Shown here piece after piece: positions 1-64,000 of a stretch of 64,000 bases of DNA. Each line of letters opens with the position of its first letter. Positions within the stretch are counted from its first letter, which is position 1. The notes under the pieces were generated by a model. The model made no database searches, was not told the origin of the DNA, and saw only the letters and a program-made list of their open reading frames with translations. Position numbers and translations under genes: made by a program. This DNA comes from Xylophilus ampelinus (GTDB taxonomy: Bacteria > Pseudomonadota > Gammaproteobacteria > Burkholderiales > Burkholderiaceae_C). Where the stretch lies: positions 1 to 64,000 of the forward strand of contig NZ_CABFMN010000089.1 in NCBI RefSeq assembly GCF_901875635.1. Direction: 5' to 3'.

Positions 1-106
1 ACGCCTTCCACGGAACCACCTGCTCCATCTCTTCGAGGAAGACCTCGCGGCGCGTCTTCTTCCTCTTGCCGGCGTACTCCGCGTCCGAAAAACTCAGTTG
101 GCTCAT
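1..106 (-). CDS. IS5-family transposase, N-terminal 35 residues (partial)
   Basis: Read on the minus strand from an ATG at 106, the frame is open to the window edge. The peptide starts MSQLSFSDAEYAGKRK and continues with TRREVFLEEMEQVVPW, the usual N-terminus of IS5-type DDE transposases. The DDE catalytic domain lies outside the window. The enzyme would bind the terminal repeat at 153-171 and catalyse cut-and-paste transposition. Whether the full gene is intact cannot be seen. Confidence 0.8.
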   Translation of the reverse strand, partial: MSQLSFSDAEYAGKRKKTRREVFLEEMEQVVPWKA

Positions 107-171
107 CGCGCAAGTTCCTTTGCGTCAATCAACGCGCAACGGCATGATCGGTGGACTTGTTCAGACCTTCC
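1..171 (-). mobile_element. IS5-family insertion sequence, end fragment (cut by window edge)
   Basis: The fragment contains the first 35 codons of a minus-strand transposase and, outside it, a terminal sequence at 153-171 whose minus-strand reading begins GGAAGGTCTGAACAAG. This resembles IS5-type terminal inverted repeats. The next four bases (172-175) are CTAG, the target that IS5-group elements usually duplicate. The other end lies to the left of the window, so length and intactness cannot be judged. Family assignment rests on the transposase N-terminus, the terminal repeat and the CTAG together. Confidence 0.75.
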
Positions 172-175
172 CTAG
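153..175. repeat. IS5-type terminal inverted repeat plus CTAG target
   Basis: Bases 153-171 form the outer end of the insertion sequence and 172-175 are CTAG. Only one end of the element is in the window, so the matching repeat and the second CTAG copy cannot be confirmed. Confidence 0.6.
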
Positions 176-711
176 GCGGCTTGATCGCAGGAGGCCCATG
201 ACCAATGGCCGATTCCTTGGCGATAGAAGCTTTAGAGCCACAGAGTTCCCAGGCGCAGCCGGATCGAAGTAGAAGCACGTTGAGGCTGCACTTCATCTCC
301 TTGATAGCGCCGCACGAATGGATCTCGATCAGCTGGTCTTCCGTCACCAGCACGGCGGCGCGTCCCGGTGCCACGCGCCTTACGTCCTTCGCACACGACC
401 TCAGCAACCTCGAGAACGTCGTGAGCTGCTGGCCGCCCCGGGATCAATGGTCGAGTTCGCCGTGCTCATGTGACCGAGGTAGCTCGCGGAAAGGGCGGTG
501 TCGGCGACCATGAGGCGGGCCCGCTTGAGCACACACTCAGCCGCACCCGGCGGCCTTGTCCACGTTGCCGACTCTGCGCGTCGCGCCTGGTCGCCGTTGC
601 TGGTTAAAGCTTTGGGACATCTCCAGCCAGGTTGGATGCACCGCGTGAACCTCTAGCGCAGCAGCTGGCTACGCCGCATGTGCGCCACCCAAATGTTCGC
701 TGGACGCAGAA
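176..711. other. Stretch without a recognisable gene next to the IS end
   Basis: Open frames exist here on both strands (for example a minus-strand frame of 92 codons at 129-407 that runs into the IS terminal repeat), but none resembles a family I know, and they overlap each other. Short peptide-like stretches in different minus-strand frames suggest a decayed gene broken by frameshifts. I see no RNA gene or clear promoter. It is best read as degenerate accessory DNA beside the insertion sequence. Confidence 0.4.
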
Positions 712-1377
712 CTAGGGATGACCGATTAGGCCAAATATCGCATCCACCTCCACCTTGGTGCCGGGCGCGTGGAGCACCACGAACCACGAGTTCGGCAGGA
801 GCGCCGTATTGGCGCGGTAGCGCGGTACTCCTTGAGGCCGTGGTGGCATGGGATCGTCGATGCGGATGAGACCTGGTGCGGCAGCCCTGAACGCGGCCGG
901 GGGGGATAGCGCGAGCGCTTCGCCGTGCAACTCCGCGGTCGCAGCAGGACGAATGCTCCGCAGTGCCGCAAGCGCGCGGGCAAGTGGCGCAGCGGCGTCA
1001 AGCAGCTCCGTCACCTCAGCTAGGGGCGCGAAGAAGTGAAAGCCTTCCACAATCCGCGCAAGCCGGCGCACTTGTTCCGCCTTGGCGTCGGGACCAGGAA
1101 ATACGACCCACCCTGCCGGTGGTGTCACTCCCGCTTCGCGGAGGTCGTGGCCGACGCCTGCGACGGTCGAGGACTCGCGGCCCTCGGCCGCGAAGATGTG
1201 GTGCTCCCATAGCTCAGTCAGGCATCCTTCGCGGATGGGCACGAAGCACAACCCCCGTTCCTCAGAGCTGGTGGTAGCGAGTAGCGCTCGCACGGCGTCT
1301 CTCGCGTCAACGGAAAGCACGGGCAAAAATTCTTCCATCGCATCGCAGATGCTGGCGACGCGGATGAACATGGTCAT
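712..1377 (-). CDS. Hypothetical protein, 221 aa
   Basis: The open frame has 221 codons and a GGAG about ten bases before the ATG at 1377. The product appears soluble: no signal peptide, no membrane segment. It is rich in Ala and Leu in the middle and ends with a compact segment (LPNSWFVVLHAPGTKVEVDA) that looks like a folded beta-rich tail. I do not recognise the family. It sits alone between degenerate DNA next to an insertion sequence and a plus-strand HTH gene, with the two 5' ends facing each other, so they may share the 1378-1564 promoter region. Composition is similar to the rest of the chromosome. An orphan accessory gene is the safest reading. Confidence 0.5.
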   Translation of the reverse strand: MTMFIRVASICDAMEEFLPVLSVDARDAVRALLATTSSEERGLCFVPIREGCLTELWEHHIFAAEGRESSTVAGVGHDLREAGVTPPAGWVVFPGPDAKAEQVRRLARIVEGFHFFAPLAEVTELLDAAAPLARALAALRSIRPAATAELHGEALALSPPAAFRAAAPGLIRIDDPMPPRPQGVPRYRANTALLPNSWFVVLHAPGTKVEVDAIFGLIGHP

Positions 1378-1564
1378 GGCGGACTCCGGTGAATCATGGC
1401 ATCGCGGCTCTCGAACAAGACCAATGACATTCGATCTTCCTGGCCGCCCATGAAACTAAACATGGGCCTGTCCGCCCGCCGTCCATTGGCATCGGTGCCC
1501 GACTTGTGCCGCCATCTGCTGCTGCCCCATGTCAGGTAAACGCTTGAGGACGCAAAATGCGCGA

Positions 1565-2011
1565 ATGCCGAATATTGCATCCATCCTCAAAGCCGAGATC
1601 ACGCGCGTAGCGCGCAAGGAGGTCCGTTCGGAAATCGAAGGCCTGAAGAAGGCCAACGCGCAGCACCGTGCAGCGATTGCGCAGCTCCGGCGTGAACTGA
1701 CCGAGGTGCATCGGCAGATGAAGCGTGTGCAGCACGCGACGGGCAGCCGCATGGCGAGCGCTCCCGTCGCGGAGCATCCTGGCGATGGCACGCCCCGGCG
1801 TTTCAGTGCTGCGCGGCTTGCAGCGCATCGCGCCAAGTTGAAGCTGTCTGCAGCGGACTACGGCAAGCTCATTGGGGTGTCCGGCGCCACGATATACCTC
1901 TGGGAGAAGGGGCAAACGCGTCCGCCCTCAGCGCAGGTGCAGGCCCTTGGCGAACTGAAGCATCTGAGCCGAAAGGCCCTGCAGGAGCGCCTGGCCGGGC
2001 CGGCCGTCTGA
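1565..2011 (+). CDS. XRE-type helix-turn-helix protein with N-terminal coiled coil
   Basis: The product has 148 residues from the ATG at 1565. An in-frame ATG at 1529 would add 12 residues that look less natural, so the internal start is preferred (it begins MPNIASILKAEITRVARKEV). Residues 10-55 are charged and heptad-like and should form a coiled coil. Residues about 90-135 hold a classic HTH: AADYGKLIGVSGATIYLWEK, followed by G-x-T-R-P. Proteins of this layout are common small DNA-binding proteins in beta- and gammaproteobacteria. The target is unknown. Its position divergent from an orphan gene inside an accessory segment is consistent with a mobile-element regulator. Confidence 0.7.
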   Translation: MPNIASILKAEITRVARKEVRSEIEGLKKANAQHRAAIAQLRRELTEVHRQMKRVQHATGSRMASAPVAEHPGDGTPRRFSAARLAAHRAKLKLSAADYGKLIGVSGATIYLWEKGQTRPPSAQVQALGELKHLSRKALQERLAGPAV

Positions 2012-2097
2012 CAGAGCCGGCGCTGCGCACTGGGTGGGCAGTCTGTCTGCAAGGCGCACGGGTGCTGGCTTTGGCGTAGATGAGCCCATGACTGTCC

Positions 2098-2132
2098 CCA
2101 AAGTTGTCCACAGAACGAAGGGACAACTTTGG
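2098..2132. repeat. Perfect 12-bp inverted repeat (CCAAAGTTGTCC)
   Basis: CCAAAGTTGTCC at 2098-2109 is followed, after an 11-base spacer, by its exact reverse complement at 2121-2132. A third identical copy lies at 2729-2740. The sites bracket the orphan gene at 2190-2648 and lie close to a tRNA-Ser. They could be operators or recombinase-binding sites of a former integrated element; the sequence alone does not decide. Confidence 0.6.
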
Positions 2133-2189
2133 ACCATGGCGTGATTTCGACTCAAGGCACCGACCATCATCCAACTGCCGCGCACGCCG

Positions 2190-2648
2190 TCAGCGTGCAA
2201 CCTCTGGCATCGGCGTGCAGAGCTTTGTCAAGCGGATCAGGAGCGCAGTGGTGGCGCCCAGCTCGGCCAGCAACCAGCCAAGCGCCTCGATGGCATCGGC
2301 GCTGATGGACTTGTCCTCGCACTCGGGAGCGGCGTAGGCCATCAGGGAGCCTACCGCCGACATGCCCAAATTCATGGCGGCGGCCGATGCCTGCGCGTGG
2401 GCCGCAAGCCTTTTTAGAACCGCCGCGTCAGTGGCTCGCGGGTCGGGATCGCCGTTGGCATCCAACTTCAAGCGAGGAAGCAGTTCGAGTAGCTCCTGCA
2501 TGTGTCGCAGGGATTCCGGCAGCAGATGCCGCGTCCCGCGGCCGGCATGCAGCGCGGTCGGCTCCACGCGTCGCCTGCGTGTTTTGCGTTGCTGGCGCGT
2601 GCCGTCTGGTGGTGGAGTGTCTGTCTCGGCCGTGTTTTGCTGGGGCAT
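2190..2648 (-). CDS. Hypothetical protein, 152 aa, DUF3077-like at best
   Basis: The ATG at 2648 (product begins MPQQNTAETDTPPPDG) is chosen over an upstream in-frame start at 2732, which would extend the frame through repeat-flanked intergenic DNA. The N-terminal third is polar and rich in Pro, Thr and Arg. The C-terminal half is Ala- and Leu-rich and helical (MSAVGSLMAYAAPECEDKSI and following), without being a convincing membrane segment. It resembles small phage- or ICE-associated helical proteins with no assigned function. It lies between copies of the 12-base CCAAAGTTGTCC motif, which may control it. Confidence 0.5.
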   Translation of the reverse strand: MPQQNTAETDTPPPDGTRQQRKTRRRRVEPTALHAGRGTRHLLPESLRHMQELLELLPRLKLDANGDPDPRATDAAVLKRLAAHAQASAAAMNLGMSAVGSLMAYAAPECEDKSISADAIEALGWLLAELGATTALLIRLTKLCTPMPEVAR

Positions 2649-2728
2649 TCCCAGACAGTACAGCCTGTCGTGCGCGATTCCTACCGCGCCACACCCCGCC
2701 CCGCGCTCTAAATTTTTCGCCTTACCGT

Positions 2729-2740
2729 CCAAAGTTGTCC
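2729..2740 (+). promoter_or_regulatory. Third CCAAAGTTGTCC copy upstream of the 2190-2648 gene
   Basis: This 12-mer is identical to the left arm of the inverted repeat at 2098-2132. It lies about 80 bases upstream of the ATG at 2648. Together the copies flank the gene at both ends, which fits either an operator or an integration-related binding site. Confidence 0.35.
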
Positions 2741-2777
2741 AAGCCAGTACAACTCATAAAGGGGGTAGAAAAGGGAG

Positions 2778-2814
2778 TAAAAAAGCGCCATGGGGTCAAA
2801 ACCCGCATGGCGCT
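2778..2814 (-). terminator. Rho-independent terminator after tRNA-Ser
   Basis: On the minus strand, nine bases AGCGCCATG pair with CATGGCGCT (outer stem), an inner GGG pairs with CCC, and the stem is followed by a run of Us (A-tract 2779-2784 on the plus strand). It begins eight bases beyond the CCA end of the tRNA, so it probably ends the serS-tRNA-Ser transcript. Confidence 0.8.
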
Positions 2815-2822
2815 TAGCTTTG

Positions 2823-2913
<91 letters not shown>

Positions 2914-2985
2914 ACAAGACGCAAATTTGTCGAAGCCTGCGATTCTAGCAGCACTTCAAGCCGGTTCCGGCCCGCGTTGGCAAGA

Positions 2986-4351
<1,366 letters not shown>

Positions 4352-4357
4352 GGCGCG

Positions 4358-5323
4358 TCAGCCGAGCGTCGCAGGGTCGACGTTGGCCCCGCAGACGATC
4401 AGGCAGACCTTCTCGCCCACGCGCGGCACGTAGGCCCCGGTCTGCAGGGCCGCCAACGGCAGCGCGGCCGCCGGTTCGACGGCCAGCTTCATCTCCTTCC
4501 ACAGCCACAGCTGGGCCGCGCGGATGGCGTCGTCGGGCAGCAGCACCGAATCGCGCACGTGCTGCCGCGTGATCTCCCAGGCGATGGCGCCGATGCGCTT
4601 GGCGCCCAGCGAGTCGGCCGCCACACCGCCCACGGCGACGTCGACCGGCTCGCCGGCTTGGCGCGCAGCGTGCAGCGTCGGGCAAGCTTCCGGCTCCAAC
4701 GCCACCACGCGGCTGCGCTGCTGGAACCAGCCCGCCAGCCCGCCAATGAGGCCACCGCCGCCCACGCTCACCAGCACCGCGTCGGGCAGGCCGCCCTGGC
4801 GCTCGATCTCCACACCCAGCGTGCCCGCACCGGCCACCACCTCGGGCTGGTCGTAGGCATGCGTGAGCAGCGCACCGGTCTCCTGCTGGCGCGCCAGACA
4901 GGCCGCCAGCGCATCGGGGTAGAACTCGCCCACCACGCGCACGTCGGCGCCCAGGGCACGCAGGCGGGCCCGCTTGGCCTCGGGCGAGACGCCCGGCAGG
5001 TACACCTCGCAGCGCACGCTCAGGGCCTGAGCCGCGGCGGCGGTCGCGATGCCCGCGTTGCCGCCCGACGCGACCACCACGCCGGCGGACGGAATCTCGT
5101 TGGCCAGCAGCCGGTTCATCATGCCGCGCGCCTTGAAGCTGCCGCTGACCTGCAGGTGCTCGAGCTTGAGCCAGACCTCGGCGCCGGGCGCCGCCACGCC
5201 GAGGGTGGAAGCCGGCAGCCTCCACAGCGGCGTTTCACGCAAAAAGTGGCCAAACTGCCTGCCCAGCCTGCGGGAGGCGCTATCGATTTCGGAGCGCCAG
5301 TCGATGTCTTGCATGCGATTCAT
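4358..5323 (-). CDS. Threonine/serine dehydratase-like PLP enzyme (fold type II)
   Basis: The 321-residue product carries the PLP-lysine motif GSFKARG near residue 58, the SGGNAG asparagine loop and the glycine-rich phosphate loop VGGGGLIGG. These place it in the threonine dehydratase/serine racemase group, which deaminates hydroxy-amino acids to 2-oxo acids and ammonia. It lacks the C-terminal regulatory ACT-like domains of biosynthetic IlvA, so it is a catabolic or short-type enzyme. The ATG at 5323 overlaps the stop of ispH (ATGA), which argues for translational coupling; a second ATG at 5314 is also possible. Substrate cannot be fixed from sequence. Confidence 0.85.
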
Positions 5324-6285
5324 GAGATGTGCTGCGGCGGCGGGATGTCGTCGAGCTTCAGGCCCTTGGGCAGCGGGAACTTGATCGTCTCCTCGATGCC
5401 CTGCAGGCTGCGCACCGAGACGGCGCCCAGCGCCTTGATGCGCTCGATCACCTCGCGCACCAGCACCTCGGGCGCCGACGCGCCGGCCGTGAGGCCCACG
5501 CGCGCCTTGCCCTCGAACCATTCGGGTTGGAGCTCGGCGGCCGAGTCGACCATGTGCGCCGGTGTGCCCAGGCGCTGCGCCAGTTCGCGCAGGCGGTTGC
5601 TGTTGGAACTGGTCGGGCTGCCGACCACGATCACCAGGTCGACCTGCGGGCTCATGACCTTGACGGCGTCCTGCCGGTTCTGCGTGGCATAGCAGATGTC
5701 CTGCTGCTTGGGCTCGCGCACGGCCGGGAAGCGCGCGCGCACGGCGGCGGCGATCTCGGCGGCGTCGTCGACCGACAGCGTGGTCTGCGTCACGACGGCG
5801 AGCTTGTCGGTCTGGCCGGGCTGCACGCGCGCCACGTCGGCCACGTCCTCGACCAGGTGGATGCCGTGGTCGAGCTGGCCCATCGTGCCCTCGACCTCGG
5901 GATGTCCCTTGTGGCCGATCATGATGAACTCGTAGCCCTCCTTCGCGAGCTTGGCCACCTCGACGTGCACCTTGGTCACCAACGGGCAGGTGGCATCGAA
6001 GACCGAGAAGCCGCGCTGCTGCGCCTCGGCTTCCACGGCCTTGCTCACGCCGTGCGCGCTGAAGACCAGCGTGGCCCCCGGCGGCACCTCGGCCAGGTCC
6101 TCGATGAAGACGGCGCCCTTGGCCTTGAGCGTCTCGACCACGTAGGTATTGTGCACGATCTCATGGCGAACGTAGATCGGCGCGCCGAACTTGGCGATGG
6201 CGCGCTCGACGATCTCGATCGCGCGGTCCACGCCGGCACAGAAGCCGCGCGGCTCGGCGAGGAGGATTTCCTGGACGTCCTGCAT
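5320..6285 (-). CDS. ispH: 4-hydroxy-3-methylbut-2-enyl diphosphate reductase
   Basis: The 321-residue product is a full-length IspH/LytB, the last enzyme of the MEP isoprenoid pathway, giving IPP and DMAPP. The three conserved cysteines that hold the iron-sulfur cluster are in GFCAGV (near residue 16), DATCPLV and CYATQNRQ. The signature PTSSNSNRL is also present. It starts 11 bases after fkpB and its stop overlaps the next gene, so fkpB-ispH-dehydratase form one operon. The fkpB-ispH pairing is widespread in proteobacteria. Confidence 0.97.
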
Positions 6286-6296
6286 GGCGGGATCCG

Positions 6297-6755
6297 TCAA
6301 AGCACGCCGATCAGGCGCACCTCGAAGGTCACGGGCTGGCCCGCGAGCGGGTGGTTGAAGTCGAAGTGCACCGCGGTATCGCTCGACTCCATCACCGCGC
6401 CCGCATAGCTGCCGGCGCCGTCGGGCGTGGGGAACTGCACCACGTCGCCGGGCTGGTACTGCTCGTCGGGATCGCCCAGCTGCGCCAGCAGCGCCCGCGC
6501 CACCCATTGCTGCATCTCGGGGTTGCGCTCGCCGAAGGCCTCGCCGGCCGGCAGTTCGAAGGTGGCGTGCGTGCCCTCCTCCAGGCCCAGCAGGCGCTGC
6601 TCGACGGCCGGCGACAGTTCGCCGGTGCCCAGCGACAGCGTGGCCGGCTTGTCGGCGAAGGTGTTGATGATGTCGCCGGCCGGGCCGGCCAGGCGGTAGT
6701 GCAGCGTGAGGAAGGAGCCGGGCTGCACCACGGCAGCGGTGGTGTTCAAAGACAA
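6297..6755 (-). CDS. fkpB: FKBP-type peptidyl-prolyl isomerase (SlpA/FkpB)
   Basis: The 152-residue cytoplasmic protein has the short FKBP domain interrupted by an IF (chaperone) flap, as in SlyD/SlpA proteins. Recognisable features are the opening [10 protein letters not shown], the central [10 protein letters not shown] and the C-terminal [17 protein letters not shown]. It isomerises X-Pro bonds and acts as a folding helper. There is no His-rich tail, which separates it from SlyD. It is first in the operon with ispH and shares a 103-base divergent region with radC. Confidence 0.93.
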
Positions 6756-6782
6756 GGGATCGCCCCGATAAACTGGTCCGTG

Positions 6783-6788
6783 ATTTTA
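6783..6788 (-). promoter_or_regulatory. Candidate -10 hexamer for fkpB-ispH operon
   Basis: TAAAAT on the minus strand lies 28 bases before the fkpB ATG, giving a leader of about 20 bases. The -35 region is weak. The same hexamer sits before serS and metG. Confidence 0.3.
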
Positions 6789-6858
6789 GAAGAGGGGTGC
6801 CGCCGGCCCGCCCGCGGGGGTTTCGGCTGCCGGACGGCACTTCCAGGGAGGAAAGACC

Positions 6859-7536
6859 ATGGCGTTCAAGGACCTGCCGGCGGACCTGCGTCCGCGCGAG
6901 AAACTGCTGGCACGCGGGGCTGCCGCGCTCGGCGATGCGGAACTGCTGGCACTGCTGCTGCGCACCGGCGTGGCCGGCACGAACGTGCTGCAGCTCGCCC
7001 AGCAACTGCTCGACACCTTCGGCGGGCTGGCCGGACTTCTGCAGACCGGTGCCGAGGACCTCAAGCGCATCAAGGGCCTGGGCGGCAGCGCCAAGCGCGC
7101 CGAACTCGTGGCGGTGCTGGAGCTGGCACGCCGCGCCATGGCCCAGCAACTGGCCGAACGTGCCGTGTTCGAGGCGCCCGAGGCCGTCAAGCGCTACCTG
7201 CAGCTGCACCTGGCCGGCCGCCCGCACGAGGTCTTCGCCGCCCTCTTCCTCGACAGCCAGCATCGGCTCATCGCCCTGGAGGAACTGTTCCGCGGCACGC
7301 TCAACCAGACGAGCGTGTACCCGCGCGAGGTGGTGCAGCGCGCCCTGCACCACCACGCCGCCGCCGTGGTGCTGGCACACAACCACCCGAGCGGCAGCGT
7401 CGAGCCCTCGCGCGCCGACGAGGTGCTCACCCAGACGCTGAAGGCCGCGCTGGCGCTGGTCGACGTGCGCGTGCTCGACCACGTCATCGTCGGCCCGGGC
7501 CAGGCACTGTCGATGGCCGAACGCGGGCTGCTGTGA
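6859..7536 (+). CDS. radC: RadC family JAB/MPN-domain protein
   Basis: The 225-residue product has an N-terminal helix-hairpin-helix region ([14 protein letters not shown], about residues 74-87) and a C-terminal JAB1/MPN domain whose metal-binding signature H-x-H-x7-S-x2-D is intact in [15 protein letters not shown]. The family is historically linked to DNA repair, although its biochemical role is unsettled. It is divergent from fkpB, and an AGGGAGGAAAG purine stretch precedes the ATG as ribosome-binding site. Confidence 0.95.
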
Positions 7537-7641
7537 GCGGCCCCGGTTTGGGTTACGCTGGCCGACGGCGCGCCGCCCCGGCGAACGCGCCCCGGCGTCT
7601 TCTGCGGCGCTGAGCAACGACTCCTGTCCGGCCCCCGTCCC

Positions 7642-8310
7642 ATGCCCCGCCCCACCCCTCCCCTCAAGAGCCTGGCCGACCTCAAGCAGGTCCAGCGCGC
7701 CCTGAGCGAGACGCGCGAGCGCGAAGCGGCCGAAGCCGCCGCCCGCGCGGCCGCCGACAAGCAGCGGCAGGCCGAGCAGAACCTCTTCGCCCGCGCCGTG
7801 GGCGCCGACACCGGCGCCATGCGCCCGCTGCGCAGCAAGCCGGTCGTGCACCTGGCGCCCACGCCGCCGGCGCCGGTCGCCGTGCAGCACCAGCGCGACG
7901 AGGCGCAGGCACTGCGCGAAGCGCTGTCCGACGAGTTCGACGTCACCACCCTGCTCGACGCCGACGACCAGATGAGCTTCCGCCGCCCCGGCGTGGGGAC
8001 CGACGTGACGCGTCGGCTGCGCGCCGGTGACTGGTCGATCCAGCGCGAGCTCGACCTGCACGGCCTGCGCAGCGACGAGGCGCGCGAGGCGCTGGCGGCC
8101 TTTGTTCGCACCGCCCACCGCCAGGGTGTGCGCTGCGTGCGCGTTGTGCACGGCAAGGGCCTGGGGTCACCCGGCAAGCAGCCCGTGCTCAAGACCAAGG
8201 CGCAACGCTGGTTGATCCAGAAGAAGGAGGTGCTGGCCTTCGTGCAGGCCAAGCCGGCCGAAGGCGGCGCCGGGGCGCTGGTGGTGTTGCTGGCGCCGGT
8301 GGGGCGCTGA
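7642..8310 (+). CDS. Smr/MutS2-type endonuclease domain protein
   Basis: The 222-residue protein has a charged, Ala/Arg/Glu-rich N-terminal helix (about residues 10-60), a low-complexity linker, and a C-terminal Smr domain. The domain shows [14 protein letters not shown] (LDxHG motif, near residue 135) and VVHGKGLGS (HGxG motif). Stand-alone Smr proteins nick DNA or cleave RNA on stalled ribosomes; which applies here is not visible. It follows radC by 105 bases on the same strand and may be co-transcribed. Confidence 0.88.
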
Positions 8311-8336
8311 GCACGTCTTCCGAGCGCGGGCCCGCC

Positions 8337-8759
8337 TCAGAACGAACAGTCGCAGGGTGCGTCGCAAGGCACGCCGCTGCAGGACACGTCGGGCAGCAGG
8401 TTGGCGCAATCGACCGCGTCCGTGCAACGGTCGCTGCGCGAGCCCGGGCGGCGCCGGTCGTCTCGGTGGGACTGCGCGGCATGCACGCAACGGCAGCGCT
8501 CGAACTGCCGAGGCAGCGCCACCCACAGCACCAAAGCTCCGCAACGGCGCACGATGCGCCGCGCGTACTCCGAGCACGAGGCGCGCCCCGTGTGGAAGCG
8601 CCAGGCGCAGACGAAGCCCTTGTGCGGCGACAGCCGGCGTTGGTAGAAGGTGATCGCCGCGAGCAGCAGCGCAGCCAGGAGCGACAGCTCCACCGTCCCA
8701 GAAGACACCGTCCCGACCGCGTTCGCAGCGGCCTGCCCACCCCAGTTGCCCAGACTCAT
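8337..8759 (-). CDS. YidD-like membrane protein insertion efficiency factor, Cys-rich tail
   Basis: Residues 24-40 are a hydrophobic helix, followed by the YidD/DUF37 core: FYQRRLSPHKGFVCAWRFHT and then ASCSEYARR, matching the family's C-x-S-x-Y-A signature. YidD proteins are about 70-90 residues and help YidC insert membrane proteins. This one has 140 residues, with an extra C-terminal tail containing many cysteines (near residues 90-140) that could bind metal or form disulfides. It is convergent with the Smr gene, 26 bases away. The usual rpmH-rnpA-yidD-yidC context is absent, so it is probably a paralogue. Confidence 0.75.
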   Translation of the reverse strand: MSLGNWGGQAAANAVGTVSSGTVELSLLAALLLAAITFYQRRLSPHKGFVCAWRFHTGRASCSEYARRIVRRCGALVLWVALPRQFERCRCVHAAQSHRDDRRRPGSRSDRCTDAVDCANLLPDVSCSGVPCDAPCDCSF

Positions 8760-8824
8760 TGCCAGCCCTTGTCCGCGCTGTTCACGAGCGCGTGGCGCAT
8801 GATGGCATGGGCACGGGATTCAAA

Positions 8825-8884
8825 CAAAAAAGGCCCGCAGCCCCCGCCCCGCTTGCGCGAGCAGCTATGAATTTCGTAGCAATT
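8825..8884 (+). repeat. Dispersed palindromic repeat, copy 1
   Basis: This is a copy of a roughly 60-base element: A-rich lead, GC-rich CCCGCC...GCTTGCGC hairpin, then CAGCTA-n8-TAGCAA. It lies just past the 3' end of the truncated haemoglobin gene. Other copies are at 10342, 13499, 34574, 58904 and (shorter) 21298, all in the same orientation. Confidence 0.75.
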
Positions 8885-8925
8885 CGGTGGGCGAGCAGCG
8901 CCCGTCGACGAACCCGCCAGCCGCT

Positions 8926-9330
8926 TCACGCCCCCTTGTTGCGCATCCAGTCCGCGGTCTGGAAGAAGGACTGGCGCAGCCGCGCGCGCAGGTCGTCGGG
9001 CACACCGGTCTCGGCCATCGCCTGGTCCATGCAGGCCAGCCACTGGTCGCGCTCGGCGATGCCGATGGCGAAGGGCAGGTGGCGCGCGCGCAGCATCGGG
9101 TGGCCGAAGCGGTCGGTGTAGTGCTGCGGGCCGCCGAGCCAGCCGCACAGGAACCAGAACAGCCGCTGGCGCGCGTTGTCCAGGCTCGGTCCATGGGCGG
9201 CGCGCAGGGCCGCGTAGCCGGGCTCGAGGTCCATCAGGTCGTAGAAGCGCTCGGTGAGCTGGTGCACTTTCTCCTCGCCACCGATCCACTCGAAGGGCGT
9301 GTCGAAGGGGGGCTTGTCCTGGATCTGCAT
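8926..9330 (-). CDS. Group II truncated haemoglobin
   Basis: The 134-residue protein matches group II (TrHbO-like) 2-over-2 globins. It opens with a gene-typical F-x-W-I-G-G segment, has YDLMDLEPGYAALRAAHG, the segment FLCGWLGGPQHYTDRFGHP containing the Trp at the G8-type position, and RARHLPFAIG holding the proximal His. These haem proteins handle oxygen, NO or peroxide rather than storing oxygen. A decayed oxygenase gene lies immediately upstream and a dispersed repeat downstream. Length is normal for the family. Confidence 0.93.
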   Translation of the reverse strand: MQIQDKPPFDTPFEWIGGEEKVHQLTERFYDLMDLEPGYAALRAAHGPSLDNARQRLFWFLCGWLGGPQHYTDRFGHPMLRARHLPFAIGIAERDQWLACMDQAMAETGVPDDLRARLRQSFFQTADWMRNKGA

Positions 9331-9343
9331 CGGGCGATTGTCG

Positions 9344-9543
9344 ATGCGCGCCGAGGCCGTCGCCGCGCAGATCGGCGAAGCGTGACGTGCGCACGGCAGC
9401 TTCTACGTCGCGCGCCACGGCGTCGACGCCGCCCTGGCGCAGCGGCTCGGCACCGAGCTGCCGCCGGACGACCCGCGCGTGGCGGCCGGCCGGCCCGTGC
9501 GCGGTGCCAACCCGTTCCCCGACGCGCCGGGCCTCGCCTCTTC
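9344..9543 (+). pseudogene. Remnant of a 2-oxoglutarate/Fe(II) (isopenicillin N synthase-like) oxygenase
   Basis: One plus-strand frame gives RAEAVAAQIGEA, then a TGA at 9383-9385, then RAHGSFYVARHGVDAALAQR and later GTELPPDDPRVAAGRPVRGA with NPFPDAPGL. These match separate N-terminal stretches of the isopenicillin N synthase-like oxygenase family. The TGA sits where relatives have Cys, so a single change from TGC explains it. The spacing between the two matched stretches is far too short, implying an internal deletion, and the iron-binding C-terminal domain is gone. It overlaps the start of the haemoglobin promoter region. Identification is from recalled family sequence. Confidence 0.6.
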
Positions 9544-9610
9544 CCGGCGTGGGATACGTAGACGGAAACTGCAAGCAAGAAGCGCCCGTGCGCGACCGGC
9601 CCTGGGGTGC

Positions 9611-9886
9611 TCAATGACGTTCGGCGGTCTCCGCTCGCGCGGGCAGCGACGCGTCGGCTTCCACGTCCTGGCCGGGATCGGAGATCGGCCGCAACTTGTC
9701 CACATGGCAGTAGAAGGTCCATCCCTCGAACAGCACGTCGTAGTAGGTGCCGGGCAGGTACTGCCAGGGGTTGGGCGCCTCGTAGGGCGCTGAGCAGACC
9801 TCGACGATGCGGCCGACCGCGCGCGCGGTGGCCGGGCTGGCGGTGCAGCTCTCGACGACGTAGCACAGGGTTCCGATGCGGATCAT
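9611..9886 (-). CDS. Hypothetical protein, 91 aa
   Basis: The ATG at 9886 is preceded by a strong GGAGG at the right spacing. The product begins MIRIGTLCYVVESCTASPAT and contains VCSAPYEAPNPWQYLPGTYY and CHVDKLRPISDP, which read like a folded small beta-rich domain. I do not recognise the family. There is no signal peptide or membrane segment. It is divergent from the small membrane protein at 9979. Confidence 0.65.
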   Translation of the reverse strand: MIRIGTLCYVVESCTASPATARAVGRIVEVCSAPYEAPNPWQYLPGTYYDVLFEGWTFYCHVDKLRPISDPGQDVEADASLPARAETAERH

Positions 9887-9978
9887 GGGCGGCCTCCAGC
9901 GCGGCCATTCTGCGGGTAGCCGGGCGCGGGCGCAACGCCAGTCAGGTGGCGCGCGGCCCGCGGTGCGATGCTCGGCCG

Positions 9979-10344
9979 ATGGCTGCCACCCGCTCATCTC
10001 TTGCGCGCCGCTGGCGCATCGCCGGCTGGGTGCTGCTGGCGCTGGGCTGGGTCGCGGCCGCCTGCGTGTACGCCACCGCGCCGGATGGGCCCGCAGGGTC
10101 GGCAAGCTACAGCGTGGTCGGCGGCGAGACCTTCGCGGACCCGGGCGGCGCCACGGGCTGGCAGGCGCAGCAGATCGAGCGCGTGGGTGGCCAGGGCACG
10201 CTGATGATCGCGCGCTTCAACGACTGGCTCGGCACGCTCTGGCACGGCCGCCGGCTGGCGCTGACGCTGGGTGCGGCGGCGCTGCTGGCGGCCCTTGCGT
10301 GCCGCTTCGTCGCGGGACTCGTCGACGACACCGACTTCAGATAA
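9979..10344 (+). CDS. Small membrane protein, two transmembrane segments
   Basis: The 121-residue product has a hydrophobic helix at about 14-33 (AGWVLLALGWVAAACVYATA) and another near the C-terminus (about 92-112). Between them is a polar, presumably periplasmic, loop of about 55 residues. No family recognised. The stop codon (TAA, 10342-10344) lies at the first bases of a dispersed repeat. The gene is convergent with the zinc-finger gene at 10420. Confidence 0.6.
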   Translation: MAATRSSLARRWRIAGWVLLALGWVAAACVYATAPDGPAGSASYSVVGGETFADPGGATGWQAQQIERVGGQGTLMIARFNDWLGTLWHGRRLALTLGAAALLAALACRFVAGLVDDTDFR

Positions 10345-10399
10345 AAAGTGGCTGCAACGCCCGCCCCTCCTGCGCGGACAGCTACCAAATCGATAGCGG
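10342..10399 (+). repeat. Dispersed palindromic repeat, copy 2
   Basis: Same element as at 8825: AAAAAGTGGCTGCAACGCCC lead, GC hairpin, then CAGCTA-n8-ATAGC. It fills the junction between two convergent genes and contributes the stop codon of the upstream one. Such placement suits a bidirectional terminator, though this is inference. Confidence 0.8.
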
Positions 10400-10419
10400 A
10401 TCGCAGCGAACGGCGGGTG

Positions 10420-10800
10420 TCAGGCGCTTTGCCCGCCCTGCTCCGCCTTCTCCTGGCAGGGCACGCAGCGCAGTGCCGCGGGCTGGGCCTGCAGGCGTGC
10501 GAAGGGAATGTCGATGCCGCAGTCGATGCATTCGCCATAGCTGCCCTCGTCCATGCGTGCCAGCGCGGCGCGCACGGTGCGCAATTCGCCGTGCTCGCGC
10601 GTGGCTTCGTCGTCGTCGATCTCCTGCTGCTCGTGCCGGTAGGCCAGCTCCGTCGGGTCGATCACCTCGTGGCTGCCGTCCAGCGGCTCGGCGCCGAGCT
10701 GTTCGCGCTGCGCGCCGTGCAGGCCCTGCAATAGCTCGGTCTCGCGTTGCGCCAAAGCGCTGCGCAGTTGTTGGAGCTGGGCGGCGTCGGGTGCTGGCAT
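10420..10800 (-). CDS. TraR/DksA-type C4 zinc-finger protein
   Basis: From the ATG at 10800 the product has 126 residues. The first 80 are helical and acidic, with EIDDDEATREHGELR suggesting a coiled-coil tip; the C-terminus carries a four-cysteine zinc finger, CIDCGIDIPFARLQAQPAAL with C-V-P-C after it. DksA-like proteins enter the RNA polymerase secondary channel and alter initiation, often with ppGpp. DksA itself is about 150 residues, so this is a shorter paralogue. It stands alone, with an FtsX-type permease gene upstream. Confidence 0.85.
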   Translation of the reverse strand: MPAPDAAQLQQLRSALAQRETELLQGLHGAQREQLGAEPLDGSHEVIDPTELAYRHEQQEIDDDEATREHGELRTVRAALARMDEGSYGECIDCGIDIPFARLQAQPAALRCVPCQEKAEQGGQSA

Positions 10801-10891
10801 GGGGCTCTCCGAAGTTCGGCGACGGCTCACGACGAGGCCGCGCGGCCGCACCAGCTTACACGCGGGATGCCTCGGCGTTCATTGCGCTGCG

Positions 10892-13411
10892 TCACTCCGA
10901 CGCCTGCCGCAGCGTGGCCACCACCGGCCGGCGCAGCACCTCGCGCAGGCCCCACCAGCCGGCCGCGAGCGCCAGCACCGCGCCGGCCGCGGCGCCGGCC
11001 AGCGGCACCCAGGGCGACGCGGTCCAGGTGAAGTCGAACACGTAGCGCGCCAGCCCCCAGCCGATGACCGAGGCCACCACGCTCGCGAGCAGGCCGGCGA
11101 GCAGGCCGACGCCGACCAGTTCGGCGCGCTGCACCTGCCGCAGCAGGCTGGCGCGGGCGCCGACGGCGCGCATCACGGCAAACTCCTTGGCGCGCTCCTC
11201 GCGCGTGGCGGTGACGGCCGCGAACAGCACGACCAGGCCGGCGGCGAGCGTGAAGCCGAACAGGAACTCCACCGCGCGGATCACCTGGTCGAGCACGCGC
11301 TGCACCTGGTTGAGCGTGGCGCTCATGTCGACGTTGGTGACGTTCGGGAATTGCCTGACCAGCGCGTTGTCGAAACCCGCCTTGTCGGGCGCGCGGAAGG
11401 CGCCCATGTAGGTGACGGGCAGCTCGGGCGGCATCGCCGCCACCGGGTACATCACGAAGAAGTTGGCATGCAGCGATCCCCAATCCACCTTGCGTGTGGA
11501 GGTGATGCGCGCCTCGCTCGGAATGCCGCCGACATCGAAGCCCAGGGTGTCGCCCAGCTTCAGGCCCAGCGTCTCCATGAGCCCTTCTTCCACGCTCACG
11601 GCATTCGCTTCGCCCGCCTTCCAGGCGCCCTGCACCACCGCGTTGTGCGGCGGCTTGTCGGCGGCGTTGCTGAGGTTGAACTCGCGGTCGACCAGGCGCT
11701 TGGCGCGGTCTTCCGTGTAGTCGTCGGGCGAGACCGGCTTGCCGTTCACCGACACCAGCCGGCCGCGGAACATGGGGTACCAGTCGTAGTTCGCCACGCC
11801 GTCCTTCTGCAACGCGGCGCGGAAGGCCTGCTCCTGGTCGGGCATGACGTTGATGACGAAACGGTTGGGCGCGTCGGGCGGCGTCGCGCGGCGCCAGCTC
11901 GACACCAGGTCGGTGCGCAGCAGCACCAGCAGCACCAGCGCCAGCAGGCCCACCGACAGGCTGCTGACCTGCACCACCGCGTACACCGGCCGCGCCGAGA
12001 TCTGCCGTGTGGCCAGCACCAGCCAGCGCGGCGCCGTCGCCTCGTTGACGCTGCGCCGCAGCACCTTGACCGCCACCCAGGCCAGGGCCGCGAAGACCAC
12101 CACGGCGCCGGCGAAACCGCCCACGGCGATGAGGCCCAGCTTGATGTCGCTGCTCGCGGCCAGCAGCAGCGCCGCGAAGCCGAGGATGCCCACGCCCAGC
12201 ACCGCGATCGACGCCGGCTTGAGGCCACCCACGTCGCGCCGGATCACGCGCAGCGGCGGCACCCTGGCCAGTTGCAGCACGGGCGGCAGCCCGAAGGCGA
12301 AGAGCAGCGTGAGCCCCATGCCGACGCCGAAGGCCACCGGCCACAGCGTGGGCGCGGGCAGCGCCGTCTCGACCAGGCCGGCCAGCAGGAGCACGAAGGC
12401 GTAGTGCACCGCAAAGCCCACGGCCGTGCCCAGCAGGCTGGCGGCCAAGCCGATGACGGCGAACTCGAAGCCGTAGGCGCCCGCGATGGTTCGCTGGCTC
12501 TGGCCCAGCACGCGCAGCATGGCGCAGTCGTCCAGGTGCCGCGCCGCGAAGCCGCGTGCCGCCAGCGCCACCGCCACGGCCGACAGCAGCGCCGCCAGCA
12601 GCGCCACGAGGTTGAGGAATCTCTCGGCGCGGTCCAGCGTCTGGCGCATCTCGGGCCGGCCGCTCTCGAAGGACTCGAGCCGCGCGCCGCGCAGGGTGTT
12701 CTTCTTCAGGTCCGCGTCGGTGCCGTCGGCGAAGGCCTTCACCGCGCGCTCGGGTCCGGCGACGGCGAAGCGGTAGGTCACCCGGCTGGCGGGCTGCACG
12801 AGCGCCGTGCGCGCCACGTCCGCCTGGTTGACCATCACGCGTGGCGAGAAGCTCTGGAAGCCGCCGCCGCGGTCGGGCTCGAGCGTGATCACGCGCGAGA
12901 TCGTGAGTTGCGCGTCACCCAGCAGCAGCGGATCGCCGACCTTCAGCTCCAGCGCCCCCAGCAGCGACGGGTCGACCCACACCTGCCCCGGCGCCGGCAC
13001 CTCGCGCGTGGACTCGCCGGCACCCTCAAGCGTGCTCGACACCTGCACGCTGCCACGCAGCGGGTAGCCGGTGGTCACCGCCTTGAAGGCCACCAGCCGG
13101 CTGGCACCGCCCTGCGCGTCGGTGGCGCGGGCCATGGTCGGAAAGCTGTAGGTGGTGTTGCCCTGCAGGCCCAGTTGCGCCGCACGGTCGACATACGCCT
13201 GGGGCGGCGGGTTGTCCGTGACCAGCACCGCGTCGCCGCCCAGCAACTGGCGCGCGTCGCGCTGCAGGCCGCCCTTGAGCCGGTCGGCGAAGAAGCCGAC
13301 GGCCGTGAGCGCGGCCACGGCCAGCAGCACGGCGACGATCAACAGGCGCAGCTCGCCGGCGCGCAGATCGCGCCAGAGCGTGCGCCAACCCAGGCGGAGG
13401 GAGGCGGTCAT
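10892..13411 (-). CDS. FtsX-family ABC transporter permease (YbbP-like)
   Basis: The 839-residue product has the layout of long YbbP-type permeases: an N-terminal transmembrane helix (about 20-40), a large periplasmic domain, three helices near 250-380, further helices around 420-490, a second periplasmic domain, and three C-terminal helices in the FtsX domain (about 710-830). Relatives pair with an ATPase (YbbA) and are thought to move or extract lipids or toxins from the inner membrane. No ATPase gene lies beside it here, so the partner must be elsewhere. A repeat-filled gap separates it from fdhD upstream. Confidence 0.85.
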   Translation of the reverse strand: MTASLRLGWRTLWRDLRAGELRLLIVAVLLAVAALTAVGFFADRLKGGLQRDARQLLGGDAVLVTDNPPPQAYVDRAAQLGLQGNTTYSFPTMARATDAQGGASRLVAFKAVTTGYPLRGSVQVSSTLEGAGESTREVPAPGQVWVDPSLLGALELKVGDPLLLGDAQLTISRVITLEPDRGGGFQSFSPRVMVNQADVARTALVQPASRVTYRFAVAGPERAVKAFADGTDADLKKNTLRGARLESFESGRPEMRQTLDRAERFLNLVALLAALLSAVAVALAARGFAARHLDDCAMLRVLGQSQRTIAGAYGFEFAVIGLAASLLGTAVGFAVHYAFVLLLAGLVETALPAPTLWPVAFGVGMGLTLLFAFGLPPVLQLARVPPLRVIRRDVGGLKPASIAVLGVGILGFAALLLAASSDIKLGLIAVGGFAGAVVVFAALAWVAVKVLRRSVNEATAPRWLVLATRQISARPVYAVVQVSSLSVGLLALVLLVLLRTDLVSSWRRATPPDAPNRFVINVMPDQEQAFRAALQKDGVANYDWYPMFRGRLVSVNGKPVSPDDYTEDRAKRLVDREFNLSNAADKPPHNAVVQGAWKAGEANAVSVEEGLMETLGLKLGDTLGFDVGGIPSEARITSTRKVDWGSLHANFFVMYPVAAMPPELPVTYMGAFRAPDKAGFDNALVRQFPNVTNVDMSATLNQVQRVLDQVIRAVEFLFGFTLAAGLVVLFAAVTATREERAKEFAVMRAVGARASLLRQVQRAELVGVGLLAGLLASVVASVIGWGLARYVFDFTWTASPWVPLAGAAAGAVLALAAGWWGLREVLRRPVVATLRQASE

Positions 13412-13498
13412 GGCGGGGACGATAGCCGAAGGCCGCCGCCCGCCGCGGCGCAAGGCCACTCGGCGAAGGGCTTTGCACCCCGGCCTGGAAATTCAAGC

Positions 13499-13556
13499 CA
13501 AATCGGGCTACAGCGCCCGCCCCGCTTGCGCAGGCAGCTATGTTTTCGATAGCAAT
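13499..13556 (+). repeat. Dispersed palindromic repeat, copy 3 (overlaps fdhD 3' end)
   Basis: It shows GGCTACAGCGCCCGCCCCGC then the GCTTGCGCAGGCAGCTA tail and CGATAGCAATGG. On the minus strand its first bases encode the last residues and the TAG stop of fdhD. Confidence 0.8.
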
Positions 13557-14410
13557 GGCGAAGCGTAGAGCACGCCGCGCGGCGCCCGGCACAGGCCCCA
13601 CAGCGTGAGCCCGCACAGTTCGGCCATGCGCACGCCCATGGCCGTGGGCGCCGAGATGGTCGCCATCGCCGCGACGCCCAGGCGCGCGCACTTGCGCACC
13701 AGCTCGTGGCTGCCGCGACTGGAAAGCAGCACGAAGCCCGGTTCGACCAGCCGCCCGCCCCGCGCGAGGCGGCCCAGCAGCTTGTCGAGCGCGTTGTGGC
13801 GACCGACGTCTTCGAGCACGTCGGTCACCGTGCCGTCGATCGTCGACCAGGCGGCGGCATGGATCGCGCCGGCTTCGGCGTTGAGCACCTGCCGCGGCTT
13901 GAGCTGCTCGAAGCCCCGCAGCACGGTGGACAGGTCGACGCGCCCGATCCACTCGCGCGGCGGCACCGGCACGGGCGACAGGTCGAGCGCCGCGAAGCTC
14001 TCGACGCCGCACACACCGCAGCCGGTGCGTCCGGCCAGGCTGCGGCGCCGCCCCTTCAGGCGCTCGAAGGCGCGGGTCGAGATGTCGAGCCGCACCTCCA
14101 GACCCGGCATCCCCTCGGGCAGGCCGGCATCGATGGCGCCGACCGCTTCGACGTCGATGCCGCGGCAATCCTGCGGCGTGTCGAGGATGCCTTCGGACAA
14201 CGCGAAGCCGAGGGCGAAGTCCTCGATGTCCTGCGGTGTCGCCATCATCACCGCGTGCGAGATGCCGTTGAAAACCAGGGCGACGGGGACCTCGGCGGCG
14301 AGGGTGTCGGTGCGGGAATCGCCGCCGGGAGGAAGCCCGGGTTCTCCGTGGACCTGAACCGGCAGGTTCAGCAGTGGGGGAAGAAAGGCGTCCACGTCGC
14401 GAGGTGTCAT
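13538..14410 (-). CDS. fdhD: Formate dehydrogenase sulfurtransferase/accessory protein FdhD
   Basis: The 290-residue product is FdhD, which passes sulfur from the IscS persulfide to the molybdenum cofactor of formate dehydrogenase-like enzymes. The two essential cysteines are in the TGCGVCG loop. Other family signatures include EDVGRHNALDKL and SSRGSHELVRKCA. It belongs to the minus-strand group oxidoreductase, wHTH protein, fdhD. The last seven or so residues (around SPLLSKT) and the stop come from a dispersed repeat, so the native C-terminus has been replaced or extended. Confidence 0.95.
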   Translation of the reverse strand: MTPRDVDAFLPPLLNLPVQVHGEPGLPPGGDSRTDTLAAEVPVALVFNGISHAVMMATPQDIEDFALGFALSEGILDTPQDCRGIDVEAVGAIDAGLPEGMPGLEVRLDISTRAFERLKGRRRSLAGRTGCGVCGVESFAALDLSPVPVPPREWIGRVDLSTVLRGFEQLKPRQVLNAEAGAIHAAAWSTIDGTVTDVLEDVGRHNALDKLLGRLARGGRLVEPGFVLLSSRGSHELVRKCARLGVAAMATISAPTAMGVRMAELCGLTLWGLCRAPRGVLYASPLLSKT

Positions 14411-14489
14411 GGGTCGACGTTAACGCGTTTGCTCGGCGTGTGCCCCCGGCGGGGGCGGGGGCCGGGATGTGCGCCGGCCCCCCGGCACC

Positions 14490-14735
14490 TCACATCTGCG
14501 CGAACTCCCTTCCCGCCTCCGTCAGATGCACCACCCACCGTGCATCGATGCGCTCCACCCGCACCCACCCCGGCCCGGCCACGCCGCCGATCGGTGCGTC
14601 GCCCATCGCTGCGAGCTGGCGCATCAGCACGCTGGCCCCCTGCCCCAGCCGCTTGCCCAGCCGCGCCAACGACGTTCCCTCCGGCGCCTCTTCGGACGCC
14701 AGGGCGCGCAGGATGTCGGTCGCCAGCGCGTCCAT
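14490..14735 (-). CDS. Small winged-helix-like protein in the oxidoreductase operon
   Basis: The 81-residue product starts at the ATG at 14735, ten bases after the oxidoreductase stop. Its sequence (DILRALASEEAPEGTSLARL, then LGQGASVLMRQLAAMG and VERIDARWVVHLTEAGREFA) has the helix-turn-helix-wing rhythm of a minimal winged-helix DNA-binding domain. Genes of this kind often sit between a YdeP-type oxidoreductase and fdhD. It may control the operon; no target site was identified. Confidence 0.75.
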   Translation of the reverse strand: MDALATDILRALASEEAPEGTSLARLGKRLGQGASVLMRQLAAMGDAPIGGVAGPGWVRVERIDARWVVHLTEAGREFAQM

Positions 14736-14745
14736 GCCGCGCCCG

Positions 14746-17121
<2,376 letters not shown>

Positions 17122-17232
17122 CGGGCCAGTGTGGGCCGGGCGCGTCGGTGCGGTCAAATGGATTCGGCGCATCGCCCCATTCACGAAGGCAATGAGCCGG
17201 CGCTGGCCGTGCGGCGCCAGGGACTCAGCGCC

Positions 17233-17322
17233 TCAGCGCCCGAGGTTGAACAGCCACAGGAAGAAGTGGCCGATCAGCACGAAGAACGCCCACAGCGCAC
17301 GCAGCGCATCCCACAGACCCAT
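17233..17322 (-). CDS. Possible small membrane peptide, 29 aa
   Basis: An ATG at 17322 opens a 29-codon frame: MGLWDALRALWAFFVLIGHF followed by a short hydrophobic tail ending LGR. It has one clear membrane helix. There is no strong Shine-Dalgarno, and the upstream DNA is a GC tandem repeat, so it may be fortuitous. Confidence 0.3.
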   Translation of the reverse strand: MGLWDALRALWAFFVLIGHFFLWLFNLGR

Positions 17323-17370
17323 GGGCGCAGCATAAGCGCGGTGCGCAGGCGCGGGCGCGGGCGTGCAGAC

Positions 17371-17405
<35 letters not shown>

Positions 17406-17474
17406 TGATGCCCACCGGGCAACTACTCGGCGCTAGACGACTTCCTCTCCTGCCCGCACGCCATCGCCTCAAGC

Positions 17475-17765
17475 CTAGATTTCCTTCAGGGCTTCTGCAC
17501 CCGGCGCCGTCATGCTCGGCGTGAATTCGATGACATCGATGCGTGCGCACCCGTTTTTCGCGAAGGGGTCCTGCTCCAGCACGGCATCGAGTTCTTCTCG
17601 GCTGCCCGAGCGCGCGAGTATCACGCCGCCCTTGCGGGGCACCTGCCGCCCGGACGCGATGAAGAGGCCGCTGTCGTAGTGCTTCTTCAACCAGCCGACG
17701 TGCTGGGACATGAGCGCGTCGAGCTCTTCAAGCGGACGGATGTACGTGAGGGTGACGATGAACAT
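17475..17765 (-). CDS. YciI family protein
   Basis: The 96-residue product is a single ferredoxin-like YCII domain. It begins MFIVTLTYIRPLEELDALMS with the conserved Leu-Asp spacing, then HVGWLKKHYDSGLFIASGRQ with the family His and G-R-x-V-P. YciI-type proteins are small putative enzymes of unknown substrate; some catalyse lyase or dehalogenase reactions using the His-Asp pair. It stands alone between the oxidoreductase operon and the LysR gene. Confidence 0.88.
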   Translation of the reverse strand: MFIVTLTYIRPLEELDALMSQHVGWLKKHYDSGLFIASGRQVPRKGGVILARSGSREELDAVLEQDPFAKNGCARIDVIEFTPSMTAPGAEALKEI

Positions 17766-17925
17766 GGGACTTCATTCCTCGATGGCGATGTGAGGGGCAC
17801 GCGAGCTTCTGCTGCTGGCCGGATGCTGCCACATGGCGCAGATCGGCGCCCACCGGCAGTGGCCGACCAGCAGTCCAGAACTCAGCGCAAGGTCCAGAAC
17901 CGAGTGAGGCTTGACGGTCGCCCGC

Positions 17926-18897
17926 TCAGGCGTCGGTGCGCAGGGTGCCGCTGTGGGCCTCCGCCTCGGCACGCCAGGCCTCGTCCTGCAGCAGCGCCAG
18001 CGCCGCCTCCAGCGCGCGCGACGGCCGCACCGCCGCGGGCGCCATGAAGCCCAGCGGCGTGCGCACCTCGGGGGCCACCAGCGGCAGGGCCTCCAGGTCG
18101 GCATGGCGGCGCACGGTGTCGACCATGGCGCCGGGCAGGATGGCGCACACCTCGCCGGCCTGCACCGCGAGCACAAGCGTGAGCACCGAGTTGGTCTCGA
18201 TGGCGGGCTGCACGGCCTGCGCGCCTGCAGCCCTGAAGGCGGCATCGACGATGGCGCGGTTGTGCATTTCTGGCGTGAGGAGCACCAGCGGCAGCACGGC
18301 TGCGTCGGCCCAGCCGATGGGCGGGCCGAGACGCAGGGCATCGCCACCCCTGCCCGGCGCCTTCCGCTGCCGCAGCAGGAAGTAATGCTCCACCGTCTGC
18401 GGCCAGGCCTGCAGCCGCGCCACCTGGCCCTTGCCGCGCCCGTCCATGCGTTCGGTGTAGCCGAGGGCCAGGTCCAGCGCGAGCGCATCGAGGCCCGCCT
18501 CCAGCTCCACCGAACTCATCGACAGCACCGTGGGCACGATCCCTGGATGCCGCGCGCGCAGCCTGGCCGCGAAGCGCGTGAGCAGCGGCATGGCCGTGGG
18601 CACCGCCGCCATGCGCAGGTGGCCGCGCGGATGGCCGGCCTCGCTGCGCAGCTGCTGCTGCAGTCGCTCGTGCTCGTGCAACATGCGGTGCGCGCTGGCC
18701 AGCACGGTCTCGCCCTCGGGCGTGAGGCCGGCGAAGCTGCGGCCCCGGCGGACGATGACGACACCGAACTCGGCCTCCAGCGCCCGCAGCGCGTTGGACA
18801 ACGCGGGCTGCGTGATGTGGCAGGCGGCGGCGGCGCGGCCGAAGTGGCGGTGCTCGCTCAGCGCGGCCAGGTAGCGCAGCGAAGCGAGCAGGTTCAC
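17926..18897 (-). CDS. LysR family transcriptional regulator
   Basis: The 323-residue product has an N-terminal winged HTH (LRYLAALSEHRHFGRAAAAC, then HITQPALSNALRALEAEFG) followed by a linker helix and a periplasmic-binding-protein-like effector domain from about residue 92. It begins one base after the mrp stop, so it is read from the mrp transcript rather than in the divergent arrangement usual for LysR regulators. Related regulators often sit near YdeP-type oxidoreductase and fdhD genes, so that operon is a possible target. The effector is unknown. Confidence 0.92.
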   Translation of the reverse strand: MNLLASLRYLAALSEHRHFGRAAAACHITQPALSNALRALEAEFGVVIVRRGRSFAGLTPEGETVLASAHRMLHEHERLQQQLRSEAGHPRGHLRMAAVPTAMPLLTRFAARLRARHPGIVPTVLSMSSVELEAGLDALALDLALGYTERMDGRGKGQVARLQAWPQTVEHYFLLRQRKAPGRGGDALRLGPPIGWADAAVLPLVLLTPEMHNRAIVDAAFRAAGAQAVQPAIETNSVLTLVLAVQAGEVCAILPGAMVDTVRRHADLEALPLVAPEVRTPLGFMAPAAVRPSRALEAALALLQDEAWRAEAEAHSGTLRTDA

Positions 18898-18898
18898 G

Positions 18899-19993
18899 TC
18901 AGGTGTTCTTGCTGACCGTGATGGTCGGGAACTTCGCGCTGAAGTCCTTGGCCTTCTGCGCCACGCTCACCGCCACCTGGCGTGCCACCTCGCGGTACAG
19001 GCCGGCGGCCTCGCTCTCGGGCGCCGCGACCACGGTGGGCGTGCCGCTGTCGGCCTGCTCCCGGATGGCCAGCGCCAGCGGCAGCGCGCCCAGGTAGGGC
19101 ATGCCGTACTCGGCGGCCATCCGCTTGCCACCCTCGGCGCCGAAGATGTGTTCCACATGGCCGCAGTTCGTGCACACGTGCACGGCCATGTTCTCGACGA
19201 TGCCGAGGATGGGCACGCCCACCTTCTCGAACATCTTGATGCCCTTGCGCGCGTCGAGCAGCGCGATGTCCTGCGGGGTGGTGACGATCACCGCGCCCGT
19301 GATGGGCACGCGCTGGCTCAGCGTGAGCTGGATGTCGCCGGTGCCGGGCGGCATGTCGACGACGAGATAGTCCAGGTCCTTCCAGTTGGTCTGGCGCAGC
19401 ATCTGCTCCAGCGCCTGCGTGGCCATGGGGCCGCGCCAGATCATGGCCTGGTCGGCATCGACGAGGAAGCCGATCGACATGACCTGCACGCCGTGGTTGA
19501 CGATCGGCTCCATGCTCTTGCCGTCGGTGCTCTCGGGCTTGCGGCCCTGCAGGCCCATCATCAGCGACTGGCTGGGGCCGTAGATGTCGGCATCGAGCAG
19601 GCCCACGGTGGCGCCCTCGGCCGCGAGGGCCAGCGCCAGGTTGGCGGCGGTCGTGCTCTTGCCCACGCCGCCCTTGCCCGAGGCGACGGCGACGATGTTC
19701 TTCACGTTGGGCATCAGCTGCACGCCGCGCTGCACGGAGTGGCTCACGACGTTCAGCTTGAAGTTGACCGACACGTTGCCCACGCCCGGCACGGTGCGCG
19801 CGGCCTCGACCAGCGCCTTGCGCAGGGCGGCGTGCTGGCTCTTCGCCGGATAGCCCAGCTCGATGTCGAAGGCGACATCCGCGCCGTCGATCTGAAGGTT
19901 CTGGAGGGATTTGCCGGCCGCGAGGGGCTTGCCGGTGTTCGGGTCCACGACGGCCTGGAGCGCGTTCTGAAGGACCTCTGGGGTAACTGCCAT
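18899..19993 (-). CDS. apbC: Iron-sulfur cluster carrier protein Mrp/ApbC
   Basis: The 364-residue product has an N-terminal MIP18/DUF59 domain (about 5-80), then a ParA/MinD-type P-loop ATPase domain with deviant Walker A GKGGVGKST at 106-114, Walker B YLVVDMPPGTGD, and the C-x2-C pair in HVCTNCGH (near 270) that bridges an iron-sulfur cluster in the dimer. It delivers clusters to apoproteins. It is divergent from the patatin-like gene with only 42 bases between start codons. Confidence 0.95.
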   Translation of the reverse strand: MAVTPEVLQNALQAVVDPNTGKPLAAGKSLQNLQIDGADVAFDIELGYPAKSQHAALRKALVEAARTVPGVGNVSVNFKLNVVSHSVQRGVQLMPNVKNIVAVASGKGGVGKSTTAANLALALAAEGATVGLLDADIYGPSQSLMMGLQGRKPESTDGKSMEPIVNHGVQVMSIGFLVDADQAMIWRGPMATQALEQMLRQTNWKDLDYLVVDMPPGTGDIQLTLSQRVPITGAVIVTTPQDIALLDARKGIKMFEKVGVPILGIVENMAVHVCTNCGHVEHIFGAEGGKRMAAEYGMPYLGALPLALAIREQADSGTPTVVAAPESEAAGLYREVARQVAVSVAQKAKDFSAKFPTITVSKNT

Positions 19994-20035
19994 GGGGAAA
20001 GCTCCGAAGTGGCGCGTAGTCTACGGGCTGCCTCC

Positions 20036-21292
20036 ATGCCGCTGCCGCCCGCCTCCGCAAGCCCCTCCCACGCGCCCGGCCCCGCTTCGCCCGCGGGGCT
20101 GCTGCTCACCGGCGGCGGCGCCCGCGCCGCCTACCAGGTCGGCGTGCTGGAGGCGCTGGCCGACCTGCGGCGCGAAGCCGGCCGGCAGCAGGCCGGCAAC
20201 CCCTTCCCCATCATCACCGGCACCTCGGCCGGCGCCATCAACGCTGCGGCGCTGGCCTGCGGCGCGGCGGACTTCGACCACGCGGTGCGCCACATCGCCG
20301 ACGTGTGGCAGCAGTTCCAGCCCGAGCAGGTGTACCGCGCCGACGGGCTGCACCTGCTCGACGTGGCCGGGCGCTGGCGCATGCTCTACGGGCTGGCGCG
20401 GCTGCTGGCGCGCTGGCGGCGCGAGCAGCCGCGCTCGCTGCTCGACAACGCGCCGCTGGCGCAGCTGCTGCAGCGCCTGGTGCCGCTCGACAGGCTGCCG
20501 CGATTGATGCACGACGGCCACCTGCGCGCGCTGGCCGTCACCGCCTCGAGCTACAGCTCGGGTGAGCACTTCACCTTCTACCAGTCGGCCGTGCCGATGC
20601 AGCCCTGGGTGCGCTCGCAGCGGCAGGCGGTGCCGGGGCCGATCACGCATGCGCACCTGCTCGCGTCCTCGGCCATCCCCTTCGTCTTCCCGGCCACGGC
20701 CATCGCGCACGGCGGCCACACCGAGTATTTCGGCGACGGCTCGATGCGCCAGTCGGCGCCGATCTCGGCGGCCATCCACCTGGGCGCGCGGCGCGTGCTG
20801 GTGGTGGGCGCCGGCCGGCTGCACGAGCCGCAGGCCTCGCAAGGCCCCAACACGCTGGCCGGCTACCCCACGCTGGCACAGATCGCGGGGCATGCGATGT
20901 CGAGCATCTTCCTCGACGCGCTGGCGGTGGACGTGGAGCGGCTGCAGCGCATCAACCAGACGCTGTCGCTGGTGCCGCCCGAGGCGCGGCGCGATACGCA
21001 CCTGCGCCCGGTGGAGCTGCTGGTGATCGCGCCCTCGGAGCGCATCGACGTGATCGCCGCTCGGCATGTGGACGCACTGCCCGGCGTGGTGCGGCGCGCC
21101 TTCGGCCACCGCAGCCCCGCCAACGGCGACGGCGCAGCCGCCACGCAGTCGTCGGCGCTGGCGAGCTACCTGCTGTTCGACACCGGCTTCACGCGCGAGC
21201 TGATGGCGCTGGGGCGGGCCGACACGCTGGCCCGGCGCGAGGCGGTGCGGCACTTCTTCGGCTGGGACGAAGCGCCAGGCCGCGATTCGTAA
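20036..21292 (+). CDS. Patatin-like phospholipase
   Basis: The 418-residue product carries the patatin elements in order: oxyanion loop LLTGGGARAAYQVG (about 24-37), nucleophile Ser64 in GTSAGAIN, and the dyad Asp in YFGDGSMRQ. It belongs to the bacterial patatin group, which hydrolyses acyl esters of phospholipids. A short Pro/Ser/Ala-rich N-terminus is not a typical signal peptide, so location is uncertain. The ATG at 20036 gives a product that begins just before the conserved domain. It is convergent with the SnoaL-like gene. Confidence 0.9.
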   Translation: MPLPPASASPSHAPGPASPAGLLLTGGGARAAYQVGVLEALADLRREAGRQQAGNPFPIITGTSAGAINAAALACGAADFDHAVRHIADVWQQFQPEQVYRADGLHLLDVAGRWRMLYGLARLLARWRREQPRSLLDNAPLAQLLQRLVPLDRLPRLMHDGHLRALAVTASSYSSGEHFTFYQSAVPMQPWVRSQRQAVPGPITHAHLLASSAIPFVFPATAIAHGGHTEYFGDGSMRQSAPISAAIHLGARRVLVVGAGRLHEPQASQGPNTLAGYPTLAQIAGHAMSSIFLDALAVDVERLQRINQTLSLVPPEARRDTHLRPVELLVIAPSERIDVIAARHVDALPGVVRRAFGHRSPANGDGAAATQSSALASYLLFDTGFTRELMALGRADTLARREAVRHFFGWDEAPGRDS

Positions 21293-21297
21293 CGGAT

Positions 21298-21350
21298 GTG
21301 ACGAATTCGGCCACAACGCCCGTCTGGCGGGCGCTGGCGGCCGATTGCAC
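21298..21350 (+). repeat. Dispersed palindromic repeat, short variant (copy 4)
   Basis: It matches the copy at 58904 in GACGAA-n4-GGCC-n-CAACGCCC-n6-CGGGCG, giving a CGCCCG/CGGGCG stem, but lacks the CAGCTA...TAGC tail. It lies between two convergent genes. Confidence 0.6.
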
Positions 21351-21359
21351 TTTCGCCTT

Positions 21360-21764
21360 TCAGGCCTTCTTCGCGGCCTTGGCCTCGAGCATCGCCGCCA
21401 TCTTCTGGTGGATGAGCTGGATCGCCTTGAGCGGGCGGATCATGACCTTGAAGGCGGTGATGCGGCCCTCGGCGTTCCACGTGATCATGTCGATGCCGTT
21501 GACACTGATGCCGTCGATGACGACCTCGAATTCCAGCACCGCATGGTCCGCGGCGACCGTCTCGCGCACGTAGCGGAAGGTGTCGTTGAAGAACACGTCG
21601 AAGGCAGCGCGCAGGTAGGCGGCCGTGATGGGCTTGCCCACCTGCGGCGTGTGGACGACGGGCGAATGGAACACCGCCTCGTCCGCCAGCAGCGTGTCGA
21701 GGCCGGTCATGTCGCGTTCGCGCACCAGGCGGTGCCAGGTGGCCAGGGTGGCGGGGGTGGTCAT
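21360..21764 (-). CDS. SnoaL/NTF2-like protein
   Basis: The 134-residue product has the cone-shaped NTF2-like fold pattern: helix WHRLVRERDMTGLDTLLADE, then FHSPVVHTPQVGKPITAAYL and strands around VLEFEVVIDGISVNGIDMIT. Such proteins are small enzymes or ligand-binding proteins, usually of unknown substrate. The C-terminal tail is Lys/Ala-rich. It is convergent with the patatin-like gene and has no obvious operon partner. Confidence 0.85.
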   Translation of the reverse strand: MTTPATLATWHRLVRERDMTGLDTLLADEAVFHSPVVHTPQVGKPITAAYLRAAFDVFFNDTFRYVRETVAADHAVLEFEVVIDGISVNGIDMITWNAEGRITAFKVMIRPLKAIQLIHQKMAAMLEAKAAKKA

Positions 21765-21838
21765 GCGTGTCTCCTTGGGGTGTTGGAAGCAGGCGGCACG
21801 GTAGCGCAGCCGGTGCCGGGCGCCGGTCCGCTGCGCGA

Positions 21839-22996
21839 CTAGGCGGCGTCGACGAAGCGGCGCATCGCCTCCACCGCGCGCAGCGTCAGCGCCGTCGCAT
21901 CGCCGTCCAGCGCCTGCGGATACGCCGACAGCTTGGCGATGACCAGACCGCGCGCCCCATCCACGAACACGTGCTGGCCGTGGATGCCCATGGCGAAGAC
22001 CAGCGGCTGCTCGCCATCAAGCACGTACCAGCCGCTGCGGTAGTGCATGGGCCGGCGGCCGAAGGCCTGGGCGAATTCGCCCTCGGCCCAGGCCTCGCGG
22101 TCGCCCCCGGCGGCGATGTCAGCGATCCAGTCCGCGGGCACGACTTGCGCGCCGCCACGGCGGCCGCCATCGAGCACGAGCTGCCCGATGCGCGCGAAGT
22201 CGTGCAAGGTGCTGCACAGGCCGCCGGTGGCGCGCGGGGCGCCTTCCCAGTCGAGCGTGATGGCCGCATCGTGCTGGGCGCCGAGCGGGCGCCAGAGCCG
22301 ATCCGACAGCAAGCGGGCCAGCGGCGCGCCGCCCGCACGCTCCAGCACCCAGCCCAGCAAGTCGGTGTTGGCCGACACGTAGCGAAAAGGCCCGCCGTGC
22401 GCCGGCTCGCGCGCGGGCAGGCCGGCCAGGAAGCGGTGCAGCCCTTCGCGCGGCATGCCTTCGGGCACAGCGTCCCAGCCCGTCGCGGCGGCATAACGGC
22501 GCAGGTCTTCAGTGTCCAGGCGCGCATCGGCGCGCATGTCGAGCAGTTGGCGCACGGTCGCGCCCGCATAGCCGGTGTGGGCGACCTCGGGCACGTACTT
22601 TGTGGCCGGCGCGTCCATGTCGAGCCGGCCCTCGCCGGCCAGCACGCCGCACAGCAGGCCGACCACGGACTTGGTGGCCGACATGAGGATGTGCAAGGTC
22701 GAGGGCGCCATGCCTTCGTCCCACCACTCGCACACGATGCGCCCGTGCCGGAGCACGACAAAGGCATCGCTGTGGGTGCGGCGCAGGAAGGCCGCCAGGT
22801 CCAGCGGCGTGCCGCGCGCATCGACGCGGAAGGCTGACCAGTCGATGGGAGCGTCGGGCAGCGGTGCGGCCTGCGCCGGGTCGTGCGCCACGACGGCGGT
22901 GGACAGGATCGCCGGCACCTGCCGGAAGGCGAGGCGTTGATGGGGCGGCTGGCGCCAGTCGGCGAGGGTGGGCGATGCAGAAGGGCTCGAACTCAT
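21839..22996 (-). CDS. Serine hydrolase of the beta-lactamase (class C/esterase) family
   Basis: The 385-residue product has the penicillin-binding fold motifs: S106-A-T-K109 in HILMSATKSVVGLL as nucleophile motif, the Tyr motif in FRYVSANTDLLGW, and MGIHGQHVFVD near the C-terminus. There is no signal peptide, which suggests a cytoplasmic esterase or amidase such as the 6-aminohexanoate-dimer hydrolase or EstB groups rather than a resistance beta-lactamase. Substrate unknown. Confidence 0.88.
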   Translation of the reverse strand: MSSSPSASPTLADWRQPPHQRLAFRQVPAILSTAVVAHDPAQAAPLPDAPIDWSAFRVDARGTPLDLAAFLRRTHSDAFVVLRHGRIVCEWWDEGMAPSTLHILMSATKSVVGLLCGVLAGEGRLDMDAPATKYVPEVAHTGYAGATVRQLLDMRADARLDTEDLRRYAAATGWDAVPEGMPREGLHRFLAGLPAREPAHGGPFRYVSANTDLLGWVLERAGGAPLARLLSDRLWRPLGAQHDAAITLDWEGAPRATGGLCSTLHDFARIGQLVLDGGRRGGAQVVPADWIADIAAGGDREAWAEGEFAQAFGRRPMHYRSGWYVLDGEQPLVFAMGIHGQHVFVDGARGLVIAKLSAYPQALDGDATALTLRAVEAMRRFVDAA

Positions 22997-23050
22997 CGGC
23001 CGAATCTACCGCCGATCACCGACCGAGGTCGCGCCGCCGCCCGAGAGCAC

Positions 23051-23485
23051 TCAGGACGGGAAAAGCTGGAAGGTCCACCACACGTTCAGGGCCAGCACCA
23101 CCATCGCCAGCAGCATCAGCACCAGCAGCTCGCGGCTGCGGCGGCCGGTGGCCAGTTGCCAGCCACCTCCGAGCGCGCTGAAGACACCGACCGCCGCCAC
23201 GCACGCGAAGAGCACCAGCGCCTGCCGGCCCTGCGCGGCGGTGCCGGTGAAGCGGCCGCCGTCCGCATCGGGCACGCCGGGGTTCAGCATGCCGGGCGCG
23301 AGCCGCCAGGCGATCACCGCCATGCCCGCGGCCAGCGACAAGCCGATGACGAGGCTGATCGCGCCGAGCACGGCCACCTGGCGGGCCGAACGCATGGGCT
23401 TGCCGCAGCGCGGGCAGGTGGCGGCGGGCGCCTCGGTGGCGTGGTCACAGGCGAGCGAGAAGCAGACGGCAGCGGGCTTGGTCAT
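23051..23485 (-). CDS. Zinc-ribbon membrane protein
   Basis: The 144-residue product begins with a short zinc-ribbon-like region (Cys-x4-Cys and CPRCGKP near residue 24-30) followed by three hydrophobic segments at about 37-60, 88-108 and 118-138. No family assigned. The ATG at 23485 is preferred over one 72 bases upstream because it directly precedes the conserved-looking cysteine region. It lies at the border of the T6SS module. Confidence 0.65.
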   Translation of the reverse strand: MTKPAAVCFSLACDHATEAPAATCPRCGKPMRSARQVAVLGAISLVIGLSLAAGMAVIAWRLAPGMLNPGVPDADGGRFTGTAAQGRQALVLFACVAAVGVFSALGGGWQLATGRRSRELLVLMLLAMVVLALNVWWTFQLFPS

Positions 23486-23823
23486 GGCCGGGGATTGGGC
23501 CACCGTGGCGCCCCGCTGCCAATGCGCCGGCCGCCCTAGCACGTTCGGCTGTGGCATCTATGCGGGGTTGACAGGCTGGATGCTCAGTTGGACGCATACC
23601 CAGTTGTGAACGATGCACAAGTCGCCCGCCCTCTTCGGGCCGGTCCCCCCGCCGTCTTGATCAGCGTGCCGGCACCGTCATACTCGCAGGTGAGACATCT
23701 CCGCCAATGAATCGGATCACGCGCAAACTTGTGTGATGCACCTGGCCGACCTTGTGGCTCAGCACTACGGAAGTGTCTTGACTTTCATCGTCGACGTGCT
23801 ACGAGCCAAGCAGCGAAGTTCCG
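23486..23823. other. Gap at the border of the T6SS module, possible Rhs remnant
   Basis: No intact gene is seen. On the minus strand a short frame around 23640-23720 reads DPIHWRRCLTCEYDGAGTLI, which resembles one YD/Rhs repeat (pattern YEYDAAGRL). It is flanked by stops and has no start. The rest shows no RNA gene or clear terminator. Confidence 0.35.
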
Positions 23824-24384
23824 TCATCTGCTTGAGATCTTGGATGTTTTTTGCCAGATGACCCTTCCGTTCTTGTAGTGCTCCTCGTATTTGAAAGCGT
23901 CGCCATTTGAAGGGTCGCATGCCTTCCCTCTCTTTGAAATCAAGACATATCCGCCATGCGTCTCCCTATACGTCTCCTCCCACTTCTCACAAGCACTGGC
24001 TTGATTGCACGTCGAGCGCACCGTTCGGGTCTTCTTATCGAACGCCGGGCACGCTAGCCCACTTAAGAAGTTGTTTTTTTCGTAGCCACCTTTATGCTTG
24101 TTAAACAAATAGACATCGAAATGCTTTTCGATCCCAATTTCTCGCAAAACCATGATGTCGGGATAGCCATCATAGTCTGCATCTACGAATTTAGTCTCGC
24201 TGCTTTCGCCATCCATAACGGGGATTTTCGCGATAAATTCGCCTTTTATACGAATTTCGACCCTATCTCCCGCGGATGTTAACTGGACAGTGTGCCTCCT
24301 CCACTCAAATTTCACGCTATCGGCAGCACACACGCCAATCTCGAAGAATAGAAAAAAAATACCAATAAGTATGGATTTTTTCAT
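23824..24384 (-). CDS. Secreted XAC2610-like protein, probable T6SS effector immunity protein
   Basis: The 186-residue product starts with a Lys-Lys, hydrophobic-core signal peptide ending near AADS, so it should act in the periplasm. The body includes ETKFVDADYDGYPDIMVL and an EKHFDVYLFNKHKGGY segment, typical of XAC2610-related proteins. XAC2610 of Xanthomonas is reported as the immunity partner of a secreted peptidoglycan hydrolase (XAC2609). Here the gene directly follows a GH19-type effector, stop to start without a gap, which supports the same role. It is markedly AT-richer than its neighbours. Six cysteines could form disulfides. Confidence 0.75.
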   Translation of the reverse strand: MKKSILIGIFFLFFEIGVCAADSVKFEWRRHTVQLTSAGDRVEIRIKGEFIAKIPVMDGESSETKFVDADYDGYPDIMVLREIGIEKHFDVYLFNKHKGGYEKNNFLSGLACPAFDKKTRTVRSTCNQASACEKWEETYRETHGGYVLISKRGKACDPSNGDAFKYEEHYKNGRVIWQKTSKISSR

Positions 24385-26652
24385 TTATGGCCGTTGTCTT
24401 ACGATTTTCATTTCGTCTGCTTCCATGACGACATTCAAAGCATTTGCAAGCACATTGTTCCGGGGGATTAGCCCGTTAACTGCACCGGTAGAGTTTGCAT
24501 TTCCGGTATTGATCGCCCGCGCCACCTGCTCAGCTTGCAGAGAGGAATAATAATTGATACTTGTGAGCGAGCCTTGGCACGACCGGGATGAGTAGCTGTA
24601 ATTCGTGCATACGTTTTGCAATTTCGAAGACTGAATCGCTGGGTGCACATCGGCATATTGACTGATATTCACAGCAGCGTTCCCCGATCTGGCGCATGTG
24701 ATCCAGTAATATCCAGCGCTGTCAGCCGCACGCCAGACATCAGTCTCTAAAGAATCCCTGAAAGCGCTGGCCGCTTGGGACTGCCACCCTCTAAAATCGC
24801 CATAATTTCTATAATTAATTTCCCAGGTCAACTGAAGCAAGCCTCGTCCATACCATGGTGCATATTTGGTTCCGTTTCCGCCAAGTTCTGAGGTGCGAGA
24901 AAGGTAAATGGTTTCTTGAATGCTATTTGCGAGAAAGTAGCAGAGCCTGGTTTTGGCGACTGAGATGCCATACTTCCTGAAGGTGCAATTCAGGGGAGTA
25001 AGAAAGCGATTTGCCCTATCCAGCGCGGTGGTCCACCCTATCGTGGATTGGGGATGGACAACACTGCCCGTAGCGCTTCGCGTTTGCTCAATGGCGTCTC
25101 TAGGGATGCACTGCGCCAATTCTCTGGCGCTCAACCACCCGCACATGCGCATATGGCTGATGAACGTCCTCGGATGCAAATGCCAAGTCGCTGCCTTGTA
25201 CTCCTCGGGCAGGTCATCGAAGCTGATGGCCTTGCAGTGCGCCTCGAACTCCTCCCACCCCTTGCCCGGCTCGACCCTGAACTCGTCATCGGTCTTGAGC
25301 CACTCGTAGCGCTGGGCGATGGTGCCTCGGTCCCACTCGGTCGGGAACTTGCAGATGGCTCGCTTGAACGTGTGGCGCACCCCGGCATCGCCCAGCCGCC
25401 GCGCCAGCACCGCGCGTTGCCGGATGCTCTCGGGCGCCTTCGGATCGCGGATGGCGCGTTTGAGGTCCAATGAGTCGCAGCGCTGGTTGTCCGAAGTCGG
25501 ATCGTCGCCATAGCACTGCCAGCCCAGGAACGCAGGGAAGTCGGCGTCGCTGAACTTGAAGGTGCCCGGTGCGTTCAGGTCTGCCCATACGGCACCGCCC
25601 GAGGTGGGAACCTGGCGCCAATGCGCCGCATTGCCTGGCAAGGGGTCGGGTCCCAGGTTGCGGCCGAAGCGCAGCAGCTCGTACCAGCCGCTCGGGCTGC
25701 TGGTGGCCTGCACGGCGGCGCCCAGGCTGGCGTGCCGCCGGTTGGCTTCAGCATACAGGTTGTATTCGAAATCCGGCTCGGAGTGAGACTGCCCGATCGG
25801 GGTGCCCACGGGCGATCCGTCGGCACCCTCGGTGGCCCGGTAGCTGCTGACCTTGGCGGTGCCGTTGCGATAGCGGATTTCAACCCACTGCGCTTCTTGC
25901 AAGGTGCCTGCGACAGCGCCGCGCCTGAGGTGGCTGACTGGGACGGCGGCGCTGGTGGGGGTGCCCGCCCGCAGGTAGACGTAGACGCTGCCGAACACGC
26001 TGTCGGTGCGGCCATCGGCCGTGGGCGCTGTGGCCGGGTCGCGCCAGGTGAGGGGCCGGCCGGCGCCCAAGAGCTTCTGCAATTCGGCGGTGTTCAGGCA
26101 AATCTCGAAATGGATCTGGTGCTCGCGCCCGAGGATGCGGCCTGCCGTGCCGATGGCGTCCTTGCGCCAGATGGGCTGCTTCTCCACCACGGCGGCCTCG
26201 ATGCGCGACAGGTGCATGTACACGCTGTAGTAGCTCACGGTGGTGGGCGTGTTGCCGCTCGCGCCGATGTCGGTGGTGTGCCGCACGATCACGATACCGC
26301 TGTCGCTCCAGGCGGGCTCGCTGCCGTAGGGGTTGTAGTTCTGCGGGTCGGCCGGATCGATGTTGGCGGGTTTGGGTTCGCGCTTGAAGATGACGGTGCC
26401 GTCGGCGATGGCGCGCACGGGCAGGCGAAGTGGCACCGGCGCTGCGGGGCTTTGCGTGACAGGGGCCTGGGCGTTGCGCGGCGCGTTGATGTGCAGGCCG
26501 TTGTGCCAGGTCAAGGCGGTGGTCAGCGGGTACGAGCCCAAGGGGGCGCCGCCGGAGTTGGGGGCGATGTCGATCGCGTCGGGCATGGCCGCGCGCACGA
26601 AGGCCTCGTCGTCGGCATCGGGCGCTGGCAGGAAGGGCGGGCTGATGAGCAT
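24385..26652 (-). CDS. T6SS effector: M23-like domain plus GH19-type muramidase
   Basis: The 755-residue product follows vgrG by 48 bases. Residues about 40-190 resemble an M23 peptidase (WHNGLHI, YYSVYMHLSR, REHQIHFEICLN), but the usual H-x-H is altered, so it may be inactive or used for wall binding. An SH3-like region follows (about 205-330). A middle segment with IAQRYEWLK and ATWHLHPRTFISHMRMCGWL is one I associate with T6SS lysozyme effectors. Residues 551-755 are GH19-like: LCYFLANSIQETIYLSRTSE with candidate catalytic Glu near 580, and YGRGLLQLTWEINYRNYG. It would cleave peptidoglycan in a rival's periplasm after delivery by VgrG. The last third is AT-rich, unlike the first two. Confidence 0.82.
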   Translation of the reverse strand: MLISPPFLPAPDADDEAFVRAAMPDAIDIAPNSGGAPLGSYPLTTALTWHNGLHINAPRNAQAPVTQSPAAPVPLRLPVRAIADGTVIFKREPKPANIDPADPQNYNPYGSEPAWSDSGIVIVRHTTDIGASGNTPTTVSYYSVYMHLSRIEAAVVEKQPIWRKDAIGTAGRILGREHQIHFEICLNTAELQKLLGAGRPLTWRDPATAPTADGRTDSVFGSVYVYLRAGTPTSAAVPVSHLRRGAVAGTLQEAQWVEIRYRNGTAKVSSYRATEGADGSPVGTPIGQSHSEPDFEYNLYAEANRRHASLGAAVQATSSPSGWYELLRFGRNLGPDPLPGNAAHWRQVPTSGGAVWADLNAPGTFKFSDADFPAFLGWQCYGDDPTSDNQRCDSLDLKRAIRDPKAPESIRQRAVLARRLGDAGVRHTFKRAICKFPTEWDRGTIAQRYEWLKTDDEFRVEPGKGWEEFEAHCKAISFDDLPEEYKAATWHLHPRTFISHMRMCGWLSARELAQCIPRDAIEQTRSATGSVVHPQSTIGWTTALDRANRFLTPLNCTFRKYGISVAKTRLCYFLANSIQETIYLSRTSELGGNGTKYAPWYGRGLLQLTWEINYRNYGDFRGWQSQAASAFRDSLETDVWRAADSAGYYWITCARSGNAAVNISQYADVHPAIQSSKLQNVCTNYSYSSRSCQGSLTSINYYSSLQAEQVARAINTGNANSTGAVNGLIPRNNVLANALNVVMEADEMKIVRQRP

Positions 26653-26700
26653 GTGTGACAGACTTCTTTCAATCGGGACTCGGCGCTTCTTCTTGTGATG

Positions 26701-29256
26701 TCAGGCGGACGGGGAAAATTTGCGCACGCCATGTCCCTGGCCTACGAAAGCTCCTTGAGCAAATGAAGGCATGTCGGTCGGCCGGCTCATCGGCCCCACC
26801 TGTGCATGCAGCGCCGCATGCTCCAGCCACGTTCCGGCCGTGCCATGCGTGATGCCGCTGGCGCTCCACTCCGAGTAGCTGCCCCCGCCGATGATCACGA
26901 CCTTCTTCCTGGCGTCGATGCGCAGTTCACCCTCGATGCTCTTGATCGTCACGTCCTTGTGGGCCACCAGGGTCACTTCGTTCTGGTGGGCCTGAACCTC
27001 GACGGGGTCTTCGCTAGCGATCCATCGGATGCCACCCTGGTGGGTGAAGGCGCGTATGCCGCGGGCGGCGCTGGCCAGCCAGCGCTTGGCTGCGCTGATG
27101 GAGGTGTGGCCCTGGCTGGTGATGGCGGCGTGTTCGCCGGTGTGCACATGGATCGGCCCGGGTGTGCCGGCTTCGATGCCGGCCGGGCTGACAAGCACCA
27201 GATGCGGCGCCGTCAACTCGCCCATCGCCTCGCCGCAGCCCTGAATGGCATCGTTCTGACTCTTGAGCGCCTTCTGCACCTCGTCCTGGTCGCTGTCGCC
27301 GTCTTGCGCCTTGTGGGCGCGGGCGTTCTCGGCCAGGGCGTCATGCTGGTCTTGGGCCACCTTCAGGCGGGCCGTGGTCTCGCCCATGTCCTTCGCATGG
27401 TTCGCCGCATGGCCCCGCGCCTCGGTGGTGATGAGCAGCCCATCCTGGGCGCGCACGGCCCCGTGGCCGTCCGTGCGCAGTTCGAAGCCCTGGCCTCTTG
27501 GGTCTTTTCTGCCCGCGTTGTCCTCGATCCGCGTGATGTGCCCCAGGCTCAGGCTGGAGCTTTGGTGGTCGCTCTTGAGCTGCACTTGGATCTTGCCGTC
27601 CGTGTCATCCAGGATCAGATGGTTGCTCCGGCCTGCCGCACTGTTGCCTCCGCCTTCGGTCAGCTCCCGGCTCCTGAAGCCAGAGAGGGCGCTTTGGCTG
27701 GGCAGCTCCCACGGCGGCAGGTTCATCTGGTTGTGCACCCGACCCGTGCAGATCGGCAGGTCCGGGTCCCCGCCGATGAAGTCCACGATCACTTCCTGGC
27801 CGATTCTTGGGAGGTGAACGCCCCCCAGCTGGTTGCCCGCCCACGGGCTGGAGACTCGCAGCCAGCAGGTGCTGTGCTGGTTCTTCTGCCCGAGGCGGTC
27901 CCAGGGGAACTGGACCTTGATTCTTCCCAGCTCATCGGTCCAGATGTTCTGGCCTTCGGGGCCGACGACCAGCGCCACCTGCGGGCCGTGGGTGTGAGGC
28001 TTGGCGTGGGCGGGCTCGGGCCTCAGGGGCTCGCTCATGGGATGGGCCGTCAGGTCCACCTGCACACGCCACGCCTGCCTTCTGTCCCGGCTCGCATCCT
28101 TGTTCTGGCTGTCCTGGCCCACGTCCTCGATCAGGAAGTCGGTGTCCAGGACCAGGTACTCGGCGTTGGCGTCTTGCCTGGGGTGCTTACTCAGTTGGAA
28201 GGTGCAGCCGGGGACCATGCCCCGCAGGTTGCCGCTGGCTCTGGCTCTGGCCCCGCGGGTGCGCAACTGCTGCATGCGCAGGCGGGCCAGGTGGTCGCCT
28301 TCTGCCTGGGGATCGTTGGCCTCTGCGGTCCCCGCCCGGGGCTGGGCGTAGTGGCTGCCCGCACGGTCGGCATGCCACTGGTACACCTCTGCACCGTTCT
28401 GCCCTGTGGGGCGCGGGTCCTTGCGGCCGGTGCTCAGGTCGGCTCTGGGGCGGGTGTAGTCGTAGTCCCGGGTGCTGTAGCGGCCGCTGGTGAGTTGGTG
28501 GTGGGGGATGAAGGCATGCAGGTACTCGGCGTCGAGTTTCCAGCCGGGGGCGTGGTACTCCACCTGCTGGTAGGCGGCGCTGGGGTTCTTCCGGTGGCCG
28601 CCCAGGTTGTCGATGAGGACCAGCCTGTGCTTGCCCTTCGAGTGCTCGAAGAAGTAGTTGATGCCCCATTCCTGGGTGAGCCGCTCGAAGAAGCTCAGAT
28701 CGCTCTCGTTGAACTGGGTCTGGTAGTCCCGGGCCGGATAGGTCTCGACCAGGCGCTTGTCGACGGGGAAGGAGTAGTCGGCGAGCAGTTCATCGAGGAT
28801 TTCGACGACGGTCTTGTTCTGGAAGATCTTGCAGTCGGTGCTCAAGGAGGCCAGGTGCAGCCAGGGGCGCAGGACGAGGCGGTACTGGATGTGGCGGCCT
28901 TCTTCGCCCCACAAAGCAGCTTCGGTGATGAGGGCATTGATCTCGCGGGTGCCCGAGCCGATGCGGTCCACAGAGGGGCCGACGGCACCGGGCAGGAATT
29001 CGCCGGCACCGTCCAGTTCGATGAAGCAGTTGATCTCGCGACCGATGAAGGCGTCGAGGTCGAAGTCGGTGGCGCCTGAAGCTCCCAGGTTCAGGGCATC
29101 GGGGGTCTTGAGCAGCAGCTCGTACTCGAACAGGTGGTTCAGGCCCTCGCGGCCCGAGAGCCGCACGGGCTCCAGGGCGGGCTGCCCCCCATGCAAAGGA
29201 ATGGCATCGCTGCGGATGCGAAGCGTGCGCGCAGATGTGCCGCCGAAATCGGTCAT
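26701..29256 (-). CDS. vgrG: Type VI secretion VgrG spike protein with DUF2345 extension
   Basis: The 851-residue product starts at the ATG at 29256, with GGGAGG just upstream; the frame extends further but without need. Residues 1-400 form the gp27-like hub (LSGREGLNHLFEYELLLKTP; LTQEWGINYFFEHSKGKHRL). The gp5-like OB fold follows (ELGRIKVQFPWD; RVSSPWAGNQLGGVHLPRIG; GRVHNQMNLPPW), then a DUF2345 domain (about 600-790) ending in the beta-helical needle region. It tips the Hcp tube and carries the effector encoded next. No other T6SS core genes are in the window, so this is an orphan vgrG island. Confidence 0.96.
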   Translation of the reverse strand: MTDFGGTSARTLRIRSDAIPLHGGQPALEPVRLSGREGLNHLFEYELLLKTPDALNLGASGATDFDLDAFIGREINCFIELDGAGEFLPGAVGPSVDRIGSGTREINALITEAALWGEEGRHIQYRLVLRPWLHLASLSTDCKIFQNKTVVEILDELLADYSFPVDKRLVETYPARDYQTQFNESDLSFFERLTQEWGINYFFEHSKGKHRLVLIDNLGGHRKNPSAAYQQVEYHAPGWKLDAEYLHAFIPHHQLTSGRYSTRDYDYTRPRADLSTGRKDPRPTGQNGAEVYQWHADRAGSHYAQPRAGTAEANDPQAEGDHLARLRMQQLRTRGARARASGNLRGMVPGCTFQLSKHPRQDANAEYLVLDTDFLIEDVGQDSQNKDASRDRRQAWRVQVDLTAHPMSEPLRPEPAHAKPHTHGPQVALVVGPEGQNIWTDELGRIKVQFPWDRLGQKNQHSTCWLRVSSPWAGNQLGGVHLPRIGQEVIVDFIGGDPDLPICTGRVHNQMNLPPWELPSQSALSGFRSRELTEGGGNSAAGRSNHLILDDTDGKIQVQLKSDHQSSSLSLGHITRIEDNAGRKDPRGQGFELRTDGHGAVRAQDGLLITTEARGHAANHAKDMGETTARLKVAQDQHDALAENARAHKAQDGDSDQDEVQKALKSQNDAIQGCGEAMGELTAPHLVLVSPAGIEAGTPGPIHVHTGEHAAITSQGHTSISAAKRWLASAARGIRAFTHQGGIRWIASEDPVEVQAHQNEVTLVAHKDVTIKSIEGELRIDARKKVVIIGGGSYSEWSASGITHGTAGTWLEHAALHAQVGPMSRPTDMPSFAQGAFVGQGHGVRKFSPSA

Positions 29257-29522
29257 GACAAGCCTCCCTGGCCTTCTTGCTGGTGTGCGGCTGCGTGTGA
29301 CACCGCAACCGCCGAAACAATCGTAGTCCACCGGTACGGCAATGGACTGGCACGGCTGCCCACGAGGTGGGAGAACCCGCGAACGAAAGCACCAAGGAAC
29401 GACAAGTTCTCCACACTTGCAGCGCCGACCAGCGCGGTCCGCGGCGCGGGGCTATCGGCGCCGGCCTGACCCGCCACGCGCCTCTGGCCGCCGGAGCCTG
29501 CCGCCCCGCCGGATCAATACGT

Positions 29523-30230
29523 CTATGCAGGTGGGATGGGCCCAATGCCCAGTTCGGCGCAGACCCGCTCGAGCGTGGCGCGCAGCGTGGCAACCTCCGC
29601 CTCGAGCTGCCCGACGCGCTCCTGCAGCGCACTGCCGGCGGGCTCGGGGCGCGCGGCGGCGGCAGGCGCCGCGGCCAGCAACTCCTCGGACGGCGGCCCG
29701 GCCAGCAGGTGCATCCAGCGGCTTTCGCGCGCGCCCGGCAGTCGCGGCAGCTTGACCACCAAGGCGCCGGCCGGCCGCTCGGCCAGCTCGTCGAGGAAAG
29801 CCTCCACCGAGGAGATGTCGGCGAAGTTGTGCATGCGGTCGCTGGCGATGCGCAGCTCGCCCGCGGTCTGCGGGCCGCGCAGCATCAGCACCGCCAGCAG
29901 GATGACCGACTGCGAAGGCAGCTTGAGCACCCGGTCGGCGTTGTGGCCGTAGCGCATCGCGCGGCCGCCGCTCGACTCGGTCACCAGCGCGTGGGCGCGC
30001 AGCCCTTCGAGCGCGGCCTGCACCTGCGCGTCGGACAGTTCGAGCACCGGCTGCCGGCTGGTCTTCTGGTTGCAGCCGGCCACCAGGCTGTTGAGCGTCA
30101 GCGGGTAGGTGTCGGGCACCGTGCGCTGCTTCTCGATCAGCACGCCGAGCACGCGCGTCTCGGCGGCATCGAGCGTCCAGCCCGGGCCGGATGCGGCCGC
30201 GGGCGCCGTTGCGTCGGGCGTCTCGCTCAA
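29523..30230 (-). CDS. YceH family (UPF0502/DUF480) protein, TTG start
   Basis: The 235-residue product carries the DUF480 signature LGVLIEKQRTVPDTYPLTLN and LVAGCNQKTSR, which form tandem winged-helix domains; a C-terminal coiled coil (ALQERVGQLEAEVATLRATL) follows an Ala-rich linker. Function of the family is not established. No ATG fits: the best start is TTG at 30230, six bases after the stop of the dehydrogenase gene, with AAGGG about ten bases upstream. This suggests coupling to the upstream gene. Confidence 0.88.
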   Translation of the reverse strand: MSETPDATAPAAASGPGWTLDAAETRVLGVLIEKQRTVPDTYPLTLNSLVAGCNQKTSRQPVLELSDAQVQAALEGLRAHALVTESSGGRAMRYGHNADRVLKLPSQSVILLAVLMLRGPQTAGELRIASDRMHNFADISSVEAFLDELAERPAGALVVKLPRLPGARESRWMHLLAGPPSEELLAAAPAAAARPEPAGSALQERVGQLEAEVATLRATLERVCAELGIGPIPPA

Positions 30231-30235
30231 CGCCG

Positions 30236-31267
30236 TCAGCCCTTCAGCCGTGTCACCAGCGCCTGCGTGAAGGCGGCCGTGTTGGCACTGCCGCCCAGGT
30301 CGCCGGTGCGCACCTTGTCGACGTTCAGCGTCTGGTCGATGCCCGTGCGCAGGCGCTGCGCGAGGTCGGTGCGCTGCACATGGTCGAGCATCTGCGCTGC
30401 GGCGAGCATCAGCGCGATCGGGTTGGCGATGCCCTTGCCCGCGATGTCGGGGGCCGAGCCGTGCACGGCCTCGAAGATGGCCGCGTCGGCGCCGATGTTG
30501 GCGCCCGGCGCCATGCCCAGGCCGCCCACCAGGCCGGCCACCAGGTCCGACAGGATGTCGCCGAACAGGTTGGTGGTGACCACGGTGTCGAACTGCCAGG
30601 GGTTGAGCACCAGCTTCATCGCGCAGGCGTCGACGATCATGGTCTCGAACTGGAACTTGCCCTGGTACTTCTCGGCGTAGAGCTGCTCGGCCGTCTCCAG
30701 GAAGATGCCGGTGAGCGCCTTCATGATGTTGGCCTTGTGCACCACCGTCACCTTCTTGCGGCCCTGGGAGATGGCGGCCTGGAAGGCGTAGTCGAGGATG
30801 CGGTGGCAGCCCTGGCGGGTGTTGATGCCGGTGGCCATGGCCACGGCGTGCGGATCGCCGTCGATGCGCACGTAGTGCTCGTGGCCGATGTACAGGCCCT
30901 CGAGGTTTTCGCGCACCACCAGCAGGTCGATCTTGTCGAAGCGGCCGCCGGGAATGATGGTGCGCGCCGGGCGCACGTTGGCGAAGAGCTGGAACTCCTC
31001 GCGCAGGCGCACGTTGGAGCTGCGGTAGCCGCCGCCCGAGGGCGTCTCCAGCGGGCCCTTGAGCGCCAGGCGCGTCTTGCGGATCGAGTCGAGCGTGGCC
31101 TTGGGCAGCGGGTCGCCGGCGGCCTTCACGCCGCCGAGGCCGGCGATCTGGGAATCCCACTCGAAGGGCGCGCCCAGGGCGTCGAGGGCGGCCAGGGTGG
31201 CGTCCATGATCTCGGGGCCGATGCCGTCGCCGGGGATCAGGGTGGCAGGGATGCGGGTGGTGGTCAT
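30236..31267 (-). CDS. Isocitrate/isopropylmalate dehydrogenase family protein
   Basis: The 343-residue product is a beta-decarboxylating dehydrogenase: IPGDGIGPEI at the start, the Arg-rich substrate loop (SSNVRLREEFQLFANVRPAR), VRENLEGLYIGHEH, the Lys in VHKANIMK, and NLFGDILSDLVAGLVGGLG for metal and cofactor binding. The E-N-L-E-G-L-Y form of the loop resembles NAD-dependent isocitrate dehydrogenases rather than LeuB. It would convert isocitrate to 2-oxoglutarate; a related hydroxy-acid substrate is possible. It starts at the ATG at 31267 and is followed by yceH. Confidence 0.87.
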   Translation of the reverse strand: MTTTRIPATLIPGDGIGPEIMDATLAALDALGAPFEWDSQIAGLGGVKAAGDPLPKATLDSIRKTRLALKGPLETPSGGGYRSSNVRLREEFQLFANVRPARTIIPGGRFDKIDLLVVRENLEGLYIGHEHYVRIDGDPHAVAMATGINTRQGCHRILDYAFQAAISQGRKKVTVVHKANIMKALTGIFLETAEQLYAEKYQGKFQFETMIVDACAMKLVLNPWQFDTVVTTNLFGDILSDLVAGLVGGLGMAPGANIGADAAIFEAVHGSAPDIAGKGIANPIALMLAAAQMLDHVQRTDLAQRLRTGIDQTLNVDKVRTGDLGGSANTAAFTQALVTRLKG

Positions 31268-31349
31268 GCGGGTACTCGGTGGTCGATGCGAACGAGGCCG
31301 ACAGCATACGCGGCGAAGCTGTCGCTCCGCCCACATCCCCGGGGTGCGC

Positions 31350-31919
31350 TCAGCCGTTTGGCGCCTGCAGGCGGCGGACCTGATCGATCAGCTGCGCGGC
31401 GACCGCCTCGAAGGGTTCCAGGCTCTGGTCGGCGCGGCTGAGCACCACCGCCCCCTCGGCCGAAGCGATCAGCACCATGGCGAAGCGCCTCGCCTCCTCG
31501 GCGGGCAGGCCACCCTGGCGCAACAGGTCGCCCAGGCGCTCACGCCACGCGCGGAACACCGCGGTGGCGTGCGACAGCAGCTCGGCCGAGTCGGTCGCCA
31601 CCGTCACGGCCAGCACCGCGCAGCCGGCCTCGCACTGGGAGCGCGTGAGCACCGTGCGCCAGATGGCCAGGAAGCGCTCCACCACGGCGTCGGCCGGCGC
31701 GCCGGCCACCGGCTCCAGCGCATCGGCCAGCACCGCGCCGGCCCGGTCCACCGCCTCGGCGACCAGCTGGTCCTTGCCGCCGGGAAAGTGGTGGTACAGC
31801 GAGCCGCGCGGCGCGCCGGTAGCGGCCAGCACCTCCGAGAAGGACGTGGCATGCAGCCCGCGCCGCGCCAGCAGCGCCATCGCGCCCTCGACCATGCCCT
31901 TTCGAACCTCGCCCGCCAT
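31350..31919 (-). CDS. TetR family transcriptional regulator
   Basis: The 189-residue product has a TetR-type HTH: GAMALLARRGLHATSFSEVL and APRGSLYHHFPGGKDQLVAE, followed by a ligand-binding domain with the segment CEAGCAVLAVTVA of the YcdC/LmrA-like C-terminal group. It is divergent from the lipoprotein gene at 32020. Two 18-base near-palindromes lie in the 100-base space between them and are its likely binding sites, giving autoregulation and control of the lipoprotein. The ligand is unknown. Confidence 0.92.
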   Translation of the reverse strand: MAGEVRKGMVEGAMALLARRGLHATSFSEVLAATGAPRGSLYHHFPGGKDQLVAEAVDRAGAVLADALEPVAGAPADAVVERFLAIWRTVLTRSQCEAGCAVLAVTVATDSAELLSHATAVFRAWRERLGDLLRQGGLPAEEARRFAMVLIASAEGAVVLSRADQSLEPFEAVAAQLIDQVRRLQAPNG

Positions 31920-31956
31920 GACTTCCTGCACCTTTTCCCGAACTTTGCACCAAAGA

Positions 31957-31974
31957 CTATGACAACCATCATAG
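31957..31974. promoter_or_regulatory. TetR operator 1
   Basis: CTATGACAACCATCATAG: six-base arms CTATGA/TCATAG with a 6-base centre, 38 bases before the tetR start. Confidence 0.6.
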
Positions 31975-31983
31975 ATAGCGCTA

Positions 31984-32001
31984 CTATGACGATCGTCATA
32001 C
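31984..32001. promoter_or_regulatory. TetR operator 2
   Basis: CTATGACGATCGTCATAC contains the perfect 16-base palindrome TATGACGATCGTCATA. It shares both arms with operator 1, centre to centre 27 bases, and lies 19 bases before the lipoprotein start. Confidence 0.65.
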
Positions 32002-32019
32002 ACCCATCGAGCCACCTTC

Positions 32020-32700
32020 ATGCCGCACCGTCGCCACGTCCTCGCCGCCCTCGGGCTGCCCCTCGCGCTCGCCGCCTGCGGCGCGCCCTCGCTTTCGTCC
32101 TCCCCTCTTTCACCCCCATCAGGAAACGCCCCCATGACCCTCGCACAGACCCAGCAGGCCCTCGTCGGCGAATGGACCAGCATCGCCCCCGAGGTACGCC
32201 CGAGCGCACAGAAGAACCCCGACGGCAGCCTCAAGCCCTTCTACCTGAAGCGTGACTTCAAGGCCCTGCCGGGCGACCGCTTCGAGCTGGCCATCGTCAA
32301 CTTCGCCGACCCCTACGGCAAGGTGCCGCTGGCCCGCCTGCTGATCAAGGGCCATACCTTCTGGCGCGGCGAGCATCCCATCGCGCCCGGCGCGCAGAAG
32401 GTCGACTTCGTCGCCGACGAGAGCTACGAGGTGACGCCCCTCGTGCAGGGCTTCGCCGACCTCCTGAACAAGGCGGCGGCGCAGGGCTACGCACCCTGGG
32501 CGGTCGGCCAGACGCAGAGCATCTTCGGCAAGGACTTCCTGCCCTTCGGCCTGAAGGCCGGCCAGCACTTCATGGAATACGACCTGGTCTACCTGGCGCA
32601 CGGCATGCTCTTCTGGGGCGCGCGCAACGTCGACGGACGCGGCTTCGACACCGAGGCCAACCGGCCGACCAACCTGCAGATTCCGATGGTGCGCAAGTAA
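32020..32700 (+). CDS. Putative lipoprotein under TetR control
   Basis: The 226-residue product begins with Arg-rich residues, a short hydrophobic stretch and a lipobox LALAAC at about residues 15-20, so it is probably a membrane-anchored lipoprotein. The body has VGEWTSIAPEVRPSAQKNPD and FYLKRDFKALPGDRFELAIV, and later GQHFMEYDLVYLAHGMLFWG; this looks like a lipocalin-like or APCDD1-type beta barrel, but I do not assign a family. An internal ATG at about 32133 would yield a cytoplasmic form. Its divergent TetR partner and operators suggest induction by a small molecule. Confidence 0.72.
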   Translation: MPHRRHVLAALGLPLALAACGAPSLSSSPLSPPSGNAPMTLAQTQQALVGEWTSIAPEVRPSAQKNPDGSLKPFYLKRDFKALPGDRFELAIVNFADPYGKVPLARLLIKGHTFWRGEHPIAPGAQKVDFVADESYEVTPLVQGFADLLNKAAAQGYAPWAVGQTQSIFGKDFLPFGLKAGQHFMEYDLVYLAHGMLFWGARNVDGRGFDTEANRPTNLQIPMVRK

Positions 32701-32759
32701 GCGCGGGCATGGGGCCGGACGCACAAGACCCGGCCCCCGGCGTGCACGGGGCACTCTCC

Positions 32760-32765
32760 TAAAAT
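32760..32765 (+). promoter_or_regulatory. Candidate -10 hexamer for metG
   Basis: TAAAAT lies 67 bases before the metG ATG in a short intergenic gap. The -35 match is weak. It repeats the TAAAATC pattern seen near fkpB and serS. Confidence 0.3.
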
Positions 32766-32832
32766 CCTCGGTCGCAGCGCGTTGCCCGGGCAGCGCGCCT
32801 TTTCCATTGCCCCGGCTTCTTCGAACCCTCCG

Positions 32833-35034
32833 ATGCCCGCACCGCGCAAGCTCTTCGTCACCACCGCCCTGCCGTACGCCAACGGCAACTTCCACATCGG
32901 CCACATCATGGAGTACATCCAGGCCGACATCTGGGTGCGGTTCCAGCGAATGACGGGCGCCGAGGTGAACTTCGTGGGTGCCGACGACGCCCACGGGGCG
33001 CCGATCATGATCGCGGCCGAAAAGGCCGGCAAGACGCCGCAGCAGTTCGTGGCCGACATCGCCGCGGGCCGCAAGCCTTATCTCGACGGCTTCCACATCG
33101 CCTTCGACAACTGGAGTTCGACGGATTCGCCCGAGAACCACGAGCTCGCGAAGCAGATCTACCTCGACCTCAAGGCCGCCGGCCTGATCGAGACGCGCAC
33201 CATCGAGCAGTTCTTCGACCCCGAGAAGAACATGTTCCTGCCCGACCGCTACATCAAGGGCGAGTGCCCCAACTGCCACGCCAAGGACCAGTACGGCGAC
33301 AACTGCGAGGTGTGCGGTAAGGTCTACGCGCCGACCGACCTGATCAACCCCTACTCGGCGCTGTCGGGCGCCAAGCCGGTGCTGAAGAACTCGGAGCACT
33401 TCTTCTTCAAGCTCTCGGACCCGCGCTGCGTGGCCTTCCTGGAAGAGTGGACGCAGAACGGCCAGCACGTGCAGCCCGAGGTGGCGCGCAAGGTGAAGGA
33501 ATGGTTCAGCGTGCGCACGAACCCCGACGGCACCACCAGCGAAGGCCTGGGCGACTGGGACATCAGCCGCGACGCGCCTTACTTCGGCATCGAGATCCCC
33601 GACGCGCCGGGCAAGTACTTCTACGTCTGGCTCGATGCGCCGGTGGGGTACCTCGCCTCTCTCAAGAACCTGCTCGACAAGGCCTGCATCGAGGTCGACA
33701 TCGACGACGACACGTCAGAGCCCAGCGGCATGAGCCTGGAGCGCTACATGGCGCAGCCCGAGCTGGAGCAGGTGCATTTCATCGGCAAGGACATCATCAC
33801 CTTCCACACGCTGTTCTGGCCCGCGATGCTGAAGTTCAGCGGCCGCAAGACGCCCGACAAGATCTGCGTGCACGGCTTCCTCACCGTCAACAACGGCGAG
33901 AAGATGAGCAAGAGCCGCGGCACCGGCCTGGACCCGCTGAAGTACCTGAGCCTGGGCCTGAACGCCGAGTGGCTGCGCTACTACCTGGCGGCCAAGCTCA
34001 ACGGCAGGAACGAGGACATCGACTTCAACCCCGAGGACTTCGTCGCCCGCGTCAACAGCGACCTGGTGGGCAAGTACATCAACATCGCCAGCCGCGCGGC
34101 CGGCTTCGTCGGCAAGCGCTTCGGCGGCACGCTCGGCACGCCGGGCGCCGATGGCGCGGCGCTGCTCGAAGCCCTGCGCGCTGCGGCGCCCGCGCTGCGC
34201 GAGCACTACGACGCCCGCGACACCGCGCGCGCCGTGCGCGAGACGATGGCCCTGGCCGACAAGGTGAACGAGTACGTCGACGCCAACAAGCCCTGGGAAC
34301 TGGCGAAGAAGGAAGGCGCCGAGGCGCGCCTGCACGACGTGTGCACCGTCTGCATCGAAGCCTTCCGCCTGCTCACGCTCTACCTCAAGCCGGTGATGCC
34401 GGCCCTGGCGCAGAACGTCGAGGCCTTCCTGAAGATTGCGCCGCTGCAGTGGGCCGACGCCGAGGCCGCCCTGCCTGCCGGCCATGCGATCGGCGAATAC
34501 AAGCACCTGATGCAGCGCGTCGATGCCAAGCTGCTGGACCAGCTCTTCGAGTTGCCGCCGGCCGCCACCTCAGAAGAAAAAACGGCTGCAGCGCCCGCCA
34601 CGTCTGCGAAGGCAGCTACAAAAAACGTAGCAAAGCCGGTCGACCCCAATGCGCCGGGCGGCGAGGCGCTGGCCGAGACCATCGGCATCGACGACTTCGC
34701 CAAGGTCGACCTGCGCATCGCGAAGATCCTCGCCTGCGAGTCGGTCGAAGGCTCGACCAAGCTGCTGCGCCTGACGCTCGACGTCGGCGAGAAGAGCGAC
34801 GACGGCCAGCCGAAGACGCGCAACGTCTTCAGCGGCATCGCCTCGGCCTACCGCCCCGAGCAACTCGTGGACAAGCTCACCGTGATGGTCGCCAACCTGG
34901 CGCCGCGCAAGATGAAGTTCGGCCTCAGCGAAGGCATGGTGCTGGCCGCCAGCCATGCCGACGAGAAGGCGAACCCGGGCATCTTCGTGCTCGAGCCCTT
35001 CCCCGGCGCGTTGCCGGGGATGCGGGTGCGTTGA
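32833..35034 (+). CDS. metG: Methionyl-tRNA synthetase with a repeat-derived linker
   Basis: The 733-residue product is a full bacterial-type MetRS. The HIGH motif starts at His21 ([10 protein letters not shown]) and KMSKS at 357-361. Four cysteines in [18 protein letters not shown] (145-161) bind zinc. The anticodon-binding helical domain follows, then a linker, then the C-terminal tRNA-binding OB domain (from about 617, [17 protein letters not shown]), which dimerises the enzyme. Linker residues about 581-601 ([20 protein letters not shown]) are the translation of a dispersed repeat. The ATG at 32833 begins directly before the conserved catalytic domain. Confidence 0.97.
34574..34635 (+). 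repeat. Dispersed palindromic repeat, copy 5 (inside metG)
   Basis: It shows AAAAAACGGCTGCAGCGCCC, then a GC segment ending TCTGCGAAGGCAGCTA, then ACGTAGCAAAG. Alignment to copies 2 and 3 is clear at the CGGCTGCAGCGCCCGCC and GGCAGCTA blocks. It is read through in frame in the linker of MetRS. Confidence 0.75.
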
Positions 35035-35567
35035 AGCCTTGGCTTCGAACTGGCGTGTGCATGGGCGCGAAGCCCGTTCTGGACTTCGTACCGCTGCCAA
35101 CTGCTCCCTTGGCACATGAAACACGGCAGTCCACCGGTCCTTGCTCTCGACCGCTGCGCGCCTGAGCCATCCGCCGAATACCCCCTAGGTTCAGGCTCAG
35201 CCCGCATTCGCCTGGGTTTGCCTGCGGCCCGACTCGCCCGTGTGCCCCCCGATCTGACACCCGGAGACGAAAGCTGGGCGGCATTCGTGCGCTCTGACAT
35301 GACAAAGTATCAACATGGTGCGGCATTCATCCTAGACATACACCAACGCGCGTTGAGCGATGAGAAAAATAAATCTAAAGTAGTAAATTAACGACAGATA
35401 CCCGCTTTCCAGCCGAGCTCGTGCAACACACATCTCGCGATGTTACGAAATTAGTTCACAATTTGTTCAGGATCGCTACAGACGAAATCAGGTGCAAGTC
35501 TTGCTTCCGAAATCTTTAGTAGTACCTGGATGGGAATTTGCCGAACGCGCCGCAGGAGGGCCCACTG
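35035..35567. other. AT-richer intergenic region upstream of the plus-strand exopolysaccharide block
   Basis: The first half resembles ordinary GC-rich DNA with no convincing gene; a 91-codon frame at 35116-35391 lacks a ribosome site and protein-like character. From about 35300 the DNA turns AT-rich and contains a promoter-like pair (35353-35381) and a leader of about 180 bases before the first gene. I see no terminator hairpin for metG that I would stand behind. Confidence 0.6.
35353..35381 (+). promoter_or_regulatory. Candidate sigma-70 promoter for the exopolysaccharide block
   Basis: TTGAGC (35353-35358) and TAAAGT (35376-35381) are separated by 17 bases. Each matches the consensus at four of six positions. 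It lies about 185 bases before the first gene, within the only AT-rich stretch there. Confidence 0.35.
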
Positions 35568-36242
35568 GTGAATACAGCGAGTTTCGTTGCAGAAGGGTTC
35601 GCGGTTCGCAAGCTCAGCCCGACATCGCGTTGGATGCCAATCGTCAGCCTGAGGATCAATCAACTGCTGGCGCTCATGGCCCTGGCGGCATTCAGCCCTC
35701 TCATGCTTGTCGTCAGCGCATTGCTGCTGCTGGCAGACGGCTGGCCCCTGTTCTACGGCCACTACCGCGTCGGACAGGATGGCCGTCTTTTCAGGTGTCT
35801 CAAGTTCCGTACGATGCGCCGCGATTCCGACCGGTTGCTGCGCGAGTTGCTTGCCCGTGACGCTACCGCCAGGGAAGAGTGGGCCAGGGACCAGAAGCTG
35901 CGACGCGACCCGCGGGTTACTTCTATCGGGCATTTTCTACGCAAGACGAGCCTGGACGAACTCCCCCAACTGTGGAACGTCGTGCGCGGCGAAATGCGCC
36001 TTGTGGGGCCGCGGCCGGTGACTGTGCCGGAGCTGAACCGTTACGGCCGCGTCCGCTGGCACTATCTCAGCGTGCCCCCCGGCATCACAGGCCTCTGGCA
36101 AGTCAGCGGTCGCAACGACACCACGTACGACGAACGTGTTGCTCTGGATCGCGAGTACGTCGAAAGCCGCTCGCTCTGGCTCGACGCCAGCATCCTGCTC
36201 AAAACCATCCGCGTCGTGCTGTTGCGCGAAGGTGCGCGCTAG
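35568..36242 (+). CDS. Undecaprenyl-phosphate sugar-1-phosphate transferase (initiating enzyme)
   Basis: The start is GTG at 35568, with AGGAGG eight bases before it. The 224-residue product has one N-terminal membrane segment (about 28-52) and the bacterial sugar transferase domain: YRVGQDGRLFRCLKFRTM, RKTSLDELPQLWNVVRGEMR with LVGPRP, and PPGITGLWQVSGRND. It transfers a hexose-1-phosphate from UDP-sugar to undecaprenyl phosphate on the cytoplasmic face, the first step of repeat-unit assembly. It is the short ExoY-like form, without the four extra N-terminal helices of WcaJ. Its stop overlaps the next start by one base. Confidence 0.92.
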   Translation: MNTASFVAEGFAVRKLSPTSRWMPIVSLRINQLLALMALAAFSPLMLVVSALLLLADGWPLFYGHYRVGQDGRLFRCLKFRTMRRDSDRLLRELLARDATAREEWARDQKLRRDPRVTSIGHFLRKTSLDELPQLWNVVRGEMRLVGPRPVTVPELNRYGRVRWHYLSVPPGITGLWQVSGRNDTTYDERVALDREYVESRSLWLDASILLKTIRVVLLREGAR

Positions 36243-37390
36243 TGGGGCCGGCCTCAGTCACCGCCAAGGCGCACACCGGTGCAGCCTCTGCTAATCAACA
36301 CGTTCTGCATGTCGTCGGCGCCGTCGCCGATGAGGTCCACAGCTTTCTGGCGCCGGCGTGCCGAGTGCTTGCCCAGTCGGGAAGGCAGCAGTCGATCCTG
36401 TTCGTCGAAACCCCGGACCTCGAGCACAACGTTCGGCTGCTCACAGACACCGCCCGCCTTGTGGCCGTAGGCGGGCCATCAAGCCGTATCAGCCGTTGGA
36501 TGGCCTTGTCACGCGTCTGCCTCGCCGAAATCAGGAGAGGCGAGCTGTCTGCCGTTCACGCACACGGCATCATTCCTTGCATACTGGCCAGCGTCATCGT
36601 TCGAAGCGAAGGTGCACGCGTGCCGATCATGTACACGCCACATGGATCACGTTCACTCGGGACGCTGCGCCATTTCGGCAAGCTCGCCATGCTGCTGGCA
36701 CGCCCCTTCGTGCGGCCTGGACGCAGCGCTGCTATCGTGACAGTGCCGCGCGAGAAGGCGGATTTTCGCGGGTGGGCGAATACGGAACTCATTGAGGCGC
36801 CGGTACATCAAGCGTACTTCGATGCTGCCCGCAAACCGCCCCCGAATCAGCCGCTAATCATCACAGGCGGACGCAGAACGCCAGCACGCAGCGCGGACAT
36901 CTTCGCCCAGCTGGCAGTGGTTCTCAGCGCTGAAGAACTTGGATTGCGCTTCGAATGGCTGGGCGCCGCGAGCTCAGCATCGCAGTTGCGCCTCGCCGCC
37001 GCCTCGGTCTCCCTGGTGCCGGTGGACGATGACCCGTCGTGCGCCGATCACATGGCCAGGGGCTGGCTCTATGTCGCACCCTGGTTCACGCGAGGATTCC
37101 CACTCTTCCTCGTCCAGGCGATGGCAGCTGGACTTCCATGCGTCGCGCTGGACTGCGAGCAGCACCGTGAGGTGATCGAGGACGGCCTCACCGGATTCCT
37201 CTGCGCCACCGAACAAGAGATGGTTCGGCGGATCGCACAACTTGTCGACGACAAGTCGATCCGATCGCGCATGGGGCAAGCTGCGCGCGATGCAGTTGCG
37301 CTGCGATTCAGCGAGGAGGAGTTCGCGCGACGCCTCCTCTCCACCTATCGCGCCTGTACTCAGGCAAGCGCATCGCCCCCGGGCCGCTGA
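36242..37390 (+). CDS. Glycosyltransferase, GT4-like, GTG start
   Basis: The 382-residue product starts at GTG 36242, overlapping the previous stop as TAGTG. The N-terminal half has HVLHVVGAVADEVHSFLAPA and AVHAHGIIPCILAS, then MYTPHGSRSLG; the C-terminal half has FPLFLVQAMAAGLPCVALDC and EVIEDGLTGFLC, the donor-binding motif of GT-B fold GT4 enzymes. It should add one sugar to the lipid-linked repeat. Sugar specificity cannot be read from sequence. Confidence 0.85.
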   Translation: MGPASVTAKAHTGAASANQHVLHVVGAVADEVHSFLAPACRVLAQSGRQQSILFVETPDLEHNVRLLTDTARLVAVGGPSSRISRWMALSRVCLAEIRRGELSAVHAHGIIPCILASVIVRSEGARVPIMYTPHGSRSLGTLRHFGKLAMLLARPFVRPGRSAAIVTVPREKADFRGWANTELIEAPVHQAYFDAARKPPPNQPLIITGGRRTPARSADIFAQLAVVLSAEELGLRFEWLGAASSASQLRLAAASVSLVPVDDDPSCADHMARGWLYVAPWFTRGFPLFLVQAMAAGLPCVALDCEQHREVIEDGLTGFLCATEQEMVRRIAQLVDDKSIRSRMGQAARDAVALRFSEEEFARRLLSTYRACTQASASPPGR

Positions 37391-37406
37391 GTACAGACAA
37401 CCTGAC

Positions 37407-38543
37407 ATGCAAGCACGTCACGATGCCACCATGCACATGGTGACCGACATGGATTCGCTCGCGCGCTGCCGGGATCTGCGCGACCTAGAGAAAGTGCTCA
37501 TTCAAACCGAGCGTCTCAAGTATCGCGGACTTCTTCCCTGCGCCCTGCGCTATGCGGTATGGGCGGTGCGCCAAGGCGGCGTCATCGAGATCCAAGACCA
37601 TGGACGTTTGGACGCATCCTCGCCCGCCTTCGAGTTCACCTTCAACAACGTGCGTCGCTGCGTCGCCAGGTTCTGCAGCCGCGACACCGACCTTGTGGAT
37701 TTGGCTCCGGGTCTGATCCGCCTCCGACGACGTTCGCAGATCCTGCCTCCGGGTTGGAGCGCGGGTATCGTGTTCTCGGGTCGGGATGAGGAAATCCCCA
37801 CGCTCATGAACTGCATAGCGGGCCTCGAGCGGCAGCCTGAACTGCGCCGGGATCGGGGGGGTGAGATCGTGGTGTGCGGTCCGCAGCGCGATCTGGGATT
37901 CCTGAAGTCCCACCCCGCCGTCCGCTACTTCGTTCATGAGACACCAGACGCACCGCAGTTGATGATCTGCCAGAAGAAGAACGCGCTGATCCGCCAGCTC
38001 GCCGGGCCGCGCATCGCCGTGCTCCATGCCCGCATCGTGCTCGACGAAGACTGCCTCGCGGCCGTTCCTCGCGAGTTCGACATGATCTCGCCAAATACCA
38101 GCGTCCTTGAGCGTGGACGCCGCGTGCCATACCTCTCGCTAGGCCAGACAGATGCCGCCCACGCAGGCCGGATGCCGCGCGCGATGGGCCGCACCATGCG
38201 AGTGCTCCGAGACGGCAACCCGCTTCGAATGCACGAGCATGCGCCTCTGTTCATTGACGGCGGCGCCTTCTTCGTGAGTCGCGACCTGCACGTGGCCTGT
38301 CCGCTGGACGATGCCATTGCCTGGCAAGACGCCGAGGATGTCGATTGGTGCACGCGCGCGTTTTCGCAGGGGTTCCTGATCGATCTCGCGCCAAAGGCCG
38401 GTGCGCTTTCGGCGACGAGCAAGATACGGGCGCTTCCAGCGCTGGGCCCGATGACGTGGCCCATCTACCGAGCCCATCGATGGGCCCGCGACCTGCGTGC
38501 CGGCGCGCGTCACTGGGCGCTGACCTTGAAAGGCGAACGGTGA
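37407..38543 (+). CDS. Putative glycosyltransferase (GT-A-like)
   Basis: The 378-residue product lacks membrane segments. The central part has GIVFSGRDEEIPTLMNCIAG, GGEIVVCGPQRDLGFL and ARIVLDEDCLAAVP, which follow the order of a GT2-like GT-A fold (nucleotide-binding loop, then an acidic D-E-D as possible metal motif). Near the C-terminus DAEDVDWCTRAFSQGFLIDL matches the E-D-x-D-W acceptor-site region of such enzymes. I am sure it is glycosyltransferase-like, less so of the family. The ATG at 37407 is the first of three candidates (37407, 37431, 37449). Confidence 0.7.
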   Translation: MQARHDATMHMVTDMDSLARCRDLRDLEKVLIQTERLKYRGLLPCALRYAVWAVRQGGVIEIQDHGRLDASSPAFEFTFNNVRRCVARFCSRDTDLVDLAPGLIRLRRRSQILPPGWSAGIVFSGRDEEIPTLMNCIAGLERQPELRRDRGGEIVVCGPQRDLGFLKSHPAVRYFVHETPDAPQLMICQKKNALIRQLAGPRIAVLHARIVLDEDCLAAVPREFDMISPNTSVLERGRRVPYLSLGQTDAAHAGRMPRAMGRTMRVLRDGNPLRMHEHAPLFIDGGAFFVSRDLHVACPLDDAIAWQDAEDVDWCTRAFSQGFLIDLAPKAGALSATSKIRALPALGPMTWPIYRAHRWARDLRAGARHWALTLKGER

Positions 38544-39838
38544 GTGCCTCCAGGCGTGCGTCCCTGAGCTATTTCGCGCTGAAGGCGACGAATCTCGGCG
38601 TGGCAACCGCCTGGAGCTTCGCACTCATCTTCGTACTGATCCGTCGCATGCCGCTGGCCGACTATGCCTCCGTGGTCGTGGTTACCGCGCTGGGGGCATA
38701 CCTCATGGCATGTGACCTCGGAATGTCCAATGCAGTCTATGCGCGAGCCCGCACGCAATGGCTTCAGTCCGGCCGACTCGAGGGCCATGCACTGCGGTTC
38801 GGCACCGCCGTCCTCGGCGCCTATTGCGTGCTCACGGTGTTCGCCATCGGCGCCTTCACGGCGCTGGCGCATGCCCTCCCCATCGGCGCAGGCATGCTTC
38901 CGAACGCATTGTCCGTTTACTTCGCAGCACTTTCACTGGCGCTGCCATGGTCGGTCGTGCGCGCACTATTGGCAGCGACGGATCGGTTCCTCGCGTTCGA
39001 GATTGTCGAGTTCGGGCGTCGAATCATGAGCTTGGCGCTCGTGCTCGGCCTCTACTTCGACTTGTCGTTCGCTGCCTACTCCTGGTGCCTCCTTGCGGCT
39101 TGGGCCGCGGCCCTTGTCATCCTTTCCAGTCGGCTGTCCAGCGTGACAAGCTGGCGCACGCTGCGGTCGTTCGGGGCGTGGAAGGAGGCTTTCTCCGGAC
39201 AGTGGGGGTTGGTCAGACAGTCGGGCAACTTCTCCTTGCTGGAATTTCTGGTGTTCAACTTTCCATACCTGCTGCTACCGACGCTATTTGGTGCAGGCCA
39301 CGCCATCGTCGCCTTTGATGTCTTCAACAAGATCACACGATTCGGCGCCCAGTCCAACATCGTCACCTTCGAAGCGCTGCTGCCGATGAGCACCCAGGCG
39401 CTGCATGCGGGCGAACATGCCCGTTGGCGTAGCATCACGACGACTGCTTTGGCAATCTCGCTGGTCTCGGCGTGCCTGGGCTCCGTGTTCGTCCTTCCTC
39501 TGGGCGATGCGACCTTCGGACTGCTGCTGGGAGATGCCACCCTTGTGCCCTTCTGGCTGCGCATCTGCATGGTCGCCATGCTGCTGGCGGATGCATTCCG
39601 CGCCGGGGGCGCGCTGCTGATGCTCAACCTTGGCAGGGTGTCCCGTCTTCTTCCATTGTCCTTTGGCGGGGCCGCCGCCTTTGCCACGCTCACCGTCGTG
39701 GCAGGCGTCGGCGGTGTGGGGTTCACGGGCTTCATGGCCGCCTACGTCGTCATCTTCGCCGTGACCTCCCTCCTCTATTTCCACCGCATGTTTGCATCGG
39801 TTCGTCAGGCTGCCCCCGGCGAGCCCTGCACATCTTGA
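38540..39838 (+). CDS. Polysaccharide flippase (Wzx/MATE-like), GTG start
   Basis: The 432-residue product starts at GTG 38540, overlapping the previous stop as GTGA. It has about 12 hydrophobic helices spread over the whole length and the Wzx-like opening SLSYFALKATNLGVATAWSF. It should move the undecaprenyl-linked repeat across the inner membrane for polymerisation by the Wzy-like protein at 49455. An N-terminal Arg-rich stretch precedes the first helix, as usual for this family. Confidence 0.85.
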   Translation: MSASRRASLSYFALKATNLGVATAWSFALIFVLIRRMPLADYASVVVVTALGAYLMACDLGMSNAVYARARTQWLQSGRLEGHALRFGTAVLGAYCVLTVFAIGAFTALAHALPIGAGMLPNALSVYFAALSLALPWSVVRALLAATDRFLAFEIVEFGRRIMSLALVLGLYFDLSFAAYSWCLLAAWAAALVILSSRLSSVTSWRTLRSFGAWKEAFSGQWGLVRQSGNFSLLEFLVFNFPYLLLPTLFGAGHAIVAFDVFNKITRFGAQSNIVTFEALLPMSTQALHAGEHARWRSITTTALAISLVSACLGSVFVLPLGDATFGLLLGDATLVPFWLRICMVAMLLADAFRAGGALLMLNLGRVSRLLPLSFGGAAAFATLTVVAGVGGVGFTGFMAAYVVIFAVTSLLYFHRMFASVRQAAPGEPCTS

Positions 39839-39844
39839 GCTTGT

Positions 39845-41557
39845 ATGCTGCCCCCAAAAGTGCCGATTCCACAAATCGTCATTCCCATGTCAGGCTTCGG
39901 CGAGCGCTTTCGTCGTGCGGGCTATCGCCTGCCAAAGCCCCTCATTCCGGTCGACGGCCGCCCCATCATCGAGCATGTGGTGGACATGTTTCCGGGCGCA
40001 GAGAACTTCGTCTTCATCTGCAGCCAGGAACACCTGGACAACGCCGACTATCGGATGCGCGAGACGCTCGAGCGCATTTGCCCGACCGGCAGGATCGTCG
40101 GGATACTGCCGCACAAGCTCGGCCCCATCCACGCCGTGCTGCAGGCCACGGAATTTCTCGATCCGGATCGCCCGGTGGTCGTGAACTACTGCGATTTCAG
40201 CTGCTATTGGGATTGGCACCATTTCGTCGAATTCGTCAGGGGGAGCCACTGCGACGGTGCGGTTCCCGCGTACCGCGGCTTCCATCCGCACAGCCTCGGC
40301 ACCACCAACTACGCGTACATGCGCGAGTCGGGCGGATGGATGCTCGACATCCAGGAGAAACAGCCTTTCACCGACGATCGCATGCAGGAATATGCCTCCA
40401 GCGGCACGTACTACTTTCGGTCCGCGAGGCTGATGGCGACCGCCTTCGACGAAACGCTCAGCGAAAATCGGCACGTAGGCGGCGAGTTCTATGTGAGCTT
40501 GGCGTACAAAAGCCTGCTGCGTCAGGGCATGCGGGTGGCGGTCTATGAGCTGCAGCACTTCTTGCAATGGGGAACACCGGCGGACTTGGAGGAATACCAG
40601 AACTGGTCGAACGCTTTTCAGTCGCTGTGTGAGCACGCCCCGGTGCCGGCTATCGAGGGCGCGGCCGCCGTCTTTCCCATGGCTGGCATGGGCGAGCGCT
40701 TTTCGCGCGAAGGCTACACGGCGGCCAAACCATTGATCCAGGTTTCTGGCGAACCGATGGCCGTTCAGTCCGCGCGGGACTTGCCGACAGGCACGCATCG
40801 TTCGTTCGTCCTGAGGGCAGACATGCCCGGCGCGGCCGTTGTCGCCCAACGGCTGACGGAGGCCTTTCCCGGCGCGGTCATCGTGACCATCGCCGGAGTG
40901 ACCCAAGGCCAGGCCTGCACCGCGCAAATTGGGCTGGACGCTTTGAAAGAAGTCGCCGACGACGCGCCCGTCACCTTCGGTGTGTGCGACGCAGGTGTGC
41001 TGTACGACAAGCAGCGCTTCGTTGCCCTCGCGAACTCGCCCGACTGGGACGTGGTGGTATGGACGCGGCGAGGTCATCCGCATGCGGCGCGAAACCCGCA
41101 AATGTATGGATGGATCGCAGAACAGCAGGGCGTGATCGAACGCGTGTCGGTGAAGGTCCCGCTGTCCGATCCTCTACACGATCCCATCGTTCTGGGCATC
41201 TTCACATTCCGGAACGCACGGGTGTTCAGGTGCTGCCTCGAGCATCTGCTTGCCCGTGACGGCAAGGTCAACGGCGAGTTCTATTTGGACAGCGTCGTTC
41301 AGGACGCGATCGAACTCGGGTTGGTTTGCCGGACCTTCGAAGTCGATTCCTATTTCTCCTGGGGAACGCCCAACGATCTGAGGACCTTCGAATACTGGCA
41401 ATCGTGCTTCTCGAAGATGGCTTCGCATCCCTACGAATTGGCAAAGGACCAGCGGATTGCGCCGCAGCAGATTTCTGCCCTCCAGCGCCGGTACGCGCCG
41501 GTGCTGCCAACACTCCCGGACCTTGCGAACCTACCCCAAACCCATCCGTCCGCCTGA
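39845..41557 (+). CDS. Tandem sugar-nucleotidyltransferase-like protein (two fused domains)
   Basis: The 570-residue product holds two similar nucleotidyltransferase domains. Domain 1 (about 9-262) starts IVIPMSGFGERFRRAGYRLP followed by KPLIPVDGRPII, has an acidic VVNYCDF near 117 and ends LQWGTPADLEEYQNWSNAF. Domain 2 (about 274-530) starts AVFPMAGMGERFSREGYTAA then KPLIQVSG, has FGVCDAGVLYD, and ends FSWGTPNDLRTFEYWQSCF. Both keep the G-x-G-x-R loop and the lysine of the K-P-L-I block, so both could be active. Such enzymes join a sugar (or other) phosphate to an NTP. A tandem form is unusual. It opens the unassigned cassette of this locus. Confidence 0.8.
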   Translation: MLPPKVPIPQIVIPMSGFGERFRRAGYRLPKPLIPVDGRPIIEHVVDMFPGAENFVFICSQEHLDNADYRMRETLERICPTGRIVGILPHKLGPIHAVLQATEFLDPDRPVVVNYCDFSCYWDWHHFVEFVRGSHCDGAVPAYRGFHPHSLGTTNYAYMRESGGWMLDIQEKQPFTDDRMQEYASSGTYYFRSARLMATAFDETLSENRHVGGEFYVSLAYKSLLRQGMRVAVYELQHFLQWGTPADLEEYQNWSNAFQSLCEHAPVPAIEGAAAVFPMAGMGERFSREGYTAAKPLIQVSGEPMAVQSARDLPTGTHRSFVLRADMPGAAVVAQRLTEAFPGAVIVTIAGVTQGQACTAQIGLDALKEVADDAPVTFGVCDAGVLYDKQRFVALANSPDWDVVVWTRRGHPHAARNPQMYGWIAEQQGVIERVSVKVPLSDPLHDPIVLGIFTFRNARVFRCCLEHLLARDGKVNGEFYLDSVVQDAIELGLVCRTFEVDSYFSWGTPNDLRTFEYWQSCFSKMASHPYELAKDQRIAPQQISALQRRYAPVLPTLPDLANLPQTHPSA

Positions 41558-41571
41558 GTAATCACAACACC

Positions 41572-42168
41572 ATGAAGTACATCGCCCACCGCATCAACAC
41601 CGTCGAGCAGCTTCGTTCCTCGCCCGTGGGGTATGGAGTGGAAGTCGACATCCGCTCCAAGGGCGACGAGTTGATCATTCATCACGATGCGTTCGCCGCC
41701 GGAGAGAACTTCGAACGCTGGATCGAAAGCTATCGCCATGGAACCCTGATTCTCAACGTCAAGGAAGAGGGGCTGGAGAAGCGGCTGTTGGCATTGATGG
41801 CCCACCGCGGCATCGAGGACTTCTTCTTTCTCGATCAATCGTTCCCATTCCTCATTAAGACTTGCCGAGAGGGAGAGCGCAGATGCGCTGTTCGCGTGTC
41901 CGAATACGAAACGATCGAAACGGCAATGGCGCTGGCAGGAAAGGTGGAATGGGTGTGGGTGGATTGCTTCACCCGCTTTCCGTTGTCAGGCGCGCAGGCA
42001 CGCCTTCTGCAGGCAGCCGGCTTCAAGCTTTGCCTCGTGTCTCCGGAACTCCAGGGACGCGACGCGGCAACCGGGATCGCCGAGATGCACGACCTGCTGC
42101 AACGCGAAGGCATTCAGGCTGAAGCGGTGTGTACCAAGCGTCCGGAGCTGTGGGGCGGCACCGCCTGA
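41572..42168 (+). CDS. Glycerophosphodiester phosphodiesterase-like protein, short
   Basis: The 198-residue product shows the first strands of a PI-PLC/GDPD TIM barrel: MKYIAHRIN, GYGVEVDIRSKGDELIIHHD and TLILNVKEEGLEKRLLALM, with the His-Arg, Glu-x-Asp and His-His-Asp sites in place. Full GDPDs are about 240-300 residues, so part of the barrel or its insertion is missing. It might cleave a phosphodiester or bind a phosphorylated intermediate. The start ATG at 41572 follows the nucleotidyltransferase stop by 14 bases, and its stop overlaps the next ATG (TGATG). Confidence 0.65.
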   Translation: MKYIAHRINTVEQLRSSPVGYGVEVDIRSKGDELIIHHDAFAAGENFERWIESYRHGTLILNVKEEGLEKRLLALMAHRGIEDFFFLDQSFPFLIKTCREGERRCAVRVSEYETIETAMALAGKVEWVWVDCFTRFPLSGAQARLLQAAGFKLCLVSPELQGRDAATGIAEMHDLLQREGIQAEAVCTKRPELWGGTA

Positions 42169-44093
42169 TGCTGGCGATCTGGCTGCGGCAGCCGATGTTC
42201 TGGGTTGGCACGGCACTGCGGATCGCCGCGATCGCTGTCGTCCTGGCCGCTCATGGACCGTTCAGTCTTCCCGGCACGGCCATCCCTCCATTGGCCCCGG
42301 CCGGCCCCCTGGCGGACTGGTTCGTGACCGCGCTGGCTGCGAGTGGCCAACATGACGGGACGATTGCCTTGTCTGCCGTTGCGGCAGCCACACTGATTGC
42401 GGATCTGGCAATGCTCGCCGCGCTCCGAAGCCTTCTGGATGTGGGCGAGCGGCGGCTCCTGCAGCTGTACTGGCTATCGCCAGCGGTGCTTTTGGTTGCC
42501 TACCCGCAGCTTGCCTTCGCCGATCTGACGGGAGCGGCGCTCCTTTGCTGGGCGCTCGCTTGCACCCGCCACGACCGTCCGCTACAGGCCGGGTACTTCG
42601 CCGCGCTCTCTCCAGCACTGTCGTTCACCGGCGCCTTTGCAGTCCCGCTTTTCCTCATCTACTACTTCAGAAATCCGACGCGGCGGGCGCAGCTCTCCCG
42701 TTTCGCAGCAGGCCTTGCTGCGGCAGGGCTCCTGGGCCTGATCGTTTGGCTCCCACTGCTGAGTGGGGACTTGATCGCCTCGGACACCACAACCTGGCAC
42801 GAGCAGATTCTGAGCCTCGGTATCTCGACAGGAGCCGGACAAGCCCGCATTCAGGTCGCACCGGTGGTTTACATCCTATGCCTGTTCGCAACTTGGCGCA
42901 TGCGACGCATAGGCCCAGATCTTTTCCTCATCCTATGCGGGCTGATGTACCTGATCCTATCGATGGCCGCAGGCTTGCCGGCCGCCTGGATCCTCTGGGC
43001 AGTTCCGATGCTGGTCTACGTCTGCTCCGAAAGCGGTACCGTCTCGATCGGCCTGACCAACATCCTGGCAGCACTGTACGTGGCCGCCGGCGCTGAAGTG
43101 GCTCCCGACGTCGTGCCTGCCCTCGCCTTTGCCGCCTGCCTGGTGATAACAGCCTCCATCTGGCGCTACAACGTACAGCGAAACGACTTCCTTCGCATTG
43201 CACGCAAGCCGGTCGTGATCGGAATCGCAGGTGATTCGGGCGCTGGCAAGGACACTTTGGTCGACGCCATCGCACACCTTTTCGAGGACCGATCCGTGGT
43301 GCGCCTGTCCGGCGACGACTACCACTTCTGGGATCGCCACAAGCCGATGTGGCGCGTGATGACTCATCTCAATCCGCGAGCGAACGACCTAGGCAAGTTC
43401 GCGCGAGACCTTATTGCGCTGGCCGATGGCAAGGGCATCGTATCGCCGCACTACGACCACGGCAGCGGGCGCATGAGCCGCCCCATACAGACGCAGAGCA
43501 GCGATGTGATTCTTGCGAGCGGGCTACACGCGCTTTACCTGCCGATATTGCGAGACGCCTATGACCTGTCCATCTACCTGGACATCGATGAAGGCCTGCG
43601 TCGTTTCCTGAAGATCAACCGCGACGTCAAGGTTCGTGGCCATTCGCTCGAGCGCGTTCTCACCGCCATTTCCGAACGCGAAGCCGATGCGGGTCAGTTC
43701 ATCAAGCCTCAGCGAGACCACGCTCAGCTCGTGCTATCCCTGCTTCCGACCAACCCCCGGCTGCTGGAAACAGCAACCGACCCTTCCGAACTGCGATTCA
43801 GACTTCTCGTTCGTTCTCCGCACGGCTTCCACGAAGACGCCCTGGTGCGGTCGTTGGTGGCGATCTGCGGACTGCATGTGGACGTTGCTCTGGACGGGGA
43901 CAACTCCACCGTCGAAATGCGCATCGAAGGAGAGACTCACGCCGAAGACATTGCCCTGGCTGCCAAGGCCCTGGTTCCCCAACTGCTGCCATTACTGAAG
44001 CGGCCACCGCGATGGCATGACGGCATTACGGGCTTGATGCAACTGATTGTTCTCGCCCACCTCAACGAAGCCGTCCGGCGGCGACTGCTATGA
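42168..44093 (+). CDS. Polytopic membrane protein fused to a uridine kinase/PRK-like P-loop kinase
   Basis: The 641-residue product has two parts. Residues 1-335 contain about ten hydrophobic helices with a loop pattern reminiscent of GT-C mannosyltransferases (LLQLYWLSPAVLLVAYPQLA; a long polar loop around 200-230). Residues 345-641 are a kinase domain: Walker A IGIAGDSGAGKDTL (351-364), SGDDYHFWDR at 381-390, then LASGLHALYLPILRDAYDLS and an R-E-A-D lid. This matches uridine kinase/phosphoribulokinase proteins. A fusion of a polytopic membrane domain with such a kinase is one I do not recognise. It could phosphorylate a lipid- or membrane-delivered hydroxyl compound. Start and stop both overlap neighbours. 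Confidence 0.75.
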   Translation: MLAIWLRQPMFWVGTALRIAAIAVVLAAHGPFSLPGTAIPPLAPAGPLADWFVTALAASGQHDGTIALSAVAAATLIADLAMLAALRSLLDVGERRLLQLYWLSPAVLLVAYPQLAFADLTGAALLCWALACTRHDRPLQAGYFAALSPALSFTGAFAVPLFLIYYFRNPTRRAQLSRFAAGLAAAGLLGLIVWLPLLSGDLIASDTTTWHEQILSLGISTGAGQARIQVAPVVYILCLFATWRMRRIGPDLFLILCGLMYLILSMAAGLPAAWILWAVPMLVYVCSESGTVSIGLTNILAALYVAAGAEVAPDVVPALAFAACLVITASIWRYNVQRNDFLRIARKPVVIGIAGDSGAGKDTLVDAIAHLFEDRSVVRLSGDDYHFWDRHKPMWRVMTHLNPRANDLGKFARDLIALADGKGIVSPHYDHGSGRMSRPIQTQSSDVILASGLHALYLPILRDAYDLSIYLDIDEGLRRFLKINRDVKVRGHSLERVLTAISEREADAGQFIKPQRDHAQLVLSLLPTNPRLLETATDPSELRFRLLVRSPHGFHEDALVRSLVAICGLHVDVALDGDNSTVEMRIEGETHAEDIALAAKALVPQLLPLLKRPPRWHDGITGLMQLIVLAHLNEAVRRRLL

Positions 44094-44869
44094 CACGAAT
44101 CCATAGACCCGAGCGCCTTGCTCGAATGCCTGATGCCGTGCTTTTCGACACGGACAACACGCTCTACCCCTACGATCCATCACATCATCGAGCGATGGAA
44201 GCCGTGCGCAGCAAGGTGGTCCGCTCCATGTCAATCAGCGAGGCGACCTTCGACTCGGCCTTTGCGGCAGCACGAACTGAGATCAAGCAGCGGCTCAAAG
44301 GCACGGCAGCTTCACACAATCGGCTTCTGTACTTTCAGCGCATGCTGGAGCTCATCGGACTGGGCTCGCAAGTGCTCGTGGCACTCGATCTTGAGCAGAC
44401 GTACTGGCGCACCTTCCTGAGCGTGGCTGAGCTCTTCGAAGGATTGAAGGAATTTCTGGACGATCTACGCCTGGCGGGCGTTCCGACCGCAATCGTTACC
44501 GATCTGACGGCCCAGATCCAGTTTCGCAAGATCGTGTACTTCGGCCTCGACCAGTACTTCGATCACATCGTCACGAGCGAAGAGGCCGGCTTCGACAAAC
44601 CCAATCCCGGTCCTTTCGAGCTCGCAATACAGAAGATGAAAGTGAGCTCGGATGCGATTGTCTGGATGATCGGAGACAACCAGGCCGCGGACATCGCCGG
44701 TGCGCGGCGGGCGATCTCGGCAGTGACTCTGCAGAAATTGCATGCCGGCGTCACCGAAGGCACTGGAGAGGAGCAGCCTGACATGAGCTTCGAGCACTTT
44801 GATCAGCTGCGACTTCTGATCAAGCGCCTTCAGCCCGTGCAGGACCAAGGGATGAAGACCCATGCGTGA
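44090..44869 (+). CDS. HAD superfamily (IA) phosphatase
   Basis: The 259-residue product has HAD motif I in LFDTDNTLYPYD (Asp20 nucleophile, Asp22), a helical cap domain after it (about 30-110), motif II in IVTDLTAQ, the Lys of motif III in GFDKPNPGPF, and motif IV in IGDNQAADIAGA. It should dephosphorylate a small phosphorylated metabolite. It starts inside the previous stop (ATGA) and its end overlaps the aldolase start by eight bases, so all cassette enzymes are translated as one unit. An internal ATG at codon 13 is a possible start. Confidence 0.88.
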   Translation: MTRIHRPERLARMPDAVLFDTDNTLYPYDPSHHRAMEAVRSKVVRSMSISEATFDSAFAAARTEIKQRLKGTAASHNRLLYFQRMLELIGLGSQVLVALDLEQTYWRTFLSVAELFEGLKEFLDDLRLAGVPTAIVTDLTAQIQFRKIVYFGLDQYFDHIVTSEEAGFDKPNPGPFELAIQKMKVSSDAIVWMIGDNQAADIAGARRAISAVTLQKLHAGVTEGTGEEQPDMSFEHFDQLRLLIKRLQPVQDQGMKTHA

Positions 44870-45860
44870 AGAAATCCAGGCGCTCAGCGCTCGACTCGGC
44901 GCCGACCCCATGCTGGTGCAGGGCGCAGGTGGGAACATTTCTTGGAAAGAAGACGGGCGGCTTTGGGTTAAAGCATCCGGGGCTCGGATGCAAGACGCAT
45001 TGGTACGAGATATTTTTGTGCCAGTCAACCTGAAGCAAGCACGCGATCCTCTGGCTCCGGCGCGCGTCGATCCTATCTGGAATAGGGTCGCGAGCCTTCG
45101 TCCATCTATCGAGACATCGCTGCACGCGCTGATGCCACAGCGCGTAGTTGCTCACCTTCATAGCGTCGACTTCATGTCGCGATTGGTTCGCCGATCCTGC
45201 CGGGAGTTATTGAACGATCTTCTACGCGATCGTCGCCATGCTCTCGTGCCATACCACAAGCCGGGCACGGACCTTGCGGCTTCGGTACACCAACTAGTCC
45301 GAGAGCAGCCAAACGCGGACGTGCTCCTGCTCACCAATCACGGGATCGTGGTTGCTGCCAATTCGGCTGAGGAGTTAGATCTCAGGCTTACGGAACTAGT
45401 TTCTAGTCTTGCAAACAACATAAGGCCCATCGCTCGGGCTGCTCTTACAGCCCAGTCGGCGGCACCACATGGCTATCGTCGGCCAGCCGACCCCGCAGTG
45501 GATGATCTCGCGCTCGACGCAGTCACTTTCGACTTCGCGCAAAAGTGCTGGGCGATCACGCCAGACCATGTTGTGTTTCTTGGCGCGAGCTCTAACGCAT
45601 TGACCGACCGGCCCGAAAGGGCGTCAATCGGCGCGCCGTTGGAATTCTTCATCGTCCGGGGCGACGGCGTGTTCATCAGAGATGACGACGCGCATCGAGC
45701 AAACATGATCGAGGAGATGCTGCGTTGCTACCGTGACGTGGCGGTACGGATCGACGACCTCTCTGACGTGGCTCTGCTCAAGGACCACGAGGTGATGGAC
45801 CTTTTGGGATGGGAAGCAGAGCAGTACCGACAGAAGCTCAACGGCGTGGTCGGTCGGTGA
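44862..45860 (+). CDS. Class II aldolase/adducin family protein
   Basis: The 332-residue product opens with a phosphate-binding loop (QGAGGNISWK, then WVKASG) and keeps the zinc-site ligands of fuculose-phosphate aldolase-type enzymes: His98 and His100 in VVAHLHSVDF and His160 in LLTNHGIVVAA. A Glu84 in RPSIETSLH fits the catalytic glutamate. It is longer than the usual 210-230 residues: about 120 C-terminal residues form an unrecognised extra domain. It may split or build a phosphorylated polyol or keto-sugar in the cassette pathway. Confidence 0.82.
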   Translation: MREEIQALSARLGADPMLVQGAGGNISWKEDGRLWVKASGARMQDALVRDIFVPVNLKQARDPLAPARVDPIWNRVASLRPSIETSLHALMPQRVVAHLHSVDFMSRLVRRSCRELLNDLLRDRRHALVPYHKPGTDLAASVHQLVREQPNADVLLLTNHGIVVAANSAEELDLRLTELVSSLANNIRPIARAALTAQSAAPHGYRRPADPAVDDLALDAVTFDFAQKCWAITPDHVVFLGASSNALTDRPERASIGAPLEFFIVRGDGVFIRDDDAHRANMIEEMLRCYRDVAVRIDDLSDVALLKDHEVMDLLGWEAEQYRQKLNGVVGR

Positions 45861-45874
45861 CGGAGGCGCCATCA

Positions 45875-47011
45875 GTGCGTGACAAGTTCAACGTTCTATA
45901 TTTTGTCTACAACACAGAGGACGCGGCGGTCATTCGACGCGTCAAGATGTTCGAGGCCGCAGGGTTGAGGGTGCTGATTGCAGGGTTCAGGCGCCGCGAA
46001 GAGCCGGTGAACATGATCAGCCAGTCCCAAGTTGTGGACCTAGGAAGGACATTCGACGCAAAGCTCACAGGCAGGCTCGGCTCAATCGCCCGCTCCGTGC
46101 CGCGGGCGATTGCTTTGGGACGACATGTCTCGCCGACAGGCTCAATCGTGGCCCGCAACCTTGAAGCACGACTCCTCGCCACGGCCGCACGTTGGAATCC
46201 AAGCGCCAGATTGGCCTCGATAGCTTACGAGGTCTTGGACATCCATGCGTCGCTGACATCAGGCGGGTGGAAGTCCGCAGCCCTCCGATGGATCGAGAGA
46301 AGACTGCTGCGGTCAAGCACTCACCTCGTCATCAGTTCTCCCGCTTTTGTTTCCAGCTACTTCGCTCCGGCCCTGCATGCCTCGCATTCCGTGGTACTTG
46401 TAGAGAACAAAGTTTTCCAACCAGCCCCTTGCGCCGGCCCTGCGCCAAGGCGAGAAATTGGTGCGCGACCGATTGCAATCGGCTGGCACGGCATTCTTCG
46501 CTGCCGAAAAAGCCTTCTATTGATGCTCGCCATGACCGCAGAATGTCCCGGCCGATTCCGAATTCACATCAGCGGCCGAGTTGCGGCAACAGCAATACCA
46601 GACTTCGCCCAACTCATCGCAGGTAGGGCTGATGTCGTCTTTCATGGCCCATACGATTCGCGATCAGGGCTGACCGCCTTGTACCGCCGAATCGACTTCA
46701 TGTGGTCGATTGACTACTTCGAAGAGGGGAAGAATTCGGTGTGGCTCCTACCGAATCGGCTATATGAAGCTTGCCTTTACGGTGTAGTGCCTATTGCCTT
46801 GGAGGGAACACAGACTGCAGCTTGGCTGCAAGAGCGGCGTTGCGGCGTCATTGTGGACTCCGACAACATCGGGGCCGTAACGCAAACGCTCCTCGAGGCA
46901 AGTCTGGAATACTCAACGCTGCAGAATGACGTTTCGAGTTTGCCACGAACTGATGTTGTTGCGACAAGGGACGAGTGCATGCGACTGGCAGCGGCGTTGC
47001 GGATAACTTAA
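45875..47011 (+). CDS. Glycosyltransferase, GT4-like, GTG start
   Basis: The GTG at 45875 is chosen because GGAGG lies eight bases before it; an upstream GTG at 45857 overlaps the aldolase stop. The 378-residue product has FNVLYFVYNTEDAAVIRRVK at the N-terminus and, in the C-terminal half, GWHGILRCRKSLLLMLAMTA and PNRLYEACLYGVVPIALEGT, the acceptor/donor pattern of GT-B enzymes. It is the last gene of the plus-strand block; the next gene is convergent, 43 bases away. Confidence 0.8.
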   Translation: MRDKFNVLYFVYNTEDAAVIRRVKMFEAAGLRVLIAGFRRREEPVNMISQSQVVDLGRTFDAKLTGRLGSIARSVPRAIALGRHVSPTGSIVARNLEARLLATAARWNPSARLASIAYEVLDIHASLTSGGWKSAALRWIERRLLRSSTHLVISSPAFVSSYFAPALHASHSVVLVENKVFQPAPCAGPAPRREIGARPIAIGWHGILRCRKSLLLMLAMTAECPGRFRIHISGRVAATAIPDFAQLIAGRADVVFHGPYDSRSGLTALYRRIDFMWSIDYFEEGKNSVWLLPNRLYEACLYGVVPIALEGTQTAAWLQERRCGVIVDSDNIGAVTQTLLEASLEYSTLQNDVSSLPRTDVVATRDECMRLAAALRIT

Positions 47012-47054
47012 CTGAACAAGCAGCGGGGGCAGTGGAGCAGTTCAGCGCAGCGGC

Positions 47055-48368
47055 TCAGCGTCGGTGTAGTGCTCCTACGATACGTTCAAGCAGGCGCTCT
47101 GCAAGCCGAGGTCGGTAGTCCCTCTTATAGTCGACCGCCGCGGTCGCAACCTCCGGCAGCGGCTTCAGTTGTTCGAAAGTGGTCGACGGCACAACTACCA
47201 CGCCTGATGGCCCCGCACGCTGAATCAACAAGGTCAATTCGTTGAGATGCAACAAGAAGTCTGGCGGCATCGGTTGAGGCCGGTTTTCACTGAGAGCGCG
47301 AAGCATTTCGGCGACACCTAGAAATTTGTCTTGCGCATAGATCTCCCGCCTCCTGAGCCAACTCACCAAGCGGTGTTTGAGAGATCTCCCCACGTTGCGC
47401 TCGCTCTCTACTGCGTGCGACTTCCATCGCCTCATGAGCTTCAGCCTGATGCCACCAACATTGAAGATACGACCCACCAACGGTTGATTTCGGACCGTAT
47501 AGGATTTGCGTGCGCTCAGCCCAACTCGGGAAAAGCGCTCAAGGCGCAAAGCAGTCTGGTCATGAAATGCATTGTCTGCCGAGAGCTCGCCCTCGTCTCC
47601 CACCACACGGAACCGATGATCGCGGGGAGCGACCCAAGAGCACGTGACCCTAGCCGCGCGCCCGCCTTCGAAGGTCAGGCAAGCCACGGAGAGATCTGGC
47701 GTGTCAGAGGGGTTCAAAGGAACATCAGTCTTCTTGTCAATGAGTGTTGTCGAAAACGCAGTTAAAGATTTCACCGGGCCAAAGAGGGCGCATATCCATA
47801 CCAAGTGGTAGGCAACATGCTCGACCGTACATCCTTCTTGCAGTTCTTCTGCATAGGGAAATGGTGCTCCAGTGGGACTTTGGACTTGCTCCAAATGCAT
47901 CAAATGGGCTGGGTTGTCATCAAGCTCGGCGTAGATTAACACCGGCTTTCCCACAGCGCCGTCTCGGACGGCTTTCCAAAGAGTGCTGATTGCGTCGCTG
48001 TATAAATTGCATGGGGCGCCGGTGAGCACCAGTCCTCTGCCGTTCGCCAGTTCAAACAGCTCGCGCGTCTGCGCTATGTCGACCGTGACGGGCTTTTCGC
48101 TATACACATGCTTGCCGGCAACCAGGGCAAGTTTTGTGGTTTCGAAGTGAGATCGAATGCTCGTCAGATTGACCACCACTTGTACGGCCTCGTCAGCGAG
48201 CAGCATCTCGTAACTCGCATACTGACGCAGGCGATAGTGATTCGCCACGGTTGCCAATCGGTCGGTATCGATGTCGTATACGCCAGCGATTTCGATCTCG
48301 TGATGGGCCCAATATGTGCGCATGTAAATATCGAACACATAGCCGCAACCGACGAATGCGATCTTCAT
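47055..48368 (-). CDS. Gfo/Idh/MocA family NAD(P)-dependent oxidoreductase
   Basis: The 437-residue product has a Rossmann start MKIAFVGCGYVFDIYMRTYW, the conserved YSEKPVT (E-K-P motif) and a C-terminal alpha/beta domain with TVEHVAYHLVWICALFG containing the likely catalytic His. These enzymes oxidise or reduce (nucleotide-)sugars or inositols. About 80 extra C-terminal residues (Arg-rich linker, then MLRALSENRPQPMPPDF) extend beyond the typical 350. It follows the next oxidoreductase gene by one base, so both may act on one substrate. Confidence 0.88.
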   Translation of the reverse strand: MKIAFVGCGYVFDIYMRTYWAHHEIEIAGVYDIDTDRLATVANHYRLRQYASYEMLLADEAVQVVVNLTSIRSHFETTKLALVAGKHVYSEKPVTVDIAQTRELFELANGRGLVLTGAPCNLYSDAISTLWKAVRDGAVGKPVLIYAELDDNPAHLMHLEQVQSPTGAPFPYAEELQEGCTVEHVAYHLVWICALFGPVKSLTAFSTTLIDKKTDVPLNPSDTPDLSVACLTFEGGRAARVTCSWVAPRDHRFRVVGDEGELSADNAFHDQTALRLERFSRVGLSARKSYTVRNQPLVGRIFNVGGIRLKLMRRWKSHAVESERNVGRSLKHRLVSWLRRREIYAQDKFLGVAEMLRALSENRPQPMPPDFLLHLNELTLLIQRAGPSGVVVVPSTTFEQLKPLPEVATAAVDYKRDYRPRLAERLLERIVGALHRR

Positions 48369-48369
48369 A

Positions 48370-49458
48370 TCAGCTTTCCCTCTTGAGTTGCTTGTACATG
48401 CAGTCGAGGACGGCATCAGATGTCGATGCAATCGCAATGCTTTCATTCAAGGACATGACGGAACTTTCGGTTGCCCCTCGCTTCATGCATGCATGTACCT
48501 CAAGGACCTCATGTTCATACCCATTACCGGAATAAAAGCGAGACGCTTGCGATGCGGGCGCTCGGCCGTTTCTATTCACTCGTTGCGCCAACTGGTGAAG
48601 CCAATGGTTTTGTCGTAGTCGAGCTGCTCGCCCAATCGCTCCAGCTCCTGCTTGGGGGCCTAGCGGCGCCTCATGGTGCCAGATCCAGCCGTGTGGCCGC
48701 ACGATCGTCCCTTTGAGTGAAAGCATCCCGTCGGTTCCCATGACGTGGAGGTCGTCTGGTGCCCAACTACGTAGACTTACAGCGAATGAGCCAAGGACAT
48801 TTCCGGGGTAGCGAAGCGTGATCAATGCGTCCTCAACGACTTCGGACTCCCCGAAATTGCCATCCGCGGAAATTCTGACGGGCTGCCCGAACAACCATTG
48901 CCCCCATGAAAGCGGATAAGACCCGAGATGCGTCAACGCTCCGCCCCCAAGTGCGCGGCTATAGAGATTGTTCCGGGGGTCAGGCCGCTGGGAGGACCCA
49001 AAGCTCCCGCGGATAAGACGAATGCCTCCAACATCCCCGTCCATCACCTTTGCCTTGAATTCTTGTGAAGCGGGCAAGAATCTTGTCCACAGACCTTCCA
49101 TTGCAAATACCGAACGCTTCGCTGCGGCTTCAGCTATTGCCTGGGCATCACGGGCACAAGTCGCCATGGGCTTCTCGATGAGAACCGACAGTCCAGCTTC
49201 TATGCACATCAGGGCATGACGAAAATGTTCGCTCGGGGGTGTTGCGATGTACACAACATCGACTGAAGCATTGCGAGCCGCCTCAACATACGGTGCTATG
49301 AATCTCGGGATCCCGTGGGCGGATGCAAATCTCGACGCCGAATCAATGGTGCGCGACGCCACCCATTCAACGTGCGCGCCATCTACTCGACTGAGCGCCG
49401 CGACAAATTTTGAAGAGATGGATCCAGTGCCAAATATCCCCCACCGAATGCGCATCAT
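48370..49458 (-). CDS. Gfo/Idh/MocA family NAD(P)-dependent oxidoreductase
   Basis: The 362-residue product begins RWGIFGTGSISSKFVAALSR (nucleotide-binding Gly motif), has VLIEKPMATCARDAQAIAEA with the E-K-P lysine, and GGGALTHLGSYPLSWGQWLF. It resembles dihydrodiol/glucose-fructose oxidoreductase-type members. The start overlaps the polymerase stop; either of two adjacent ATGs (49458, 49455) could be used. With its neighbour it likely makes an oxidised or epimerised sugar nucleotide. Confidence 0.9.
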   Translation of the reverse strand: MMRIRWGIFGTGSISSKFVAALSRVDGAHVEWVASRTIDSASRFASAHGIPRFIAPYVEAARNASVDVVYIATPPSEHFRHALMCIEAGLSVLIEKPMATCARDAQAIAEAAAKRSVFAMEGLWTRFLPASQEFKAKVMDGDVGGIRLIRGSFGSSQRPDPRNNLYSRALGGGALTHLGSYPLSWGQWLFGQPVRISADGNFGESEVVEDALITLRYPGNVLGSFAVSLRSWAPDDLHVMGTDGMLSLKGTIVRPHGWIWHHEAPLGPQAGAGAIGRAARLRQNHWLHQLAQRVNRNGRAPASQASRFYSGNGYEHEVLEVHACMKRGATESSVMSLNESIAIASTSDAVLDCMYKQLKRES

Positions 49459-50729
49459 CGAGCAACCTCCCCAGACCGGGCGTGCGAGGAGCCCGATCCC
49501 ACCAATCTCGCTGCTGTTTGGAACCGGCTCCCCGCGGCAGGCCAGAGCAGTAGTGTGAGCAGAATTCCGGTGTTCGACTCGGAGTACGCGCCATTCATCA
49601 TGATGCAGGCCAGCAAGCCGACTTTTATAGGACAGGAGGCGCCACTAGCGACGACACAGTAAAGGAGAAATGCGAAATAGAACGCAGCCCCCGGGATTCC
49701 GAACTCAAAGATGAGCTTCGAGAAGGGCGATTCCATGACGCTGTAACGAGCGACCTGCTGTTGTTCATAGAAAGTTCCTGCGCCAAATCCCGTCCAGACG
49801 CTCAAAGTGTTATTCCAGAATTGGTCCTGAAGCATGTATGTCCAAGCGATGAACCGCTCGAAAGCACTTGTGCCGACGTTGCTGAACTCCGAGACTCGGT
49901 CAATGAAGATGTTCAGGCGAAGCGCATCACCAAATGCAGCAGCGATCAGCACAACGATCAACCCGACTCCAATTAATGCTTTCTGTCGGCGAGCGAGAAT
50001 CAGCGCGGTGACGCCGCACCCTAGCACGATGAGGCCCGTCCCAGAGAACGCGCATGCGAGACCGAAAAGATGAGCGACGACGCGATGCATTCGTTGGCGA
50101 CCACTTAGCTCCACCAGAAGCGAGATCGCAAGGAACTGGCTGAAGAAAGAAGGTTCAAGGAAAAATACTCCATTGGCCTTGTAGATTGAAGAGCCATAGT
50201 GGATCGGATTCAAATAGTTGAACCTCTCGATGATCAAGCCTTTCGGAAGAACATGCTCGATCGGAAAGGCGATGCTCGGCCCGGCGAGTTGCTGAACAAC
50301 TATTTGGGCGCATCCCAACAGGGCCGCAACATACCCCAGGTTCGCAAAGAAATCCTGGGAATCCAAGGCTTTGCCGTCGAGGGAAGCGGCGACCGAGCTG
50401 CCGTTGCCTCGCAGTCGAAGGGTATAGGGAAAAAATACCCCAACGAGCAGGCACAGAGAAGCGACCGAGAACGGCTTGTCGAACAACTGAGCCGCACAGG
50501 CCCATGAAATCATCAGCAAGTAAAGAGCTAGGCGTGTCACCTCGAATCCGAATACGCCCCTCATACATCCATACAGGGTGATCGCAAGAATCAGTGGGAG
50601 GCCCGCGCCTAGCCCCATGCTGGAAAATGGGGGCAGACTCAACTTCCCAAATACAACAGAGCTCAAGACAGGCCCGGCGACAAACAACGCAATGTTGCCT
50701 TTCCCGACTCTTCGCTCAGATGAATTCAT
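49455..50729 (-). CDS. O-antigen/exopolysaccharide polymerase (Wzy-like)
   Basis: The 424-residue product has ten or more hydrophobic helices and one long periplasmic loop (about 140-200, with GPSIAFPIEHVLPKGLIIER and NYLNPIHYGSSIYKANGVFF). A second marker is WTGFGAGTFYEQQ near residue 310, followed by SPFSKLIFEFGIPGAAFYFA, seen in O-antigen ligase/polymerase proteins. It should join flipped repeat units in the periplasm. Overlaps with both neighbours indicate translational coupling. Composition is AT-richer than the flanking chromosome. Confidence 0.82.
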   Translation of the reverse strand: MNSSERRVGKGNIALFVAGPVLSSVVFGKLSLPPFSSMGLGAGLPLILAITLYGCMRGVFGFEVTRLALYLLMISWACAAQLFDKPFSVASLCLLVGVFFPYTLRLRGNGSSVAASLDGKALDSQDFFANLGYVAALLGCAQIVVQQLAGPSIAFPIEHVLPKGLIIERFNYLNPIHYGSSIYKANGVFFLEPSFFSQFLAISLLVELSGRQRMHRVVAHLFGLACAFSGTGLIVLGCGVTALILARRQKALIGVGLIVVLIAAAFGDALRLNIFIDRVSEFSNVGTSAFERFIAWTYMLQDQFWNNTLSVWTGFGAGTFYEQQQVARYSVMESPFSKLIFEFGIPGAAFYFAFLLYCVVASGASCPIKVGLLACIMMNGAYSESNTGILLTLLLWPAAGSRFQTAARLVGSGSSHARSGEVAR

Positions 50730-51598
50730 CTTTGGACCGGAACGCCAAGCACCTTGACCCCATCTCGCTTGAGCGCCCGCACCATGGACTGCACCCGGGC
50801 CTTGGACGCCGTTTCAAATCGAGTGCAGACCAGCGCCAGCCCGGTCTCGGCAGCGATGAGCTGTGCGTCAGCGCCATCGGTCCAACACGGCGTGTCAAAA
50901 ATCAGCACGTCATTCCTTCGAGCGAGATTCGACAGGACGGCCTTGAAGCGCACGGTGGAAAGGAGTGCCTGGGGATTGGGCGAGGACCCTGCTGACATCA
51001 CCGACAAAGTGTCTTGCGCAGACGCCGACGTGGGTGGCTCCACATCCGCGCTTGCGTGAACACCCAACGCCCCGGCAAGGCTGGATGTCGGCTCGAGACC
51101 GAACATCGAATGCAAGCGGCCATGGCGCATGTCCGCATCGACGAGCACTGTACGCACCTGCATCTGCGCGAACGCGACGGCCAGATTTGCAGCGAGCGTC
51201 GTTCTTCCCTCGCCTCGTTCCGTACCGACGATCGCGACCACGAGTGCGTCGCGGCGCCCCCGATGTGCAAGTGCAAGTGCAGTGCGAATTCGGTAAACAG
51301 CTGTAGCGAAAGGGTTGTCCGGCGCCGTTGCGCAAACCAATTCGGGTGAGAGTGGAGATGATGCCGCGCCGTCGAATGCCGTCGGCGGTGGACGAAGCAA
51401 GGCCTCCACCTCATCTCGCGACATGATTCCGAGTTCGACCGCAGCCGTGTCGAAAGCGACGTTGGCATCTTGCTGCTTGAGTCGAATCCGAGCTAGATCC
51501 TCGCGGGCGAGCCTTCCTGAAGAAACCAGCAAATCCGCCACGGATGGCGCAGCCTCAGTTAACGAGTCGGGCAGAGACCGGTCGTTGAATGTTTTCAT
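50726..51598 (-). CDS. EpsG-like chain-length tyrosine kinase/ATPase, altered Walker A
   Basis: The 290-residue product begins with an EpsG-type N-terminal region (SVADLLVSSGRLAREDLARI), then a CpsD/MinD ATPase domain: IVGTERGEGRTTLAANLAVA as Walker A, VRTVLVDADMRHGRLHSMFG as Walker A', and DVLIFDTPCW as Walker B. The Walker A lysine is Arg (GEGRTT). There is no C-terminal tyrosine cluster, so autophosphorylation of the usual kind is doubtful. It partners the EpsF-like protein encoded upstream, with ATGA overlap, to control export and chain length. Confidence 0.85.
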   Translation of the reverse strand: MKTFNDRSLPDSLTEAAPSVADLLVSSGRLAREDLARIRLKQQDANVAFDTAAVELGIMSRDEVEALLRPPPTAFDGAASSPLSPELVCATAPDNPFATAVYRIRTALALAHRGRRDALVVAIVGTERGEGRTTLAANLAVAFAQMQVRTVLVDADMRHGRLHSMFGLEPTSSLAGALGVHASADVEPPTSASAQDTLSVMSAGSSPNPQALLSTVRFKAVLSNLARRNDVLIFDTPCWTDGADAQLIAAETGLALVCTRFETASKARVQSMVRALKRDGVKVLGVPVQR

Positions 51599-52995
51599 AC
51601 CTGCGAATTCCCGAGCAGAGCCATGTTGCCGCCGGATTTCAGGGGAAACCGAGTGAAGGGAATCACCTCCAGCACAGGCAGTCCGATGTCCTCCAAGTCG
51701 GCCGCGCGGTGCAATCTTGGTCGCATGCGATGCAGACACAACGCGGCAAAGGCCCCGATCAGCAACCCGGCGATGGGAGCAAGCGGCAGAGTGATCGCCA
51801 GGCCCGGTCCAGTTCGCGTCTCCGGCGGCGTAGCGCGCACGAGCAATTGCAGATCTGCGCGTTGACTTCCCGCCTCGAGCGTTGCCTCGGTGCTGCGCTG
51901 CAAAGCGGCTTCGTAAAGTTTTCGCTTTTGCTGTACATCTTTGTCAAGGGAGCCAAGTTCCACCCGTCTTGCGTTTAGCTCCACCAGCCGTTGGCGCTGG
52001 GCCTCGCTGTCACTTTTCAAGGAAGTTGCCCTGGACTGGGCCGCAATGCTGCTACTGCGAAGTGCCTCCGCCACATTGCGGGACTCACGGGCCAGCGCGG
52101 CGCGTGCCGTGCTGACCTGCTCCTTGGCCGACCTCATCTCCGGATGACCATCCGCAAAGCGGATCGAAAGTTCCTGAAGCTTGGCTTCCTTCCGGACAAG
52201 ATCAGCGGAAAGCTGTTGAACGAGTTCGTTGTTGACGATTTCCATCGACGTGGATGCAGCCGCCTGCCGGGCCCGGGCCGTGCTGTCGTAGCTAAGATCC
52301 TGGCTCAGGATCGTCTGCGTGTTCAATGCCGCCAGGCCGGCAGCTTCCACGTCGACGCGTTCACCCGAGCCGGTGAATCCGTACTGCCTTTGGAATGCGA
52401 CGAGTTGCCGCTCGGCTTCCTCGGTCTCCTTGCGGAGGCTCAACGCCTGTGTCTTGAAGTAGTCCGCGTCCTGCTGTGCTGCGCTGGTGCGCAGCCGACG
52501 GGAGTACGCGACCAGCTCGTCCGCATAGAGGTTCGCAACCTCTGTGGCCGTGGCGCGATCTGCAGCAACATAGCTGATGTCGAGCACGTGGCTACTTTGC
52601 CCGCCGGCCCTGACGTCCAGATTGCGCATCAAGCGGCGTGCTGCCCAGACGTCGAAGCTCGCATCAGGGGCATCTGCCTTGTCCCTCTCCCAGCGCTCTC
52701 TCAATTCGGCGGTGGCGTGCCCAGGCAGCCGACCCACGACCGAACGAGCCACCCCTTCCGTCCGCGCCACGTTGGCGTAGGTGCCTACCACGGAATCCTG
52801 CGACAGCGGCTGCTGCGTTGCTGCACCAGAGACGGGATTGATGCCGCGAGGGTCGACCAGGACAGACGCCACTGCTTTGTATTTGGGAGCGGCGATGAGC
52901 CTGTAGCCGACGGCCACACACAAGATGACCACGACACTGGCGGCCAAGAGGCGCCACCGCGATCGGAGCACGTGGAAGAGTTCACCGAATTCCAT
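51595..52995 (-). CDS. Wzz/GNVR-domain chain-length determinant (EpsF-like)
   Basis: The 466-residue product has an N-terminal membrane helix (LLAASVVVILCVAVGYRLIA, about 17-36), a large periplasmic coiled-coil region (about 170-370) and a second membrane helix near the C-terminus (ITLPLAPIAGLLIGAFAALC). It starts at the ATG at 52995. This is the polysaccharide co-polymerase without a fused kinase domain; the kinase-like EpsG is separate, as in EpsF/EpsG systems of methylotrophic and other betaproteobacteria. It sets chain length together with Wzy. Confidence 0.88.
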   Translation of the reverse strand: MEFGELFHVLRSRWRLLAASVVVILCVAVGYRLIAAPKYKAVASVLVDPRGINPVSGAATQQPLSQDSVVGTYANVARTEGVARSVVGRLPGHATAELRERWERDKADAPDASFDVWAARRLMRNLDVRAGGQSSHVLDISYVAADRATATEVANLYADELVAYSRRLRTSAAQQDADYFKTQALSLRKETEEAERQLVAFQRQYGFTGSGERVDVEAAGLAALNTQTILSQDLSYDSTARARQAAASTSMEIVNNELVQQLSADLVRKEAKLQELSIRFADGHPEMRSAKEQVSTARAALARESRNVAEALRSSSIAAQSRATSLKSDSEAQRQRLVELNARRVELGSLDKDVQQKRKLYEAALQRSTEATLEAGSQRADLQLLVRATPPETRTGPGLAITLPLAPIAGLLIGAFAALCLHRMRPRLHRAADLEDIGLPVLEVIPFTRFPLKSGGNMALLGNSQV

Positions 52996-53027
52996 GTCAA
53001 GGTTCCAAGAAGATGCCGTGTGTCTTC

Positions 53028-54374
53028 CTACGAAGGCGGCAAGCCCACCTTTTCGTAAGCGCGGACCCAGTCGATGTCCAAGCTGGCCGGCAGGACATGA
53101 TCGTCCACGCCGTACCGGCCTGCCCATTCCCCACCGACAGCCAGGTTGAGCAAGATGTAAGCCTTAGCCGCAACCCGTCCATCGTCATAGCGCCAGGGGT
53201 ACTGCCGCTCCACGATCTTCTTGCCATCGACATACGTCGTCACCGATTGCTCCGTCCATTCCGCACCGATCGTGTGCCACCCCTCGTCGAACCGGTAGGG
53301 TGCCTTCCAAAAAGTCCATTGCCGGTTGAACGCCGGGTCGGAAAAGACGAAACCCGGATCCTGCCCGGCATGCAACGCCACACCCGTGTGCAGCATGTCG
53401 GGGGTGTCCTCTACTCCGTTGTTCACGAATTCGAAGATGTCGATTTCGGGCGGCCACTTGTGCGTACCATCCGACGCCACATCGGAGTTGAGCCAGAACG
53501 CGGGAAACACCCCTTTGGCACGTGGCATGCGAACGCGGGCTTCGAAATAGCCGTAGCGCGCGGTCCAATCCGATCGGATCATCCCTGAGGAATAGCGCCC
53601 CGCCCCGATCGGCCGCGCAGTCAGCCGCAGCACACCGTCGCCCATCACATGGTTGTCGTCATCGCGATATCGCTGCTGCTCGTCCTTCAGGTGATCCAGC
53701 GTCTCGCTCTCGTAGATAAGGCGAGTGAACCATTTACTTCTGTCGAGCGCTGGGCCGTCGAACTCGTCGTTGAATACCAGACGGTAGCCAGGAGGAACAT
53801 GGGAATGCTCTTGGCTCAAGACGGGCTGGGTCTTTGCGATCGGCCCCCTTCGCGACAGTTCGACCGACAAGACGCGAAGGTTGTGTCCGTCGTTGCTTCG
53901 CAGCCGGACTTCGGGCAGGCGCGTGAAGGAAGGCGCTGTAAAGGAAACCTCGACCTCGCGTGCGTTCCCTTCGAACACTGTCTTGTGCGAGCGAATGCTC
54001 TGCTGCCACTCCGGGACGCGAAATATGACGGCTGCGTTCCCGGCGGCGGAGCCGCCCGCCAGACGGACTGTCAGTCGGTAGGCCACATCCGGTTGGACGG
54101 CCGCCGCGGACAGGCGCTGCCAGAGCTCGCGACCTTCCGCGACGGGCTCACCGCGCGCGCCGACTCGGTCGAACCTGCACGCGCCTTCGCATTGCCATGC
54201 CGCCGGTCCGGCAGCGAAGGTGCCGTTGGCTATCAAACCCAACGGGCTATTCGGCGACATGCCTCTCGCGGCTGGTGTCGGATCGGCCGCTTTGGCCGCA
54301 GCCCCGGACGTCACGGCACCGACGAACAACAGTCCGCCCAAGCACGATCTGGCCAGAGCGCTGACCGCACTCAC
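53028..54374 (-). CDS. Secreted GH16 family glycoside hydrolase, GTG start
   Basis: The 448-residue product starts at GTG 54374, which overlaps the stop of the glycosyltransferase (GTGA). A signal peptide runs to about Ala30 (RSCLGGLLFVGAVTSGAAA). Residues 45-180 form a carbohydrate-binding-like beta sandwich. Residues 195-448 are GH16: FNDEFDGPALD, then the catalytic ExDxxE motif at E310-D312-E315 in PPEIDIFEF. GH16 enzymes cut beta-1,3/1,4-glycans. In an export locus it probably trims or releases the polymer in the periplasm or outside. Confidence 0.9.
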   Translation of the reverse strand: MSAVSALARSCLGGLLFVGAVTSGAAAKAADPTPAARGMSPNSPLGLIANGTFAAGPAAWQCEGACRFDRVGARGEPVAEGRELWQRLSAAAVQPDVAYRLTVRLAGGSAAGNAAVIFRVPEWQQSIRSHKTVFEGNAREVEVSFTAPSFTRLPEVRLRSNDGHNLRVLSVELSRRGPIAKTQPVLSQEHSHVPPGYRLVFNDEFDGPALDRSKWFTRLIYESETLDHLKDEQQRYRDDDNHVMGDGVLRLTARPIGAGRYSSGMIRSDWTARYGYFEARVRMPRAKGVFPAFWLNSDVASDGTHKWPPEIDIFEFVNNGVEDTPDMLHTGVALHAGQDPGFVFSDPAFNRQWTFWKAPYRFDEGWHTIGAEWTEQSVTTYVDGKKIVERQYPWRYDDGRVAAKAYILLNLAVGGEWAGRYGVDDHVLPASLDIDWVRAYEKVGLPPS

Positions 54375-55522
54375 TTGCGCAACGACGCCGCTGGCGCCCA
54401 GGTCTGGAAGCGATCGCCGCGCAACGACCGCATCACCCCCACACCGGTCCCGACGAATGCGCCCAGGATGTCGTAGACCTGGGAAAAGGGTTTGACTGGC
54501 CATCGCGAACCGAGCAACCACAAGACCGCCGCGCTCAAGAAGACCAGAAACGCCCAGGGCCACTGGCCCAGGGACAAGAAGCCCGCGATGGCCAAGAGCC
54601 AGGCCCCGACGATGGCGTAAATCCCGAGCCACCTGAGAAGCTTGTGCGACACATACTTGTAGACGTCCAGCGTGTCGAGGCGCTTGATGTCTGCCCACAT
54701 CAGGCGATGCACATTGAACGCCTGGCATGCGATGCGAATCTTGCGACGGAACTCCTCCGCCGCCACCGGCACACTTTCCTCATAGGCCCGAACATCCTGG
54801 GCCTGGACCACGCGCCGGCCCTGGCACAGCACGGACAGCGACAGGTAGAAGTCGTCGATGATGTCGTCGGGCGGCGGACGGTGGAGGCTTCTGCGCATCG
54901 CGAACAGCGATCCATCCGCTCCGATGACGCTGCCCGTGGCTGTCTCGAGCAACTTGATGCGCTCCTCGATGCGCCAATAGAGAGACCCTGCCTGAGCCGT
55001 GATCGACGCATTGGCATTCACGTAAGTCAGGTTGCCGCACACACACCCGATCTGGGGATCGGCGAAGTGCTCGCCGAGTCGCTCGATCACATCCGGCGCG
55101 AGCATCACATTGGCGTCGGTGAACACCACAATGTCGGCGTCGGCGAGGGCGACCAGCCGATTCATGCCGTAGGTCTTGCCATGACGCTCCTGCGCAACAT
55201 GCAGCGTCAGCTCACTTTCATGGCGTCGCGCGATCTCGGCGGTGCGATCCGTCGCCGCATCGACATAGAGCAGTATCTGGACACCTGGACAACGGGCCTT
55301 GACTTCGAGCAGGTTGCCGATCTTTTCTTCTATGACGCCTTCTTCGTTGTACGCGCAGGTACAGATCGCGAAGCGCTGCGGTGATGTTGCCGATATCACC
55401 GAGGCAGCAGGCGCGACAGCGGGCAACTTCAGGCGGCGCAGCATCGCTAGCGTGACCGGATACGTGGTGAACGGGTGCAACGCAAGCCAACAGCAAAGCG
55501 CAGCGAGGAGAAGCATGACCAT
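54371..55522 (-). CDS. Membrane-bound family 2 glycosyltransferase
   Basis: The 383-residue product has an N-terminal membrane helix, a GT2 catalytic domain (ICTCAYNEEGVIEEKIGNLL; VYVDAATDRT-type loop LLYVDAATDRTAEI; FTDANVMLAPDVI for the metal site; DIIDDFYLSLSVL) and two or three C-terminal helices (about 300-345). It resembles processive or dolichol-mannose-type GT2s with cytoplasmic active site. It is the first gene of the minus-strand block and probably adds a sugar to the repeat unit. Confidence 0.88.
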   Translation of the reverse strand: MVMLLLAALCCWLALHPFTTYPVTLAMLRRLKLPAVAPAASVISATSPQRFAICTCAYNEEGVIEEKIGNLLEVKARCPGVQILLYVDAATDRTAEIARRHESELTLHVAQERHGKTYGMNRLVALADADIVVFTDANVMLAPDVIERLGEHFADPQIGCVCGNLTYVNANASITAQAGSLYWRIEERIKLLETATGSVIGADGSLFAMRRSLHRPPPDDIIDDFYLSLSVLCQGRRVVQAQDVRAYEESVPVAAEEFRRKIRIACQAFNVHRLMWADIKRLDTLDVYKYVSHKLLRWLGIYAIVGAWLLAIAGFLSLGQWPWAFLVFLSAAVLWLLGSRWPVKPFSQVYDILGAFVGTGVGVMRSLRGDRFQTWAPAASLRK

Positions 55523-55916
55523 GTGGTCGACCTTTCGTCAGTCAGCCGGTCAAGCCACCGCGGATCGCAGATCCGTTGAGCCTCGCCGAATTGCATGGAG
55601 CGCTTTCAAATAGTAACCCGGTTGTAGTTCAAAATACTACTTTGGTTCACAAAATTTGAGGGCTTTTGTTTCGCATGCTTGCCTTCCAAGCCTGCGCACA
55701 ACCTGTGCACGCATGCGCAGATCCGATGGCGGAGTGCTGCAAACAACTCATCCGATTGATGGAACTTCAACGTCCGAGCAGCTTGGCAAGTCAGAATTTT
55801 TTGCAGGTTCGGGAAGCAAAAACCGGTCCATGGCGATGTTCACGGCCATCGCGGTTCGAGCTGTCGGAGAAAATGCGCGGCGCCTTCAAGTGCCTGTGGC
55901 GCAAACAGCAGTTGCC
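55523..55916. other. AT-rich intergenic region, divergent promoters
   Basis: This 394-base gap separates the minus-strand exopolysaccharide block from the small lipoprotein gene. It is the AT-richest part of the area. It contains an inverted repeat GTAGT-n7-ACTAC at 55624-55640 in the expected promoter zone. I see no convincing gene. Confidence 0.5.
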
Positions 55917-56282
55917 ATGTCACGTCCTAGCCCCCTCTACAGCCTTCTCCTCCTGCTGCCTGCCCTCTGCCTGCTCGACGGCTGCGCCGTCGCCAGCGTC
56001 GCCGGCGCCGCGGTGAGCGTGGGCGCGACCGCCGTCAGCGTAGGCGCCGGCGCGGTCGGCCTGGCCGCCGATGCGGCCATCGGCACCGCGCGCCTGACGG
56101 GCAAGGCCGTCGGTGCCGCGGTGGATGCGGCCAGCGGCGGCGACGACCACAGCGGCGTCAACATCCGATTCCGCGAGCCCACAGCCGCCGACCGTGAGAA
56201 GCGGCGCCTGGCCGAACAGCAGGCGGAAGAAGAAGACCGGCGCGCTGCCGGGCAACTGCCGCCGCGCGGCGATGCACCCTGA
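55917..56282 (+). CDS. Small putative lipoprotein
   Basis: The 121-residue product begins with a signal sequence ending in a lipobox LLDGC (Cys near residue 21). The body is Gly/Ala/Val-rich with repeats of the type GAAVSVGATAVSVGAGAVGL, which is glycine-zipper-like. The tail is charged (REKRRLAEQQAEEEDRR), probably coiled. The ATG at 55917 directly precedes the signal sequence. Family unknown; it precedes the tautomerase gene by 42 bases. Confidence 0.7.
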   Translation: MSRPSPLYSLLLLLPALCLLDGCAVASVAGAAVSVGATAVSVGAGAVGLAADAAIGTARLTGKAVGAAVDAASGGDDHSGVNIRFREPTAADREKRRLAEQQAEEEDRRAAGQLPPRGDAP

Positions 56283-56324
56283 GCGTGCCGATCGGCTCCA
56301 CCCACTTCATCCCAAGACACGCCC

Positions 56325-56687
56325 ATGCCTCATCTCGTCATCGAACATTCCGTCAACCTGGGCGTCTTGCCCGTCGGCGAGCTGCTGCCGGCCCTCAACC
56401 GGAGCGTCACAGCCAGCCCGGCGATCCTCGACGAGGCAGACCTGAAGACCCGCGTGGTCGCGGTCGACACCTTCCGCATCGGCAACCAGGCCGAGGGCCG
56501 CGCCTTCGTGCATGCGCAGCTGCGCCTGATGGCCGGGCGCACGCCCGAGGCCAAGCGCGACCTGGCGGAGCGCATCGCGGCGGCGCTGCGCGCCGCCGTG
56601 CCGCGGCCGGCGGGCCTGGAGGTGCAGCTCAGCGTCGAAGTGGTCGACATGGACCGAGACAGCTACGTGAAGGAGCGGCTCGCATGA
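56325..56687 (+). CDS. 5-carboxymethyl-2-hydroxymuconate isomerase-like tautomerase
   Basis: The 120-residue product begins MPHLVIEHSVNLG: the Pro after the initiator Met is the catalytic base of the tautomerase superfamily. Its length and the E-H-S pattern match CHMI (HpaF), an isomerase in homoprotocatechuate breakdown. No other genes of that pathway are nearby, so the real substrate may differ. The next gene starts within its stop codon. Confidence 0.85.
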   Translation: MPHLVIEHSVNLGVLPVGELLPALNRSVTASPAILDEADLKTRVVAVDTFRIGNQAEGRAFVHAQLRLMAGRTPEAKRDLAERIAAALRAAVPRPAGLEVQLSVEVVDMDRDSYVKERLA

Positions 56688-57841
56688 GCCTGCGCGTGCT
56701 GGCCGGCGCGGCCGCCGCCCTGGCACTCGCCCTTGGCGCCCTCCAGGCTGGGGCCGCAGCCGCGGAGGACGCACCTTCGGCAGCCGCTGCCGAGGCGCCC
56801 TGCGACCAGGCTGCGTCCGGCCGTTGCTTCATCGGCTTCGAGCTGCCCGGCGCCGCGGGCCGGCTCCACTACTACGCTTCGCGCGGTGATGCGGGCACCG
56901 CCGAAGCAGGCACGGCGCCGACCACGGCGCTGGTCGTGATGCACGGCCACCCGCGCGACGCCAACCGCAGCTTCGACGCGGGCCTGCGCGCGGCCCGCGC
57001 GGCCGGCCGGCTCGGCGACACGCTGGTCATCGCACCGCTGTTCCAGGTCGGCGATGCGGACGCGGCGCGCTGCCGCACGCGCGGCGTGCCGGCGGCCGAG
57101 CCGGGCGACGCGCTGTGGACCTGCGGCGGCTGGCTGGAAGGCGCACCCTCGGTCGGCGCCCGGCCGATCGGCGCCTTCGCCGCGCTCGACGCGCTCGTTG
57201 CCGAGCTGCACCGCCGCTGGCCCAGCCTGCAGACAGTGACGCTGGCGGGCTTCTCGGCCGGCGCGCAGATGCTGCAGCACGGCGTCGGCTTCGCGGCCGA
57301 TCCGCCGCCCGGCCTGAGGCTGCGCTACGTGATCGCCGACCCCGGAAGCTGGCTCTACTTCGACCCCGTACGGCCACAGCCGCAGCGCGGCGGCCAGGGC
57401 GTCGACTGGGAGGCCTGCGGCCGTGGCGACACATTTCCCGGCGACTGCAGCTTCGCGCTGCAAGCTCCCGACGACGCCGCCTGCCCGGGCCACGACCGAT
57501 GGAAGTACGGCACCGGCAGCCTGCCCGCGGCGCTCGGCCGCGACGCCGCGCAGGCGCGCACCCGCTATGCGGCCGCCGAGATCCACTACGTCGAGGGCGC
57601 TCTCGACAGCAGTGCCGACAAGGGCACCTACTACCCGATCCTCGACAAGTCCTGCGCGGCGATGCTGCAGGGTCCCTACCGTCTGCAGCGCGGCGTGGCC
57701 TACGCAGCCTACGACCGCGCGCTGCTCGCACCCACCCAGGCGCGCCAGGTCACCGTGGTGCCGGGCTGCGCGCACGACGTGGGCTGCGTGCTGCCGTCCG
57801 ACGCGGCGCGTGCCGTGCTGTTCCCCACGCCGAGACGATGA
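56684..57841 (+). CDS. Secreted alpha/beta-hydrolase-like protein
   Basis: The 385-residue product starts with a signal peptide (to about residue 27). It has a probable oxyanion strand TALVVMHGHPRDANRSFDAG and the nucleophile elbow in TLAGFSAGAQMLQHG (G-F-S-A-G). The C-terminal VTVVPGCAHDVG likely holds the catalytic His. Eight or more cysteines suggest disulfides. Its substrate is unknown; poly-ester or peptide hydrolysis is possible. It overlaps both its neighbours by four bases (ATGA, 56684 and 57838), so it is coupled with the tautomerase and mnmH genes. Confidence 0.72.
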   Translation: MSLRVLAGAAAALALALGALQAGAAAAEDAPSAAAAEAPCDQAASGRCFIGFELPGAAGRLHYYASRGDAGTAEAGTAPTTALVVMHGHPRDANRSFDAGLRAARAAGRLGDTLVIAPLFQVGDADAARCRTRGVPAAEPGDALWTCGGWLEGAPSVGARPIGAFAALDALVAELHRRWPSLQTVTLAGFSAGAQMLQHGVGFAADPPPGLRLRYVIADPGSWLYFDPVRPQPQRGGQGVDWEACGRGDTFPGDCSFALQAPDDAACPGHDRWKYGTGSLPAALGRDAAQARTRYAAAEIHYVEGALDSSADKGTYYPILDKSCAAMLQGPYRLQRGVAYAAYDRALLAPTQARQVTVVPGCAHDVGCVLPSDAARAVLFPTPRR

Positions 57842-58902
57842 GCCACCGCCAGCCCACCCGCGTCGCCGACATCGCCGGCTTCGACACCTTGATCGACGCG
57901 CGCTCGCCCTCGGAGTTCGCGCTCGACCACATCCCCGGCGCCATCAACTGCCCGGTGCTCGACGACGACGAGCGCCGCATCGTCGGCACCATCTACAAGC
58001 AGACTGGCGCCTTCGAGGCCCGGCGCGTGGGCGGCGCGATGGTGGCGGCCAACCTGGCGCGCCACCTGCGCGAGCGCTTCGCCGACCAGCCCGCGCACTG
58101 GAAGCCGCTGGTCTACTGCTGGCGCGGCGGCCTGCGCAGCGGCTCGATGGTGAACTGGCTGCGCCTGGTCGGCTGGGACGCGCAGCAGCTCGCGGGCGGC
58201 TACAAGAGCTGGCGCCGCCACGTCATCGAGCGCATCGCGCAGGCCTGCCCCACCTTGCCGCTGGTGGTGCTGTGCGGCGCCACGGGCAGCGCCAAGACCC
58301 GTCTGCTGCAGCGCATGGCCGAGGGCGGCGCGCAGGTGCTGGACCTGGAAGGCCTGGCGCGACACCGCGGCTCGCTGCTGGGCGCGCTGCGCGGCGTGCC
58401 GCAGCCCTCGCAGAAGCATTTCGAGACGCTGCTCGCGCAGCAGCTCGAGCGCTTCGACCTCGATCGCCCCGTCTTCACCGAAGGCGAGAGCCCGCGCATC
58501 GGCCGCATCGCGCTGCCGCAGCAACTGGTCGATCGCATGCGCGACGCGCCGTGCATCGAGGTGCAGGCTACGCCCGAAGCGCGCCTGGCCTACCTGCTGC
58601 GCGATTACGCCGACCTGGGCGAGGACCGCGAGGCGCTGGCGCAACTCATGGCGCACTTCAAGGAAGCGCAGGGCAAGGCGACGGTGCAGCGCTGGCAGGA
58701 CTGGGCGCGCGCCGGCGAGCTGCCCGCCCTCTTCGACGAGCTGATGCGGCTGCACTACGACCCGCACTACGAGCGCTCGCAGGCCAGGCACTTCAGGCGC
58801 TGGGAGCAGCGGCTCGCGGTGCCGGCGGACGACCTGTCGGAAGCCGCGCTCGACGATCTGGCCCGGCGGGTGCTGGCGGCTGCGAACCCTTCCGTTTCAT
58901 AG
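57838..58902 (+). CDS. mnmH: tRNA 2-selenouridine synthase
   Basis: The 354-residue product (also called SelU or YbbB) has an N-terminal rhodanese domain with active Cys94 in LVYCWRGGLRSGS and a C-terminal P-loop domain with GATGSAKT at 147-154. It replaces sulfur with selenium in the wobble uridine of certain tRNAs via a geranylated intermediate, using selenophosphate. SelD, which makes selenophosphate, is encoded convergently just beyond a dispersed repeat. Length is normal. Confidence 0.94.
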   Translation: MSHRQPTRVADIAGFDTLIDARSPSEFALDHIPGAINCPVLDDDERRIVGTIYKQTGAFEARRVGGAMVAANLARHLRERFADQPAHWKPLVYCWRGGLRSGSMVNWLRLVGWDAQQLAGGYKSWRRHVIERIAQACPTLPLVVLCGATGSAKTRLLQRMAEGGAQVLDLEGLARHRGSLLGALRGVPQPSQKHFETLLAQQLERFDLDRPVFTEGESPRIGRIALPQQLVDRMRDAPCIEVQATPEARLAYLLRDYADLGEDREALAQLMAHFKEAQGKATVQRWQDWARAGELPALFDELMRLHYDPHYERSQARHFRRWEQRLAVPADDLSEAALDDLARRVLAAANPSVS

Positions 58903-58903
58903 A

Positions 58904-58962
58904 CGAAAAGAGGCCGCAACGCCCACGGGACGGGCGTTGCCAGCTATCGAAAAGGTAGCGAA
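58904..58962 (+). repeat. Dispersed palindromic repeat, copy 6
   Basis: GACGAAAAGAGGCCGCAACG then the stem ACGCCC/GGGCGT and the tail CCAGCTATCG...GGTAGCGA. It fills the gap between convergent mnmH and selD and could end both transcripts. Confidence 0.8.
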
Positions 58963-58969
58963 TCGGCCC

Positions 58970-60025
58970 TCAGTCGACCACGACCTGCGGCGCACCGGCG
59001 GCCATGCGACCGACCACCGCCGCGTCGCCGAAGCCCTGTTGCGCGAAGATCGCCAGCACGCCCTCGGCGGCGTCGGGGGCGCAGGCCACGAGCAGGCCGC
59101 CGGAGGTCTGCGGATCGGTCAGCAGCGCACGCATCACCGGGTCGTGGTCCAGACCCTTCACATCCGCCCCGTACGACGCCCAGTTGCGGCCCGAAGCGCC
59201 GGTGACGGTGCCGCGTCCGGCCAGCGCCTGGACGCCGGGCAGCCAGCGCAGCGCTTTGGCGTCGACGTGCGCGCTCAGGCCGGCGCCCCGCGCCAGTTCC
59301 AGCGTGTGGCCCAGCAGGCCGAAGCCGGTGACGTCGGTCAGCGCGTGCACGCCGGACAGGCGCGCGAGTTCGGTGCCGGGTCGGTTGAGCTTGGTGGTCG
59401 CATCGATCATGGCGGCGTAGCCATCGGCATCGAGCTCGCCCTTCTTGAGCGCCGCCGACAGGATGCCCACGCCCAGCGGCTTGCCGAGGATCAGCACGTC
59501 GCCCGCCTGCGCCGTAGCGTTGCGCTTGAGGTGCTCGATCTCGACGATGCCGATGCCCACCAGGCCGTAGATGGGTTCGACCGAGTCGATGGAATGCCCG
59601 CCGGCCAGCGGGATGCCGGCCTCGCGGCACACGGATTCGCCACCTTCGAGAATCTTCGCGATGACCTCGTGGGGCAGCACGTTGATGGGCATGCCCACGA
59701 TGGCCAGCGCCATCAACGGCTGCGCACCCATGGCATACAGGTCCGACAGCGCATTGGTCGCCGCGATGCGGCCGAAGTCGCGCGGGTCGTCCACGATGGG
59801 CATGAAGAAGTCGGTGGTCGCGACGATGGCCTGGCGGTCGTTGATGCGGTAGACGGCCGCGTCGTCGGCCGTCTCGGTGCCGACCAGCAGATCGGGGAAG
59901 ACCATGGGCGGCAGGCTGCTGCGGGCGAGCAATTCGGAGAGCACGCCGGGCGCGATCTTGCAGCCGCACCCCCCGCCGTGGGACAACGAGGTCAGGCGTG
60001 GGGTGGAGTCAATGGCAGCAGTCAT
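58970..60025 (-). CDS. selD: Selenophosphate synthase
   Basis: The 351-residue product starts at the ATG at 60025. It has the glycine-rich GGGCGCKIAP loop, in which Cys20 and Lys23 align with Cys17 and Lys20 of E. coli SelD; there is no selenocysteine at that site. ATP- and metal-binding aspartates are in TADDAAVYRI and TTDFFMPIVDDP. It makes selenophosphate from selenide and ATP for MnmH, and for SelA if selenoproteins are made. SelA and SelB are not in the window. Confidence 0.95.
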   Translation of the reverse strand: MTAAIDSTPRLTSLSHGGGCGCKIAPGVLSELLARSSLPPMVFPDLLVGTETADDAAVYRINDRQAIVATTDFFMPIVDDPRDFGRIAATNALSDLYAMGAQPLMALAIVGMPINVLPHEVIAKILEGGESVCREAGIPLAGGHSIDSVEPIYGLVGIGIVEIEHLKRNATAQAGDVLILGKPLGVGILSAALKKGELDADGYAAMIDATTKLNRPGTELARLSGVHALTDVTGFGLLGHTLELARGAGLSAHVDAKALRWLPGVQALAGRGTVTGASGRNWASYGADVKGLDHDPVMRALLTDPQTSGGLLVACAPDAAEGVLAIFAQQGFGDAAVVGRMAAGAPQVVVD

Positions 60026-60077
60026 GGGGTGGGTCGAAGAAGGGTTCAAAAGGCGATGCCCACACAGGGCACGCCGC

Positions 60078-61352
60078 TCACATGAAGTTTCGCGTATGCA
60101 GCGCCGACAGGCGCTCGGCCTCGGCGCGGTCGAAGCCCAGGCGCAGCAAGCGCGTGAAGCGGCCATCGGCCATCTCCCGCATGAGCTGCTGCACCTTGGC
60201 AAAGCCCGAGGCGACGGCTTGCGGCGTCAACTCGCCGGCGCCGATGAGCACCAGGGCGTCAAACACTTCTTCGTTGAGGCCTGCGGTGCCGGCCAGGCTG
60301 TCGTGCCGTGTCTCCACGGCCTGGGCGAGGCGCACGCGCATCGCGGGCTCCTGCTGCAAACGGTACAGCAGGTGCGACATGCCCAGCGCCACATGGCGCG
60401 CCTCGTCGCGCGCGGCGAGCTTCGCGATCTGCCGCGTGAGCGGGTCGGGCGCGTGCGCGGCCAGGAACTGCAGCAGGTTGACGAAGGTGCCCTCGCCCAG
60501 CACCGACAGCAGGAAGCCGGCGACGGAGAAGTCCGGTTCGTCGAGCAGGCTCTTGAGCGAAGCCTGGCCGCCCGCGGTCGAGAGGGCCGGCTCGCCGCCG
60601 CCCAGGCGAATGCGCCGGGTGAACACCTCGATGTGCCGCGCCTCGTCGGCCACCTGGATCGCCAGCGCGGCCTGCAGCTCGCGGTAGTGCGGATGGACCT
60701 GGCCGAGGAAGCGCGCGGGCACCAGCAGCGCCGCGTTCTCGTTCTCGACCATGTAGGTCATGACCTGGCGGATCGCGGCCTCCACTTCGGGCGGATGCGT
60801 GAAGGTCACGTCCCAGTCCAGCGCGGTCTCCGGGTTCCACTGCGCGCCCACGGCCTGCGCGTACAGCTCGGCGGCGTTCTCGGCCCAGACCTCGTCCTTG
60901 CGGTCGAGCCGGAAGGCGATGTCGGGCGAGCCGGCCTCCACGCGTGCACCGCGGGCCGCGAGGCCCCAATGCGCCGCCGCGTGCGGCAGCACCCCGCTTT
61001 CGGCGCGTGGATCGGCATGGCCGGTGTGCGCGGCGTCGCGCCAGCGGCCGGCCTCGGCGGTGCCGGGGGTGATGAGGGCGATGGGCGTCGGCACCTCACG
61101 AGTCGCTGGCGTGCCCTCACCCCCGCCCTCTCCCAGAGGGAGAGGGAGTGACGGCCAGGACAAGGTGTGGCCTTGCGCGCGGCACCAGTCGGCCAGCTGC
61201 GCCTGCCAGCCGGGCGCACGCCCGGTCACGCGCAGCGACTCGCCCTCGGGCACGGCTGCCAGCGCATGCCGCACCAGCAGGTGCGCGCCGGCGTCGAAGC
61301 CCAGCCCCTCAATATCGATAGTCGGCAGCGACGATGTCTCCATTCGCGTCAT
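60078..61352 (-). CDS. Ferritin-like di-iron protein with TusA-like N-terminus
   Basis: The 424-residue product has two parts. Residues 1-65 resemble a TusA/SirA domain (IDIEGLGFDAGAHLLVRHAL) that lacks the family's Cys-Pro active site. Residues 165-424 are a four-helix di-iron domain with VENEN (first Glu), VADEARHIEVF and ARDEARHVAL (two D-E-A-R-H ligand sets). Residues about 68-80 (PLPLGEGGGEG) derive from a dispersed repeat read in frame. It overlaps the PhnD-like gene by 44 bases. Function is unassigned; an oxygenase, oxidase or reductase role is typical. Confidence 0.72.
   Translation of the reverse strand: MTRMETSSLPTIDIEGLGFDAGAHLLVRHALAAVPEGESLRVTGRAPGWQAQLADWCRAQGHTLSWPSLPLPLGEGGGEGTPATREVPTPIALITPGTAEAGRWRDAAHTGHADPRAESGVLPHAAAHWGLAARGARVEAGSPDIAFRLDRKDEVWAENAAELYAQAVGAQWNPETALDWDVTFTHPPEVEAAIRQVMTYMVENENAALLVPARFLGQVHPHYRELQAALAIQVADEARHIEVFTRRIRLGGGEPALSTAGGQASLKSLLDEPDFSVAGFLLSVLGEGTFVNLLQFLAAHAPDPLTRQIAKLAARDEARHVALGMSHLLYRLQQEPAMRVRLAQAVETRHDSLAGTAGLNEEVFDALVLIGAGELTPQAVASGFAKVQQLMREMADGRFTRLLRLGFDRAEAERLSALHTRNFM
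61112..61150. repeat. CCCTCACCC...GAGGGAGAGGG dispersed repeat inside the ferritin-like gene
   Basis: The stretch GCCCTCACCCCCGCCCTCTC then CCAGAGGGAGAGGGAGTG contains a CCCTCTCCC/GGGAGAGGG-type palindrome. It is a well-known intergenic repeat type of proteobacterial genomes. Here it is translated as part of a linker. Confidence 0.7.
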
Positions 61353-62181
61353 AGAAGCCCTGTTCGGTGGCGGCGCGCTCCAGCAGATGGAAGCCGCTGG
61401 CCCGGCCCTCGCGCCACTGCTTCAGGCCTTCCAGCTCCAGCAGCGGGCGCACCTTGGCGTCGTTCCAGTCCATGGCCAGCAGCAGCTCGGCGAACCGCCG
61501 TGTCGCCGCCGCATCCACGCCGGGGCTCACGGTCATCGTGCAGTGGTCATACAAGCCGGTGGTGGCCAGCACGCGCGTGGCGCCGGCGGGCAAGGTGCCT
61601 TCCTTGGCGAAGGCACGGTGGTTGCCCGCGATCATCCAGCTCGCGGCCACCTCGCCCGCCAGCATCGCGACGGCCGCATCTCGCTCGCCGCCGATGTGGT
61701 CACCGTGCTTGCCGCCCAGCACGTCGAAGCGGCGCACCTCGTAGTCCTTGCCGGGCGCGAGGCCGCCCTCGTGCTGCAGGTGGTCCAGCGGGATCAGCGT
61801 GGCCTGGGGCGAATCGATGGCGCCGAAGCCCACGGTCCTGCCCTGGAGGTCGGCCAGTGACTGCACCGGGCTGTCGGCCTTGACCACCAGCACGGACTGC
61901 AGGTCCTGGTCGGTGTCGCGCATCACCAGAGACTGCACGGCCTGGCCGCGCGCACGCGCCATGCGGTCGGCGCGCACCCAGGCCAGGGGCGAGTTCCAGG
62001 CGAAGGCGATGTCGCCGGCGAACTGCGCCTCCACCTGCGTTTCGTAGTTCGAGTAGAGGATGTAGTCCATCGCGAAGCCGCGCTCTGCCAGGTAGGTCTT
62101 GAAGCCTTCCCAGATGGTGACGACCTTGGGCGCGTAGGCGACGGCGCCGAGCATGAAGGGTGGGGGTTGGAGTTGGGGCAT
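61309..62181 (-). CDS. PhnD-like substrate-binding protein without signal peptide
   Basis: The product has 290 residues from the ATG at 62181, or 301 from a GTG at 62214 that lies at the edge of a repeat. It resembles phosphonate/phosphite-type periplasmic binding proteins (MLGAVAYAPKVVTIWEGFKT; VKADSPVQSLADLQGRTVGF with IDSPQATLIPLDHL), but has no signal peptide. No transporter genes are adjacent. A cytoplasmic binding or enzyme role, perhaps with the ferritin-like protein encoded next (44-base overlap), is likely. Confidence 0.75.
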   Translation of the reverse strand: MPQLQPPPFMLGAVAYAPKVVTIWEGFKTYLAERGFAMDYILYSNYETQVEAQFAGDIAFAWNSPLAWVRADRMARARGQAVQSLVMRDTDQDLQSVLVVKADSPVQSLADLQGRTVGFGAIDSPQATLIPLDHLQHEGGLAPGKDYEVRRFDVLGGKHGDHIGGERDAAVAMLAGEVAASWMIAGNHRAFAKEGTLPAGATRVLATTGLYDHCTMTVSPGVDAAATRRFAELLLAMDWNDAKVRPLLELEGLKQWREGRASGFHLLERAATEQGFYDANGDIVAADYRY

Positions 62182-62213
62182 GGGAAGCGGTTGTTCGGTC
62201 AGCGAATCTTCCA

Positions 62214-62273
62214 CCGTTCAGCCTGAGTCTGTCGAAGGCCGGCGCGGGGCTTCGACAGGCTCAGCCCGAACGG
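62214..62273. repeat. 60-base palindromic dispersed repeat
   Basis: CCGTTCAGCCTGAGTCTGTC at the left pairs, with few mismatches, with GACAGGCTCAGCCCGAACGG at the right; outer stem of about 24 bases and loop of 12. This type (CTTCGACAGGCTCAG) is a widespread intergenic repeat. It lies between the PhnD-like and acyl-CoA dehydrogenase genes. Confidence 0.85.
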
Positions 62274-62293
62274 CCGGAGCACAGTTTCCATCG

Positions 62294-63418
62294 TCATGCG
62301 GCGGCCTTGGCCACCGCGTCACAGAGCGCGGTGCCGATGAAGTCGTACAGCACGTCCGAGGTGGGCGCCATGATCGATGCTGCGCGTGCATCGCGGAACA
62401 GCCGCTCGATGCCCACGTCCTTGCGGAAGGCAGCGCCGCCGCAGATGCGCATGGCGGTGTCGGTCACTTCGAGCGCGGCTTCGGCGGCGCTCGCCTTCAC
62501 CTCCAATACGCGCAGCATGGTGTCGGCGCGGCCGGCGGCCATGGCCGCCAGGGCATCGTCGCGCAGCACGCGGGCCTGGTCGGCGCGGATCTGCGCACGC
62601 GCGAGGTAGGCACGCACCGTCGGCAGGTCGGAAATGCTGCCGCCGCTCTCGGCAAAACGATTCTTCGTGATGTGGGCCGTGGCGCGCGCGAGCACGCCGT
62701 CCATCATGCCCACCGAGCACGATGCGATCAGCGTGACGAACACCGGCAGCTCGTCGTTGTTCATCAGCACGTCACCCTTGCCGTCCTCGCCCAGCAGCGC
62801 GCTGGCCGGGATGCGCGCACCCTCGGCCTTGACCGGGGCCGAAGCGTTTCCGCGCAGCCCCATGCCGTCGAACACGGCGGTGCGCGTGAGGCCCGGCGTC
62901 TTGGCATCGACCAGCCAGATGCTGGACGGTCCCTCGCCTTCGGTGGGGCGCGACGACCACACGTACGAGTCCGCCTCCCCCGCCGACGTGACCATGCTCT
63001 TGAAGCCGTCGAGCACCACCTGGTCGCCCTCGCGGCGCGCGGTGCCCACGGGCGCCCAGAAGTGGCTGCGCGAGCCCATCTCGGACCAGGCCAGCGTCGT
63101 GACGTGCCTGCCGGCCGCAATGGCCCGGCGCACCTCGGCCGAGCCGTATTTCTCGACCAGTGCGGTGCCCGCGTAGTGCATGGTCAGCACCATGGCGGTC
63201 GCAGGGCAGTCCTGCGCGATGCGCTGCACCACCTGCACCGCGTCTCCGAGCCCCAGGCCCAGGCCGCCCACCTCCTGGCTGCTCAACAGGCCCAGCAGGC
63301 CTGCGGCGCCCAGCGCGTCGAGAGCACGGCGCGGAAAGCGCGCCTCTCGGTCGGTGTCGGCGGCGGCGGGCGCGATGGTGTCGCGCACGATGGGTTCGAG
63401 GACTTGGAAAAGGGTCAT
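62294..63418 (-). CDS. Acyl-CoA dehydrogenase family flavoprotein
   Basis: The 374-residue product starts at the ATG at 63418, with GGAG seven bases before. It has the family order: N-terminal helices (ALDALGAAGLLGLLSSQEVG), FAD-contact region TTLAWSEMGSRSHFW, beta domain (VVLDGFKSMVTSAGEADSYV), and C-terminal helices with MRICGGAAFRKDVGIERLFR. It would oxidise an acyl-CoA or act as a related flavin monooxygenase. No other fatty acid genes are near. It precedes the PhnD-like and ferritin-like genes on the same strand. Confidence 0.9.
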   Translation of the reverse strand: MTLFQVLEPIVRDTIAPAAADTDREARFPRRALDALGAAGLLGLLSSQEVGGLGLGLGDAVQVVQRIAQDCPATAMVLTMHYAGTALVEKYGSAEVRRAIAAGRHVTTLAWSEMGSRSHFWAPVGTARREGDQVVLDGFKSMVTSAGEADSYVWSSRPTEGEGPSSIWLVDAKTPGLTRTAVFDGMGLRGNASAPVKAEGARIPASALLGEDGKGDVLMNNDELPVFVTLIASCSVGMMDGVLARATAHITKNRFAESGGSISDLPTVRAYLARAQIRADQARVLRDDALAAMAAGRADTMLRVLEVKASAAEAALEVTDTAMRICGGAAFRKDVGIERLFRDARAASIMAPTSDVLYDFIGTALCDAVAKAAA

Positions 63419-63765
63419 GCAAAGCTCCTGCAGGAAGACGGTGGACATCCGTGATGCGGGCTGCAGGGGCACGTCCGGCGGCCGTTCGGGCGCGATGCAC
63501 GGATGCACGCGATCCCGCTCCGGCGCGACATCGGTGCAGACCTGCAACGTCGACTCACGAACGGCGAAACATCGGCCGCCCCGCGTTGGGGGTGGCACGG
63601 ACCATTATGGCAACGCCTGGCGTCGCCCGCGCGTTGCTTCGAACGCACGCGGGGGCTTTGCCAGGAGCGCCCGGACGCGTCGACTCTGGGATGATGGCGG
63701 CTGCGGCAGACGCGGCTGCACCGCCCGCGCCAGCACCGTCGACCCCAGCCACAGGAGATCCAGGG
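63419..63765. other. Divergent intergenic region
   Basis: It separates the acyl-CoA dehydrogenase gene from the COQ4-like gene. It is GC-rich. Open frames are present, but none looks protein-like. Both promoters must lie here; I see no clear operator. Confidence 0.5.
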
Positions 63766-64000
63766 ATGAAGTACGGCACCACCGCATCGGGTTCATACAA
63801 GCGCGATATCCCCGCCGCACTGCGCGCCGTGCGCGCGCTCATGCGCGACGCCAATGCCACCGAACAGGTCTTCATCATCATGCAGTCGCTCAACGGGCCG
63901 GTGTTGCCGGTCAACCTGGCGCGGCTCATCGGCACCGAGGCAGGTGCGAGGCAGGTGTACCGCCGGACCGAGCTGGTCGAGCGCCTGTCCGACCCGGCCT
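63766..64000 (+). CDS. COQ4-like (ubiquinone biosynthesis) family protein, N-terminal part
   Basis: The frame starts at ATG 63766 after ACAGGAGATCCAGGG and is open to the window end, giving 78 residues. RAVRALMRDANATEQVFIIM and LNGPVLPVNLARLIGTEAGA match the N-terminal helices of bacterial COQ4-like proteins (pattern D-T-E-x-V-F...L-x-G-P). COQ4 decarboxylates and hydroxylates ring C1 of ubiquinone precursors in eukaryotes; bacterial versions are less studied. The metal-binding H-D-x-x-H motif would lie beyond the window. Confidence 0.6.
   Translation, partial: MKYGTTASGSYKRDIPAALRAVRALMRDANATEQVFIIMQSLNGPVLPVNLARLIGTEAGARQVYRRTELVERLSDPA

Follow-up and report, generated by a model that had tools for sequence, protein, structure and literature searches.

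Five tightly packed genes in a bacterial slime-polysaccharide locus of Xylophilus ampelinus raise the question of what they make. An earlier note on this DNA (a stretch of 64,000 nucleotides, here called the window) proposed that they are dedicated to making a nucleotide-activated unit or a phosphodiester-linked decoration of the polymer. Our analysis suggests a more specific answer. The cassette would be the conserved sugar-donor half of a surface-glycan module, in which a pentulose 5-phosphate is converted through the 1,5-bisphosphate and the 1-phosphate into a nucleotide donor; we put the chance of this reading just short of even. The genes and their relevant neighbors, all on the + strand, are as follows.

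35538..36242, + strand: initiating sugar-phosphate transferase of the locus (PF02397, E 1.9e-59; best NCBIfam match of WbaP type, under cut-off)
38345..39838, + strand: candidate Wzx flippase just upstream, so read from its position and hydrophobic sequence (no Pfam or NCBIfam match)
39845..41557, + strand: tandem nucleotidyltransferase, 570 aa (PF12804/PF00483; a homologous pair of NTP-transferase domains, at about residues 1-265 and 266-570)
41572..42168, + strand: GDPD-fold protein, 198 aa (AlphaFold model; possible cytoplasmic phosphodiesterase, cyclase or mutase)
42168..44093, + strand: GT-C-fold membrane domain (about residues 1-345) joined to a PRK-like kinase (about 346-641), short form
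44090..44869, + strand: HAD phosphatase, 259 aa (best NCBIfam match ribulose-1,5-bisphosphate 5-phosphatase)
44862..45860, + strand: class II aldolase family protein, 332 aa (PF00596 at residues 6-177; RhaD-type best matches)
45857..47011, + strand: glycosyltransferase, weakly GT4-like (PF13579 at E 3e-4, under cut-off; no NCBIfam match)

All five genes hold up as genuine; they are closely coupled and occur as a conserved set. Their coordinates and junctions (in order a 14-base gap, TGATG, ATGA and an 8-base overlap) confirm the close spacing described earlier, and four of the five proteins belong to Pfam families (NTP_transf_3/NTP_transferase, PRK, HAD hydrolase and Aldolase_II). The coupling on which the earlier note based a single five-gene unit is therefore real, but the unit apparently extends on both sides. 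The upstream neighbor's frame stops 6 bases ahead of the first cassette gene, and a GTG at 45857, a possible glycosyltransferase start, overlaps the aldolase TGA at 45858-45860. Because of this spacing and overlap, the five genes should not be taken as a transcriptional boundary, and the operon looks longer. The 45857..47011 glycosyltransferase is possibly translationally coupled to the aldolase, and is a candidate user of the cassette product. The reported lack of RmlABCD, Ugd, GalE and Man genes holds for the 28 window proteins scanned, ten of them compared with NCBIfam at E <= 1e-10 only: none reached a curated cut-off for these families. The NTP-transferase matched RmlA and GalU models weakly, far under their cut-offs.

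The earlier note had also proposed a search for co-occurrence in other genomes, and the five families do co-occur elsewhere. Each of 11 further genomes or plasmids that carry the kinase has all five (one genome has them on different contigs), two of the families, kinase and aldolase, having been selected for by baiting these records (L001, L003, L006, L014, L015, L016, L017, L021, L022, L023 and L024) with one or the other. Within a single stretch of 20-31 kb, GDPD, HAD and GT2 are found in all 11, NTP-transferase and aldolase in 10 each, and GtrA in 9; in G059 the NTP-transferase and aldolase lie outside the kinase stretch, both on other contigs. The GT2 of these relatives is of the polyprenyl-phosphate type in every case (11/11). 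The 11 leave out a variant, L032, and the fragmented G002 (L002, L008, L009), where aldolase and NTP-transferase share one contig and kinase and HAD another. The set is conserved beyond chance: of 398 Pseudomonadota genomes, 5 have the kinase (E <= 1e-40) and 7 the GDPD protein (E <= 1e-10), and all five kinase genomes are among the seven (hypergeometric 1.5e-8 with the seed genome G001 dropped). No further family appeared in more than two of 13 loci compared, at that comparison's sensitivity. The set is scattered among bacteria and uncharacterised; the literature searched yielded no paper describing it, nor one assigning the genes to a known sugar pathway, an assignment that the earlier note would have counted against its proposal. 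Conserved co-occurrence thus supports a dedicated pathway well.

The third gene encodes what the earlier note called a membrane-kinase. The kinase is indeed of PRK type; what was missed is that the membrane part has a glycosyltransferase fold, GT-C, resembling ALG6, PIG-M and ALG3 in the predicted structure. The kinase half has a complete PRK fold including its C-terminal part, and PRK structures rank first by both sequence and fold. Ru5P- and ATP-binding residues of PRK are listed by Kono et al. 2017 (PMC5241800). Placed by sequence alignment to 6hzk and by residue spacing, the contact positions listed there correspond to H386, R390, Y429, H431, K482 and R485, that is, the Ru5P-binding His, Arg, Tyr, His and Lys and the ATP-binding Arg. 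Each is invariant in 46 of 46 kinases, comprising 11 locus copies and 35 picked from the window and two homology-search lists (best 120 of 1,397 and best 120 of 1,814 proteins, the rest of which might also contain ordinary kinases). A PRK is expected to have a Walker A motif that ends in GK[ST]; 45 of the 46 read GKD there, where PRKs have GKS, and the kinase scores 186.8 bits against an NCBIfam cut-off of 236 for PRK07429. Ru5P kinase activity is therefore only a prediction for this domain. The GT-C half differs among copies. The family's own loop motifs WYxPF, [DN]PW and AFPYG are all absent from the window protein and from P0002-P0010; WYxPF is present in the other 36 of the 46, and [DN]PW and AFPYG in 33 each. 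The window GT-C half looks non-catalytic.

In the tandem nucleotidyltransferase both halves keep G-x-G-x-R-F, Lys31/Lys295, Asp117/Asp382, Lys172/Lys437 and Glu214/Glu478, residues that we take to be catalytic and that are invariant in 13 of 13 aligned homologs, except Phe286 (12/13). The second protein had no Pfam or NCBIfam match at E 0.01, curated GDPD models included; its AlphaFold model nevertheless has the GDPD fold (pLDDT 93.3), and NCBI annotation does give the GDPD family name to homologs in relatives. Lys64 appears to replace the usual third GDPD metal ligand.

For the HAD protein, the ribulose-1,5-bisphosphate 5-phosphatase model NF053830 is the top match in the window and in both relatives tested; the window protein scores 179.9 bits (E 5.8e-53), under the curated cut-off of 330. 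According to Sato et al. 2022 (PMC9700705), ribulose-1-phosphate is both the product of this phosphatase and the substrate of a FucA-type aldolase. By sequence the cassette aldolase is RhaD/FucA-like. It passes the PF00596 cut-off (59.8 bits vs 22.2), continues for about 140 aa past the Pfam domain at its C-terminus and retains PSIET, H-x-H and NHG (12 of 12 aligned), but reaches only 15.4 of the 300 bits set for ribulose-1-phosphate aldolase (NF053831). Relatives of the aldolase also occur in sugar-catabolic operons on Aminobacter and Sinorhizobium plasmids.

The enzyme classes named earlier hold, but that reading overlooked both the GtrA and GT2 of relatives and the pairing of a PRK-like kinase with a RuBP-phosphatase-like partner, which indicates a pentulose. 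The variant G016/L032 provides another pointer to pentulose phosphates. It has a GDPD protein 60% identical to the window's, a tandem NTP-transferase, a GT2 and a HAD protein unrelated to that of the cassette; its kinase is non-homologous and is fused to a class II FBA-type aldolase and a ribulose-phosphate 3-epimerase. This variant is a single genome, the epimerase/FBA fusion being absent from the other 47 genomes of its class. Sequence and predicted structure show which families are present, that they are conserved together, that the fused protein combines PRK and GT-C folds, that the PRK substrate positions are invariant and that the 64 kb lack GtrA and GT2; the pentulose itself is a prediction. 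The PRK domain would phosphorylate a pentulose 5-phosphate at C1, D-ribulose-5-phosphate being the likeliest substrate, and the HAD protein would strip the C5 phosphate from the 1,5-bisphosphate, the free C5 hydroxyl of the resulting pentulose-1-phosphate permitting furanose closure. The aldolase may reset stereochemistry by retro-aldol/aldol chemistry, or drain or supply the pentulose-1-phosphate pool, and the tandem NTP-transferase would attach the nucleotide. A phosphate shift must be assumed: pentulose-1-phosphate carries its activation on a non-anomeric carbon, but a GT2 of the polyprenyl-phosphate type should require a leaving group at the anomeric position. The GDPD protein might work on a phosphodiester intermediate, possibly a 1,2-cyclic phosphate that moves the phosphate to the anomeric carbon. 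Against the pentulose reading stand the GKD P-loop and the kinase, HAD and aldolase scores, all under curated cut-offs. The assumed phosphate shift, the restriction of the epimerase/FBA variant to a single genome, the apparent Lys64 replacement and the catabolic settings of related aldolases also count against it.

In relatives, GT2 would load the sugar onto undecaprenyl phosphate, GtrA would flip it, and the GT-C domain or an adjoining GT-C protein would add it to the glycan outside. The 64-kb window has no GtrA or GT2 homologs, and its GT-C half lacks the conserved motifs; for these reasons the window version probably feeds a cytoplasmic transferase, although the link between the missing partners and the degenerate GT-C half is seen in one locus. 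The donor would then be used directly, perhaps by the 45857-47011 transferase, ahead of Wzx/Wzy-type assembly.

Other readings start from the same genes. Kinase and HAD protein could start from ribose- or arabinose-5-phosphate, an aldopentose 5-phosphate in either case, and give a pentose 1-phosphate that the NTP-transferase turns into an NDP-pentofuranose, with the aldolase as an epimerase. ADP-heptose synthesis follows the same logic, its order being bisphosphate, dephosphorylation and nucleotidylation. An aldose donor suits the GT2 and GT-C partners without a phosphate shift, and all four GT2s scanned match ArnC (undecaprenyl-phosphate aminoarabinose transferase), weakly and far under its cut-off. 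Aldopentofuranoses added outside the membrane are already known, but their route begins at PRPP and not at an NDP-sugar (PMC11127046). The conserved PRK substrate residues and the RuBP-phosphatase and RhaD-type relatives indicate ketoses, leaving the aldopentose route unlikely.

A phosphodiester decoration, one of the two products envisaged by the earlier note, has less support than a glycosyl donor. In this reading, a CDP-ribitol-like NDP compound would be made from pentulose-1-phosphate, the sugar phosphate transferred to the polymer, and the product edited or recycled by the GDPD protein. The NTP-transferase could then act directly on a non-anomeric phosphate, and the cassette does encode a GDPD-fold protein; however, GT2 (11/11) and GtrA (9/11) in relatives argue for glycosyl rather than phosphoglycosyl transfer and make this decoration improbable, though a phosphoglycosyl transferase could lie nearby, beyond the few neighbors scanned for families. 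A synthetic aldolase, condensing dihydroxyacetone phosphate with an aldehyde into a branched or otherwise unusual sugar whose phosphate is relocated by kinase and phosphatase before activation, might explain why the main cassette and L032 both have an aldolase, of unrelated families. We regard it as distinctly improbable, as no gene to supply the aldehyde is conserved with the cassette, no additional family recurring in more than two of the 13 loci at the sensitivity of that comparison. That the genes are a catabolic or housekeeping pentose module merely located in polysaccharide loci, as the plasmid operons with related aldolases might suggest, is hardly credible given the fused GT-C domain, tandem NTP-transferase, GT2, GtrA and glycan-gene neighbors.

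The preferred reading, a pentulose donor pathway, overlaps several known systems. With Calvin-cycle and archaeal PRK the kinase shares the complete fold and all six listed contact positions, but it is GT-C-fused, lies in a glycan locus, has a GKD P-loop and falls below the PRK07429 cut-off. Gtr-type periplasmic glycosylation has the same three components as cassette relatives (GtrA, GtrB or GT2, and GT-C), whereas the cassette has its own donor pathway and a kinase-fused GT-C, and the window lacks GtrA and GT2. The ADP-/GDP-heptose pathway likewise runs from kinase through bisphosphate phosphatase to nucleotidyltransferase, with other enzyme families and a substrate unlike that of the cassette, which is probably C5. 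PIG-U of the GPI transamidase (8imx chain U) is a GT-C fold that is not known to have transferase activity; that of the cassette differs in being fused to a kinase. The halophilic-archaeal non-carboxylating pentose bisphosphate pathway also pairs a RuBP-phosphatase-like HAD protein with a class II-type aldolase but forms RuBP from ribose-1,5-bisphosphate and catabolises it (Sato et al. 2022, PMC9700705); the cassette adds a PRK-like kinase, NTP-transferase and glycosyltransferases, and its aldolase scores far under the ribulose-1-phosphate aldolase model. In the GT136 system (Kelly et al. 2024, PMC11127046), a pentose-type sugar likewise seems to travel on undecaprenyl phosphate and to be attached on the outside by a GT-C enzyme, but that route draws on PRPP together with a polyprenyl phosphoribose synthase and a MATE flippase; neither of the last two families matched any of the five cassette proteins in Pfam or NCBIfam.

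It is possible, though on the doubtful side, that the cassette represents the first nucleotide-activated pentulose (ribulose or xylulose) pathway, in which PRK makes RuBP for a glycan, the phosphatase leaves the 1-phosphate, and NTP-transferase and GDPD protein shift activation to the anomeric carbon, giving pentulofuranose residues like those in the xylulofuranose side chains that some O-antigens carry. Against the pentulose reading, the one published cluster found for a xylulose-bearing polymer, that of Y. enterocolitica O:10, lists none of the cassette genes, and no genes assigned to pentuloses of bacterial glycans were found in the literature searched. If the prediction holds, the cassette would supply a biosynthetic route for pentuloses, sugars known in bacterial glycans. 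A textbook Calvin-cycle enzyme, PRK, is here joined to a GT-C fold and accompanied by nucleotidyl- and glycosyltransferases, a combination that provides an annotation marker for proteins currently named 'uridine kinase'. The window also suggests how a periplasmic glycosylation module might turn into a cytoplasmic one.

The five reading frames and junctions that the earlier note had placed for the cassette (39845-45860, plus strand) agree with our reading-frame check of the window. Pfam and NCBIfam name four of the five products, namely a tandem NTP-transferase, a PRK-family kinase, a HAD phosphatase and a class II aldolase. The second protein matched no family in either database; AlphaFold models it with confidence (pLDDT 93.3), and the top structural matches are glycerophosphodiester phosphodiesterases (GDPD). 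Upstream, a flippase candidate ends 6 bases before the first gene and, downstream, a glycosyltransferase has a possible start overlapping the aldolase stop; the operon thus seems to continue on both sides. The surroundings, as judged by protein families, read as a Wzx/Wzy-type exopolysaccharide locus:

Near the cassette: WbaP-like initiating transferase (Pfam/NCBIfam)
Near the cassette: glycosyltransferases (Pfam/NCBIfam)
Near the cassette: Wzy, weak match (Pfam/NCBIfam)
Near the cassette: EpsF-like chain-length protein, under its cut-off
53028-54728, minus strand: GH16-family glycanase within the locus, a candidate polymer trimmer

The opposite-strand half of the locus also holds two neighboring Gfo/Idh/MocA oxidoreductases (47055-49458, minus strand), neither of which reaches the cut-off of a curated function in Pfam or NCBIfam. 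A 433-residue protein (37242-38543), with a glycosyltransferase on one side and the flippase candidate on the other, has no match in these databases and is possibly an unrecognized glycosyltransferase.

Searches baited with either the aldolase or the kinase recovered the set in 11 other records, bearing out the co-occurrence of the five families that the earlier note had proposed as a check of its dedicated system:

L001: Marinagarivorans metagenome-assembled genome
L003: E. coli IncR plasmid
L006: Azospirillum brasilense plasmid
L024: Hirschia baltica plasmid
L014-L017 and L021-L023: seven further genomes

Counted in one 20-31 kb stretch per record, GDPD, HAD and a GT2 glycosyltransferase occur in all 11, the NTP-transferase and aldolase in 10 each, and a GtrA flippase in 9; in genome G059 the NTP-transferase and aldolase lie on other contigs and are hence missing from its counted stretch. 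The NTP-transferase homolog of this genome (contig C33, 10164-11834) has an in-frame TGA, reflecting a pseudogene or a sequence error. Gene order differs between loci, including split and divergent arrangements, which argues for functional linkage over recent descent of one block. In the Hirschia plasmid, a UDP-glucuronic acid decarboxylase family gene (11923-12876) is flanked by a GtrA and the GT2.

The kinase is infrequent among the genomes searched. It occurs in 5 of 398 Pseudomonadota genomes and 4 of 369 from the class of the seed genome G001, which is counted in both, and in 3 of 48 from the class of G012, all three included in the five; a search without a positive control found it in none of 197 genomes from the order of G348. 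GDPD is present in 7 of the same 398 genomes, including all five with the kinase (hypergeometric probability 1.5e-8, seed dropped). The remaining two are G016, a variant, and G348, a distant case.

The complete cassette, together with GtrA, GT2 and one further protein, is present on small plasmids of E. coli from human stool and from a bullfrog. The L003 segment 6022-14984 (NZ_CP145712.1) is 100% identical to NZ_JCAPUP010000005.1 over the 8,963 bases compared. Among the matches listed, the plasmid copy is nearest to proteins whose few named sources are Orrella and Crenobacter, both betaproteobacteria.

The top model for the cassette HAD, as for those of L001 and L003, is the ribulose-1,5-bisphosphate 5-phosphatase of halophilic archaea (179.9 bits for the cassette HAD against a cut-off of 330). 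According to the available text of Sato et al. 2022 (PMC9700705), that enzyme yields ribulose-1-phosphate, which a FucA-type aldolase then splits. The cassette aldolase is RhaD/FucA-like, scoring far under the cut-off of the ribulose-1-phosphate aldolase model (15.4 bits against 300). Kinase and phosphatase could jointly move the phosphate of a pentulose from C5 to C1. Such a shift leaves the C5 hydroxyl free to close a ring, making a furanose possible, and the cassette may exploit this.

The G016 locus (L032) bears on the substrate. Its GDPD is 60% identical to that of the window, its tandem NTP-transferase 26% to the closest cassette homolog and its GT2 35%. A 1,293-residue frame holds three fused domains: a P-loop domain, called a kinase on the P-loop and weak family matches only and unrelated to the cassette kinase, a class II aldolase of FBA type, and a ribulose-phosphate 3-epimerase. 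Close by is a HAD from a different subfamily. Elsewhere in G016, the cassette HAD and aldolase find no more than weak or partial counterparts (E 9.9e-4 and 4.4e-10). Kinase, phosphatase and aldolase thus recur as a trio drawn from other families, here with a ribulose-5-phosphate/xylulose-5-phosphate epimerase. By its predicted domains, this one genome points to pentuloses; the fusion was found in none of the other 47 genomes of its class. Beside the variant cassette (10732-12516, minus strand), an EcKL/APH small-molecule kinase-like domain is fused to an inositol-monophosphatase-family domain. A different polysaccharide locus in G348 (L033, 3909-11057), near ABC-transporter-like genes, encodes a small cupin-looking protein, a single-domain NTP-transferase, a distant GDPD and a beta-phosphoglucomutase-like HAD. 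Judging by this locus, GDPD, NTP-transferase and HAD may form a wider theme.

Motif residues are kept in both NTP-transferase halves of all 13 homologs, except Phe286 (12 of 13), so two activation steps are possible. The GDPD protein has a lysine where, presumably, a third metal ligand is usual, and its chemistry may therefore be unusual. Speculatively, a nucleotide would be placed on C1, a GDPD-type reaction would give a 1,2-cyclic phosphate, its hydrolysis would leave an anomeric phosphate, and a second activation would follow, employing both halves.

The GT-C half of the kinase fusion lacks WYxPF, [DN]PW and AFPYG in 10 of 46 kinases, the window's and P0002-P0010; the other 36 have them in 36, 33 and 33 cases, respectively. 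No cassette-type GtrA or GT2 homolog was found in the 64-kb window (best blastp E 0.02; no profile match). Within this single locus, we read the window's version as having lost its export arm, the fold being retained as a putative pseudo-GT-C.

Aldopentofuranoses can be added in the periplasm by a route that begins with PRPP and relies on a polyprenyl phosphoribose synthase, a MATE flippase and GT136, but these protein families, as far as the available text of Kelly et al. 2024 (PMC11127046) goes, differ from those of the cassette. Likewise, Yersinia enterocolitica O:10 carries L-xylulose side chains, yet cassette genes are absent from the cluster list in the available text (PMC11380512). Our search of openly licensed literature, with entries assessed on title, counts and the opening of the abstract, found no description of the five-gene set. 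The full scheme, from pentulose 5-phosphate through the 1,5-bisphosphate and 1-phosphate to a nucleotide donor for a surface glycan, is tentative, its chances slightly short of even, and a pentulose-phosphate kinase is a somewhat favored assignment for the kinase itself. The cassette is very probably a unit for glycan synthesis; it is a real, conserved and uncharacterized donor pathway with an unusual kinase/GT-C fusion.
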